DNA from: Planctomycetaceae bacterium
GTDB taxonomy: Bacteria > Planctomycetota > Planctomycetia > Pirellulales > Pirellulaceae
NCBI GenBank assembly: GCA_007121535.1
Contig: SKKK01000068.1
Span: 1-42,871 of the forward strand
Direction: 5' to 3'
Length of the DNA: 42,871 bases
The stretch's first letter is position 1, and each line of letters starts with the position of its first letter. Shown in pieces: positions 1 through 42,871 of this stretch. Below the pieces are notes generated by a model. The model was not told where the DNA came from, made no database searches, and saw only the letters and a list, made by a program, of their open reading frames with translations. Position numbers and translations under genes: made by a program.

Positions 1-863
1 GGCTTGACATCCCGGTGCAGGATGCCCTGCTGGTGAGCGTGCTCCAAGGCCTCGGCCACCTGGATCCCCATCTCGGCCACCCGGCGGCACCAGGCCACGC
101 TGTTCCAACTGCTGTCGTCCAGCCAGGGCGGAGTCGCGTCCCGGTTGACCGGCTGGCTGTCGTGCTCCGCAACGCTCGGCTGCTTCTCGGGCGATGCGGC
201 GGACGGCCTGGCCTGCGGCAGTTCCATGCTCTCGGCGGCGATCGCCCCCTGGCCCAACGCGGACGGGTGCTGAGGGGATTCGGGCAGCGAGACGGTGCGG
301 TCGGGGAACCCCGCGATCACCTCTGCCAGTGTCCGCCCTTCGATGTATTGCATCGCGTAATAATACACGCCGTCCTGGCAGCCGAAGGAGTAGACCGGAA
401 CGATGTTCGTATGGTGCAGTCCGGCGGCCGCCTGGGCCTCGTTCTTGAAACGGGTCAGTTGGCGGCGGTCCAGCATCGCCGCAAAAGGCAGGATCTTCAA
501 GGCCACGCGGCGTTTCAAGTCGGTCTGCTGCGCCTCGTACACTACCCCCATCCCACCGCGACCGATCTCCCGCAGCAAGCGGAAATTGCCGACCTTTGCC
601 GGACGGGGAACTTCGTCAGCCGATTCCCGCCCGGCCCGATCCGGCCGCGGGGTACGATGGCCCTTCACCTCGCCGGGCTCGGGAGCGAAACAATGCATCA
701 GTTCCAGTGCGTCCAGGCAAGCGTTCAAATCGCCAGCCATCTGCGGGTGCGCGGCCAGCAAAGCCTGGCGATCCGGTCGGTGCCCCTCGGCCAAAGCCTT
801 GGCATATGCCTCGACCGCCGCCACCAGTTCAGCATCATTCACCGATCGAATCGGATCATTCAT
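1..863 (-). CDS. Ser/Thr protein kinase, N-terminal part (cut by window edge)
   Basis: Eukaryotic-type (Hanks/PknB-like) protein kinase that would phosphorylate Ser/Thr on partner proteins. The visible 287 residues begin with a helical region of about 90 residues, then the glycine loop GRGGMGVVYE (101-110), the ATP-binding lysine of VALK (K123), and the start of the catalytic loop HRDVK (283-287), where the window ends. A loop of roughly 70 residues (about 185-255), rich in Pro, Ser and Gln, is inserted before the catalytic loop. The ATG at 863 is chosen because AAGGAG lies 8 bases upstream; an ATG just upstream runs into a stop. Large families of such kinases with N-terminal helical domains are typical of Planctomycetota. 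Substrate and any C-terminal domains are out of view. Confidence 0.93.
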   Translation of the reverse strand, partial: MNDPIRSVNDAELVAAVEAYAKALAEGHRPDRQALLAAHPQMAGDLNACLDALELMHCFAPEPGEVKGHRTPRPDRAGRESADEVPRPAKVGNFRLLREIGRGGMGVVYEAQQTDLKRRVALKILPFAAMLDRRQLTRFKNEAQAAAGLHHTNIVPVYSFGCQDGVYYYAMQYIEGRTLAEVIAGFPDRTVSLPESPQHPSALGQGAIAAESMELPQARPSAASPEKQPSVAEHDSQPVNRDATPPWLDDSSWNSVAWCRRVAEMGIQVAEALEHAHQQGILHRDVK

Positions 864-941
864 GGCCCATGCTCCTTGATCCCGATTATACCGCACCGGC
901 TCAACAACGCACCATGTGTTCGGGCTGAATGCACACGTTTT

Positions 942-1016
942 CCGTACGACGGACGTCCTCGTCCGTCGAAACGGCGATCCCCCACGGCCCGACGGACAAG
1001 GATGTCCGTCGTACGG
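942..1016. repeat. 27-bp inverted repeat (GTACGACGGAC family)
   Basis: The arms at 942-968 and 990-1016 match at 25 of 27 positions when one is reverse-complemented, with a 21-base loop. The core is CCGTACGACGGAC followed by a second GTCCGTCG block, so each arm is itself partly palindromic. It lies in the spacer upstream of the kinase. I infer a chromosomal interspersed repeat rather than a gene-specific operator; a folded RNA role cannot be excluded. Confidence 0.8.
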
Positions 1017-1077
1017 CGGGGGAACCGCGTAACAACGTGGCGATGACCGCATCCTCCCAATGGCGTTTCGTGCCAGT

Positions 1078-1105
1078 TCTCCGCCCACGATGCTGTGGGC
1101 GGAGA
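1078..1105. repeat. Perfect 11-bp hairpin between genes
   Basis: TCTCCGCCCAC at 1078-1088 pairs exactly with GTGGGCGGAGA at 1095-1105 across a 6-base loop. It lies past the 3' end of the secreted-protein gene (stop at 1356-1358, minus strand), so it could end that transcript. No T-run follows on either strand, so a classic intrinsic terminator is not supported and a dispersed repeat is as likely. Confidence 0.55.
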
Positions 1106-1151
1106 GCAGGAAGCGTGACGAACGCAGCGCCGCCGAAGAGACGGGTGACAA

Positions 1152-1209
1152 AACTGGCCCGGAGACCTGCGGTCGGCGGGTTCGGCGGGGTCAGAGACCC
1201 GCGCCGAAC
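1152..1209 (+). repeat. 58-bp dispersed repeat, copy A
   Basis: This stretch matches the reverse complement of 3512-3570 at nearly all positions with one single-base gap. The best shared block contains GTTCGGCGCGGGTCTC-type sequence. The two copies flank the secreted-protein gene 1356-3362 in opposite orientation. Seen directly by comparison; its origin as a chromosomal repeat family is inferred. Confidence 0.75.
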
Positions 1210-1355
1210 AGTGCCTGGAACACCCAGCCGCAGGGCACCGGCGCATGCTCGACACGCCAGTGCCAAAGTGTCCTACTGCCGCTGGCCGCGCCGGTCGACA
1301 AACGGCCGCTTGCAACGGTTCCTGGTGACTGTGGATCGCGGTTTCCTCGTGAATC

Positions 1356-3362
1356 CTACGGGGACGAAATCGTGATCGACTTGGGGCCATCCTCCCAGAT
1401 ATACCCCGCAAGTTCGACGGCGGTCACCGTGAACGTGACGCTATTGATCCTGCGGTGAATCTGGTCGCTCTGGAATAGCGCTGGGGACTCGATGGTTTCG
1501 GTTTTACCATCACTCCACGTCCCCGTCACCAAGGCGCCTGTCAGTTCAGTGCCATCCTCTTTGCTGACGGTCACCGTGACGCTGGCTTGCCAGTGATTGC
1601 GGCCGACGAAGATGCTGGGAGACTCCGTGAATTGGATGCTCATCTTCTGGGGTTGCAGAGGCTCATCGTTCTGAACCCAGACTTCGATACTGTCCTCGGC
1701 CGATGCGCCTCCGACGTCTGTGGCGACCGCCCGAATCGTATATGGGCCGTCAGGAAAATCTTCCGTTGGGGTATCCCAAGTCGCGGACCAGAGGTCGTCG
1801 CCAAGGTCTTCTCCGGTCCGTTCCAGAATGACCTTTCCCTGATCTCCTTCGATGAAGAACGTCACCGCTTGAATACCCAAGGGTGAAGTCGCCTCGGCAG
1901 TCACAGGGACGTTGTTCCCGGAGACGATCAAGTCGGCAGGTTCCACGATTGTCACCTGAATGCCTGGTTCGTCAGTGATCGGACGCAGGATGACCAGCTC
2001 GGTTCTCCCGTCCGGCAGTTGGTCATGGCTGAGGAAAATCTCCCCGTTGTCTGTGATTCGCTGGGCACCTAATCGTCCCAGCACTTCTGGCAAATTCTCA
2101 ATCAGCGGCTCAAGGTCTAGGAAACCGGTTTCGTCAGTATAGACGAAAGGAAGTTCTACTCCATCCCGGGTTACGTTCCCAATCGTATCGCCGTTACTAT
2201 TTATGTCTCGCGCCCAACCACGCGTCGTCTCTGTGGAGTTCACCAGATCAACCATCCCCACACCGTCGCTGTAGCGGAAAGCGGTAGTCTCATTAAGACC
2301 GTTCCAACCTATCCTCTTCTTATCCGAAGCTCCAACTACCTGACCCCAATCATTGATAGCACGAGAATATGAACGTCCCTTGTTCAATAGGCATCCCAGA
2401 TCTTCCATCTGCCCGTCCCCCGGTGACCAGCGAAACGCCCGCGTCGTGGACGAATCAATATAAGCCTCGCCGACGATTTGCCCCCAGTTATTCATTCCCC
2501 AGACAAAAACGGTCCCATGACCTAAGTCTCCAATGTCTTCAACAGTGTAGCTCTTATTTTCTTCGTCGTAGCGCGCGTACAAGCCGCGCGTTTCTGGCTC
2601 TTGCGGTTGGGGCCGGTACGATATGGCAAGATCTCTACTATCGTTCGTAGCTATTACTCCCAGGATTCGTATGGCATCCCACTCAATACCTGATTCGTGG
2701 GCTTCTAATAGTGGTTGAAGGTCGACAATACTCAGTTGGGGACCTTGTTCTGCATCTGGATCAATCGTGATCCAAATCATCGTCGAGGTGGCCCTTTCGT
2801 ACCTTCCTTCACTCTCGGAGTATAAATAGGACCGGGCGTGGCCTACCATTTCTCGATGAGCGTTGATATCTCGAATGCTCATAATCTTCCACGCACGGCC
2901 AGCCTCGCCCTTTATGATTGGATAACGCATCCAGGTTCCATCTGGAAGTTCGGTCACCGGCCATTTCTCGCGATCGACCAGAGTTCCCCAAGTAGCGATG
3001 CTTTCGACATAGCCCGATGTGTCTAGACCGCTTGGTGAGTTGAGATAACGAAACGCAACAACCTGCACATCCACACCCTCTTCCCAGGCCGCCGAATCGC
3101 CCTCCTGGAAATCTACCGACACCAACTTTCGTCCGCGACCAACCGCGTCCCCGAAGGAATTAATTCGAATTCCGTAGGCAATATCGATGTCAAGGAACTC
3201 GTCGTCAGGGACTACCGTCTGCCATTGGTAGCTCGGCAACTCAGCGGCTGCTAGTTTTTGAGGCAGTCCAGGGGCGGCCGCCATCGTGACTGCTGCCACC
3301 ACCAGGAGGAGACGGCCCAGACCTATGTGAGACACGAACGAACGTTTCACGAACGCACACAT
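1356..3362 (-). CDS. Secreted HAF-repeat and Ig-like domain protein
   Basis: Exported protein of 668 residues, probably host. Residues 1-40 form a signal peptide: basic start, hydrophobic core LLLVVAAVTMAAA and a likely cut after KLAAA. The middle (about 265-420) has repeats of the extracellular HAF type, such as AFRWSPGDG and INDWGQVVGAS, which probably fold as short beta units. Residues 468-573 resemble a bacterial Ig-like domain (VTIVEPADL, WDTPTEDFPDGPYTIRA). Residues 574-668 resemble the Ser/Thr-rich beta domains found at the ends of bacterial secreted proteins. The ATG at 3362 is chosen over a longer open frame because AAGGAG lies 7 bases before it and the signal peptide begins there. 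Role unknown; likely cell surface or matrix. Confidence 0.85.
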   Translation of the reverse strand: MCAFVKRSFVSHIGLGRLLLVVAAVTMAAAPGLPQKLAAAELPSYQWQTVVPDDEFLDIDIAYGIRINSFGDAVGRGRKLVSVDFQEGDSAAWEEGVDVQVVAFRYLNSPSGLDTSGYVESIATWGTLVDREKWPVTELPDGTWMRYPIIKGEAGRAWKIMSIRDINAHREMVGHARSYLYSESEGRYERATSTMIWITIDPDAEQGPQLSIVDLQPLLEAHESGIEWDAIRILGVIATNDSRDLAISYRPQPQEPETRGLYARYDEENKSYTVEDIGDLGHGTVFVWGMNNWGQIVGEAYIDSSTTRAFRWSPGDGQMEDLGCLLNKGRSYSRAINDWGQVVGASDKKRIGWNGLNETTAFRYSDGVGMVDLVNSTETTRGWARDINSNGDTIGNVTRDGVELPFVYTDETGFLDLEPLIENLPEVLGRLGAQRITDNGEIFLSHDQLPDGRTELVILRPITDEPGIQVTIVEPADLIVSGNNVPVTAEATSPLGIQAVTFFIEGDQGKVILERTGEDLGDDLWSATWDTPTEDFPDGPYTIRAVATDVGGASAEDSIEVWVQNDEPLQPQKMSIQFTESPSIFVGRNHWQASVTVTVSKEDGTELTGALVTGTWSDGKTETIESPALFQSDQIHRRINSVTFTVTAVELAGYIWEDGPKSITISSP

Positions 3363-3511
3363 CGGACAACTCCTTTCGAAGTCGCGGCCTGCGCGGTGAG
3401 AGAAATGGCGCGCGGTCCGAGGCGCAGGCCCCATGACCCGGCCGCGCGCCGCTTGTGCTCCCGTTCTTTTGGCCCCCAACAAAACCTTTCGCTGTTCGGC
3501 ACCGGTTCCGC

Positions 3512-3570
3512 GTTCGGCGCGGGTCTCCGACCCCGCCGAAACCGCCGACCGTAGGTCTCCCAACCCAGTT
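3512..3570 (-). repeat. 58-bp dispersed repeat, copy B (inverted)
   Basis: Reverse-complement partner of 1152-1209, about 90% identical with one gap. It lies about 150 bases upstream of the secreted-protein start, so the gene sits between two inverted copies. No transposase is seen nearby, so a mobile unit is not supported. Confidence 0.75.
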
Positions 3571-3619
3571 CTGTTAGCGCCTCGTCGCAATCCTCATCCG
3601 TCCACCTCCATCGAAACCC

Positions 3620-3697
3620 GGTCTCGGAGATCCCGGGCCACGTGGGCGAGCATCTCCGAGGCTCGCACCCCTGGTCTCGGAGAGACCGGGCCACGTG
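3620..3697. repeat. 25-bp direct repeat pair
   Basis: GGTCTCGGAGA followed by CCGGGCCACGTG occurs at 3620-3644 and 3673-3697, differing at only 2 of 25 positions, with starts 53 bases apart. It is in the spacer upstream of the secreted-protein gene. It could be a regulator site or part of the interspersed repeat family; nothing seen decides between them. Confidence 0.7.
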
Positions 3698-3841
3698 AGC
3701 AGTTCTCTCATCCGATTGCGAATATTTCGCCCTCTATCCTTAAGGAGCCCAAAATCAGGTCGATAGGGACACGAAAGAGCGAAAATTTTTCGTTTTTTTT
3801 GAAATTCCCCAGATTCAGTTATTAGGAGGGGAACGCAATTC

Positions 3842-4096
3842 GTGATTTTACGCACCAAAGTGTTAAATCCAATTCGTTTATTTGACTATGAACCACCCAG
3901 ATTGACCGTTCGGTACGGGGCCTGTGCGGCGGCGGTGGTTCCGCGTGCGTTGCGAGCCTCTGGTCGGTCAGAGTTCCGATGGATCACAAAAAAAGAGGAC
4001 GGAAGGCGTGTCTTTGCCATCACCACGCCCAACGTCGCCAAGCGGCGGGCGATCATGGCCGGGAACGATCACGTTTGCAAGGAGACGGCAGTCTGA
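3842..4096 (+). CDS. Doubtful 84-residue ORF at the junction
   Basis: Plus-strand open frame starting at GTG, with a strong AGGAGG at 3824-3829. The spacing of 12 bases is longer than usual. No family is recognised; the C-terminal half (KKEDGRRVF to the end) is basic. It converges with the sulfotransferase-like gene and overlaps its last 28 bases. It may be a remnant of a host gene cut by integration, or chance. Confidence 0.2.
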   Translation: MILRTKVLNPIRLFDYEPPRLTVRYGACAAAVVPRALRASGRSEFRWITKKEDGRRVFAITTPNVAKRRAIMAGNDHVCKETAV

Positions 4097-4722
4097 GTGA
4101 TCTTCGGTCGCTGCCACCCAAACCTTTCCACATCATCACCACAGACCTGCCCGACAGCTTCAATCGCTTCCGGCGTCCATACGGGCATTTCAACATCGGG
4201 CGTCTGATTCACCTGAGGCAGTTCACAGGCAGGCAGTCCCAGACTGGCCGTGACCGCATCCCAGTCCTTCAACGCATCGTACCGGATCGGTTCCACACCC
4301 AGATTCCGACCGCCGTCGGTACACCAGGTGCGCCAATAGCCGCCTCGAATGCGGCTGTAGCGGGGGTCGCAGATCTCGCGGTGGACGAACGCCTCGAAGC
4401 CCGGTTCATCTCGCATCCGCTCGAGCCTGCCACGCCAGCCGGGCGCCAAGCGTGATCGCAGGGCGCCGGCCTGGAGGTCTCGAAGCGTGAGCCGATAATC
4501 GCTCAGTACGATATCCCAGGGAGAGCGGGCGATCGCCCAGCGTCGCAGCTCGGGCCAGAGGTCGCTCAGCCGTTGCTGTAAGCTAACGGCCTTCATGTGA
4601 CGACCTGAGGTTAGATCAACGAAGCAATGTGACGACACGCTGGCCAGGGCCCGTGTAATCGCCACGCCGGCGGTGCGGGGAATGTGGATGAACACGTAGC
4701 GATGGTGGAGGTCGTAGATCAT
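4069..4722 (-). CDS. Sulfotransferase-like protein
   Basis: Predicted to move a sulfate group from PAPS to a glycan or other hydroxyl. The 217-residue protein starts with a strand leading into HIPRTAGVAITRAL, which fits the 5'-phosphosulfate-binding loop of sulfotransferases (HIPKTAG type). The segment ARSPWDIVLSDYRL fits the 3'-phosphate-binding Arg/Ser motif. The ATG at 4722 overlaps the stop of the glycosyltransferase (ATGA), so it is translationally coupled. It is the last gene of the four-gene cassette and of the whole late operon. Acceptor unknown. It could be inactive or use another donor, since the first motif has R where K is common. Confidence 0.75.
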   Translation of the reverse strand: MIYDLHHRYVFIHIPRTAGVAITRALASVSSHCFVDLTSGRHMKAVSLQQRLSDLWPELRRWAIARSPWDIVLSDYRLTLRDLQAGALRSRLAPGWRGRLERMRDEPGFEAFVHREICDPRYSRIRGGYWRTWCTDGGRNLGVEPIRYDALKDWDAVTASLGLPACELPQVNQTPDVEMPVWTPEAIEAVGQVCGDDVERFGWQRPKITQTAVSLQT

Positions 4723-5636
4723 AGCCGGACTCCAATGCGTTGCAGATCCAGGTTCGATTCGCCCAGCCAGCACAAGGCGATGGCCCGTTTGCAACCTTCC
4801 CCGATGTACCAACGATCACGCTGGCGATACACGTGAAACGGCTCCGCCGTCGCATAGATGCCGTCGATTCCCAGTTCGCAGAACTCCTGGATCTTGGTCC
4901 ACGCGGCACCGGACGGTTGACGCTTGGTCAGTTCCCGCACGACGTCAGCTACGGACGCATGCTTGACGCTGGCCCAGCCGAGCAGCTCGGCCAGGCCGAT
5001 CCCATCGCCCTGGTTGTTGCCCGGGCTGTGGTACGGAAAATGAATGTTGTCAAAGGGCACCAGTATCCTCGACGGATCGTAGGTCCCCGGCCCGACTGTG
5101 GTGACCACGTAGGGTTTGCACACGTCGGGACGGGCAAATCGCCAGAACATCCAATCGATGTTGCAAATCTCCTCGGCGGCCAGGATACGTTCGATTGCTG
5201 GCAGCGTCACATAGCTGCAGGCGAAACACGTCCAATCGGGACCATCTGGTGTGCCGGCGAACTTCTGTGAGCGTTCCGGGTGCCTGGCGATGGCGGACGC
5301 GATGGTGTCCAGGGCACTGCGGTCAGCCGGTACTGCATCGTCCTCGAACACCAGAATGCCCGCAGCATCGGGGTGCGTATCCAGGGCCGTTCTCAGCAGC
5401 CGCAGGTGTCCGAAGGTCACAAAAATCCGCGGCAGCCAGTACTGCGGGATGATACGCACGACCTTGCCGACGGCGTGAGTGGTGATACAATCTGCCATCG
5501 AACTGGCGTCGGCATAATCACGGTAGTCGTCGCCGTGGACATACTCGTGTGACAGACCGGGCCAAGCGGCTTCGAATTGGCGCCTTCGATCTATCGAGCG
5601 AGCGATGGTCAGAACATACGTGGGTGGGAGCGTCAC
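4719..5636 (-). CDS. Glycosyltransferase, GT25-like
   Basis: The 305-residue protein opens with YVLTIARSIDRRRQF, like the N-terminus of GT25 (LPS-type) glycosyltransferases that begin with a short strand and an Arg-rich loop. FEDDA (97-101) fits the metal/nucleotide-sugar acidic motif. The start is GTG at 5636, overlapping the stop of the upstream fusion gene (GTGA) with CAGGAG upstream; earlier in-frame codons would lie deep inside that gene. The last 60 residues (YIGEGCKRAIALCWLG) look unlike a GT and recall a ParB-type nucleotide-binding fold. Sugar and acceptor unknown; in this context probably a virion or surface glycan. Confidence 0.65.
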   Translation of the reverse strand: MTLPPTYVLTIARSIDRRRQFEAAWPGLSHEYVHGDDYRDYADASSMADCITTHAVGKVVRIIPQYWLPRIFVTFGHLRLLRTALDTHPDAAGILVFEDDAVPADRSALDTIASAIARHPERSQKFAGTPDGPDWTCFACSYVTLPAIERILAAEEICNIDWMFWRFARPDVCKPYVVTTVGPGTYDPSRILVPFDNIHFPYHSPGNNQGDGIGLAELLGWASVKHASVADVVRELTKRQPSGAAWTKIQEFCELGIDGIYATAEPFHVYRQRDRWYIGEGCKRAIALCWLGESNLDLQRIGVRL

Positions 5637-7225
5637 GCGGCATTCTCCTGGAATGAAAAGACTCGTCCGGCAACTGGACACAGCACGGGAAGTCGGCTGA
5701 TCCGAGCGATGGCCCGGGCCAACCCCGGTTCGGACTCGACGTACAACTGGCACTTGCTGTTCCGATACTCGCGGGCCTTCCACCGGGCGACGGCCTCGGG
5801 ATCGCTCCGCAGAGCCGCATCGCGGTCTTTGGCGGAACCCGGCCACATGACCAGTTCCTGCCAGGTGACCCCCAGATGCCGCAAATGGCGAATGGTGGCT
5901 TCACGTTCAATGTCCGGCCTCGCTGTGATGATCATCCGCACGGGAGCACTGCGGGGCGTGTACAGCGGCAAGGCCGTGTGATTGGTCACGATGATGCCAT
6001 CCAGATCCCAGGCCGTGGTCGCCAGGTAGCCGCTGTTGGCCAGGTTCCATTCCAGGTAGTGCGGCGGCGGGAGCAAGGCGGCGATCAGATCCACGGCACC
6101 AGCGCCCTGGGGCGTACTGTAGACGGCACAGCGGATGATGGACTGCTTCCCGAAGTGCTGGCGGACCAGTTGCTCTCGCTGTCGCATCTGCAGGCCGTTG
6201 TAGACCGTGTCGTCGATCAGGACGATCGGGCCCAGCGGTAACGCCCCACGCAGGCGGGCACCCCGCCCGCAGTCTCGCACCCCGTCGGCCGACACACTGT
6301 ACAGAGGTCGGTGCAGATGACAGGCCAGCAGCGATGCGGGCAGCATCCCCGAGCGAGCTACACCCACCACGGCCGCCGTATCCTCTGGCAACTGGGTGCG
6401 GAGGTTCAACGTATCCGCCAGCAGTTGAGCCGTACTGATATAAGTGCCGCCGGGCAGGGTACGCAGCACTCGCGGGCTGCGCGCGGGGATCGACACCGTG
6501 GACGTCACGCGGTCACGCTCGGCCGTTGTGGGCAGCGGCAACCGTTCCTGCAGCCAATCACCGAAGCCGGTCCGCAACGCTCCATCACCGTAGCTGAGCA
6601 CCCAGCGTTGTCGGGCCACGCGGTCGATCCGTTCCCGCCAACCCGCCTGCAGCTTGCAGTCGCGGGTCGTCTGAGCCACGGCGTTGCAGTGGTGATTACC
6701 GTAAATGCTCTTGGCCACCAAACCCCGACGCCACCAATCAGCTAACTCCAGGAACTTCTGCCGCTGGTAGATGATCGGCACGTGGATATCGTAGTGCCGC
6801 GTGAGCAGGCCCGTTTCCCGCAAAGCCTGGTGTGTCGAACGGAGCAACTGATGCCAACCGCTCGTTCCCGTCCGCCACAGATCGCCGCGATAGTAATCGG
6901 GGATCGAGCGGATGTCGTAGTCCTTCAGTAGAATATAGTCGTCGTTCCAAAACGCGACCTGTTCGGTCACGTCGAGATGCTCGAATGCCCACTGAACTTT
7001 CAGTGCGATCCGGCTGGCCTTGGGCCCGCGAAATTCACGCCGATGGGCAAGTCGCACGCGGTCGTCTTCGCGGAGCCAAGCGGGCACGTGGCCCACGATC
7101 CACACGTGCCGGACTCCGAGGGCATGACGCCGGATACTGCGGAGCGCCATCCGCAACTCGATGTCCTGATGCTTGGAGCCACTGCCCAGGGGGAGCAAAA
7201 TGTCTATCGGTGCCTGCGATTTCAT
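5633..7225 (-). CDS. Stealth-like transferase / phosphoribosyltransferase / HAD fusion
   Basis: The 530-residue protein has three parts. Residues 1 to about 240 resemble Stealth-family sugar-phosphate transferases: IDILLPLG (7-14), ALRSIRRHA, and WNDDYILL (93-100), matching the FNDD box of that family. About 245-380 is a phosphoribosyltransferase: GVARSGMLPA (288-297) and the PRPP loop IVLIDDTVYNG (334-344). About 400-525 is HAD-like: DLDG (407-410), ITAR (433-436), YVES (495-498). ATG 7225 overlaps the methyltransferase stop (ATGA); the end overlaps the next start (GTGA). PRT plus HAD pairs are known from bacterial ribofuranosyltransferases, where PRPP donates ribose-5-phosphate and the phosphatase trims it; applying that here is inference. 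Confidence 0.75.
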   Translation of the reverse strand: MKSQAPIDILLPLGSGSKHQDIELRMALRSIRRHALGVRHVWIVGHVPAWLREDDRVRLAHRREFRGPKASRIALKVQWAFEHLDVTEQVAFWNDDYILLKDYDIRSIPDYYRGDLWRTGTSGWHQLLRSTHQALRETGLLTRHYDIHVPIIYQRQKFLELADWWRRGLVAKSIYGNHHCNAVAQTTRDCKLQAGWRERIDRVARQRWVLSYGDGALRTGFGDWLQERLPLPTTAERDRVTSTVSIPARSPRVLRTLPGGTYISTAQLLADTLNLRTQLPEDTAAVVGVARSGMLPASLLACHLHRPLYSVSADGVRDCGRGARLRGALPLGPIVLIDDTVYNGLQMRQREQLVRQHFGKQSIIRCAVYSTPQGAGAVDLIAALLPPPHYLEWNLANSGYLATTAWDLDGIIVTNHTALPLYTPRSAPVRMIITARPDIEREATIRHLRHLGVTWQELVMWPGSAKDRDAALRSDPEAVARWKAREYRNSKCQLYVESEPGLARAIARISRLPVLCPVAGRVFSFQENAA

Positions 7226-7836
7226 CGCTGTTCCTTGCGGGTCAGGCATGCTATCAGATTCCAGCGACCGAGGAGGTGGATCTCGGGTGTCTGGTCGAAT
7301 TCCCTGGTCAAGAAGTGGCTGAATTCGGACGCCGTCCATTCTCGTGTGTGCCAGCGATTGCCGGGTGGACCTTGCCGCTGTTGCCGTCGTGCTCGACGAC
7401 CGCGGTATTTGCGGCGAGCTACCAGTTCGCGTTCCGGAGTGGCGAGCACGAGATGTCGCCAGCGTCCGGCGTGGAAGTGCCGCAGGAGAGCCGCCGGATC
7501 GTCCAGGTGCTCGATCACGTCCACACATAGCAGCATGTCAGCGACGGCTGGTACGGGGACCACATCCCAGCGGCGATCGGGGAACCGCGCACGGAGCGAC
7601 GCCAGACGATAGTCCAGGTCTACTCCGAGCGTGTCGTAGCGAGCGAAGAATTTTACGAGCTTGGCGCCCGATCCGCAGCCCCAATCCAGTACGCTGGTGA
7701 TAGCTGGGTCTCGAGCTGCCAGTTGCGCGGCCCAGCGGTAGACGCGGGTCTGCGCGCCGTCGGTGACCGACAGCACAGCGGTACTTGCGCTACGTGAGCG
7801 ATATCCAGGGGGTAAGCAATAATTGTCTACGTTCAT
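7222..7836 (-). CDS. SAM-dependent methyltransferase, class I
   Basis: The 204-residue protein carries motif I as VLDWGCGSGAKLVKF, an acidic motif II in LGVDLDYRL, and CVDVIEHLDDP near motif IV, the set seen in class I methyltransferases acting on sugars or small molecules (UbiE/Methyltransf_11 type). The C-terminal half is basic. ATG 7836 overlaps the stop of the Ser-rich tail protein (ATGA), and its own stop overlaps the start of the fusion gene (ATGA). The context suggests O-methylation of a glycan; a DNA methyltransferase is unlikely because no DPPY/NPPY motif is present. Confidence 0.8.
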   Translation of the reverse strand: MNVDNYCLPPGYRSRSASTAVLSVTDGAQTRVYRWAAQLAARDPAITSVLDWGCGSGAKLVKFFARYDTLGVDLDYRLASLRARFPDRRWDVVPVPAVADMLLCVDVIEHLDDPAALLRHFHAGRWRHLVLATPERELVARRKYRGRRARRQQRQGPPGNRWHTREWTASEFSHFLTREFDQTPEIHLLGRWNLIACLTRKEQR

Positions 7837-9602
7837 CGCTGATAGGCGCTGCGGAGCCACCTTTCGTTTTCCAGGAATTGTGCCCGAGTCCGAGCGGGGA
7901 ATCGCTGGTGGGCGAAGCGTCGACGGATTCCGGTCAATCGCACCACGACTTGCATTGGCCGTTCGGGCTGGGCGGCCAGACGCAACCGGATCGCATCGCC
8001 GACAACTTTGGCGCCCACGACGACGGGTTCTTCCGGTACCAACCCGCACACCTGGATCGTTCCGTCTTCACAGACGGCTGCGAACTGGGGATCGATCGTG
8101 ATCAGCGTCTCTCGGTCGGAGATCGTCGCCGTGAACACGTCATCGAAGCGGACCTCCGGCATTTCCACGCTGGACAGGGCCACGTATCCGGTGTGGCTCC
8201 AGTCGGCTGGTACGATGGCGTTCTTGTCCGACTCGTAGGAGGGATAGCTGTCGTCATCGCTGTCGTCGCTTTCGTCGTCGCTTCCCGACTCCGATTCGCT
8301 GTCGGATTCCGATTGCGATTCCGAATCCGATTCGCTTTGTGAGTCGGATTCGCTTTGTGACTCAGATTCCGAGTCGGAATCGGATTCGCTTTGCGACTCG
8401 GATTCCGATTCACTGTCCGATTCGCTCTCGGACTCGCTCTCCGATTCACTGTCCGATTGGGATTCCGATTCCGACGGGCTGTCCGATTCCGACTCAGCGG
8501 GGCAGCAATCGCCAATGGTCACGATCTCCCACTTTTCCGAATCCGCGAAGTACTTGGCGATGCCGCAAGCACCGGCCGGAATACTGTCGCTGGACGCCTC
8601 CCAGATCTTCCGCAAGCCCACCGAATCGTAGACGATGAACAACAGACTGACCGGCGACCAGCCGTCTCCTGTCCACAATCGCAACTGAGCCAAAGCCGAA
8701 CCGCAGGGCGTCAAGTTCTCCACCAGCACGAACCGCCAGTGATCCTCGTATCCGCCCATCACCTGCCAGCGGGCTTCCTGCTCGTCGAACAGACACCAGA
8801 CCCAATCGTTGTCGCCAAACTTCATCGGCCAGACACCTTGGGACTGGTGCAAAGTTCGCACGGCTGTCCGCGTTCCCGGCGGATAGCCTGTCATGTGCCA
8901 GACCGTGACCGTCGGCTCCTGGGCATCCGCCGCGTAGACACTGCCGTTGGCATAGTAAAACACCGGACGACAACCGGGCATTTTGGCCCAGCCGACCGGT
9001 TCGTCGGGCGACTGGCCCACGTGCCAGTGGCTGGATGGCAGTCGGAACACGGCCATCCGTGGACGGTCGCCCAGCCGGACCACGGCCCAGCGAAGTCCCG
9101 TGCCGGGTTCCTTCCACAGGATGCGGGCCGTGCCGTAAGGGACACTACGAAGAGCAGACGACTCTCCCGGTGCGATCTCCGCGAACTGGTCGCTTTCCCG
9201 GATGACATTGACCTGCACCGGAGTCACGCCGGACACGACTGCTCGTCCGATGGCGCCGGAACGTAGCGGATCGACCAGCACGCACCAGCGTTGCGACTTC
9301 GCCTCGGCGGTCGGCTTGCTCCCTTCCAGATTCACCTGATTCTTGAACTGCTGCAGGTTGTCGCTGGCGGTGACAATTGGCTCGGTCAAGGCCAGCACGG
9401 CGAACCGAGCCAAGTCGTCGCTACTCGTATTGCGGACCTTGATGATCCCCGTCTGCCGAAACTCGGCCCCCGCTTCTCGGAGCACGTCGTGCTGGCTGGC
9501 CCGCTGCTGGCGCGCGGCATCGATGAACGCGTTGTAAGCCTCGGCCGGGATCTCCAGCCGCCCGCCGCGTTGGACCTTTTTCAAAGGATCGCCCGTGGTC
9601 AT
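7833..9602 (-). CDS. Distal tail protein with Ser/Asp/Glu/Gln repeat stretch
   Basis: Virion protein of 589 residues. The N-terminal 370 residues form an ordinary globular sequence that begins [20 protein letters not shown] and is rich in Trp and Tyr. Residues 370-457 are almost only Ser alternating with Asp, Glu or Gln, ending in a [11 protein letters not shown] acidic tail. A short C-terminal domain (458-589) follows. By position, after the tape measure and another tail protein, it should be a tail tip or fibre component. The acidic Ser stretch could be a flexible linker, a Ca2+-binding segment, or the acceptor for the glycan enzymes whose genes follow with ATGA coupling. No family recognised. 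Confidence 0.7.
8232..8495 (-). repeat. Ser-acidic dipeptide-coding repeat
   Basis: Short degenerate hexamer repeats (GAT/GAG/CAG followed by TCC/TCG/AGT-type codons) code for residues 370-457 of the tail protein. Codons vary while the Ser-X pattern is kept, so selection acts on the protein rather than the DNA. Such tracts are prone to length change by slippage. Confidence 0.85.
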
Positions 9603-9605
9603 GCG

Positions 9606-10391
9606 TCAGACTCCAATTCCCAATCCGGCGAAGTTGCCCGCTGGATAGACCTGCTCCACGTAAACGGCGATCGGCCGCTTGACCAGCACATGCTCGTCTT
9701 CATCGTCGGCGTAACGGACCCAGAGGTACTCCCAGCCTTTCTTGTTGATGCCTTCGATGTCGCCGACTTTCAGCCCGCTCACATTCGGACTGGCGGCAAA
9801 GCGGAACGTGATCTCCCAGGCGTCCTTGCCTCGCTTGGCTCCGGAGGCTCCCAGGAACAAGACCTCGCCCGCAGCAAAGCCTTTGAACACCGCCTGGTTC
9901 GTGCGTCCCGTGAGCATGAACAGAGTCAGCTTGTAGGCCCCGGTGACCAAGGCACCCGGAATGCGATGCGTCTCGCTGAAGGAATACACGGGCACGGTCA
10001 CATCGGTGCCTTCCACGCTGTCCGTGCTGACCCCGATGGCGCCTTTGAAGTCCGGCGCCGTCTCGCCCGCTGGAGCATACTTGCCTACGGTCTGCAGACT
10101 CTGCGTGATGTGCGTGGTGCCGCCGCTGGTATCGAACGTGAATTCCGACTCATCAGGCTCACGGCTGCTATAGCGAGCAGTGACATCCCAGATCCCATTG
10201 CCGCTAGGATCGAGGCGATATTCAAGGAACGGCAGACCCGCGTAGAAGGCGGGGATCGTGCCTTCCACCAGCGCTCGCACGACGGCGTCGTCCTGCGTGC
10301 CCTGGACCACGTACACCAGATCCACCGAGGACTGTTGTGTGCCTTCGGTGGTTTCCCGGCTGTCGAATTTCTCGAAGATCTTGACTGCCAT
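9606..10391 (-). CDS. Tail-associated protein following the tape measure
   Basis: The 261-residue protein is mostly beta by its alternating pattern (DLVYVVQGTQDD, WDVTARYSS, WEITFRFAA). It follows the tape measure gene with a TGATG overlap of one base and precedes the Ser-rich tail protein with a 3-base gap. By synteny it is a distal tail or baseplate component. No catalytic motif is seen and no family is recognised. Confidence 0.65.
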   Translation of the reverse strand: MAVKIFEKFDSRETTEGTQQSSVDLVYVVQGTQDDAVVRALVEGTIPAFYAGLPFLEYRLDPSGNGIWDVTARYSSREPDESEFTFDTSGGTTHITQSLQTVGKYAPAGETAPDFKGAIGVSTDSVEGTDVTVPVYSFSETHRIPGALVTGAYKLTLFMLTGRTNQAVFKGFAAGEVLFLGASGAKRGKDAWEITFRFAASPNVSGLKVGDIEGINKKGWEYLWVRYADDEDEHVLVKRPIAVYVEQVYPAGNFAGLGIGV

Positions 10392-13300
10392 CAGCTAAAC
10401 GCCAGCCCTCCGTCTTGAGCTTCCTTAACCAATTGCTTCGTGTTCTGGGCGATCTGCTCGGAAGCCTTGGCCGTGCGCTCGGCCAGGCTGCTGGCCCCCA
10501 GACCCCGGATGGCCATCGCATTGAACGTGCCCTGGATCTCGCCCGCTCCGATGCCTCGACCCACGCCCGGCAAGTCACCCAATCCGCCGCCGGCCTGGTC
10601 GACCTTTTGCTGGGCCGTTTCGCTGTCAAACAGCTCTCGTTTCTGCTTGGCTTCGGCCAGCGCCGCATCGAGTTCCTCGCGGGCCTTTTGCAGGGCCGAC
10701 TTGCCATCGGCAGCGGGTGTTTCGGGCAATCCGGCTGTCTGCTCGAGTCGCTGGCGAGCATCTTCCGCCGCCCCTCGCGCGTCCTCGATCGCCGCATCCG
10801 CGTTCTGGCGAGCGTCGCTGGCCACCCCGCCCCAATAGGCCCCCACGGCGCCCTGGGCGTCGCGTGTGGCGTCCTGAACGATCCGCTTGGCATCTTCGGT
10901 CGCGGTCCCCAAGGGGCCCGACAGGGCGCCCAATTCGCGGCGAGCTTGGGCGATCTGGGCCGTGAGTTGTTCCACCTCCGCCGCATCACCGGTCTCGGTG
11001 GCGATTTGGAGCTTGTCTTCCCACTGGCCGATGGTCCATTCCAAGTTCCGCTGGACGACCTCGCGGCGTTCCCGTTCCAGTTGTTGGGATCGAGCATCCT
11101 CGGCCCGCATGTCCACGCCGATCAGCTTGCGGGCCACGGCCCCGGCAGCTCCGTCTTGGGCGGCCAAGTCCAGCAGGCTGTTGGCCAAGCTTTGCACCAT
11201 TCCGGACCACATGCGGTGCACGGCGATGACCACGCCGGCGAAGGCCTCGATCATGGCCGCCTTGAGCCCGTTCCAAATCTCGGACAGTTTGGCCACACCC
11301 GTGAGCCAGGCGGCTTCCAGGCCGCCCATCACGATTTGGCCCGCCGCTTCCCAGTCGCCCTCCGAGATAGCTTTCGTCAGACCGCCGAAGACGGTCCGGA
11401 AAATACCACCCAACTGTCCGAACAGGTCACCGACCATCGCGCCCAGATAGGTGCCCAGACTGCCCAGCGCCGTGCCCACTGTGGACAACGGGCCAGATAT
11501 AAAGGATGGAACGCGGGCCCAGATGCCCTGCAACCAGCCCATCAGGCGGCTCGCCCCCTGGCGAATGTAAGACCAGACGTGGTTTGCCGCCGCCGCGATA
11601 CTGGGCCAGACTTGACGAACTTGCTCGGCGCCCTGGAAGAAGACGACTTTCAGTCCGGACCAGAGGATCCGCGCGGCCAGACGGACGTCACCGGCTGCCA
11701 AAGCGGCTGAGATCCCGCCGACAACCTCTCTCACAATGGCCCACAGTTCGCCGAGAGCCTGGCCCACGATATTTAACCCAGCGCGCCCCGACTCGCTGAA
11801 TCTCGTCCAGGCGTACACTGCGCCGCTGACCGCCGCCACAACCAGTCCCACTGGGGAAACGATGGCCGCCAGCGCGGTGCCGACGGCGCCCAAAGCTGTG
11901 AGTACCAACGGCGCAGCCATCAACAACGGCGCCAATGGTCCGCCGATGCTGGCCCCAAGCACCCCGGCCAGTGAGCCCAGGCTGCCCACCGCTCCGGCCA
12001 TGCGTCCGCCGGCGCCGCGCGCCCCCGCTCCGATGCGTCCCAACATGCCGGTCCCGGCCGCCCGCAAGCGAGCGAAGGTCGCCAAGCCGACCGACCGCAC
12101 TGTGGCAAACGCGCTGATCATGCTGGTCCGCAGGGAGCGACCCAGCGCCGGCCCGAGAGTGATCCAGGCCGCTCGAATCCGCTGCACAGCGCCCATTGCC
12201 GCGGTGACGATACGTCCGAAATCCTGCTGCGCCATGCCGGCCACCTGCGCCAGGGGGCCACGCACCCAGGTTGGCAGACGGAGCCAGGCTGCGGAGACGC
12301 GGGCGACAGCTTGACGCCCGATCTGCTGGACGCGGGACATCGCGGCGTTGAATGGCCCGGTGACCCGCGAACTGGTCTGCTGCCAACGGGACTGCACGGA
12401 TGCAGTAACCGACGACCAGGCAGACGCAACCCGACCGGCGGAAGCCGATGCTCGCTGTTGGAGTTGCTGCCAGATGCCACCGACTCGGGAGCTCATGGCT
12501 TGCCAGGCAGTCGTGGCTCGGGAGCTGACCGTCTGCCAGCTTGTGGACATGCGCTGGGTAAACGACGTCCACGCGGCGTTCAAGCGAGCGATGGCCGGCG
12601 CCGCTGCAATAGCGATACGCGCGAAACCCGCGTTAACCGCGCCAGTAATCATCGGCGCCAAAGCTCGTGCATACTGCCCCAGACGAGCCAGTGCGGCTCG
12701 TCCCGCTCCCAGCAAATACGGCAAACTCGAAGCGGTAGCCGCCACCGTCCGGCGAACGACCTGGACCGTCAGCCCGGATAACTGGCGGACGATGCCGCTG
12801 GCGACACTTCTGATGGCCACGGCCGCGCGGGCTGCTGCGCTAACTGCGGTGTTACCCAGCGACACGAAAGCAGCACCGGTGATCTTCACCAGCCCGGGGA
12901 GTCCTTTGAGCGGCAGTGCCAATCGCAGCAGCCCCGCTCGGAGTGTGCTCACCACCCGCAGCGCCCCGGAAAACGGGGCCAGCAAAGTGCGACCAGTCGT
13001 GCTGGCCGTCAACGCGAGACCAGCCCAAATCATGCCCAGCCCGCCCAGTGCCCAGGCCAGCGCAGAAGCCATCGCTCCCACCGCCACCAGCGAACCGCCT
13101 ACCGCCGTCATGACAGCCGCCGCCAAGACGGCTCCGATCACCCAGCGTCTGTTGGCCGAAATCCACTGCGTGATACTGCCCAGCAGCGTGGTGACGAGCG
13201 GTTCCAGGCGTTGCAGGGCCGGCGCCAGTGCATCCCCAATGGCGATCGCCACGCCCTCGGCGGCAGACAAGATCCGGCGAAACGTACCGCCCAATCCGGA

Positions 13301-14275
13301 CTCCATCTCCTTGTGCGTGCGAGCTGCCACACCGTTGGCGCTGGCCAAGGCGTCGCGTAATTCCCGCACGTTTACAGCGTTCTTGCTTAGAGCCGAGGCG
13401 CCGGTGATGCCCAGCAATCCGAACGCCTCGTTGAACTTCTGTGCTCGGGCAGCCGTTCCCAGGTTGGCAGTCGCCTGATTCACTTCGTCGAGTACATCTA
13501 CCAGAGGCCGCGCATTGCCCTGCATGTCCACAAAGCTGACACCGAAGATGTCGCGCAGTCTCTCGGCTTGGGCTCCGCTGATCGTCAACAGACGCCGCAG
13601 CGCCGTACCGGCATTACTGCCTTGAATGCCGACGTTGCCCAAGGCGCCCAACAGAGCCAGCGTATCCTCGATCGACATGTTGAAGTCACTGGCGACCGGA
13701 CCGGCGTAAGTCAGCGAGTCGCCCAGGGATTCCAGCGTATTGAAGCTCTTGTTGGCTGCCACGGTCAGGGCGTCGGCGACTCGGGAAGCATCACCGGCCT
13801 CCAGCGAGAACTGACGGATCGCAGCCGCCATGATGCCAGAAGCGGCCGTCGCATCCGTGGACGTGGCTCGTGACAGGTCCAGCACGCTGGCCGTCATCCG
13901 GTCGATCTGATCGGGCGAGAAACCGGCCCGTCCCAATTCGGTCATCAACGAGGCCACTTGGGCCGAGGTAAAGCTGGTCGTCCGTCCCAGTTCCTGAGCC
14001 GTCGTTCGCAATCGCTGGAACTGTTCGTCCGTCGCCTCGGTCACAGCTTTTACCGTCCGCATCTGGTCGTCAAAACCGGCAAACACCTTGGTCGCGAATG
14101 CCAGGGGCGCCCCCAGACCGGCGCCCAATGCCAACAGTGGTCGTCCCAAGGCTCCCACACCGGAGGCAAAACCCCGCAAGCGGGCCGAGACGCGGGCCAA
14201 CCCTGCCTGAACGCGATCGCGCAGCGCGATCTCGACGTAGGCTTTTCCGGCTCGAACTTCCCGACCAGCAGCCAT
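10391..14275 (-). CDS. Phage tail tape measure protein (TP901-like)
   Basis: Scaffolds tail-tube assembly and sets tail length; ejected with the DNA. At 1294 residues it is the longest gene in the window. Residues 60-260 match the TP901 core type: FAGFDDQMRTVKAVTEA, LGRTTSFTSAQVASLM, LSRATSTDATAASGIM and FNTLESLGDSLTYAGP. Long Ala/Arg helices, several hydrophobic segments (about 375-420 and 770-860) and a Glu/Ala/Arg coiled coil (about 1090-1230) follow, all usual for this family. ATG 14275 comes 4 bases after the upstream gene. If about 1.5 angstrom per residue applies, the tail would be near 190 nm, consistent with a siphovirus; no contractile sheath gene is seen. Confidence 0.93.
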   Translation of the reverse strand: MAAGREVRAGKAYVEIALRDRVQAGLARVSARLRGFASGVGALGRPLLALGAGLGAPLAFATKVFAGFDDQMRTVKAVTEATDEQFQRLRTTAQELGRTTSFTSAQVASLMTELGRAGFSPDQIDRMTASVLDLSRATSTDATAASGIMAAAIRQFSLEAGDASRVADALTVAANKSFNTLESLGDSLTYAGPVASDFNMSIEDTLALLGALGNVGIQGSNAGTALRRLLTISGAQAERLRDIFGVSFVDMQGNARPLVDVLDEVNQATANLGTAARAQKFNEAFGLLGITGASALSKNAVNVRELRDALASANGVAARTHKEMESGLGGTFRRILSAAEGVAIAIGDALAPALQRLEPLVTTLLGSITQWISANRRWVIGAVLAAAVMTAVGGSLVAVGAMASALAWALGGLGMIWAGLALTASTTGRTLLAPFSGALRVVSTLRAGLLRLALPLKGLPGLVKITGAAFVSLGNTAVSAAARAAVAIRSVASGIVRQLSGLTVQVVRRTVAATASSLPYLLGAGRAALARLGQYARALAPMITGAVNAGFARIAIAAAPAIARLNAAWTSFTQRMSTSWQTVSSRATTAWQAMSSRVGGIWQQLQQRASASAGRVASAWSSVTASVQSRWQQTSSRVTGPFNAAMSRVQQIGRQAVARVSAAWLRLPTWVRGPLAQVAGMAQQDFGRIVTAAMGAVQRIRAAWITLGPALGRSLRTSMISAFATVRSVGLATFARLRAAGTGMLGRIGAGARGAGGRMAGAVGSLGSLAGVLGASIGGPLAPLLMAAPLVLTALGAVGTALAAIVSPVGLVVAAVSGAVYAWTRFSESGRAGLNIVGQALGELWAIVREVVGGISAALAAGDVRLAARILWSGLKVVFFQGAEQVRQVWPSIAAAANHVWSYIRQGASRLMGWLQGIWARVPSFISGPLSTVGTALGSLGTYLGAMVGDLFGQLGGIFRTVFGGLTKAISEGDWEAAGQIVMGGLEAAWLTGVAKLSEIWNGLKAAMIEAFAGVVIAVHRMWSGMVQSLANSLLDLAAQDGAAGAVARKLIGVDMRAEDARSQQLERERREVVQRNLEWTIGQWEDKLQIATETGDAAEVEQLTAQIAQARRELGALSGPLGTATEDAKRIVQDATRDAQGAVGAYWGGVASDARQNADAAIEDARGAAEDARQRLEQTAGLPETPAADGKSALQKAREELDAALAEAKQKRELFDSETAQQKVDQAGGGLGDLPGVGRGIGAGEIQGTFNAMAIRGLGASSLAERTAKASEQIAQNTKQLVKEAQDGGLAFS

Positions 14276-14279
14276 GTGC

Positions 14280-14828
14280 TTACCCTTTCACGCTGCCGGC
14301 CCAGGCATGAGGAATCGTGCCCGCCGCCACTTCTTCCTGCAGCGAGGGACCCATGAAGGGACGCGGACGATAGACGGTCCGACGACGCCGACGACGTTCG
14401 CCCACACGAGCCTTTCTGCGAGCATTGCGGCGCCGCCAGGTTTTCCCTTGATCTCGGGAGACCTCCTGGACCTGCACCGCATCGCCGAACTCCAATATCT
14501 GTGGCACCGTGTTGCTGCCCAGATCGATCCACGATTGTTGGACCTGGTTCAGTTTCACCGGTCCGACGACCAGCGATTCTTGATAGGGATCGTAGGCGAA
14601 CTGGATGTTCTTCAGATTGGCCACGCGATCCTGGGAATGGACGCTGGGCGGCTGGCCCGGCTCCGAGGGCCGTTTGCGGCGCCGCAACTTCGAACGGGCT
14701 CGCCGCCGAACGAAGGCCCCGATCTTGGACATGGCCTGACGGTTGGCACGACCGATGCGCTTGCCGACCTCTTTGCGGTCCAGGAAGAACCGCCGCATCT
14801 GCATGGTCATCTGGAACTGCTGGGGCAT
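14280..14828 (-). CDS. HK97 gp10-like neck / tail-completion protein
   Basis: The 182-residue basic protein has the layout of the HK97 gp10 group: a helical N-terminus (RIGRANRQAMSKIGAFVRRRARSKL), a Ser-Glu-Pro-Gly-Gln-Pro-Pro turn, then VGPVKLNQ. The C-terminal third is Arg-rich. Here it sits between the tail chaperone genes and the tape measure rather than beside the head-tail connector, so the label could be wrong. Confidence 0.55.
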   Translation of the reverse strand: MPQQFQMTMQMRRFFLDRKEVGKRIGRANRQAMSKIGAFVRRRARSKLRRRKRPSEPGQPPSVHSQDRVANLKNIQFAYDPYQESLVVGPVKLNQVQQSWIDLGSNTVPQILEFGDAVQVQEVSRDQGKTWRRRNARRKARVGERRRRRRTVYRPRPFMGPSLQEEVAAGTIPHAWAGSVKG

Positions 14829-14831
14829 CGA

Positions 14832-15131
14832 TCAGGCCTTCTTCTTGGTAAACAAAGGTTTCAACAATCGCAGGTTCCCGGCGTTCAACCGCAGACCGCT
14901 GGCCCGTCGCACTGTGGACTTCAGGTCCACTGGCAAAAAATCCGCCACATCGAACGGCCGCCGCTGTCGCTTGGGATCACGGTGGCAGTTGGCCAGCATC
15001 GCCATGAGGTGGCTGGTATGCAGCCAGTGTTCACGACGGCGACCGGCATACATCCACGCCAGTTCCCGCAGCGTCAGCGGACCGGCGTCGACTCCGAGGA
15101 CGCCGGCGAGTTCCCAGATGCTGCGATAAAG
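14832..15131 (-). CDS. Tail assembly chaperone, downstream frame (likely -1 frameshift product)
   Basis: This frame encodes LYRSIWELAGVLG, then ELAWMYAGRRREHW, HTSHLMAMLANCHRDP and PFDVADFLP, a pattern I associate with the second part of tail chaperones (T-like). It is in the -1 frame relative to the upstream gene and overlaps its end by about 58 bases from the point where the sequence looks coding. No ATG with a ribosome site is found in the overlap; the first in-frame ATG (15053) falls inside the conserved region. Expression by programmed -1 frameshifting is therefore likely, as in lambda G-T. I see no canonical X-XXY-YYZ slip site, so the exact junction is unknown. Confidence 0.65.
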   Translation of the reverse strand, partial: LYRSIWELAGVLGVDAGPLTLRELAWMYAGRRREHWLHTSHLMAMLANCHRDPKRQRRPFDVADFLPVDLKSTVRRASGLRLNAGNLRLLKPLFTKKKA

Positions 15132-15589
15132 GTCTGCAGCTCCCGGTCGATCTGCTCGCTGGCCTGTCGCATCACCGTTTGGATCGTGGCCTCGATCTGT
15201 CGATCGTCCAGCTTGCCGCTGACCAGCTTGATCGCTTCCGCCTGCGCCTTGCCCGTCGCCTTCCACAGCCGCCCCAGGACTTCGCGACGGTCTTTCGGGA
15301 AAAAATCAATCAGCCCTTGCACCAGCGCTGTGGCCGCCTCTTCGATCGCATCGCCCACCAGCAACTCGGCGAACGCTTCCTCGCCGATCGCTTGCTGCTC
15401 AGCCTGCGGCTGGCAGACAACGTACAACGTGTTGACCAGCAGTTCCGGGTCTTCCGACAGTCGGTTCAGCAACTGGCCGTCGAACACGTCCAGCAGATTG
15501 ACCCCCGCCCGCTCGCGGACCCGCTTGATCGTGTTCACATTGATGGCCAGGTTCCAAGAGCGTCCCTGGGTGTCTTTCCATGTGCTCAT
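15074..15589 (-). CDS. Tail assembly chaperone, upstream frame (G-like)
   Basis: The 171-residue protein helps the tape measure fold before tube polymerisation. It starts MSTWKDTQGRSWNLAINVNTIKRVRE, a pattern common to G-like proteins that sit just before the tape measure, followed by helices ending in an acidic/Gln-rich tail. ATG 15589 has GAGGAGG just upstream and overlaps the stop of the previous small gene (ATGA). Position between tail tube and tape measure supports the call. It likely provides the N-terminal part of a longer frameshift product. Confidence 0.75.
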   Translation of the reverse strand: MSTWKDTQGRSWNLAINVNTIKRVRERAGVNLLDVFDGQLLNRLSEDPELLVNTLYVVCQPQAEQQAIGEEAFAELLVGDAIEEAATALVQGLIDFFPKDRREVLGRLWKATGKAQAEAIKLVSGKLDDRQIEATIQTVMRQASEQIDRELQTFIAASGNSPASSESTPVR

Positions 15590-15765
15590 TCGTCCTCCTC
15601 TTCTTCTTCCGTCTGGTCAAGAATCACAAATGGCTGCGGTTGCGATTCGGCCAACTGGATCAGCCAGCGCAGATCCTGAGCGTTGATCGCCACGAACGCC
15701 TTCTCACCGGCTGGCGCCAATCCCTGTTTCAGCGTTTCCAGCCGTTGTCGGTCAGTTGTCATCAT
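15586..15765 (-). CDS. Small acidic phage protein
   Basis: The 59-residue protein begins MMTTDRQRLETLKQG and ends in an acidic run (TEEEEEDE). A longer start at 15783 is possible (TGATG with the tail tube gene), but GGAGG lies 7 bases before 15765. It overlaps the start of the tail chaperone (ATGA). Function unknown; a small companion of the chaperone or tube is plausible from position. Confidence 0.6.
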   Translation of the reverse strand: MMTTDRQRLETLKQGLAPAGEKAFVAINAQDLRWLIQLAESQPQPFVILDQTEEEEEDE

Positions 15766-15782
15766 TCGCGTTCCTCCGGGCA

Positions 15783-16256
15783 TCAGGTGCCGGAAACCTC
15801 AAACCAATCCGGTTCCACCAGGGAGCCCGATTCCTCGTGGTAGGTGGGCTTGAGCGTGAATTCGTACTCCGAGGCGTTCTCGAGTTCCTGTGTCAGGTTC
15901 ATCGAGAAGATCTCGCAGAAGGCCCGTGGTCCCTGGGCTCCGGATTCCGTTACTTCCGCATCGAGCACCAGGAACTCGACGGCCTTGTCTTCCAGGTAGG
16001 CTTCCAGCAAGCTGTCGAACACCGTATCCACCCCAGCCTTGTGGCGATACGTGAAACTGATCTCCAGTTCCTTGAGGGCCCCTTTGGTCAGTTTCCAACT
16101 GCTGAACCGGGCCGACACGTCCGCTTCGCCCTTGCCCAGGTTGGCCGAGACGTTGATGGCATTCTTGACCTCGGTCCAGGTCGGGGTCGCGTGGGTGCCT
16201 CCGTTCAGATACAGCTTGCAATCCTTGCCCACGACGGGCGCTTGCACGAGAGTCAT
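15783..16256 (-). CDS. Major tail tube protein
   Basis: The 157-residue protein polymerises into the tail tube. It begins MTLVQAPVVGKDCKLYLN and contains EVKNAINVSANLGKGEADVSAR and LEISFTYRHKAG, a strand-rich pattern that fits the tube fold where a Trp-Thr-containing strand is followed by a glycine-rich turn. ATG 16256 has AAGGAG 7 bases upstream. Size and position between the terminator-like gene and chaperones agree. Copy number in virions should be high. Confidence 0.8.
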   Translation of the reverse strand: MTLVQAPVVGKDCKLYLNGGTHATPTWTEVKNAINVSANLGKGEADVSARFSSWKLTKGALKELEISFTYRHKAGVDTVFDSLLEAYLEDKAVEFLVLDAEVTESGAQGPRAFCEIFSMNLTQELENASEYEFTLKPTYHEESGSLVEPDWFEVSGT

Positions 16257-16273
16257 CTGGTTCTCCTTGTGGT

Positions 16274-16711
16274 TTACGAGGCCTGTCTCCAGCCCCGAAA
16301 TGTCAGCGTCACGACGCTGGTAAACTGGCGATACTTATGCAGGTGCTCCTGCAGATACAAGAGCCGCACTTGCGGGGAGATCAACGTCGTCCCGCCCGGC
16401 CGCTGGCCGAACAGGAAGTAGTCGGCGATCTGCTGGGTCAGGAATGTCAACGGGTCCAAGCGGTCGTTGTCGATCGATGGCGGTTTCATCTGCACGCCGA
16501 TGTCGATCGCATACTCGTGAACCGACGACGAGCGGGTGTCCAACTTGCCTCCATCTTCCCTGGGCACCACGGTGATTTTGAGTTCGTTCAGTTCCTGTAA
16601 CTCGAAAGTAGGCAGGTAGCCCCGCTCGGCGGTGAACGACAGGCTGAATTCCCGACCGTTCAGTTCGTCGACGATTGCGTCGGCCAATTGGATGATTTGG
16701 GCTTGTTGCAT
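16274..16711 (-). CDS. Tail terminator-like protein
   Basis: The 145-residue alpha/beta protein (MQQAQIIQLADAIVDELN, then strands LSFTAERGYLPTFEL and ELKITVVPRED) sits just before the tail tube, where siphophages encode the protein that caps the tube. The ATG at 16711 has GAGGA upstream; a GTG at 16723 overlapping the previous stop (GTGA) is the alternative and would add 4 residues. No catalytic motif. Call rests on size, fold pattern and position. Confidence 0.6.
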   Translation of the reverse strand: MQQAQIIQLADAIVDELNGREFSLSFTAERGYLPTFELQELNELKITVVPREDGGKLDTRSSSVHEYAIDIGVQMKPPSIDNDRLDPLTFLTQQIADYFLFGQRPGGTTLISPQVRLLYLQEHLHKYRQFTSVVTLTFRGWRQAS

Positions 16712-16719
16712 CAGGTTCC

Positions 16720-17052
16720 TCACAATTCTACTTGCTCGGCATCCACGTTGGCGTACACGCGCAGCCTCCGGCTATCGCTGTGCCCGCTCCAAGCCGGCAA
16801 GCTGATCTTGGCTTGCACCAGGTACAGCCCCTCTTCGTCCAGGTCGTCGGCGAGCGTGTAACAATGAATCCCGCCGTTGCTGGGGTCGCCGACCGCTGAG
16901 GCGTCCTTCCTGAGCACCGCGCCGCTGGGCTTGCGCAGGAGGATGGCCAACTCGCTGGCAGTGCTCAGGTCGACAGGCACACCGCCATCGGTTATTCTCA
17001 GCCGGATTTCGGTACCCACATCGTTGACGTGGGCTTCGGCGATCTTGATCAA
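16720..17052 (-). CDS. BppU-N-like baseplate/fibre adaptor
   Basis: The 110-residue protein has the pattern of the BppU N-terminal fold: NDVGTEIRLRITDGGVPVDL, then ELAILLRKPSGAVLRKDAS, GGIHCYTL and EGLYLVQAKISLP. Such domains anchor receptor-binding fibres to the tail. The start is inferred as TTG 17052 because it overlaps the previous stop (TTGA) and the protein then begins LIKIAEAH, a typical N-terminus for this fold. The longer open frame upstream is the shadow of the repeat protein. Confidence 0.6.
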   Translation of the reverse strand: MIKIAEAHVNDVGTEIRLRITDGGVPVDLSTASELAILLRKPSGAVLRKDASAVGDPSNGGIHCYTLADDLDEEGLYLVQAKISLPAWSGHSDSRRLRVYANVDAEQVEL

Positions 17053-19103
17053 CGCTCGACCTCCAACAAAGCGTGTTGGCGGGTGGTTACCTCGTACTCT
17101 TGGTGGCGGCCGATCTGGCAGCCGGCATCCATGAGCCGATACACGGATGTTTCGCCCAGGTCGATCAGGTCGCAGCCGATCATGGCTACGGTGTGGATTG
17201 GGGAAACCAGTGGTGAAGTCCACGTGCCGACGAGCGGGATGACTTCCGCGTTGACCGTGGCGATAGACAGCGGCGTGACTTGTGGCGCCGACCAAGTGGT
17301 CGCCAACGGCAACGGCTCGGCTTGGTAGGCCGCCACAGAGATGGCCGAGATCGTGGGCGTCGACCAGGCGGCGGTCAGCGACGGGATATCGGCACGGACA
17401 GCCACTTCCGCTGTTGCCGAGGCAGGCATGGCAGACCACTTGACTGCGGCCGAAGGGACGCTCGCAGTTGTCGCCGCTTGATACGACGCCGACAGGGTGG
17501 ATGCGATCCAAGCCCCGGTCGCGGGTGTGATACTGGCTTGAAAGGTTGAACCCGAGGCGGCCGAAACCAGAGGCGCCGACCATGCGACTGCACCGGCCGA
17601 AACACCCGCGATCGTGGCGACTTGATAAGTTGCGGTGACAACGGATGCAGACCAGGCGGTTGTTGCCGCAAAGGTGGTGGCAATCAGATCGACCTGGGAC
17701 GTCGGCGCAACCGTCGACGACGACCACAGCGCGGCTGCTGGTGCGACGTTCGCTGTGAATATGGCGCCGGAGGTTGCGGTGACCGCGACTGCCGACCAAG
17801 TTCCGGTTTCCGGAACGACTTCTGCTGCAAACGAGGCTCCGGATGCGGCTGCGACTGTGGACGAAGACCACGCGGCGACTGCTGGAACGACCTCTGCGAC
17901 AAAAGCGGCTTCGAACGTGGCTGCCGGTGACGGTGCAGACCAGGCCAGGATGGTCGGAGTAATGTCCGCCGCGAAACTGGCTCCCGACGTGGCAGCGACT
18001 GTGGGCGAAGACCACGCGGCACTCATCGGCGTTACGGTTGCTGCCAGAGCGGCTTGGTAGGTCGCCGTGACAGGTGCCGCCGTCCAAGCGACCGTTGGAA
18101 CCACCGGACTGGCGGACCAGCCTGACTGATAAGCTTCCGTCACGCCGGGTGCCGACCAGCCCACCGTCGCGGAAAGCACATCCGCCGCGAACCCTGCCCC
18201 CGCCGTGGCCGCCACGTGGGGCGCCGACCAATGGGCGGACACGGAACCCACTTCTGCCGAAAACGCGGCCACGTGCCAAACCGTGGCGTTTGGTGCCGTC
18301 CAGGCCGCAACGGCCGGAGCAACCGCAGCCAGGAGCGACACTTGAGAACCGGCGACAATGGCCGGCGCCGACCACGCCGCGGACGCGGGGAGTACTTCGG
18401 CCGCTTGACTCGTCGAACTGAGGGCCGTCACTGTTTGGCTCGTCCACGCCGCAACAGCGGACGTGACGCCGGCGGTCTTCACCGCTGCATACTGGACCGG
18501 CACGACCGACGCTGACCACGCCGCCGAAACGGGCGACACTGATGCCGTCTGAGGATTGGCCGCCGACTCGTACTCGAACTCGATGGCAATGTCGTCGAGA
18601 TTCAAGGTCACGCCGGCATTGGCATTGTTCGCCAAGGCCAGCGTGCTAACCAGTTCCAAACGGACGGGCGTATTGGACGCCTGATAGGCGGGATCGATGC
18701 TCTGCTGCAAACCGGCCGCTTGGCTGAGGTAGCTCGCGTCGGTACTCGTGCCGGTGCTCGACACGTTGACCAATGTCGCGATCAGCGTCGTGCCGCTCAG
18801 AATGCGGATCTGAAATGGCCCCGTAGCGTTGACTGTGTTGTAGTAACTGATCTTCTTCTTCCAACCCGCACAACGCACCCCGAGCACGTTGCTGTTAGCC
18901 GGTACGCCCCAAGTCTGCCAACTGGTCGCGTCGTTGGGTGTGCGGGCATACTCGGTGCCCGATTTGTTGCGGCCCGAGATGGTGAACTGGGCCGAAGCGT
19001 CCGTCGCGTTCCACTGGAACGTGATGTCGTTGCTGCCTCCCTGGTCCGTCAACCCTTCCAGGTCGCTTGTAAAAGCCCAGGTTTTGGTGGCGAGGTCGGC
19101 CAT
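17049..19103 (-). CDS. Virion appendage protein with 19 tandem 24-residue repeats
   Basis: The 684-residue protein has a globular head (1-185, beginning MADLATKTWAFTSDLEG), then 19 repeats of exactly 24 residues: the key Trp occurs every 24 positions from W196 to W628, with the consensus P-A-x-A-A-W-S-A-P-x-V-x-A-T. A short tail follows (about 640-684, ending QHALLEVER). The repeats have no gaps, suggesting a regular fibre shaft such as a beta-helix or beta-spiral. It is coupled to the BppU-like gene (TTGA overlap), so a fibre or head decoration is likely. No strong ribosome site precedes ATG 19103. Receptor or enzyme activity unknown. Confidence 0.75.
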   Translation of the reverse strand: MADLATKTWAFTSDLEGLTDQGGSNDITFQWNATDASAQFTISGRNKSGTEYARTPNDATSWQTWGVPANSNVLGVRCAGWKKKISYYNTVNATGPFQIRILSGTTLIATLVNVSSTGTSTDASYLSQAAGLQQSIDPAYQASNTPVRLELVSTLALANNANAGVTLNLDDIAIEFEYESAANPQTASVSPVSAAWSASVVPVQYAAVKTAGVTSAVAAWTSQTVTALSSTSQAAEVLPASAAWSAPAIVAGSQVSLLAAVAPAVAAWTAPNATVWHVAAFSAEVGSVSAHWSAPHVAATAGAGFAADVLSATVGWSAPGVTEAYQSGWSASPVVPTVAWTAAPVTATYQAALAATVTPMSAAWSSPTVAATSGASFAADITPTILAWSAPSPAATFEAAFVAEVVPAVAAWSSSTVAAASGASFAAEVVPETGTWSAVAVTATSGAIFTANVAPAAALWSSSTVAPTSQVDLIATTFAATTAWSASVVTATYQVATIAGVSAGAVAWSAPLVSAASGSTFQASITPATGAWIASTLSASYQAATTASVPSAAVKWSAMPASATAEVAVRADIPSLTAAWSTPTISAISVAAYQAEPLPLATTWSAPQVTPLSIATVNAEVIPLVGTWTSPLVSPIHTVAMIGCDLIDLGETSVYRLMDAGCQIGRHQEYEVTTRQHALLEVER
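17170..18536 (-). repeat. 72-bp coding tandem repeat, 19 units
   Basis: DNA coding for residues about 190-645 of the appendage protein has a strict 72-base period. Units are diverged in sequence but keep length, Trp and flanking Ala/Ser/Pro, so length is under selection. Unit number may vary among relatives through recombination. Confidence 0.85.
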
Positions 19104-19155
19104 GACAGAATCACGAAATCAGGAAGACAGTAAACGTCCGGTGAAACACGTTTCC

Positions 19156-19593
19156 TTACGTCAGCAGCAAGATGCCATCGGCATGCCAGGGAACCGTCAC
19201 CTGCGTGGCGGCATTGGTGATCGGACTGGTGAACTCGATGTAGGCGATCAACGGGTTGGCCGAATCCGCTCCGACATGCTTGTAGAGCAACACGCCCACG
19301 TGATTGCGGGCGGCGTCGCCACCCAGCGAAGCGAACACCACATCGTCGGCGTCAAAGGCGGCCCGATCGTTGGCGTCGTCCTTGTTGACCACCTTGTTCG
19401 CCAGAGCCTGCCGGCTGTAACCTCCGGCATTGCACTCGTCCAGCGTCGTCAGGTCGCTCACATAGACCTTGCCGTCGTTTTCACTGCCGGCCGAGGTGTT
19501 GGCCATCAGCAAAATGGCGCGAATGTCATCGTCGTCCAGGTCGATCTCGCCGGCCGCATTGGCCCGCTTGAATTCGTTATAGATCACGCTCAT
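19156..19593 (-). CDS. Phage protein of unknown function (145 aa)
   Basis: Begins MSVIYNEFKRANAAGEIDLDDDDIRA. It contains an acidic patch near the start, then a beta-rich region (KVYVSDLTTLDE, VVFASLGGD) and ends WHADGILLLT. This pattern recalls small structural proteins of tailed phages. AAGGA lies about 10 bases before the ATG. It lies between the membrane protein and the repeat protein in the appendage block. No family assigned. Confidence 0.7.
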   Translation of the reverse strand: MSVIYNEFKRANAAGEIDLDDDDIRAILLMANTSAGSENDGKVYVSDLTTLDECNAGGYSRQALANKVVNKDDANDRAAFDADDVVFASLGGDAARNHVGVLLYKHVGADSANPLIAYIEFTSPITNAATQVTVPWHADGILLLT

Positions 19594-19650
19594 GGATCAC
19601 ATTTCCTTGCCGTTATCGGGCTCTGCTCCAAAATACGTCCACCCTTCGAT

Positions 19651-20028
19651 TCAACTCTCTTCGACCGGCTCGTCGTCGTTCAGCAAGCAAGGCCGATGCT
19701 TCAACCGCAGGATCAGTTCCCGCAGATCTTCATGAATCACCCGACCGGTTTCACGCTCCAGCCGCAAATCTTCGCGGAACTGGCTGACGATGACGCGGAT
19801 GGCCGTTTGGTGCCGGTCGTGCAACCGCGGAATCAACACGCTGGTGGTGTAATACAAGTACCAGACCAGAATGCCGCCGATGCCCATCTGCCCGACCAGT
19901 CCGGCCCAATCCGAGGCCGGCGGGGGCGCTTGGGAGATCACCGTGCTGACCATCGTTCCGGCCAGAGCAGCCCCGGCGACAACGCCCGAAATCGTGGCCG
20001 CTCCGACCAATGCACTCCGCAACACCAT
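19651..20028 (-). CDS. Small membrane protein, holin candidate
   Basis: The 125-residue protein has two hydrophobic segments (about 7-31 and 45-65) separated by a short Pro-rich loop and followed by a charged helix (HDRHQTAIRVIVSQFREDLRLE). This is the common layout of phage holins. AAGGAG lies 7 bases before ATG 20028. The neighbours are another small protein with a membrane tail and a papain-like protein, which may form a lysis or penetration set. A structural or superinfection role is possible. Confidence 0.5.
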   Translation of the reverse strand: MVLRSALVGAATISGVVAGAALAGTMVSTVISQAPPPASDWAGLVGQMGIGGILVWYLYYTTSVLIPRLHDRHQTAIRVIVSQFREDLRLERETGRVIHEDLRELILRLKHRPCLLNDDEPVEES

Positions 20029-20052
20029 GTTTCTTCTCCTTGACGGTTATGC

Positions 20053-20298
20053 TCAACGATTCCGCTGGAACAATTGCAGGATCAACGGCAGCAAAGTCAC
20101 CAGCAGTTGCAGCAACACGCCGATGTCGAACCCGAACTTTTCGGCGTTCTCTTCCAGTTCCACCGCCACCTGGGCAGCGATCTCGTTGGGATCGGCATCC
20201 GGATTCTGCTCCACCGCTGCGAACACCCTTTGCCACACAAAGGCTCGGGCTTCCCGCTCCTGACGGCGTTGCTCGATACGATTTCTGACTTTGGCCAC
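20053..20298 (-). CDS. Small protein with C-terminal membrane segment
   Basis: The 81-residue protein has a charged helix (AKVRNRIEQRRQEREAR), then an acidic stretch (EQNPDADPNEIAAQVAVELEENAE) and a hydrophobic end (LLQLLVTLLPLILQLF). The start is GTG 20298, with AGAGAGGA 7 bases upstream; the longer open frame upstream is antisense-frame shadow of the papain-like gene. Tail-anchored layout suggests a membrane partner of the holin candidate. No family recognised. Confidence 0.55.
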   Translation of the reverse strand: MAKVRNRIEQRRQEREARAFVWQRVFAAVEQNPDADPNEIAAQVAVELEENAEKFGFDIGVLLQLLVTLLPLILQLFQRNR

Positions 20299-20315
20299 GT
20301 TCTGGTCCTCTCTGG

Positions 20316-21308
20316 TCACAGGTAAGAATGCGAGCCCCAGTCCGGCAGATTCTTGGCCGGAATCCCTTGGACATCGCAATAGAAAAAGATGCTCCGACTG
20401 CCCACGAACCAGCGCACCCAGTCCGACAGCTCGACCACGATCATGCCCGAAATGCGCGGCCAGTTTCGCTGGCGGAAGTGGGCCTCCGGCTGCGTGTTGA
20501 AATCGCCCCAACTGTTGGGCACGAACACCACGTCCACCGGCCACACGTCGCGACTGAGGTCGTAGCCCACCGAAGCCATGTCGTGGTTCCACGATCCCTG
20601 GCGGCGATGAACGCCTCGGCTATCCGGACGGCTGGCGAAGCCCACGTTCTGCCCGCTGTGACAGGCATACCCGGCGGCGAATAGGTCCAGGGCTTCGTCT
20701 CCCGTTTGAGGCCGTACCCAGCGACCAACCTTGTGCTTGGCCATCTCGGTGCGCTCGGCATTCGTGTAACCTTGCTCGCTGCCAAACGACGCGTTCTGAC
20801 CGGTGAGGTTGGCGAACGCATAATTCCGCCGCCAGAGGAAGCCCATCTCGTGATCGATACGGGCGGCAATCGCTGGATTCATCCCATGCCCACGATGACC
20901 ACGCCCACGGTATGTGCTCTCCCAGGCCGGTCGTTCGTAGATCTCCGGTTCCCCACCGATCACGATCTCCACGGCATTGGTCACCGCTCGGGCATGTTGA
21001 CTGCCGCGCGAGACGCAGTTGCCGTACGGTTGTCGCTCGTCACCGAACAACATGGGCAACCCTAAGCGTCGCTCGATCTCCACCAGCGACAAGAACAGGG
21101 GTACCACTTTGCGGTCGGCCTGTCGATGTAGTCCGGCCAGGTGTGGACAGGCATCTCGGAACGTCTGCACGATGCCATCGCCAAAAAGCTGCTCGTCCGC
21201 TTCTTGGTCGTAGGGAGCACCGGGAAAACCGTCGCTGTAGATCTTGACGAGTTCCTCGGGCGTCGGCAGACGTCCCTTGATCGGCCAGTCGTAATATTGA
21301 ATCGTCAT
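20316..21308 (-). CDS. Papain-like cysteine peptidase fold protein
   Basis: The 330-residue protein has a plausible papain-type triad in the correct order: GNCVSRGSQHA with C98, WNHDMASVGYD with H242 and VPNSWGDFN with N265, the NSWG box of C1 peptidases; Q93 could be the oxyanion residue although the spacing to C98 is one short of papain. No signal peptide. ATG 21308 overlaps the upstream stop (ATGA) with GGGAGG 7 bases before it. It lies in the late operon between an exported protein and small membrane proteins, so it may process virion or cell-wall-linked protein. Planctomycete walls are protein-rich, which makes a lysis role possible but unproven. Confidence 0.6.
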   Translation of the reverse strand: MTIQYYDWPIKGRLPTPEELVKIYSDGFPGAPYDQEADEQLFGDGIVQTFRDACPHLAGLHRQADRKVVPLFLSLVEIERRLGLPMLFGDERQPYGNCVSRGSQHARAVTNAVEIVIGGEPEIYERPAWESTYRGRGHRGHGMNPAIAARIDHEMGFLWRRNYAFANLTGQNASFGSEQGYTNAERTEMAKHKVGRWVRPQTGDEALDLFAAGYACHSGQNVGFASRPDSRGVHRRQGSWNHDMASVGYDLSRDVWPVDVVFVPNSWGDFNTQPEAHFRQRNWPRISGMIVVELSDWVRWFVGSRSIFFYCDVQGIPAKNLPDWGSHSYL

Positions 21309-22138
21309 CGTCCTGCCTCCCACACGGCCCAGGCCAGTCCCCGAAGTACTTGGGCGTCGGCCTCAGTCACATTGCGGATCGTGGCTCCCAGGCTTTGCCC
21401 GAGGAATCGATCAACGGCGTCGGCCAAGCCAGCGTACTGCCCCTGGAGTCCGAGTTCGCGCCCGTTGCTGATCAACCACTGCCGTAGATCGGACGTGCTC
21501 GCGATCTCCGGCTTGGTCCCCGCTGCAATCGCGGCCGGCGCACTCTCCACCAGCCGTGCCGCATCCTGGTAAAGGGTCGCCAACGTCGTCGCGTGCTCTC
21601 TCGACAGTGCTAGTGAGCGGATCGTGGCTGTGGCTTGCTGAATCGACTGCGTGGGCGCTGGGTAAGGATTGGGCCCCGGCACCGGAGCGGGGCCTGGTGT
21701 AGGGTCCGGTGGGATTGTCCCTCCCGCTGTGAGTCGATGTGTAGCCACTGCCACACCTGCGGGATCAGTCGGGTCCACCAACACCAGCACATAGATCCCC
21801 GGCTTGTCAGGCGTCAGAAAGATCCGCAGACGTAAGCCGCTGCCCAAAGCCAGCGATAGTTCGGCATCGGTGATAGGCTGGGCCTCGGGCGGTCCGTCCA
21901 CTGTCACAACGAGGCGGGTTGCCCACGCCTGCAGGTCTGCCATGTTGCTATCAACCGGCGGCGTTGCCAAACCATCCACGAGCAGGCGGGCTTCGTTGGC
22001 CACTTCCACACGCTCGGGACCGACGATCCGTAGCTCGTCCCCCAAGACTATGCTCGTGGCTAACAGCAACAAGATCATCGTTAGGATAACAGCAGTCATC
22101 CAGCCGAAGGGACTCGTCGGTCGCAGTTTCCTGTTCAT
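21305..22138 (-). CDS. Exported or membrane-anchored phage protein
   Basis: The 277-residue protein starts with a basic segment, then a long hydrophobic stretch (MTAVILTMILLLLATSIVLG), an Ig-like beta region (about 30-145) and a Pro-rich linker (PPDPTPGPAPVPGPNPYP), followed by a helical C-terminus. ATG 22138 is preferred because AGGAG lies about 8 bases upstream; ATG 22141 is next to it. It may cross the membrane and reach outward, like a spanin or a superinfection factor; both are guesses. Confidence 0.55.
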   Translation of the reverse strand: MNRKLRPTSPFGWMTAVILTMILLLLATSIVLGDELRIVGPERVEVANEARLLVDGLATPPVDSNMADLQAWATRLVVTVDGPPEAQPITDAELSLALGSGLRLRIFLTPDKPGIYVLVLVDPTDPAGVAVATHRLTAGGTIPPDPTPGPAPVPGPNPYPAPTQSIQQATATIRSLALSREHATTLATLYQDAARLVESAPAAIAAGTKPEIASTSDLRQWLISNGRELGLQGQYAGLADAVDRFLGQSLGATIRNVTEADAQVLRGLAWAVWEAGR

Positions 22139-22160
22139 CATCCTGCTCCTGGTCGGAGAC

Positions 22161-22544
22161 CTACGTGTTCTCTGTGCCCACATGTTTGGTGTGAATCCTC
22201 AGCAGCTTGCGGAATGGATCGGAGTAGCGGTACGGCGGTTCGTTGCCCGGCGCCAGTACCTCGTACACAAACGTCTTTTCACCCACGCTCTCCCGGATGC
22301 GGTCGCCCGCCCGAGGCAGCGTGACCAGGCCGGCCAGTTGCAGGTCGGCCGCCTGGATCAAGTAATCCCGTGATTGCACCCGCTGGATGATGCCCGCTCC
22401 ATCATCGACTTCGAACTCCGTTTTTCCGATCGTCGCTTGCACGGCGACCTGGTTGGCGCCGCGCTGGTAGACGACCTCCGTGGACGCATACGTCTTGAGT
22501 TGGTCGGCCAGCCAGGCGGCGCCTTGATCCAGCAGGTTGGTCAT
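22161..22544 (-). CDS. Head-tail connector (head closure) protein
   Basis: The 127-residue protein resembles head-closure/tail-attachment proteins in length and order: N-terminal helix DQGAAWLADQLKTYAS, strands VVYQRGANQVAVQATIG, the RDYLIQAADLQLAG segment and VLAPGNEPPYRYSDPF near the end. It follows the capsid cement gene with a 3-base gap. It should join the portal to the tail. No enzyme motif. Confidence 0.65.
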   Translation of the reverse strand: MTNLLDQGAAWLADQLKTYASTEVVYQRGANQVAVQATIGKTEFEVDDGAGIIQRVQSRDYLIQAADLQLAGLVTLPRAGDRIRESVGEKTFVYEVLAPGNEPPYRYSDPFRKLLRIHTKHVGTENT

Positions 22545-22547
22545 GGG

Positions 22548-22889
22548 TTACTGATCCAGACGGACACGCACCAGTTCGTCGCCGTCGGCGGCTGCCAGGA
22601 CTGTCTTGCCCAGTAGCTTGTTGGCGCCCGACTCGCTGTCCTCCTTGGCTTCCTGGTCGGCCACATCCCAGTACACGGTCTTGCCGGCGGCGATCGCTGT
22701 ACCCACACCCGAGGCCTTGGGCACGTCGAACACGCCGTCCACTGCCAGGGCGCCCAGTTGGTTGGCCGCGATCGGTTGCTTGGTGATCCCGATCAGATCG
22801 TTGAGTACGACCACCGCGCCCGCCGCCACATCGGCGCTGGGTGTGTAGTCGATTTGTTTGCCGTCGTGAACGAAAATTGCCGTGGGCAT
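22548..22889 (-). CDS. Capsid cement-like protein (DUF2190 type)
   Basis: The 113-residue protein has the DUF2190 pattern: TAIFVHDGKQIDYTPSADVAAGAVVVLNDLIGI, AANQLGALAVDGVFDVPKA and a DQEAK region. These proteins decorate and stabilise phage capsids. AAGGAG lies 8 bases before ATG 22889. It follows the capsid gene by 57 bases. Confidence 0.85.
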   Translation of the reverse strand: MPTAIFVHDGKQIDYTPSADVAAGAVVVLNDLIGITKQPIAANQLGALAVDGVFDVPKASGVGTAIAAGKTVYWDVADQEAKEDSESGANKLLGKTVLAAADGDELVRVRLDQ

Positions 22890-22946
22890 AAATGAACTCC
22901 TTGACTGTCAACGGTTGCTAGTGAACGTCTTAGCAGGCGGCGTCGC

Positions 22947-24992
22947 TTACACTTCTCCCTTGCAGCGGATTCCCGCCCGTGGATCTTGGAGACTCACACC
23001 AAAATCATGAAATCCCCGCATTTGCACACCGAGCACATTGAAATCGGCTTCGGCCGTCTCAATGGTCGGCGACTCCTGGCCGTTGAGGAACGCGACTTCG
23101 ATCACCGGCAGATCGTTGGGATCGGCCAACAGATACCAGGCCTTGGCCGAGTGCCCCGTGTAGACGCTGTTGGACAGGTAGCGGCTGACTTCTACGCGGA
23201 ACTTACCCTGATGCGGGTTGTTCACGGGATACTTCGTGTTGGCCGTGGTCTCCCGCAACTCCATCGACTTGTAGAGCTGCGTGGCCAGGGCCGACAGCGC
23301 CGTGGGCACCAGCATGATGGTTGGCATGATGCCGATCGGCTTGCCGTCCGAATCCACCTGATCCATGAAGGCCACTTCGGCGCCCGTCAGGCCGTCGATC
23401 GACAAGGCCGTATCGGCGCCCTCCAGGTAGTTTTTGTTGGCCGTCTTGAAGAAGGCATTGTTCTTCAGGAACGTGGCCCAGAAGATGTCGTTGATCTTCA
23501 GGCCCGAGCCCCGCCCCAACTTCCGCGGCACCGTGGTGATCGCCCCCAGGTCGTCGTTGATGATGTCCCGACGATCGATCGCCAGCATCAAGCCGTAGGT
23601 GTCGGCCTTGTTGGTGTAAGTCTCGTTGCCGAGCGTACCATGCTTCAGTTCTCCGCCTGGCGCCACCACTTCGTACTGATCCTTGCCGATCAGCCGGTAG
23701 CTGGTGACCGTCTTGAAGTCGCTCACGTTCCGGGTGGCGCAGATGTTCCGCCACACCCGTTCCACCGAGAAGAAGCCTTCCAGCAGGAACTTGTTGGCCA
23801 CGTTGGATAGAATCCCGCCGATGTCGATGGTCGAGAACCCGGCCTCCAGGTCCGGACGGAAGGCAAACCGCAGCACGGCGCGAGCATCGCGGAAATTGCG
23901 TCCCGTGAAACCGTGGGCCCAGGCCGCTTCCAACAGCAATTCCTGCAGACCGATCGAACCTCGGAAACGGCGATCAGCGGCTTCCAAAGCGGGCTCGGCC
24001 ACTTCCTGTTCCAGGTTCTGCAGCCCGGCCGAGAGCAAGCAGGCGGCTTCCAGCACGGCTGCCGTCACGTTGTTGTCCCGGAAGTGAGCGGCCGGCGCCT
24101 TGGGGCGGCTGGTTCGCAATACTTGCAAAGCGCATTGATCGGGAGCCCAGCCATCACGGATCGCCTGGGCTTCGATCTCCGCGTACTGGCCATTGCACAG
24201 TTCGCGGATACGAGCGATCCGAGCGGATTCGGCCAAGGCCTCGGCTCGTACCTGCTCGGCAGTCGGCCCGGCCTGGATCGGTGCCGGTTGCTGGGCCGAC
24301 GCCGTTTCGGTCGCCTGATGGGGATTGGCTGCTGTCGCCGGTTGCTGTTCCGGCCCGACTGGTTGATTTCCTGCCATCGTTAGTTGCTCCTGCGGTAAGT
24401 TGGCCGCGACGTGGGCGGAGGTCTGTCCGTCGGCGCCCAAGTCCACGAAACTGATCTCGCCCAGAGTGGCTTTCCGGATCACGTGCACCGGGCCTTCAAA
24501 ATCCCGACCATTGACGATCGTCTTCTGCTGGGCTTTCACGAACTCGAACTCTTCCACGGCGGCGCCGATCGAGGCCTGCCACGGAAAACCATTGCGAGCG
24601 GAAATCACGATCTCGCGCGCCGCAACCGTATCTCGCGACACCACGCCCGCCGCCAGCAGCTTGCCGTCCTCCACGCGAATCGAGCGCGTGTGGCCCACGC
24701 CACTGGCCATATCATGTCCAAAGCGGATCGGCCGGCTTTGGGAGGGGATCTCCAAACCACCCAGGTCCACCACGACCGGATGACGCCAGCCGGCGATCCG
24801 CATCAGTCCGCCCGTATACGCGACCATGTTGAATTCCGGCAGCTTGGGTTTGCCGTCAACCACTTCATCCACGGCACTGGCTTCGATCTGAATGCCGCCC
24901 GGCTCGCTCAACAGATTGATGGAGCCGGTCAGCTTCACTCGGCCGGGAGATTCACTGGGCAACGGGTTAATGGTCGTCGACAACTGAGGCAT
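22947..24992 (-). CDS. Prohead protease fused to Mu gpT-like major capsid protein
   Basis: The 681-residue protein joins two usually separate genes. Residues 1 to about 200 match the prohead protease type: FGHDMASGVGHTRSIRVEDGKLLAAG with H93, and FPWQASIGA with S141, a plausible Ser-His pair. Residues about 205-290 form a Gln/Ala/Pro-rich linker, possibly acting as scaffold. Residues about 300-681 resemble Mu gpT-like capsids (TTVPRKLGRGSGLKINDIFW, PVNNPHQGKFRVEVS, SAKAWYLLADP). ATG 24992 has GGAGGAG upstream and overlaps the portal end by 26 bases. The protease presumably cleaves itself off during prohead maturation. Mature capsid should be about 40 kDa. Confidence 0.88.
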   Translation of the reverse strand: MPQLSTTINPLPSESPGRVKLTGSINLLSEPGGIQIEASAVDEVVDGKPKLPEFNMVAYTGGLMRIAGWRHPVVVDLGGLEIPSQSRPIRFGHDMASGVGHTRSIRVEDGKLLAAGVVSRDTVAAREIVISARNGFPWQASIGAAVEEFEFVKAQQKTIVNGRDFEGPVHVIRKATLGEISFVDLGADGQTSAHVAANLPQEQLTMAGNQPVGPEQQPATAANPHQATETASAQQPAPIQAGPTAEQVRAEALAESARIARIRELCNGQYAEIEAQAIRDGWAPDQCALQVLRTSRPKAPAAHFRDNNVTAAVLEAACLLSAGLQNLEQEVAEPALEAADRRFRGSIGLQELLLEAAWAHGFTGRNFRDARAVLRFAFRPDLEAGFSTIDIGGILSNVANKFLLEGFFSVERVWRNICATRNVSDFKTVTSYRLIGKDQYEVVAPGGELKHGTLGNETYTNKADTYGLMLAIDRRDIINDDLGAITTVPRKLGRGSGLKINDIFWATFLKNNAFFKTANKNYLEGADTALSIDGLTGAEVAFMDQVDSDGKPIGIMPTIMLVPTALSALATQLYKSMELRETTANTKYPVNNPHQGKFRVEVSRYLSNSVYTGHSAKAWYLLADPNDLPVIEVAFLNGQESPTIETAEADFNVLGVQMRGFHDFGVSLQDPRAGIRCKGEV

Positions 24993-26436
24993 CTTGCTCC
25001 TCCTCTTCCAGTTCAGGTGGGGAAAGCGGCACGGGTTGGATCGCTGTGGGGTCCAAACCCAGTTGCCGCATCAGTTTCAATTCACGGGCCCGCTGCTGAA
25101 GCTCAGCTTCCCAGTCACGCCCCTGCTTGGCGTACTCCGTGGCCAATGTGGTCGTGTAGCTGCTCAATCGAGTGGCTTGGGCATTGGCTTCCTTGGCAGG
25201 ATCCACATGCTCGTGACCGTCCCAAAACCATTGGTGCGGCCAATCGGCAATGGGACCGAGACCGGTGGGTAACAGACCGGGAATTAGCACGGCCTCGTCC
25301 AGCCAAGCTGCCAGCAGACGATCGAGCACGGCGATTTCGAGATGGGACTGATCGACGCGGATCGACTTGTAATAGGTTTGGTGATCCAGGCGTCCCGAGG
25401 CGTAGTTGTAGCCCGAGGAATTGCAGGCCGCGATGTTGTAGGGCATCGACAGGCAACGGGCGATTTCGTTGAGGATCTCCTTCTTGAACTCCGCGAATCC
25501 CGTCGATGGTTGCTCCGCCCGCAACTGACTCATCTTCCATCCACCTGGCATCGTGAGCAGAGCCCGCTGTTCCAGCTCGATGGGCTCGAACGGTTCGGCC
25601 GGGTCGGCCTCGCCATTGGCCGGCGCGTCGGTGTACAGGATGCCGGCGAAGTCGGCCGCCGTTTCCGCCGCTGCCAGGACGGCCAACGTGAATCGCCGAA
25701 GTTGGGCGAACAGGGGCAGGGCTGGCATAATGTCAGGAACGCCCCGAGTTTGCCCTGGCCGATCTGCACGGAACCAGTGGATCACCGAATCGGCAGGCAC
25801 CCGCTCGTAGTCCAGTCCGAAGGGGATCGCCGTCGTCGTGTCGCCCGGGTGGCGTTTCAGAACGTGGTATTCCACGGGGTTGCCGGCCTGGTCAAAGACG
25901 ATGCCGTCGGTTCGCTGTTTGCTGAAGGCCGTGAAGTCCGGGGTGCAGACCTGGTCCGCTTCGATCAGCCGCAAGTCGAGTTTGATCGTGGTCGGCAGCG
26001 CTGGGTTATTGATCAACACGGCGAAGGCTTCTCCGTCCTCCGCCCTGGCGATCCGCATCGTCCGCAGTTTTTCAGCCAGGCGGATGGTACGGGCCCATTG
26101 CCAGAACTTGTGCTCGATGCGATCGTTGGCCTCGGAGTCGGCGGTCAACAATTGAAGTCGAGGCCCCGTACCGACCACGTCGTTGGCCAGTGTGAGGACG
26201 ATGCCACGAGCGTAGCTGTTGTTGGCCACCTCGTAACGGCAACGATTGCGTAGTATCCGTCGCACTTCTGGGCTGTTGGCGGCATTGGCGCTAAGTCCGT
26301 CGGCATTGGCCCAGTGGCGGCGATTGTCGGGCGTGGTCGAGGCTGCGTCGTAACGGGCACGGAGCACCCGCATGCCCCGCAGTCGCGAAGCTTGGCGTCG
26401 TGGACGCGTAAGTTTTGTGTGCAGCCAGTGGAACAA
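24967..26436 (-). CDS. Phage portal protein, lambda family
   Basis: About 489 residues; forms the dodecameric ring at the DNA entry vertex. The family pattern is clear: RARYDAASTTPDNRRHWANADGLSANAANSPEVRR, then ARGIVLTLANDVVGTGPRLQLL, VIHWFRADRPGQTRGVPDI, and NEIARCLSMPYNIAACNSSGYNYASGRLDHQ. TTG 26436 is proposed as start because GGAG lies 8 bases upstream and the previous gene stops at 26438; ATG 26373 is the alternative, 21 codons later. C-terminal acidic tail (LEEEEQDASVVDD). Confidence 0.92.
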   Translation of the reverse strand: MFHWLHTKLTRPRRQASRLRGMRVLRARYDAASTTPDNRRHWANADGLSANAANSPEVRRILRNRCRYEVANNSYARGIVLTLANDVVGTGPRLQLLTADSEANDRIEHKFWQWARTIRLAEKLRTMRIARAEDGEAFAVLINNPALPTTIKLDLRLIEADQVCTPDFTAFSKQRTDGIVFDQAGNPVEYHVLKRHPGDTTTAIPFGLDYERVPADSVIHWFRADRPGQTRGVPDIMPALPLFAQLRRFTLAVLAAAETAADFAGILYTDAPANGEADPAEPFEPIELEQRALLTMPGGWKMSQLRAEQPSTGFAEFKKEILNEIARCLSMPYNIAACNSSGYNYASGRLDHQTYYKSIRVDQSHLEIAVLDRLLAAWLDEAVLIPGLLPTGLGPIADWPHQWFWDGHEHVDPAKEANAQATRLSSYTTTLATEYAKQGRDWEAELQQRARELKLMRQLGLDPTAIQPVPLSPPELEEEEQDASVVDDH

Positions 26437-26437
26437 C

Positions 26438-26635
26438 TCAGGACACTCCAGGGGGAACGAAGCGATTGAACCGCAACCCGCGGTGCTTCTTCTTGACGGC
26501 ATCTTTGGCCGCCAGATGCTTGTCCGCCGCGATCTGGTCCGACAGCTTGTGCTGCTCGACGCTGCCAGCATCGCCAGAGGCCTTGGCGGGCCCTTGGGCG
26601 TTTTGGCGGATCGTGTCGTCGAAGTTATCGGCCAT
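26438..26635 (-). CDS. Small head protein upstream of portal
   Basis: The 65-residue charged helical protein (MADNFDDTIRQNAQGPAKASGDAGSVEQHKLSDQIAAD, ending RGLRFNRFVPPGVS) resembles a small gene often found before lambda-type portals, in the place of gpW-like joining proteins. ATG 26635 has GGAAG upstream; an ATG at 26668 is possible. Its stop precedes the portal TTG by 1 base. A joining or accessory role is inferred from position. Confidence 0.65.
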   Translation of the reverse strand: MADNFDDTIRQNAQGPAKASGDAGSVEQHKLSDQIAADKHLAAKDAVKKKHRGLRFNRFVPPGVS

Positions 26636-26845
26636 GGTTGTCTTCCGTATCAGCAGCCGGCTGGGCACACCATCGGGAGCTACGTGTTCAAGGTCGCTCA
26701 GGAGACCACCCGACGACGAATTGCCTGGTGCGCACAGCGCGGCTGTCTATTTGGTTATCTATGCCGACCGGAGAGCGATTGTCCGCCGCGCGAAGATTTT
26801 TGAAGAGATTCTGCTATGTGTAGCGATCAACCCTACCGTAGCCAT

Positions 26846-27082
26846 CTAAACGGTAGCTTTGGAGGATACAGCTCGATCAGCTGTAACCCGCTGGTCACCC
26901 TCGATCGACCTTCCCACCGCACTTTCGAACGTCAGTACCTTCCGCCCACAGTAGCGACACACCTTCCGCCGACGAATTCGTCCATCCCGTAGCGGTTCGG
27001 TGTGCGTCGTTTGGAAATGCCGACAACCACAAGAAGGACAACAGATCCCGAGCTGATCGCGGCTTGGTTTGGTCTTGGTCAT
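26846..27082 (-). CDS. Zinc-ribbon protein coupled to terminase
   Basis: The 78-residue protein has C15-x2-C18 and C42-x2-C45, framing a basic hairpin (RDGRIRRRKVCRYCG), so it should bind one zinc and probably nucleic acid. It resembles the zinc finger of NrdR-like regulators but lacks an ATP-cone. ATG 27082 overlaps the terminase stop (ATGA) with GGAGG upstream, which hints at a packaging or late-regulation role. Confidence 0.75.
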   Translation of the reverse strand: MTKTKPSRDQLGICCPSCGCRHFQTTHTEPLRDGRIRRRKVCRYCGRKVLTFESAVGRSIEGDQRVTADRAVSSKATV

Positions 27083-29346
27083 CCTCGCCTCCTCCGCTGC
27101 AACTGAGCAAAGCTGACCCGTTCCCGTTTCGGAGACACGATCTCGCTCGTGCCCAGCAACACGGCGCCCTGCATCGACGCTGCCACCGCACAACCCACCA
27201 AGCAGTCGAACCAGTGGTTATCACCCCGCTCGGGACGCATCTTCCACTCATCCACCGTCCGGCCTCGGCCCTCGGTTTTCACACGGTATTCGGCCGTCAA
27301 ATGCTCAGCCAGTAAGCGATGCTGAGCAGCGCCGTCGCCAAACAGCGACAAACAGCCCCGATCCCCCATGGCCACCGCCAAGCGAGCGTGAACGAATGAC
27401 TTCCAGAAATTCGTGTCGTACACCACATGCCGCACAGTCCGCTTGCCTCGCACGTTGGGGACGCGCCAGTTGTGACCGATCCGATCGCCTGGCTTGCGTT
27501 TGTACTCGGAGAACGGCTGACTCGAGGCACCGACGAACCGGCCGTGGCTGGGCATGACGATCCCGGCGTGCGCTGACTGACGGCAGAACTGGTACACCAC
27601 ATCCGTGGACGAACCCCAGTTAGCGTCGATCAGACAACGCTCGATCCGCAGCATGGCTCCATCGTCACGCCGCCACTCGCGGCCCAGATAGTCGCCCGTG
27701 AACTTGTCCAAACCGGCGTAGATCGTGCCCTCCAGTCCACTGGCCTTGGTGGCCGTGGCCAGCGTTAATCGTGCGTCCCGCAACGTGAAATACGGACGTT
27801 TCTGATCCGGAAACGTACCATAGTCCACGACGTAGCCGGTGAAATCGTCTTCCCAGGCGGCGACCACGAAGAACAGCAAATTGGCCTGGACGTCCACGAA
27901 CATGGTCAGATGATTGCCGCCGATCGGGATCACGCCTCGCTGCTGGCGGTTAACCTTGGCAGCGATCTGCTCGGCTGTCAGTTCGTCATCCTCGGCGTCG
28001 GTTTCCGGCAACGGCTCGTTCTGGTACTCGGCAAAGAAGGCCGCTTCGTCTTGCAACTTTAAGTTCATCGCGTGCTGGATCGCCGAGATCTCGTCGTGGT
28101 TAAATCGTTCTTCCCAGGCAATCACCGCCCCTGCGTCCATCTCCTCCCGCTGCTGGCCATAGAACTCGGTGGCGTCTGCCAATCCGCGTTCGGCCCGCAG
28201 ACTTTCGGCGCGGATCTCGGCGTACCTGGCCCACAGCCGCTCGTTGGTCGGAAACGAGTACACCATCTTTGTCCGCTCGCCGTTCCACTCGGGATGTTTG
28301 TCGCGGTTCAAAATGTTGTCGGCCATGTCTCCCGGTCGGATCACGGTACAAGGCATCACGCCAGCGATCTTCTTGCCGGGCCCTGCCAAACCCAGCACTG
28401 CACCGGCCAGGATGCTCTCACGCGTGGCGCACTGGGACAGCGATCTGGCCGACTCGTCTGTCTGCGGATCGTCCAGTACGACCAGCGAAGGCCGAACCGA
28501 GCGACCGTCCGCCCGTTTGTACTTCATGCCTCGGATACGACCCGTGATCCCGGCCACTTTGATGATCGCTGCGCTGGCCGGGCTGCCTTCGATGGTCGGT
28601 AAAACGATCTCTTTGGCTGTCCAACTGATGTGCGTCCGCTCGCCCTTGTAAAGTTGGCCGCTGCAGCGATTGGCGATGCCGTCCAGACTCTGAATTGGAA
28701 ACACAACCTCCGGAAAATCCTCGAGTAGCAGTTCGTTGCCGTCCAGTTCCATCTTGATCGAGTCCAACATATCCGCCGCATGGCCTTCGTCCGAACCGAT
28801 CAGACTGACGAACTCCCGGTGCCCGTACAGCACGGACCAGATACAGGCACACTCACAGATGGTCGTCTTCCCGCTGCCTCTGGGCATCGCCATTGCGAAC
28901 AGCCCGCCCTGCAACACGGCCTGCTCGATCTTGGAGATGACCTTCAGGTGATCGGGCGACCAAGCCAGGTGGAACGTCTGGGGGAAGTACGATTCGCAGA
29001 AAGCCCGGAAGTTCAGAGCCGCTCGCTGTTTGCGGTCGGGATCGACCACCTCCGGCAACTCGCCGATGTCTCGTCCAGCCAGGGCGATGGCCGCATTGCG
29101 GGCTCGAGCACGTTCCTTGAGCTTCTCGTAAGGATCGCCGTCCGGTTCCGGCCGCGGAGTGTGCCGTACCTGGACCAGCCACGCCACGTAGCGGAACAGA
29201 TCGATCTGGCGACCGTCGCCGATGCGGAATCCGGCTCGTGTGCGGTGGCGATACAACTGTCGCTCGTTGATCACCTCACCCAAGGGCGTGGAGTTCAACA
29301 GGCGGCACAGTTCGCTTGGTCGTAGTTTGCGGGGATCAATCGCCAC
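27079..29346 (-). CDS. Terminase large subunit (GpA-like) with N-terminal HTH-like domain
   Basis: Packaging motor of 755 residues. Residues 1-60 form a helical DNA-recognition-like domain (SELCRLLNST, DGRQIDLFRYVAWLV) resembling the adjacent small subunit. The ATPase has Walker A MPRGSGKTT (154-162) and Walker B LVVLDDPQTDE (288-298). The C-terminal nuclease region contains TMFVDVQANLLFFVVAAW, giving a likely metal-binding Asp, and later acidic clusters. It fits GpA-type terminases (phage lambda). ATG 29346 overlaps the small subunit end by 11 bases. Packaging site type cannot be told from sequence. Confidence 0.93.
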   Translation of the reverse strand: MAIDPRKLRPSELCRLLNSTPLGEVINERQLYRHRTRAGFRIGDGRQIDLFRYVAWLVQVRHTPRPEPDGDPYEKLKERARARNAAIALAGRDIGELPEVVDPDRKQRAALNFRAFCESYFPQTFHLAWSPDHLKVISKIEQAVLQGGLFAMAMPRGSGKTTICECACIWSVLYGHREFVSLIGSDEGHAADMLDSIKMELDGNELLLEDFPEVVFPIQSLDGIANRCSGQLYKGERTHISWTAKEIVLPTIEGSPASAAIIKVAGITGRIRGMKYKRADGRSVRPSLVVLDDPQTDESARSLSQCATRESILAGAVLGLAGPGKKIAGVMPCTVIRPGDMADNILNRDKHPEWNGERTKMVYSFPTNERLWARYAEIRAESLRAERGLADATEFYGQQREEMDAGAVIAWEERFNHDEISAIQHAMNLKLQDEAAFFAEYQNEPLPETDAEDDELTAEQIAAKVNRQQRGVIPIGGNHLTMFVDVQANLLFFVVAAWEDDFTGYVVDYGTFPDQKRPYFTLRDARLTLATATKASGLEGTIYAGLDKFTGDYLGREWRRDDGAMLRIERCLIDANWGSSTDVVYQFCRQSAHAGIVMPSHGRFVGASSQPFSEYKRKPGDRIGHNWRVPNVRGKRTVRHVVYDTNFWKSFVHARLAVAMGDRGCLSLFGDGAAQHRLLAEHLTAEYRVKTEGRGRTVDEWKMRPERGDNHWFDCLVGCAVAASMQGAVLLGTSEIVSPKRERVSFAQLQRRRRG

Positions 29347-29560
29347 GGCCCATTTCTCCTACCAGCCAGGCGGCGTAGTTCACCAGATTGATTGTGCCAT
29401 CGGGGTTCGTCGGCGCCCCGCCTTCTATGTCCGCTTCAAGATTTTCGACGCTCACCTGTCGCCCGCCCGACGCGGACAGAATGCGGGCCAGGACGTCCAG
29501 CCGTAAGGCCTGGGGGTTCAACTGGGGACCTTGCCGTCCGTCAGCGTTAGGTTCTGGCAT
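29336..29560 (-). CDS. Small terminase-like DNA-binding protein
   Basis: The 74-residue protein has helices (RLDVLARILSA, VENLEADIEGG) and NPDGTINLVNYAAWLV, closely similar in layout to residues 10-58 of the large terminase. ATG 29560 is chosen because GGAGG lies 9 bases upstream; the longer frame upstream is a run-through. Being first in the late operon and overlapping the large subunit, it probably recognises the packaging site. Confidence 0.7.
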   Translation of the reverse strand: MPEPNADGRQGPQLNPQALRLDVLARILSASGGRQVSVENLEADIEGGAPTNPDGTINLVNYAAWLVGEMGRGD

Positions 29561-29619
29561 GACTCGGGGCCTCCCTGCAAAAACTTTCAGAATTTGGCCG
29601 GATTCGATGGGAAATCCGC

Positions 29620-29669
29620 TTGATGTTCGTACGAAAACATGGCTCATGTGTAATGTACAAACGAACATC
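29620..29669. promoter_or_regulatory. Divergent control region with operator-like inverted repeat
   Basis: The spacer between the late operon (minus) and the small-gene island (plus) holds GATGTTCGT at 29622-29630 and its exact reverse complement ACGAACATC at 29661-29669, plus a palindrome TTCGTACGAA at 29626-29635. TTGATG at 29620-29625 and CTCATG at 29643-29648 are 17 bases apart, promoter-like spacing. The same TTGATG-N17-CTCATG pair recurs at 30502-30530. A repressor or activator site controlling both directions is likely. The -10 box is unlike the sigma-70 consensus. Confidence 0.55.
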
Positions 29670-29693
29670 AACCAAAACCAACGGAGCACCACC

Positions 29694-29939
29694 ATGAAAA
29701 CCACCAAAACCATCGCCGGACGCAAGATCACCCTGCAGCGCGGACAACGCTACATGGCCGGACGCCCCTTCGCCAGCCGCGGGCGGAAGACCTACCCGGT
29801 CACGATCTACCGGATCACCAACGGGTTCCACTTCGACAACAAGGCCGCTCGGATCGACGGCTTGACCTACGACCAGGCCAACGAATTGCTCAAGGCCTTC
29901 AACAACGGGACGACCAGCTTCGACGGGCGGGTCTGGTAA
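29694..29939 (+). CDS. Small basic phage protein of unknown function
   Basis: The 81-residue protein starts MKTTKTIAGRKITLQRGQRY and contains YPVTIYRITNGFHFDNKAARIDGLTYDQANELL. It is Arg/Lys-rich at the start and compact. CGGAG lies about 8 bases before ATG 29694. First gene of the plus-strand island, 133 bases from the divergent terminase operon. Early or anti-defence function is possible, but nothing in the sequence shows it. Confidence 0.7.
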   Translation: MKTTKTIAGRKITLQRGQRYMAGRPFASRGRKTYPVTIYRITNGFHFDNKAARIDGLTYDQANELLKAFNNGTTSFDGRVW

Positions 29940-29969
29940 CCACCACCTTTCACAACGAGGAGCACAAAT

Positions 29970-30341
29970 ATGACCGTCAACGAAGTCTTGAACCTGCTGG
30001 AACAGATGGCCGAGGCCGGATACGGAGATCGCGAGGTGCTGGGGTTGCTGATGGCCAAGATCCCCGGTTCGCTCTTGCGACGAGGGGGGCTGACGGCTGG
30101 CGCCAGTGCCGGGCCCCTGGCAATCCTCGGCATTTGGCGCAATCCCGCCCGGATCCTGGTGATTCGGCGCGGCAAGCCCCTGCACTTCGGACAGACCAAG
30201 CACGGGTTCTACTTCGCCAGCCTGCCAGAAGGATTGCCGGGTCAGGTCCAGGCGGTGGTCGATCACTACACCGGCCTGCTGACCCAGGACAACGGATTGC
30301 GGATCGCGCGGACCTCGTTCGGACGACTTCGGGCAGCGTAG
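29970..30341 (+). CDS. Phage protein of unknown function (123 aa)
   Basis: Starts MTVNEVLNLLEQMAEAGYGD, then a Gly/Leu-rich core (LLRRGGLTAGASAG) and LVIRRGKPLHFGQTKHGFYF. GAGGAG lies 8 bases upstream of ATG. It follows the 81-residue gene by 30 bases and is followed by a spacer with the second promoter-like element. No motif recognised. Confidence 0.7.
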   Translation: MTVNEVLNLLEQMAEAGYGDREVLGLLMAKIPGSLLRRGGLTAGASAGPLAILGIWRNPARILVIRRGKPLHFGQTKHGFYFASLPEGLPGQVQAVVDHYTGLLTQDNGLRIARTSFGRLRAA

Positions 30342-30501
30342 CCGTGGGGCCACCGGTGGTACACGTTCTGCCGTGTGGGCCTGGGCGGGACCGGCGGGAT
30401 TTTCGTTCCCACTCCCCACCGAACGCGACACGGGCCACACGGGGCGACCTGGGGCCCACCGAAAATTCTGGGAATTCCGGCAGCTTTTTTCTGAATCCCG
30501 C

Positions 30502-30530
30502 TTGATGTTTTTCCGCCCGCACGGCTCATG
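30502..30530 (+). promoter_or_regulatory. Second TTGATG-N17-CTCATG promoter-like element
   Basis: TTGATG at 30502-30507 and CTCATG at 30525-30530 are separated by 17 bases, matching the element at 29620-29648 in spacing and in the flanks (CCGCTTGATGTT against CCCGCTTGATGTT, then GGCTCATGTGT). It lies 45 bases before the next start. The repeat in front of two transcription units suggests a phage-specific promoter class or a shared activator. Confidence 0.5.
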
Positions 30531-30575
30531 TGTGTTATAGGCAATCAACGAACTACCAACCAACGGAGAAACGCG

Positions 30576-30818
30576 ATGACAACGACACACCTGACCACAA
30601 CGGGGATCGCCCGGGTTTTGGCTCGCGGGATCAGGGCCAACTACGCCCCCGAGAACCAACAAGCCGAGATCGAACGCTTGGTCGAGTACCTGCAAGACCT
30701 GGCCATGTCCCGAGGGATGCACGCCGAATTGATCGACGGCACGCGAGAACGTCAACAGGCTGAGAACGACGCCGATCTGCTGGACGCCATCGCCTGCGAA
30801 CTGGAAACGACAGTTTGA
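30576..30818 (+). CDS. Small helical phage protein of unknown function
   Basis: The 80-residue protein (MTTTHLTTTGIARVLARGIR, then NYAPENQQAEIERLVEYLQDLAMSRGMHAELIDG) is mostly helical. CGGAG lies about 8 bases before ATG 30576. It is the first gene after the second promoter-like element. No catalytic motif. Confidence 0.65.
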   Translation: MTTTHLTTTGIARVLARGIRANYAPENQQAEIERLVEYLQDLAMSRGMHAELIDGTRERQQAENDADLLDAIACELETTV

Positions 30819-30848
30819 CCAACCTAACAACCACCGAGGAGAATGACC

Positions 30849-31178
30849 ATGACCACGCAAAACGCCACTCTGACCACCAGCGACTGCCGCCGGGATTTCC
30901 ACCAGATGATGCTGCAATCGTCGGTCGACGGCGGACGCGAGTTGCTGGCCAACGGCGCGGAAATGTTGCGCCGGTACGCCGAGGAAATGGAACGGTACGC
31001 CTCGCGATACGACGACTGTGACAACGACACCAGCGTCACGTACGAGATGGTCCTGTCTTGGGCAATCAACCATGTGGTGCAGCTTCACAGCAACCTGCGG
31101 TTGGACCTGTTTGTTTCGAAGGCCGCCGAGATCGCGGAACGGCGCCAATTGGTCGCTCAGACCGAAACCGAAGCATAG
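30849..31178 (+). CDS. Helical phage protein of unknown function (109 aa)
   Basis: Begins MTTQNATLTTSDCRRDFHQMM, with an amphipathic stretch (LLANGAEMLRRYAEEMERYASRYDD). The ATG at 30849 is preferred to 30843 because GAGGAG lies 7 bases before it. It is 30 bases after the previous gene and 11 before the next. Function unknown. Confidence 0.65.
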   Translation: MTTQNATLTTSDCRRDFHQMMLQSSVDGGRELLANGAEMLRRYAEEMERYASRYDDCDNDTSVTYEMVLSWAINHVVQLHSNLRLDLFVSKAAEIAERRQLVAQTETEA

Positions 31179-31189
31179 GACCCACCACG

Positions 31190-31393
31190 ATGAACTGCAC
31201 CATCTGCGGTCGGCCCGCCCCGGCCGACCAAGACGCCATGATCGACGCAGGCTGGATTCCGTACTTCTACGCTGGCCTCGAGGAAATCCCCGGTCCCGTG
31301 TGTCCGGAATGTCGCCAACGGCATCTTCACCTGGCCGATGACGGGGAATGGGCCACGGTTGAGCCGCCTGCAGAAAGCCATCGCTTGAATTGA
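31190..31393 (+). CDS. Small zinc-binding protein
   Basis: The 67-residue protein has CTICGRPAP near the start and CPECRQRH later, two CxxC pairs that should bind one zinc. The Trp/Tyr-rich middle (GWIPYFYAG) is unusual. It follows the previous gene by 11 bases and ends just before a terminator. Role unknown. Confidence 0.65.
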   Translation: MNCTICGRPAPADQDAMIDAGWIPYFYAGLEEIPGPVCPECRQRHLHLADDGEWATVEPPAESHRLN

Positions 31394-31417
31394 CTTCGCC
31401 CCAGCCGGCACGCTCCA

Positions 31418-31442
31418 AAGACACCCCATTCCGGGGCGTCTT
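31418..31442 (+). terminator. Likely intrinsic terminator of the small-gene island
   Basis: AAGACACCCC (31418-31427) pairs with GGGGCGTCTT (31433-31442) at 9 of 10 positions over a 5-base loop. The T-tail is short (TCTTGTT). It lies right after the last small gene and before the promoter of the toxin-antitoxin pair. Confidence 0.65.
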
Positions 31443-31522
31443 GTTCGAGCCGGGAGTCATGTTGCCTCTTTCGCCCTCTTGAGTCGCGAGCCGAAGTTTC
31501 CTTTCACAGTGAAATGGCGGGA

Positions 31523-31551
31523 TTGCCTCGGCTACCCAATGGTGATACACT
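31523..31551 (+). promoter_or_regulatory. Sigma-70-like promoter for the antitoxin-toxin pair
   Basis: TTGCCT (31523-31528) and TACACT (31546-31551) are 17 bases apart, a good fit to -35 and -10 boxes. The -10 box is 35 bases before the antitoxin ATG. Antitoxin autoregulation at this site is expected from the family; no operator is proven. Confidence 0.6.
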
Positions 31552-31586
31552 GGAAATACGAAGTAGCAACACACGGGAGGTAACCC

Positions 31587-31814
31587 ATGATCAAAACCCT
31601 GACCAAACACGGCAACAGTTATGCCCTTGTGATCGATAAGCCGATCCTGGAGCTGCTGCGAATAACTCCGGAAACGCCATTCGAAATCATGACCGACGGG
31701 CAAGCCTTGGTCCTGACTCCTGTGCGAGATCCAGCGGAGGATCAGAAGTTTCGGGAGGCACTGGAAATGGTCCACAAACGATTTGGCCGGGCCATGAAAC
31801 AATTGGCGGAGTAG
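31587..31814 (+). CDS. AbrB/MazE-type antitoxin
   Basis: The 75-residue protein starts MIKTLTKHGNSYALVIDKPILELL, the swapped-hairpin DNA-binding pattern of AbrB/MazE antitoxins, with a charged C-terminal helix that would bind the toxin. GGGAGG lies 6 bases before ATG. It precedes the Doc gene by 15 bases, so it should neutralise that toxin and repress the operon. Confidence 0.85.
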   Translation: MIKTLTKHGNSYALVIDKPILELLRITPETPFEIMTDGQALVLTPVRDPAEDQKFREALEMVHKRFGRAMKQLAE

Positions 31815-31829
31815 GGGACGAAGACGGCC

Positions 31830-32237
31830 ATGCTGCCACTGTTCTTGGACATCGATCGTACGCTGCGAACGCACTGCAGTCTGATCGAACATTATGGGGG
31901 TGTGGAGGGTGTCCGAGACATCGGCCTGTTGCACTCCGCTATCGCGATGCCGCAGGCATCGTTCGGAGGCGAGTTTCTCCACCGAGACCTGTTCGAGATG
32001 GCGGCGGCGTATCTCTTCCACATCGTTCAAAACCATCCGTTTCTCGACGGCAACAAACGAACTGGCGCCGCGGCAGCCATTATTTTCCTGGCCATGAACG
32101 GAATTGAGATCGAGGCCGACGAAGACGGACTCGTCGAGCTGACCCTTGCCGTCGCTGAGGGGCAGGCAGGCAAACGTGAGATCGCTGATTTCTTTAAATC
32201 GAAGGCATATCCATCTTTCCCTCCAAAGGCGGAATGA
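31830..32237 (+). CDS. doc: Doc-type toxin (Fic fold)
   Basis: The 135-residue protein contains HPFLDGNKRTG (69-79), the HxFxDGNKR motif of Doc, which phosphorylates EF-Tu and blocks translation in characterised cases. The N-terminal LIEHYGGVEGVRDIGLLHSAIAMP is also family-typical. It follows the antitoxin by 15 bases. The motif looks intact, so it should be active. It probably serves phage maintenance or defence against other phages. Confidence 0.9.
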   Translation: MLPLFLDIDRTLRTHCSLIEHYGGVEGVRDIGLLHSAIAMPQASFGGEFLHRDLFEMAAAYLFHIVQNHPFLDGNKRTGAAAAIIFLAMNGIEIEADEDGLVELTLAVAEGQAGKREIADFFKSKAYPSFPPKAE

Positions 32238-32255
32238 CCGATCCGGCTGATCACC

Positions 32256-32414
32256 ATGAATGACGATCCGATCCAGGCCGACTCGCTCGTCGGCATTCAT
32301 GGCCGTCGTGCAAAAGAACCCTGGCAGCAGATCGATGTTGTCCGAGACAACGGGCGGTCGCTGTTGCTGGTGTCGCCATCCGATACGTCCAAGCGAAAAC
32401 CTAGAGAACGGTGA
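32256..32414 (+). CDS. Doubtful 52-residue ORF before the HigA-like gene
   Basis: Open frame beginning MNDDPIQADSLVGIHGRRAKEP with no good ribosome site. It ends 3 bases before the regulator gene. It is too short to be HigB and shows no mRNA-interferase pattern, so whether the regulator has a toxin here is unclear. Confidence 0.3.
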   Translation: MNDDPIQADSLVGIHGRRAKEPWQQIDVVRDNGRSLLLVSPSDTSKRKPRER

Positions 32415-32417
32415 CCT

Positions 32418-32849
32418 ATGGCCATTCAGACGAAATTCCGATTGACAGTAAAGCAACGCGATTCCTACCTTGAGCTGGTGCAGATGTTCCCTTTGACCTC
32501 GATTAGGTCCGATGAGCATCTGGAGGCAGCCCAGGCGGTGATCGATGAGCTGCTTGCCAAAGCTGATCTCGACGACGGGGAGCATTTGTACCTCGACGGG
32601 CTCAGTGACCTGGTAGCCGACTACGAGGACGAACATCACCCCATCGCCCTGGCTTCGGACGCCGACATGCTTCGCCACCTGATGGAGGCCAAGGGGGTAA
32701 CGCAGGCACAGCTGCACCGGGATACCGGGATTGCGAAGTCCACGATTTCCGAGCTGCTTGCTGGGCGGAAAGCGTTCACCCGGCAGATCATTCGTAAGCT
32801 GGCGGATTACTTTCATGTGGATGTCGGCGTACTGGCGGCCAATCTCTAG
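32418..32849 (+). CDS. HigA-like transcriptional regulator / antitoxin
   Basis: The 143-residue protein has an N-terminal helical domain and a C-terminal HTH: MLRHLMEAKGVTQAQLHRDTGIAKSTISELLAGRKAFTRQIIRKLADYFHV, the XRE type found in HigA antitoxins. It follows Doc in the same direction but has no obvious toxin partner. It may regulate the adjacent genes or the phage. It converges with the ParB-methyltransferase, 35 bases away. Confidence 0.8.
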   Translation: MAIQTKFRLTVKQRDSYLELVQMFPLTSIRSDEHLEAAQAVIDELLAKADLDDGEHLYLDGLSDLVADYEDEHHPIALASDADMLRHLMEAKGVTQAQLHRDTGIAKSTISELLAGRKAFTRQIIRKLADYFHVDVGVLAANL

Positions 32850-32884
32850 CCGCACAACGCGGCCCGGTAGCGTCCGACACGTCT

Positions 32885-34297
32885 TCATCGCATGTTCTCC
32901 TCGCGGGGCTTCATCGGGATCGGCGATTCGCCGGTCCGCTCGAGCACGGCAGGGATGCCCGTAAACCTTTGGAAGCGATCCACAATGACGTCCGAGTACG
33001 GCGGGTCCAGTTCCATCAGGAATGCCCGCCGGCCTGTCTGCTCGGCGGCGATCAGCGTGCTGCCACTGCCGCCGAACAGATCGAGCACGTTCTCGCCAGC
33101 GACCGACGAATACTGGATCGCTCGGACAGCCAACTCGGCAGGCTTGCCCGTCAAGTGTTCGAGTTGCTGGGGTGGAATCTTCTTGACGTGCCAGAGGTCC
33201 GTGGCGTTGGGGGGACCGTAGAAGCGGTGTGCGGCGCCTTCTTTCCAGCCGTAGAAACACCACTCATGGGCACCCATGTAATCCTTCCTAGTGAGTACCG
33301 GGTGCAACTTGTCCCAGATTATCGCTTGGCTGAAATACAAGGCGTGCTTCTTCAGGGCTGGGGGATAATTGGCGCAGTTTGCGTACCCCCCCCACAGATA
33401 GAACCCTCGTCCTGGTAACAGCACACGCGAGATGTTCCCGAACCAAGCGTCCAGCAACCGGTCAAACTCCTCGTCCGACACGAAGTCATTGGCCAGAGGC
33501 CGGTCCTTAGCTCGCAGCTTCTTTCCCGTCGGCTTGGCTTTCTCCGGATGGCGAGCCAAGTCCAACGATTGATGATGCATGCGATTGGCCAGTCGCTCTC
33601 GGTCCTTCTTTCCGCGTTCGGTCGTCGACCGCTCACACTGCAGATCCTCCCGTCGTGAAAACGACGTCAGACCGGCCGCGATCGCGTTATTGGAACGGGG
33701 TTCGACCTTGACGTTGTACGGAGGATCGGTGTTCACGAGGTGGATTGGGGCGCCGTCCAACAGGCGGTCGACGTGCTCGGGATTCGAGCTGTCGCCGCAC
33801 AGCAACCGATGGTTCCCCAGTATCCACAGGTCGCCCGGCTGCGTGATCGCCTCGTCCGGTGGCTCCGGAACGTCGTCCGGGTCGGTCAGGCCGTCCTTCA
33901 CGCCGGGATCGAGCAATCCGGCCAGCTCGTCCGGATCGAAGCCCAACAACTTCAGGTCGAACCCGGCCTCGCCGAGCTGCGATAACTCGATGGGCAGCAG
34001 GTCGTAGTTCCACTGGGCCAGCTCGCCCGTCTTGTTGTCGGCGATCCGGTACGCCCGGATCTGCTCGGGCGTAAGATCCGTGGCGACGATCACGGGCACC
34101 GTCTCCATGCCCAATTTGATGGCGGCTTTCAGCCGGGTGTGTCCCGTTACGATCACGCCGTCGCGATCCACGACAATAGGCACTTTGAATCCAAATTCAC
34201 GGATCGAGGCCGCCACGGCGTCCACCGCGCCGTCGTTGATCCGGGGATTGTTTTCGTACGGCTTCACGCGGTTGATGTTCCATTGTTCGATCTTCAC
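32885..34297 (-). CDS. ParB-domain DNA methyltransferase
   Basis: The 470-residue protein starts with a ParB-like domain (VKPYENNPRINDGAVDAVAASIREFG, IVTGHTRLKAAIKLG), then a DNA methyltransferase with DPPYNV (191-196) and DLFGGSGSTLIAAEQ (about 413-427), the catalytic and SAM motifs of N6-adenine or N4-cytosine enzymes. A basic insert of roughly 60 residues (about 215-285) sits between them. GTG 34297 has GGAG 7 bases upstream. Such phage fusions methylate phage DNA, perhaps to block host restriction. No restriction enzyme lies beside it. Confidence 0.92.
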   Translation of the reverse strand: MKIEQWNINRVKPYENNPRINDGAVDAVAASIREFGFKVPIVVDRDGVIVTGHTRLKAAIKLGMETVPVIVATDLTPEQIRAYRIADNKTGELAQWNYDLLPIELSQLGEAGFDLKLLGFDPDELAGLLDPGVKDGLTDPDDVPEPPDEAITQPGDLWILGNHRLLCGDSSNPEHVDRLLDGAPIHLVNTDPPYNVKVEPRSNNAIAAGLTSFSRREDLQCERSTTERGKKDRERLANRMHHQSLDLARHPEKAKPTGKKLRAKDRPLANDFVSDEEFDRLLDAWFGNISRVLLPGRGFYLWGGYANCANYPPALKKHALYFSQAIIWDKLHPVLTRKDYMGAHEWCFYGWKEGAAHRFYGPPNATDLWHVKKIPPQQLEHLTGKPAELAVRAIQYSSVAGENVLDLFGGSGSTLIAAEQTGRRAFLMELDPPYSDVIVDRFQRFTGIPAVLERTGESPIPMKPREENMR

Positions 34298-34343
34298 TGG
34301 TTTTCTCCTACTCCGTTTAAGTGTGAAAGAATCCTTGTCCGCA

Positions 34344-35039
34344 TCAGTTCCAGCGAGATGCCACTTCGTCGAGCACCTCGATGTGGTACGTGTTCACGAG
34401 GCCAAAGCGAGGATCAGTGATCCGGCCGACTGGAATGCCACGTTCTTCTGAGACGCTACCGGCCAGTCGTGTAAATTCAATGACCGAATTCAGATCCAGA
34501 CACAGACGCCGCTGCTTGAGATATGCCGAGACGCTGGAAAAGCCCGTAGTCCTCTGTGACTGGCGAGCTTCGACGGCAGCCAAGCGACGTTCCATCGCCT
34601 GAATCCGAGTCTCCAGCTCCGATTGCCGACGTTCGTGCTGGACCAGCACCCGGGCTTGGGATTGAAGCTGCTCCGTAGACGATGTGGTCACCGCAAAGCG
34701 TCCAAGTTTCCGAATCGCGGGCAGCACCTCGCGAGTGATCCAGCGTCTTAGGGCTCGCGCCTTGGGCTTGCGGCTGTTGAGGATGAGGGCATACAAGCCG
34801 GATTCGGTTACACAGAGCATGTCTTCCCGACCACCAGGAGTGCGAACGTAATTCGTGCTCTTCTCGTCGTCGTCTAGTCGCAGGATCGACTTCGATGCAT
34901 CACGGATTCCCAGCACTCGGCAGACATCGCCCACCACGAAAAGCGGCGATTCCGGGGTGCCAACGACACGCACGCCGTGCCCCTCGTACTCGAACACCTG
35001 AGTCAAGGAACGGCTGTTGGTTTCTTGGGTAAGTTGCAT
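34344..35039 (-). CDS. BRO-N antirepressor-like protein
   Basis: The 231-residue protein has a BRO-N domain (VFEYEGHGVRVVGTPESPLFVVGDVCRVLGI, SGLYALILNSRKPKARALRRWITREVLPAIRK), then a coiled coil (about 125-160, RRQSELETRIQAMERRLAAVEARQ) and a C-terminal helical domain. Proteins of this kind act as phage antirepressors. ATG 35039 has GGAG 5 bases upstream. It is between the methyltransferase and a small gene in the early module, so a switch role is plausible; its target repressor is not in view. Confidence 0.85.
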   Translation of the reverse strand: MQLTQETNSRSLTQVFEYEGHGVRVVGTPESPLFVVGDVCRVLGIRDASKSILRLDDDEKSTNYVRTPGGREDMLCVTESGLYALILNSRKPKARALRRWITREVLPAIRKLGRFAVTTSSTEQLQSQARVLVQHERRQSELETRIQAMERRLAAVEARQSQRTTGFSSVSAYLKQRRLCLDLNSVIEFTRLAGSVSEERGIPVGRITDPRFGLVNTYHIEVLDEVASRWN

Positions 35040-35159
35040 AATTTCTCCAATAAGGTGGAAACTGGACAAACGAAACAAACTGTCTCTAGGCTGGCGACTG
35101 TTCCCACGGGGGGCATGCCCACCCATATCCGGGGAAGTACCTAATCGTTTCGACGAATA

Positions 35160-35177
35160 AATGGACATGCGTCCATT
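35160..35177. promoter_or_regulatory. Short palindrome upstream of BRO gene
   Basis: AATGGAC and GTCCATT pair perfectly across ATGC. It is in the 212-base gap between the small gene (stop at 35252) and the BRO start (35039). It may be an operator for the antirepressor or the end of the small gene's transcript; no T-run is seen. Confidence 0.35.
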
Positions 35178-35251
35178 AGACGCCCTGGCTGGCCACGTGA
35201 CGCGTCCAGTGGCGATTGGGCGATGTTTATCCCACCGGCGCCCACAACGCG

Positions 35252-35512
35252 TTACGTGGCGTCCTGTCGCGTCGTGGTCGTAAGCCGACTGAGCTTGCCA
35301 AGCGTCGCCAGCGGATCGCTCCATTGCTTCGCGGTGAGCAACCAGCCGCCTTGCTCCAACGCTCGCATCGCCAGTTGGTCGTAGGACAACGTGACGGTCT
35401 TGCGTTTGCGGAACTGGCGGATGGTCACACCGGACTTGGTCAGCGTGACGACGAAGTCGCCCTTCCCGGAAACGTGAATGCGTCGAGATACGGGTTTGGT
35501 CAGTTCGGTCAT
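35252..35512 (-). CDS. Small phage protein of unknown function (86 aa)
   Basis: Starts MTELTKPVSRRIHVSGKGDFVVTLTKSG, with a basic patch (IRQFRKRKTVTLSYDQLA). It is beta-rich and may bind DNA. AGGAG lies 6 bases before ATG 35512. Upstream is the repeat-rich spacer, so it could be a regulator of that region. No family assigned. Confidence 0.65.
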   Translation of the reverse strand: MTELTKPVSRRIHVSGKGDFVVTLTKSGVTIRQFRKRKTVTLSYDQLAMRALEQGGWLLTAKQWSDPLATLGKLSRLTTTTRQDAT

Positions 35513-35853
35513 GGGTTCTCCTAGGCTCGGGTTGATGGGACATTGTTCGACGACGTACGTGGCCACGCGTGGCGTCCGACTGCGATCGAGGATCTTTGCC
35601 GCCATCCCACGCGAGTCGCCCAACGTGGGCGACCGTGGTGCGACTGACGGAAACGAGAACGCGTCGGTCTGGTGTACGTGACGAGCCGCAAAACCGAGTT
35701 GCGGGGTTTGCGGGGTACTGCGGGGTTATTTTCAGTCCGCTTCTATGCGCAATATGTACGTACACATGATGCGCTTGCATGTACATCTCTCGCGCACGTG
35801 TAAGGGGTATGCAAAATGACCCCGCAAACCCCGCAAATCGTTGTAACATGTTA
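35513..35853. other. Spacer with palindromes and iteron-like repeats
   Basis: This 341-base region has no convincing gene. It contains GCCACGCGTGGC (35562-35573), a perfect 8-base stem GTCGCCCA/TGGGCGAC around ACG (35615-35633), the palindrome TGTACGTACA (35755-35764) and most of the GCGGGGTT repeat set. AT-richer sequence (about 35725-35820) lies between the repeat groups. A replication origin or regulator-binding region is plausible. Confidence 0.6.
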
Positions 35854-35911
35854 CTACCAAAGCCTTTGCTGTGCGGGGTTAGTTGCGGGGTTAAGCGGGG
35901 TTTGCGGGGTT
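35701..35911. repeat. Iteron-like GCGGGGTT repeat cluster
   Basis: Copies of GCGGGGTT (one GCGGGGTA) lie at 35701, 35710 and 35720 on the plus strand. Reverse copies lie at 35818 (GACCCCGC) and 35827, and four forward copies at 35873, 35885, 35895 and 35904. Close spacings are 9-12 bases, near one helix turn. The outer groups flank a more AT-rich core. The right group also codes for the last residues of the primase (TPQTPLNPATNPAQQ). This resembles an origin with initiator sites, next to a replication protein; a recombination scar is the alternative. Confidence 0.7.
35843..35854. repeat. Perfect 12-bp palindrome GTAACATGTTAC
   Basis: It overlaps the last base of the primase stop codon and lies between two iteron groups. 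It may be part of the origin-like region or a binding site; not seen elsewhere in the window by eye. Confidence 0.5.
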
Positions 35912-38418
35912 AGCGTTTCCGCAAGCCTCCAACAACGGACTTTGCGATGGCTGTGCTCTCCGGAACGTAACAGCTTGCGGCCGTTGAAGATGCGTCCAGC
36001 GAGTCGCGATAGGTGCCGACCGAGTGACCTGCGCAGCGAACCCGCGCGCGCGCCTTGTACATCACGATGTACAAGGAGCGCGTCCGGGAGTGTGCGCGCG
36101 TCTATACACTCGGCCTCGATCAGCCTTTGGCAGAGGTCGTCGACGGTCACGATGCCCTCGCCGAAGGCGTCCCACCAAGCATCGAAGAAGGCTGACCACT
36201 GCTGCGTGTCCTCGTCCTGGACCACCTGCGTCTGTTCGAGATTGCCCAGGAAGCCGTCGACTCCAACGAACGCCAGAACGCTACCGATCGTGCTGGCCCA
36301 CTCCTCGAAGCTGCCCAGCGCCGGAACGGTCGCCATCGGCTTTCCGTTCGTGTACCACGCCCGGATGATTGTGAGCGCTGCCGACACCAGGTCACCGCGG
36401 TTGGCCAGGACGTGCTGTGCCAAGCCGGTGATCTTGAAGCCCGTGCGCTCCCAAGGACGCTCGGCATTGGCATCGAGGCGAATTCCGTAGCTGCGACGAG
36501 GCATGTCGCCGGCGACCCGCAGGTTGTTTCCAGTGGCGACCCAGACCACACGCGACGGCAGTCGGACCATCTCGTTGCCGCCAAGCCGCCTGTCCGCCCA
36601 CTCGCTCGTGGTCAGGGCGGCCGCCAGCGCCGGCGACTCGATGGTCGTGTTGTCCGGAATGTTGTCGAGCAGGACGAACGGAGAGGCAGCCAGCAGAATC
36701 GACGTGATCTTCTTTCGCCATTCATCGTCATTGTCCCTGGACGGGATCGACTCAGCCGCGACGTTGCCGACGGCGATGGAGGCCAACACCGTGACCAACA
36801 GCGTCTTGCCCGTCCCCTGGACCGGAGCATCGACAATCGCCAGCGGCACATGGCCTTTGATCACCGGCCGCATCAAGAGCGAGAACAGGATCGCCAGGGC
36901 GTTGGCGCGGCTGGGTTCGTCGGCGAAGGGAAAGTCGTCGATCAGATTAAGCAGGATGTCCACGCAGGCCAAGACTTCGTCTGTGCTCGGATACTCCGGG
37001 ATCGGCGTCAACGTGAGGCCGGCATCCGGGCTGTAGAACAGCTTCGAGACGGGATCGTAGCCGGGCTCCGAACAGATCGTTCCGTCCTGCCGTAGGATCG
37101 GCGCCCGGGCGATACCTGCCAACGGCGGCAAGTCCCAGGTGGTCTGGGCCAGCACATTCTCGGCCAGGGAGAGCGGTGGATTGGTGCCCACAGGCTCGTA
37201 GCCCGCCTCGCCCTTGCGGAGCGTGAAGAAGTTAGCGACCTCCGATAGACGGCACCGCATTCGTACGCGATCGAAGGCTTCAATCCGGGGCAGTTCATTC
37301 TCGTCGCGCATCACGCGGGCCAGCGTTCCAGCCCGCACGAAGACAGAGGCCGGATCGTTGGCTTGCCGAACTGCCGCCAACGCCTGAGCAGTCAGGTCGC
37401 TGAGTTGCGTGTCGTCGATGATGATAGATGGCAGACCTGGATTCTTCGGTGGCGGGGCAGGTGGACGACTGGCCTTCTTCCTGCCCTTGGGCGAATACTG
37501 CTTAGTCACCTTGGCCAGCGCCTTGGCGATCGTCATGTCGCCGTAGGTCTGCTCGCCGTGGAATTCATCCCACTTCGGCCGCATCAGGCCTGAGCGGCGA
37601 AATAACCGATCGATCTGGGCGGCGTCCTTCGTGTAGAACGCCAGGGTGAATATGACCGACGAATCTGCCTCGCTGGCCGAGTTGTAGTAAGCATTCCACT
37701 CGCCGGACCACAGGGTCGCGAATTTGTCTCCGGAACGACGTTGATTCGACGCCAACTCGATAATCTCGTCGTCATCGAGCACCACGCTGGCGGCTCGATT
37801 GGGAGGCTGGCAGTGGGCAGACTTCTGGTCACCGTCGCTGTGACCATCCTCGCCAAACACAGCCCGGTACACGGCATCCAGTTGCTCCTGCCGAATCTCC
37901 ACGGTGGCTGGAACGCCATCCAGCCGTTGGCCCGTCACTGTGAAAAACCGATCCCGATCGTAGATTTCAATCTCGCCGTCTTCGCATGCCTTGCGACAAC
38001 GGCTGCCGGGCTTATTGGCCTTCAAGAACACCTTGACGCCGGTGCCCGACGGACTGATTTCGGTGTAGCTGTCGAGTTGCTTGATGAACTCAGCCGCCCA
38101 CGGTTTGATCTGCCCGGTTTCCGGATCAATGCAGTCGTCCAAGTCGACGCCGCAGTACGGATCGTCAGGCGTGAAGACGAAACCGACACCGGCCAGGCCT
38201 GGACGCTGCTGGCAGGCCGCGACGCCCTGTGGAAACGAAGCCCAGGTGGACGGGTCCGTGGAATCAGCCATCCCACCTGTGAGTGCGTTCACAGGGGCTT
38301 TCGTTTGTTTCCCGTCGCGTTCGATGCACCGCCAGGCGACCCACTGCGGACGATCGCGAAGGCATACGGGCGTGGTTTGAACAACCACATTCAGATCTAC
38401 GACTGCATTTCCACTCAC
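35854..38418 (-). CDS. Primase-polymerase / helicase fusion
   Basis: The 854-residue protein likely primes and unwinds phage DNA. Residues 20-190 match the phage NrS-1-type PrimPol: RPQWVAWRCIERDGKQTKAP, GVDLDD (90-95) as metal site, SPSGTGVKVFLKA (122-134). Residues about 229-305 match the helix-bundle domain that follows in that family (KFATLWSGEWNAYYNS). A helicase core follows, with Walker A APVQGTGKT (531-539) and FVLLDN (581-586). GTG 38418 overlaps the DUF3310 stop (GTGA) with GGAGG 7 bases upstream. The last 20 residues are encoded by the GCGGGGTT repeats. Activity inferred from motifs. Confidence 0.88.
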   Translation of the reverse strand: MSGNAVVDLNVVVQTTPVCLRDRPQWVAWRCIERDGKQTKAPVNALTGGMADSTDPSTWASFPQGVAACQQRPGLAGVGFVFTPDDPYCGVDLDDCIDPETGQIKPWAAEFIKQLDSYTEISPSGTGVKVFLKANKPGSRCRKACEDGEIEIYDRDRFFTVTGQRLDGVPATVEIRQEQLDAVYRAVFGEDGHSDGDQKSAHCQPPNRAASVVLDDDEIIELASNQRRSGDKFATLWSGEWNAYYNSASEADSSVIFTLAFYTKDAAQIDRLFRRSGLMRPKWDEFHGEQTYGDMTIAKALAKVTKQYSPKGRKKASRPPAPPPKNPGLPSIIIDDTQLSDLTAQALAAVRQANDPASVFVRAGTLARVMRDENELPRIEAFDRVRMRCRLSEVANFFTLRKGEAGYEPVGTNPPLSLAENVLAQTTWDLPPLAGIARAPILRQDGTICSEPGYDPVSKLFYSPDAGLTLTPIPEYPSTDEVLACVDILLNLIDDFPFADEPSRANALAILFSLLMRPVIKGHVPLAIVDAPVQGTGKTLLVTVLASIAVGNVAAESIPSRDNDDEWRKKITSILLAASPFVLLDNIPDNTTIESPALAAALTTSEWADRRLGGNEMVRLPSRVVWVATGNNLRVAGDMPRRSYGIRLDANAERPWERTGFKITGLAQHVLANRGDLVSAALTIIRAWYTNGKPMATVPALGSFEEWASTIGSVLAFVGVDGFLGNLEQTQVVQDEDTQQWSAFFDAWWDAFGEGIVTVDDLCQRLIEAECIDARTLPDALLVHRDVQGARAGSLRRSLGRHLSRLAGRIFNGRKLLRSGEHSHRKVRCWRLAETLTPQTPLNPATNPAQQRLW

Positions 38419-38681
38419 GAAAATGCCTCCTGCGGATGTCTCCGACCGCTCGCCTGCTGTTCTTGGGCGAGTTGAATTTCACGGTCCAGATACCATCGCG
38501 CCTTACGCAGATCCTCCGTGTAGCTGCCTTTGCGAGCTGCGCGAGCCACATACTTGACGACGTTGCCCAGGTGGTAGCCGAGCTCCCACGCCTCGATGGC
38601 GTCGATGACCTCGACAGCTCCAAACGTGTAGTGTTGGGGATGTTCAACGGCGTCGTGCGTTGCCGCGCGGTGTTCGGTCAT
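38415..38681 (-). CDS. DUF3310 protein
   Basis: The 88-residue protein matches DUF3310: HYTFGAVEVIDAIEAWELGYHLGNVVKYVARAARKG, then DLRKARWYLDREIQLA. These small phage proteins are linked to nucleotide metabolism or replication; function is unproven. ATG 38681 overlaps the RecD-like stop (ATGA), and its own stop overlaps the primase start (GTGA). Confidence 0.88.
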   Translation of the reverse strand: MTEHRAATHDAVEHPQHYTFGAVEVIDAIEAWELGYHLGNVVKYVARAARKGSYTEDLRKARWYLDREIQLAQEQQASGRRHPQEAFS

Positions 38682-40864
38682 GCGATGGTCTCCAGAGGCT
38701 CGAGAATGTCCGACGTCGTGCTGTCCGCCCACAGGCTGAGCAGCGTCCGGCGCTGGATCGTGTTGTTCTTCTTGACGGCGTTCCGCAATCCCCAGCGATC
38801 GCCCATCAGGATGCAATAGCGAGCAGCCCGGGTGACGGCGGTGTACAGCCAGTTGCGATCTGCGAAGAAATGCGACTTGTGACAGAGCACCACCACGCAC
38901 GGGAACTCGCTGCCCTGGGCCTTGTGGGCCGTTAGAGCGTAAGCCAACTGGACATTCAGCAACCGCTCGTCGTTGATCAGCCGCTCGCCACACCCGTCAA
39001 AGTCGATCCAGTAGCCGCCGCCGGGAGTCGGGTCGATCTCGATCACGCGACCGATGTTTCCGTTCATGACGCTCAGCTCGTAATCGTTGACCGTCTGAAT
39101 CACCTTGTCGCCGATGGCGAATTTTCGTTCCACTTCACCATGCACCACTCGCTGCATCATCTGGTTGATGGCCTTGGTGCCCAGGGGACCGATATGTGTG
39201 GGCGTGATAATCTGGACGTCATCGATGGGATCGAGTTGCAGTCGGTTGGGGATCTTCTGCAGAACCAGATCGCGCAGGTACACCTGGATCTGTTGCGGAT
39301 CTTGGAAGACGTCGACAACAGTCCAGGCTGGATCATTCACCGCCGAGGGAGCAATTATCTGGGACAGAACAGCCATGCTGTTGGTCTTGAGCACGCCTGC
39401 TTGGCGGACGACTTCGTCGAGAATCACCGTTGGTACGAGGTGGTGTTGGATGATGTCGCGCAGCACGTTGCCGGGCCCGACGGGCGGCAATTGATTGTGA
39501 TCACCCACCAGGATCAAACGCGTGGTTGCGAAGTCGATGCGGCGCAACAACTCGGCCATGAGCGGGACGTCCACCATCGACACCTCGTCGACGACGACCA
39601 CGTCGAAGGCGTCGTCAGTCTTCGTATGGCCATCTTCGTCCAGCCGGTCACGGGGCGCCGACAGGCTTTCCCGATGAAACCGGAGACCATCGTACTCCAG
39701 CAGTCGGTGGATTGTCTTAGCTTCCAGGTCCACGCCCTGTGAGCGCAGCGATTCTTCGATCCGCTTGGCGGCCTTGCCGGTAGGCGAGCAAAGGGCCACG
39801 TTCAAACCGGCCGACTGGAAAGCCTTGGCCAGGCGGGCCAACACATAGGTCTTGCCAGTACCAGCCCCGCCTGAGATGACGACAATGCCATACCGGAGGG
39901 CAGCTTGGTAGGCTTCGGTCTGCTTGGTCTTCAGGCCCGCGAGTTCCTGGTGGGCGCCGAATAACGACCGCTGGGCCCAACCGTGAATCTTGAAAACCGA
40001 CTGAATGAACTGTTCTGCTTCCAGGAAGAACGGCGTAGTCACCGCTGTGCCGTCGGCGACCAACTGGCCTTGCACCAACAGGCGTTCCGCTGCTGCCTGG
40101 ATCTGGGCGCGGCTCTCCAGTGTGTCCAACAGCAGTAGATCGTTGGCCTTGTTCAGCAGATCGGCACCCGCGGTCCACGTGTGGCCCGATGACACTTGCT
40201 CGCTGACGATGTACAGCACGCCCGCCTCGATCCGGCCCGAGTGATCTTTGGGTGTGTCCATGGATCGAGCGATCTTGTCCACCTTCTTGAAGCCGTAACC
40301 TCTCACGTGCTGAATCAACTGATACGGATCGGCACGGAGCACACCCACCACCGCGTTGCCGAACGTCTCCAGCAGCGTCTCCATCTGATGGTGTGTCAGC
40401 CCAAACCCGGCCAGGTACGACCGAATCTCGTTGTCCGCGCTGTGGGCGATCCAAGCTTCGCGGAGCGATTCGAGGGTGGACTTGGGAACCCGCAACTGGC
40501 GGTGCAGGTCATCGATGTCCAAGCGAATCAGACGATCCAGGTGCGTCGCGCTGGCGGCGTGGGCCACGATCTTGCGCGCAGTAGCCTCCCCGATCCCGAC
40601 AAAAGCTGGATGCTTGGCCAGGTACTGGACCAAACCTTCAGAGCTGTCGGGCAATTCGTAACTGAGACTGTCGACGGCAAACTGCAGGCCGTACTTGGCA
40701 TCCTTCTTCCAGCGACCGACCAGCGTCACGACGTCCCCCTCGTTAGCACAGAACGGCCCTCGGAAGCGGATTTGATCACCGTCGTCTGTGGACAGGACGC
40801 CCGCCGAGAACTTGGGGCTGGAGAAGTAAGTGCGTTGAACGATGCCGGTCAGTTTTTCAGCCAA
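38678..40864 (-). CDS. RecD2-like ATP-dependent DNA helicase
   Basis: The 728-residue protein resembles RecD2: N-terminal OB-like domain (FRGPFCANEGDVVTLVGRW), helix-hairpin-helix region (GIGEATARKIVA), Walker A SGGAGTGKTY (331-340), VVVDEVSMVD (423-432), GDHNQLPPVGPGN and the C-terminal motif AYALTAHKAQGSEFPCVVV. It unwinds DNA 5' to 3' in known members. TTG 40864 is chosen because AAGGAG lies 6 bases upstream and the protein starts with the conserved AEKLTGIV; an ATG further upstream lies within the previous gene. It overlaps the nuclease gene by 8 bases. Probably acts in replication or recombination. Confidence 0.92.
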   Translation of the reverse strand: MAEKLTGIVQRTYFSSPKFSAGVLSTDDGDQIRFRGPFCANEGDVVTLVGRWKKDAKYGLQFAVDSLSYELPDSSEGLVQYLAKHPAFVGIGEATARKIVAHAASATHLDRLIRLDIDDLHRQLRVPKSTLESLREAWIAHSADNEIRSYLAGFGLTHHQMETLLETFGNAVVGVLRADPYQLIQHVRGYGFKKVDKIARSMDTPKDHSGRIEAGVLYIVSEQVSSGHTWTAGADLLNKANDLLLLDTLESRAQIQAAAERLLVQGQLVADGTAVTTPFFLEAEQFIQSVFKIHGWAQRSLFGAHQELAGLKTKQTEAYQAALRYGIVVISGGAGTGKTYVLARLAKAFQSAGLNVALCSPTGKAAKRIEESLRSQGVDLEAKTIHRLLEYDGLRFHRESLSAPRDRLDEDGHTKTDDAFDVVVVDEVSMVDVPLMAELLRRIDFATTRLILVGDHNQLPPVGPGNVLRDIIQHHLVPTVILDEVVRQAGVLKTNSMAVLSQIIAPSAVNDPAWTVVDVFQDPQQIQVYLRDLVLQKIPNRLQLDPIDDVQIITPTHIGPLGTKAINQMMQRVVHGEVERKFAIGDKVIQTVNDYELSVMNGNIGRVIEIDPTPGGGYWIDFDGCGERLINDERLLNVQLAYALTAHKAQGSEFPCVVVLCHKSHFFADRNWLYTAVTRAARYCILMGDRWGLRNAVKKNNTIQRRTLLSLWADSTTSDILEPLETIA

Positions 40865-41333
40865 GGTGTGCTCCTTTCGTAAGCTGGCCATGCAACTCAT
40901 CCCGCTGGGCAGCCACTCGCACGAAGGTGCGTAGGAACGAGTCTGTGAAGGTGCAAGACGCCTGTCGCGAGCCACACCAGTACACGGGCACCTGCCAACG
41001 GAGCGAGATGTGAGTGGCGGCGCCCAGCAGCGATTGTGGAGAAACCGACCGTAGGGCATCCGCATGGAGGCCTCGAAGCACCTGATCCAGATCCGCCTCC
41101 ACCACCACGCAGGTCGCGTCCATACGGGACAGTTTGTCCAGCTCCACGGCGAATCGTTGGAAGTCGTGGATCACCGTGTGCACGAAATCGGTTAGGCTCT
41201 TTCGTTCCACAGCCACTCGCGTTTCGAAGCCCTCCACCGAGTAGTCACCGGTGTCCAACTTCCGGCGAACGACCGGGCAGGCGAATGTGTACTCGGCCTG
41301 TTCTCGGGTATCCACGATGATGCGAAATGTCAT
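40857..41333 (-). CDS. ERCC4-type nuclease
   Basis: The 158-residue protein has the ERCC4 core: IIVDTREQ (5-12), LDTGDYSV (26-33) and VERKSLTDF (42-50), giving the GDx(n)ERKx3D catalytic motif of XPF-family structure-specific nucleases. It lacks a helix-hairpin-helix, so it may act with a partner. ATG 41333 has GGAG 8 bases upstream. Beside the helicase it may cut branched DNA during replication or packaging. Confidence 0.9.
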   Translation of the reverse strand: MTFRIIVDTREQAEYTFACPVVRRKLDTGDYSVEGFETRVAVERKSLTDFVHTVIHDFQRFAVELDKLSRMDATCVVVEADLDQVLRGLHADALRSVSPQSLLGAATHISLRWQVPVYWCGSRQASCTFTDSFLRTFVRVAAQRDELHGQLTKGAHLG

Positions 41334-41506
41334 GCTTGCGTCTCCATCCGCCAGATAATCAAGAGCCGGGGCGGGCTCGGGGAGTCTGGCCCCGCAGGCA
41401 CGGTGCGCAACCCGGCAAACACACCATCGCTGTGCCCACAAGGCACGCCATCCCGCCCCGGCCGCACCCTTCGTTCGTGTGCGTACTCCGGGTGTCAACG
41501 TGAATC

Positions 41507-41986
41507 CTAGAACGGAATCTCGCCGTGCGACTGTTCCGCCGGCGGTGGCGTTTGGGCGCCGGCCCCAGCGATTTGAAACCGCTTATTGAAGTAGACGTTG
41601 GTGTAGTCGCCGCGCGTCCGCTTTGTGACCTCCAACGTCACATCCAGCAACTCTTCGAGACGTTGACTCAGGTCGCTGAACTTGGCCAGCTCCAACCCCA
41701 GTGTTTTCAAGTCGCCCTTAACAAACGGCAGCGACGCTTGCGTGATCACCGAATTCTTGAAGATGTGCCGACCCGAGTGTGGACCGGCGATGACGATCAA
41801 ATCCCACTTGATCATCGGATCGCCCTTCTGGCTGTGCTCCAGACGCACGGTGTCGATCCGCACCTGGTACTTGCCGTCGGGCACCTCATCGAAATTCGGC
41901 GCCTCGGCTGAGGTGAACTCGTCGTCGAAGTCACTGAGATCCACCTGGCTGGTTGCCGGTTCGAAGCTATCGTCGTATTCGCTCAT
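41507..41986 (-). CDS. DUF669-type ssDNA-binding-like protein
   Basis: The 159-residue protein matches the DUF669 pattern: acidic N-terminus (MSEYDDSFEPATSQVDLSDF), PDGKYQVRIDTVRLE, DPMIKWDLIVIAGPHSGRHIFKN, and a GAQTPPPAEQSHGEIPF tail resembling the acidic C-tip of SSBs. It likely coats ssDNA. ATG 41986 overlaps the Sak4-like stop (ATGA). Its stop lies 173 bases before the nuclease start. Confidence 0.85.
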   Translation of the reverse strand: MSEYDDSFEPATSQVDLSDFDDEFTSAEAPNFDEVPDGKYQVRIDTVRLEHSQKGDPMIKWDLIVIAGPHSGRHIFKNSVITQASLPFVKGDLKTLGLELAKFSDLSQRLEELLDVTLEVTKRTRGDYTNVYFNKRFQIAGAGAQTPPPAEQSHGEIPF

Positions 41987-42768
41987 AGCGTTCCCTTTCC
42001 ATTTGGGGTGCTTCCCGGCTTGGGACGATCCGCGGTGCTGCCGGTGCCGGGATTCGAGCCGGGAGCTGCGGATTGGAACGCCTTGACGAAGGCGTCGTAG
42101 TCGAGGGGCAGAACCTCGGGCAGGCGCCCGGTACGGTCGCCGGCCTCGTAGGTGGGATGCGGTTTTGTCCGCATGATGCGCTCGATGGTCACATTGCCGG
42201 CGGCGTCCTTGCGGGGGACGGCATCGCAATACAGGATCATGTCGACAAGGCCCAGGACCACGTTGCGAGCTCGATCCGGCAGGCTGGGCTGCGTCTTGGT
42301 GTACTCGCCTGTCCGCGTTTCCACCGTCTTATCAACCGCGTGGGAAATGAGAATCAAGCCGTACGGCAGGCTGGCCAAACGTGTGAGCACTCGGTGCCAT
42401 TCGTTTTTCACGAGCGCCCAGCCTTTACCATGGCCCATGTCGCCTTCGTACTCGATGTTGTGCTTGGCGCAGACCGCGTCGCTGCAGAACTTGAAAGCAT
42501 TGTCCACCGTATCGATGACGATCGTCTTGAACGGATGATTGCCCTGGGCGACCAACTTGCAGGCAGCCAGGAAGTCGTCCCAGGTGTACGTGGGCACCCG
42601 AAACACCTCCAGGTGGCTGAGGCCCGGTTCGCATTCGAAGAAGATCGCTTCGGGCCAGCGGGAAGCGAAACTAGATTTCCCTAACTTGGGGGCCGAGTAG
42701 AGCAGCACGGTCTGCTTGCCGAGCTCGGTGATCGGCTTGGTGCGCTGGGTTGGCAAAGTCACGGTCAT
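41983..42768 (-). CDS. Sak4-like RecA-fold annealase/ATPase
   Basis: The 261-residue protein has Walker A SAPKLGKSSF (25-34) and FKTIVIDTVDN (80-90), with LILISHAVDKTVETRTGEY downstream, the pattern of phage RecA-fold Sak4 proteins that aid ssDNA annealing with a phage SSB. The C-terminus is Pro/Gly-rich. AAAGGAG lies 7 bases before ATG 42768. Location beside the DUF669 protein supports the call. Confidence 0.88.
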   Translation of the reverse strand: MTVTLPTQRTKPITELGKQTVLLYSAPKLGKSSFASRWPEAIFFECEPGLSHLEVFRVPTYTWDDFLAACKLVAQGNHPFKTIVIDTVDNAFKFCSDAVCAKHNIEYEGDMGHGKGWALVKNEWHRVLTRLASLPYGLILISHAVDKTVETRTGEYTKTQPSLPDRARNVVLGLVDMILYCDAVPRKDAAGNVTIERIMRTKPHPTYEAGDRTGRLPEVLPLDYDAFVKAFQSAAPGSNPGTGSTADRPKPGSTPNGKGTL

Positions 42769-42781
42769 GGGGGTGCTCCTT

Positions 42782-42871
42782 TCAGAAAATGGGTTGCTCG
42801 GATTCGACGGGGGTCAGTTCCTCGTGTGGCAGGACGATCTCGTACAAGTTGTCCACCACGTTCGGATTGAA
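42782..42871 (-). CDS. C-terminal end of an unknown phage gene (partial)
   Basis: The last 29 codons of a minus-strand gene are visible, ending in a TGA at 42782-42784: YEIVLPHEELTPVESEQPIF. Too short to identify. It precedes the Sak4-like gene by 13 bases and is likely part of the same early operon. Confidence 0.7.
   Translation of the reverse strand, partial: FNPNVVDNLYEIVLPHEELTPVESEQPIF

Follow-up and report, generated by a model that had tools for sequence, protein, structure and literature searches.

In seroconversion by the phage gtrABC genes, a sugar-modifying cassette lies near the prophage end, and gtr systems comprise a membrane flippase and membrane transferases. In actinobacteriophage virion glycosylation, as in Che8, phage glycosyltransferases are thought to act on virion proteins, and the acceptor reported in the excerpted account is the major capsid protein (Freeman et al. 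2023, as cited in PMC11256854). Staphylococcal SdgA and SdgB add GlcNAc stepwise to Ser-Asp-repeat cell-wall adhesins (PMC3794999, in excerpt). Finally, a phosphoribosyltransferase (PRTase) combined with a HAD protein is an established logic for PRPP-dependent ribofuranosylation, as described in excerpts for gPRT-PRP and for CriT/CrpP of Bcs3 (PMC10299916, PMC11127046). Among the matches listed from the open-licence literature, we found no papers on Ser-rich fibres of planctomycete phages accompanied by glycosyltransferases.

Here, we describe a cassette of five minus-strand genes, fully traced from translations and DNA, that is likely a virion-decoration system acting on the Ser-rich stalk of one protein, P0001. 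The cassette forms the end of a phage late operon and adjoins host-type genes in the window (the whole stretch analysed, 42,871 nucleotides); the label "prophage" for the region rests on the presence of host-type and phage genes in one contig. The features are as follows:

10391..14275, minus strand: tape measure protein, late-operon context, upstream of the cassette (phrog_1533, 9.6e-73)
7833..9602, minus strand: Ser-rich virion-type protein P0001, presumed acceptor (589 aa)
9048..9602, minus strand: conserved N-terminal anchor domain of P0001, residues 1-185 (profile matches and fold)
8247..8495, minus strand: Ser-Glu/Ser-Asp/Ser-Gln tract of P0001, about residues 370-452 (composition, Sdr-type model matches)
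7222..7836, minus strand: class I SAM methyltransferase (204 aa)
5633..7225, minus strand: fusion protein P0003, Stealth-like/PRTase/HAD (530 aa)
6491..7225, minus strand: Stealth-like phosphotransferase domain of P0003, residues 1-245 (Stealth_CR2, GNPTAB, phrog_7999)
6026..6460, minus strand: type I PRTase domain of P0003, about residues 256-400 (PRPP motif IVLIDDTVYNG, fold)
5651..6016, minus strand: HAD-type phosphatase domain of P0003, about residues 404-525 (motifs; weak profile match)
4719..5636, minus strand: GT25-like glycosyltransferase P0004 (305 aa, GTG start)
4069..4722, minus strand: sulfotransferase-like protein P0005 (217 aa)

The P0001 gene comes after the tape measure gene and one 261-aa gene. 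The preliminary description had the four enzyme genes following this tail protein through ATGA, ATGA, GTGA and ATGA overlaps, all on the late strand, and both points hold: DNA and translations give these four junctions in 5' to 3' gene order, each a 4-base overlap, and the tape measure, capsid/protease, portal and terminase matches are all on the minus strand. It had also concluded from the overlaps that the enzymes are made with the virion, an argument that comparison with other loci did not support. The tail gene and the gene after it touch or overlap in 9 of 20 Ser-rich clusters vs 18 of 38 others; the counts are rough, the gene caller having set the window's first junction to a gap of +56 although the DNA gives -4. 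Overlaps are thus equally frequent at non-Ser loci, and we ruled them out as the sign of a special tail-enzyme link. A scan for promoters and terminators, using an E. coli-type consensus that may not apply here, yielded nothing above shuffles, and its sole promoter-like site is on the strand opposite to the cassette.

P0001 carries 41 serines in residues 368-468 vs 30 across the remaining 488 residues, and has the Ser-acidic dipeptide repeat tract that characterizes Sdr/Sdg glycoproteins. NCBIfam ClfA/ClfB/Sdr models match it at this tract only (best 3e-13, far below curated cut-offs). We found no hydrophobic segment and, by eye, no LPXTG-type end; without export or sorting signals and with a virion-type N-domain, P0001 was ruled out as a cell-wall-anchored adhesin. 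The predicted structure of the anchor domain resembles capsid-decoration and head-fibre proteins, matching an HFTV1 portal-capsid chain (Z 11.2), FCWL1 and T1 capsid entries (Z 9.4-9.5) and the phi29 head fibre (Z 7.7-8.0). Foldseek alone returned no match to the anchor in the PDB at 0.001, its top rank being an unrelated yeast enzyme. The 365-aa N-part of P0001 has matches in 43 of 296 genomes of the order, its own counted, and in 35 viral loci; the N-domain is present in 118 fetched loci (114 distinct). Within loci carrying P0001's tail family, to which this comparison was restricted, at least 16 Ser per 50 residues occurred in 37 of 123 tail-family genes vs 12 of 1471 other called genes (>=80 aa), and 10 of these 12 follow the tail gene at a distance of one to three genes.

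The methyltransferase matches Pfam Methyltransf_23 (1.3e-9), and a relative 49.5% identical to it is found in locus L015, together with a Ser-rich tail and a stand-alone copy of the P0003 Stealth-like domain (55% identical); a single-protein scan of IMG/VR, which finds close relatives only, detected none. The N-part of P0003 matches Stealth_CR2 at 1.2e-5 (25.9 bits, short of the Pfam cut-off of 39.4), the sole region matched of CR1-CR4, as well as GNPTAB chains (4.4e-5, phmmer against PDB) and phrog_7999, a PHROG family of unknown function (2.3e-22). Foldseek also aligned this part to GNPTAB (4.8e-7) but with a TM-score <0.3; the domain is poorly modelled. For the PRTase domain, phmmer against PDB found orotate PRTase (1.2e-4), and purine PRTases are nearest in predicted fold (Z 15.7 to HGXPRT/XGPRT). 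The PRPP motif is kept in P0003 and in 11 of 11 PRTase rows of its relatives; relatives also match PF00156. In the HAD domain, Arg, Lys and Glu-Ser are invariant in 8 of 8 rows and DxDG is present in 7, the eighth row ending short of it; the PDB profile match is weak (Pnkp1, 0.0084). P0003 thereby combines the two ribofuranosyltransferase traits, a PRTase with a PRPP motif and a HAD with a DxD nucleophile, the HAD being identified by motifs and a weak profile.

P0004 has no Pfam match at 0.1, hence no Glyco_transf_25 at the curated cut-off. It has an EDDA motif, a weak hhalign match to GT25-sulfotransferase fusions (E 5.7e-4, probability 29%) and a weak blastp match (6.6e-4) to a gene in L002 that itself lacks a Pfam match; we call it "GT25-like" because the profile match is weak and Pfam gives none. 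P0005 likewise has no Pfam match at 0.1 and no PDB match at E 1. It matches a PHROG galactose-3-O-sulfotransferase (2.2e-5), has a relative in L202, and contains the motifs HIPRTAG and ARSPWD, candidates for the 5' and 3' phosphate loops of PAPS sulfotransferases. Judged from sequence, the GT25 and sulfotransferase assignments are both weak.

As a check on its reading, the preliminary description had proposed a search for the same block in related phages. The identical four-gene block was in none of the other fetched loci with the N-domain, and we rejected a conserved block: among called proteins of the fetched loci, the only relatives of P0004 and P0005 were the window's own (phmmer 1e-3). 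In 245 other genomes of the order, P0004 had no relative at 1e-5 and P0005 had distant relatives in 5. P0003 matched 14 of 296 genomes at 1e-6, its own counted, the other 13 in part only. Among 50,697 cultured-phage records, its PRTase-HAD part was found in none (1e-3) and its N-part alone in 25, all Mycobacterium and Gordonia phages. The arrangement nevertheless recurs by position plus function, with non-homologous enzyme sets behind related tails: GT4/radical SAM/GT2, a GT25-sulfotransferase fusion, or Mannosyl_trans3. By these sequence comparisons, related phages appear to retain the Ser-rich protein and exchange the sugar enzymes.

To compare loci, we counted glycan enzymes within the next five genes, using HMM seeds drawn mostly from Ser-rich loci and gene calls in which tail genes were forced and start choices are rough. 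Such an enzyme was found in 17 of 21 Ser-rich clusters vs 5 of 40 others (Fisher 1.8e-7), an association that was stable across thresholds and with the window left out. The Fisher value is plain; in phylogeny-aware pairs (5 supported; same direction 2.7, opposite 1.0), the sign test was not significant (p 0.625), and we keep the association as one that is not significant after phylogenetic correction. The four Ser-rich clusters lacking an enzyme are L091, L164, L140 and L180, the last two with only about 2 kb downstream; the five non-Ser clusters with one are L126, L073, L018, L020 and L120. We then assigned Pfam families to all downstream proteins of >=100 aa. The 70 proteins in Ser-rich clusters gave GT2 15, GT4 8, sulfotransferase 5, GT25 4, FkbM 4 and Mannosyl_trans3 3 (best 25 of 41 families) vs GT2 2 and Pribosyltran 3 for the 126 in other clusters (best 25 of 69 families); one of these systematic sets includes one host-type window gene, let in by the gap rule. 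Hand-picked protein sets agreed with the systematic ones. Sampling in reverse with one GT25-sulfotransferase query, we found a Ser-rich ORF upstream in 32 of 32 viral loci (11 clusters at 90%), less than 4 kb away in 31 and about 4.2 kb away in L230; the anchor domain was undetected in seven (L233-L239). One trait of phage virion glycosylation is thus present here: the phage has glycan enzymes of its own in genetic linkage with a virion gene.

An alternative is lysogenic conversion, in which the enzymes alter host surface glycans (blocking superinfection or changing the coat) and the Ser-rich protein is incidental. The cassette lies at the phage end and borders host-type genes, a position that lysogenic-conversion genes also occupy. 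Chromosomal PRTase-HAD genes sit among GT2, GT4, methyltransferase, sulfotransferase and Wzx-like/Wzt-like genes, in polysaccharide clusters, and therefore a glycan of the host itself could be their substrate in the cassette's case too; another relative, in L152, has no such cluster by eye. We consider this explanation unlikely, since the Ser-rich association is found in both sampling directions, the placement is identical in viral contigs, and the cassette is on the late strand with the only promoter-like site opposite. Membrane proteins point the same way: none of the 70 downstream proteins has more than one predicted helix (three have one; a host flippase, the positive control, has 7), none of the five cassette proteins has a predicted membrane helix, and neither does any of 47 proteins classed as glycan enzymes, a class that includes radical SAM and is without flippases by design. 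We rejected a gtrABC-type conversion cassette, as a membrane flippase with a membrane-bound transferase was not found among the five cassette proteins or the 70 downstream ones. The absence of membrane proteins is not decisive for conversion in general because cytoplasmic transferases can modify host glycans too.

The enzymes might instead act on another virion protein (capsid or tail tube), with the Ser tract left unmodified as a flexible stalk or an acidic spacer. A Ser-rich tract can be nothing more than a flexible linker, Ser-Gly tracts look like linkers, and the glycosylated protein reported in Che8-type mycobacteriophages is the major capsid protein (PMC11256854, in excerpt). Against this, GT25-type enzymes accompany Ser-rich proteins even where no anchor was detected, and Ser-Asp repeats are known glycan acceptors of SdgA/SdgB (PMC3794999, in excerpt), making this explanation very unlikely. 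A further possibility touches one enzyme only and is compatible with virion decoration: the PRTase-HAD unit could produce a modified base or a small nucleoside-like molecule and have no part in decorating protein or glycan. PRTase-HAD pairs occur in nucleoside-like metabolite systems, and the purine PRTase fold match fits; this is improbable given the fusion to a Stealth-like domain among glycan genes in the window, the GT25-like neighbour of the relative in L002, and the host-chromosome copies in polysaccharide clusters, L152 apart. The preliminary description had raised possible ribosylation, and these clusters lend it support.

We thus favour virion decoration. The preliminary description's reading of a virion or host-surface decoration system stands in its virion part, through late-gene placement, the glycan enzymes accompanying Ser-rich virion-type proteins, and the anchor fold; its host-surface part is the conversion alternative weighed above. 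We infer serine glycosylation, the order of steps, the sugar identities and the benefit as follows. P0001 would be a fibre or decoration protein of the virion, docked onto the particle by its N-domain and offering its Ser-(Glu/Asp) tract as acceptor stalk; the cassette enzymes would work on this protein in the cytoplasm, either ahead of assembly or while it proceeds. The GT25-like and Stealth-like domains may assemble a short serine-linked glycan or glycan-phosphate; the PRTase would use PRPP to add phosphoribose, from which the HAD domain would remove the 5'-phosphate to leave ribofuranose, so that decoration probably includes PRPP-dependent ribofuranosylation of the stalk. The methyltransferase and sulfotransferase could then cap the sugars. 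The enzyme block would be a replaceable module, the tail locus constant and the enzyme set varying among phages, and a changed set would probably alter particle surface charge, adsorption or recognition. More tentatively, and with some doubt, planctomycete phages may in general wear a swappable coat: whichever cassette follows the Ser-rich fibre would make of it a brush resembling a proteoglycan, with sulfate, methyl and ribosyl groups. Its enzymes would have been captured from polysaccharide clusters of the host, allowing particles to mimic or evade host surface glycans, and the compact XGPRT-like PRTase-HAD unit would represent a new class of PRPP-dependent ribofuranosyltransferase on protein-linked glycans.

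If true, self-made, lineage-specific glycan coats would occur on phage particles throughout much of a bacterial phylum, and their chemistry could be read from the genes adjoining one fibre gene. PRPP-dependent ribofuranosylation and sulfation would extend to virion proteins, the Ser tract would offer a defined acceptor for assays in vitro, and cultured planctomycetes could be used to test what virion glycans do in adsorption and recognition.

Compared with known systems, the window differs from gtrABC in having no multi-spanning protein, either in its cassette or among the 70 downstream proteins. Chloroviruses also encode their own glycan-building enzymes for the particle, but they are eukaryotic algal viruses with N-glycans on the major capsid protein. 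With gPRT-PRP and CriT/CrpP, in the parts of those accounts available, P0003 shares the two-step logic of a PRTase and a HAD fused to or beside a glycan-acting transferase. Its PRTase, however, is compact type I (XGPRT-like) and placed before the HAD, whereas the excerpted Bcs3 order is CroT, CrpP (HAD), CriT (PRTase with helical bundles); no gPRT or CriT chain matched it by phmmer (E 0.1) or appeared among the fold matches listed. As excerpted, SdgA/SdgB likewise pair a Ser-acidic repeat tract with dedicated glycosyltransferases, although on bacterial cell-wall adhesins, where the window has a phage virion-type protein and other enzyme families. Che8-type phages, again from an excerpted source, share phage-encoded glycosyltransferases, and P0003 N-part relatives occur in the 25 Mycobacterium and Gordonia phage records; the window differs in its putative acceptor, a Ser-rich fibre-like protein directly upstream, and adds PRTase-HAD, sulfotransferase-like and methyltransferase genes. 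The system is best read as a variation on already known virion glycosylation and Ser-repeat glycosylation.

The genome that contains the window (contig C637, 42,871 bases) comprises 9.3 Mb in 706 contigs. Host-type genes occupy the left end of the window and a tailed phage, encoded almost entirely on the minus strand, extends from 4,069 rightwards:

1-1151, Ser/Thr kinase fragment, host-type by eye, left end
1356-3590, 744-aa ORF, host-type by eye, left end
10391-14275, tape measure, tailed-phage region
22947-24992, capsid/protease, tailed-phage region
24967-26571, portal, tailed-phage region
27079-29346, terminase, tailed-phage region
38678-41065, exonuclease V/helicase-like, tailed-phage region

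Adjoining the host-type genes, the late operon ends in five tightly joined genes, P0001 to P0005 in order, encoding a 589-aa protein with a Ser-rich tract (P0001) and four predicted enzymes, among them a 530-aa fusion (P0003). The DNA and translations confirmed all four gene overlaps claimed for this cassette in the preliminary description. Between the terminase and a DNA methylase-like gene (29970-32849) there is a block of small ORFs whose codon use resembles that of coding sequence; they lie on the plus strand, opposite in direction to the late genes.

Two of the four enzyme identities in the window are weak. The methyltransferase P0002 belongs to class I (1.3e-9). P0004 is GT25-like by a weak profile match only, and P0005 shows sulfotransferase-like loops together with a match in PHROG. 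P0003 has three parts: an N-part, poorly modelled in structure prediction, with likeness to Stealth phosphotransferases (GNPTAB 4.4e-5; Stealth_CR2 below cut-off) and to the functionally uncharacterised family phrog_7999 (2.3e-22); a middle part that is a type I PRTase (Z 15.7 against purine PRTases), with a PRPP motif conserved across 11/11 PRTase rows of relatives; and a C-part with HAD motifs and a weak profile match to Pnkp1. No second P0003 copy was found in the source genome at 1e-3, the single match being P0003 itself. On another contig of this genome (G000:C183:24971-25042, L207), a stretch of 24 residues shares 79% identity with the C-terminal part of P0005; it lies near what reads like NADH dehydrogenase genes and appears to be a gene remnant. 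In Mycobacterium phage Gaia (L039, 4209-6259), the genes behind one annotated as tail protein encode a homing endonuclease, a P0003 N-part relative and an annotated DNA methyltransferase, so that an actinobacteriophage echoes the pairing seen in the window.

P0001, the candidate acceptor, has 41 serines in residues 368-468, chiefly as Ser-Glu, Ser-Asp and Ser-Gln pairs, and staphylococcal Clf/Sdr models match it in this tract only. Residues 1-365 were modelled from a 55-sequence alignment (mean pLDDT 76.5; 80-97 in blocks across residues 51-180). Using VIA-align, the model matched a chain from the portal-capsid interface of Haloferax tailed virus 1 (Z 11.2), FCWL1 and T1 capsid entries (9.4-9.5), Pam3 and Sf11 (8.8), E217 (8.4) and the phi29 head fibre (7.7-8.0, though the tool warns that Z below 8 may reflect a common arrangement). 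We take these chains to be decoration proteins. Foldseek by itself gave a weaker result, with no match in the PDB at 0.001; an unrelated yeast enzyme ranked top, then FCWL1 and the phi29 head fibre, at 0.018-0.026. BFVD gave 14 matches at 0.001, the majority uncharacterised phage proteins and one a named virion structural protein, with tail-fibre-like names further down the list. Location behind the tape measure suggests a tail protein, and the modelled fold suggests a head-decoration type. The earlier label "tail protein" is therefore better replaced by "virion fibre or decoration protein".

The N-part of P0001, which holds the conserved anchor domain, matched 43/296 genomes of the order (a count that takes in the source genome), 35 viral contigs and 40 contigs from named genomes; planctomycete names are borne by 36 of these 40. 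In four loci from genomes of the order, the DNA of the tail gene is identical to that of loci in records named Thermoguttaceae or Pirellulales, from which a planctomycete source is inferred. The domain was present in 118 fetched loci (114 distinct, as four places were fetched twice), which formed 81 clusters at 80% identity; 20 with less than 1,500 bases downstream were dropped, leaving 61. A cluster was called Ser-rich if some 50-residue stretch of the tail protein, or of the next gene's product, held 16 or more Ser. Based on home-made gene calls in loci that are often metagenomic fragments, a glycan enzyme was found among the next five genes in 17/21 Ser-rich clusters versus 5/40 others (Fisher 1.8e-7), and with the window left out and Ser thresholds of 12 to 30, p ranged from 1.7e-8 to 2.9e-6. 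Since Ser-rich loci had supplied most seeds for the enzyme profiles, a Pfam scan was also run across all downstream proteins no shorter than 100 aa. Among the 25 of 41 families listed for the 70 proteins of Ser-rich clusters were GT2 (15), GT4 (8), Sulfotransfer_3 (5), radical SAM (5), FkbM (4), GT25 (4) and Mannosyl_trans3 (3); the 25 of 69 listed for the 126 proteins of other clusters included Methyltransf_23 (4), Pribosyltran (3) and GT2 (2). The anchor-domain tree has nine changes in Ser-richness and eight in enzyme presence. Its five supported independent pairs gave 2.7 same and 1.0 opposite (p 0.625, not significant), and the association therefore rests on few lineages. Several single-contig genomes have two tail-domain loci each.

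A reverse search with the GT25-sulfotransferase fusion of locus L129 yielded 32 IMG/VR loci (11 clusters at 90% identity). A Ser-rich plus-strand ORF lay within 4 kb upstream in 31/32, and in the remaining locus, L230, the upstream distance to a tail protein (33 Ser in 50 residues) is about 4.2 kb; as a yardstick, 12/1471 non-tail genes in tail loci are Ser-rich. The anchor domain was detected in 25 of these loci and not in seven (own profile, 1e-4). Six of the seven (L233-L238) have a Ser-rich ORF of 624-644 aa; in the two that were read, L233 and L238, both the N-terminus and the upstream gene are different, and the query match is restricted to the GT25 part. The sole such ORF in L239 is a poly-Ser one of 148 aa that scores poorly as coding sequence. 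The GT25-type enzyme tracks the Ser tract, not merely the anchor domain. Such fusions are common behind Ser-rich tail proteins in viral contigs (L208-L232; L129, L132, L136, L139), with four loci (L209, L214-L216) in IMG genome 2824432718 alone.

Enzyme sets vary around the conserved tail locus:

L106, L107, L111: GT4, radical SAM and GT2 (the L106 set and GT4 of L111 by Pfam, the rest by own profiles)
L109: GT4, GT2 and FkbM
L097, L114: Mannosyl_trans3, fused to FkbM in L097
L129, L132, L136, L139: GT25-sulfotransferase fusion
L015: Ser-rich protein, Stealth-like gene 55% identical to the P0003 N-part, GT32-like gene (by eye) and methyltransferase 49.5% identical to P0002
L018, L020: tails not Ser-rich; the tail gene is followed by PRTase-HAD repeats in tandem

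With a Stealth-like gene separate from PRTase-HAD in L015, and PRTase-HAD on its own in L018 and L020, P0003 joins two modules that are found separately elsewhere. In the L106 cassette (11054-11815), behind a Ser-rich tail, the radical SAM protein lies between the GT4 and GT2 genes. A small Cys/His protein (CPHL...C..AS...AC..C), possibly a docking module, directly follows the Ser-rich tail gene in L119, L127, L129 and L230, and a similar stretch is fused ahead of the Stealth-like domain in L015. A related group (L084, L085, L086, L089, L096, L100) has a tail gene, a methyltransferase, a protein of about 300 aa (MptE-like in L089, below cut-off) and, encoded by its own gene, a Ser/Gly-rich protein whose sequence appears to resemble a Hint domain; the L089 copy had no Pfam match, and Hint_2 matched two downstream proteins scanned from non-Ser-rich clusters.

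The cassette probably decorates the virion, as argued for by the link of its enzymes to Ser-rich virion-type proteins and by its late-strand placement. Lysogenic conversion, in which the enzymes would modify the host surface, draws on the adjoining host-type genes and on enzyme relatives in host clusters; it is unlikely given that same link and placement, and given that none of the 70 downstream proteins of Ser-rich clusters was a multi-spanning membrane protein, which likewise favours virion decoration. One helix was predicted in 3/70, including the window's host-type gene, and the positive controls gave 7 and 3 helices.

Chromosomal PRTase-HAD genes lie amid GT2, GT4, methyltransferase, sulfotransferase and Wzx-like genes in L146 (Pfam) and L147 (by eye and profile), and near Wzt-like and ABC-2 transporter genes in L148 (Pfam); around the relative in L152, no such polysaccharide-type cluster was seen by eye. 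The settings in L146-L148 make a glycan role appear likelier than a nucleotide role and suggest that PRTase-HAD was captured from host clusters. CriT of Hib Bcs3 adds ribofuranose-5-phosphate from PRPP to the chain, CrpP (HAD) takes off the phosphate, and the ribitol phosphate is attached by CroT (PMC10299916); gPRT-PRP enzymes act in a manner like CriT/CrpP (PMC11127046). P0003 shares the PRTase and HAD logic of Bcs3 and gPRT-PRP but has a different architecture.
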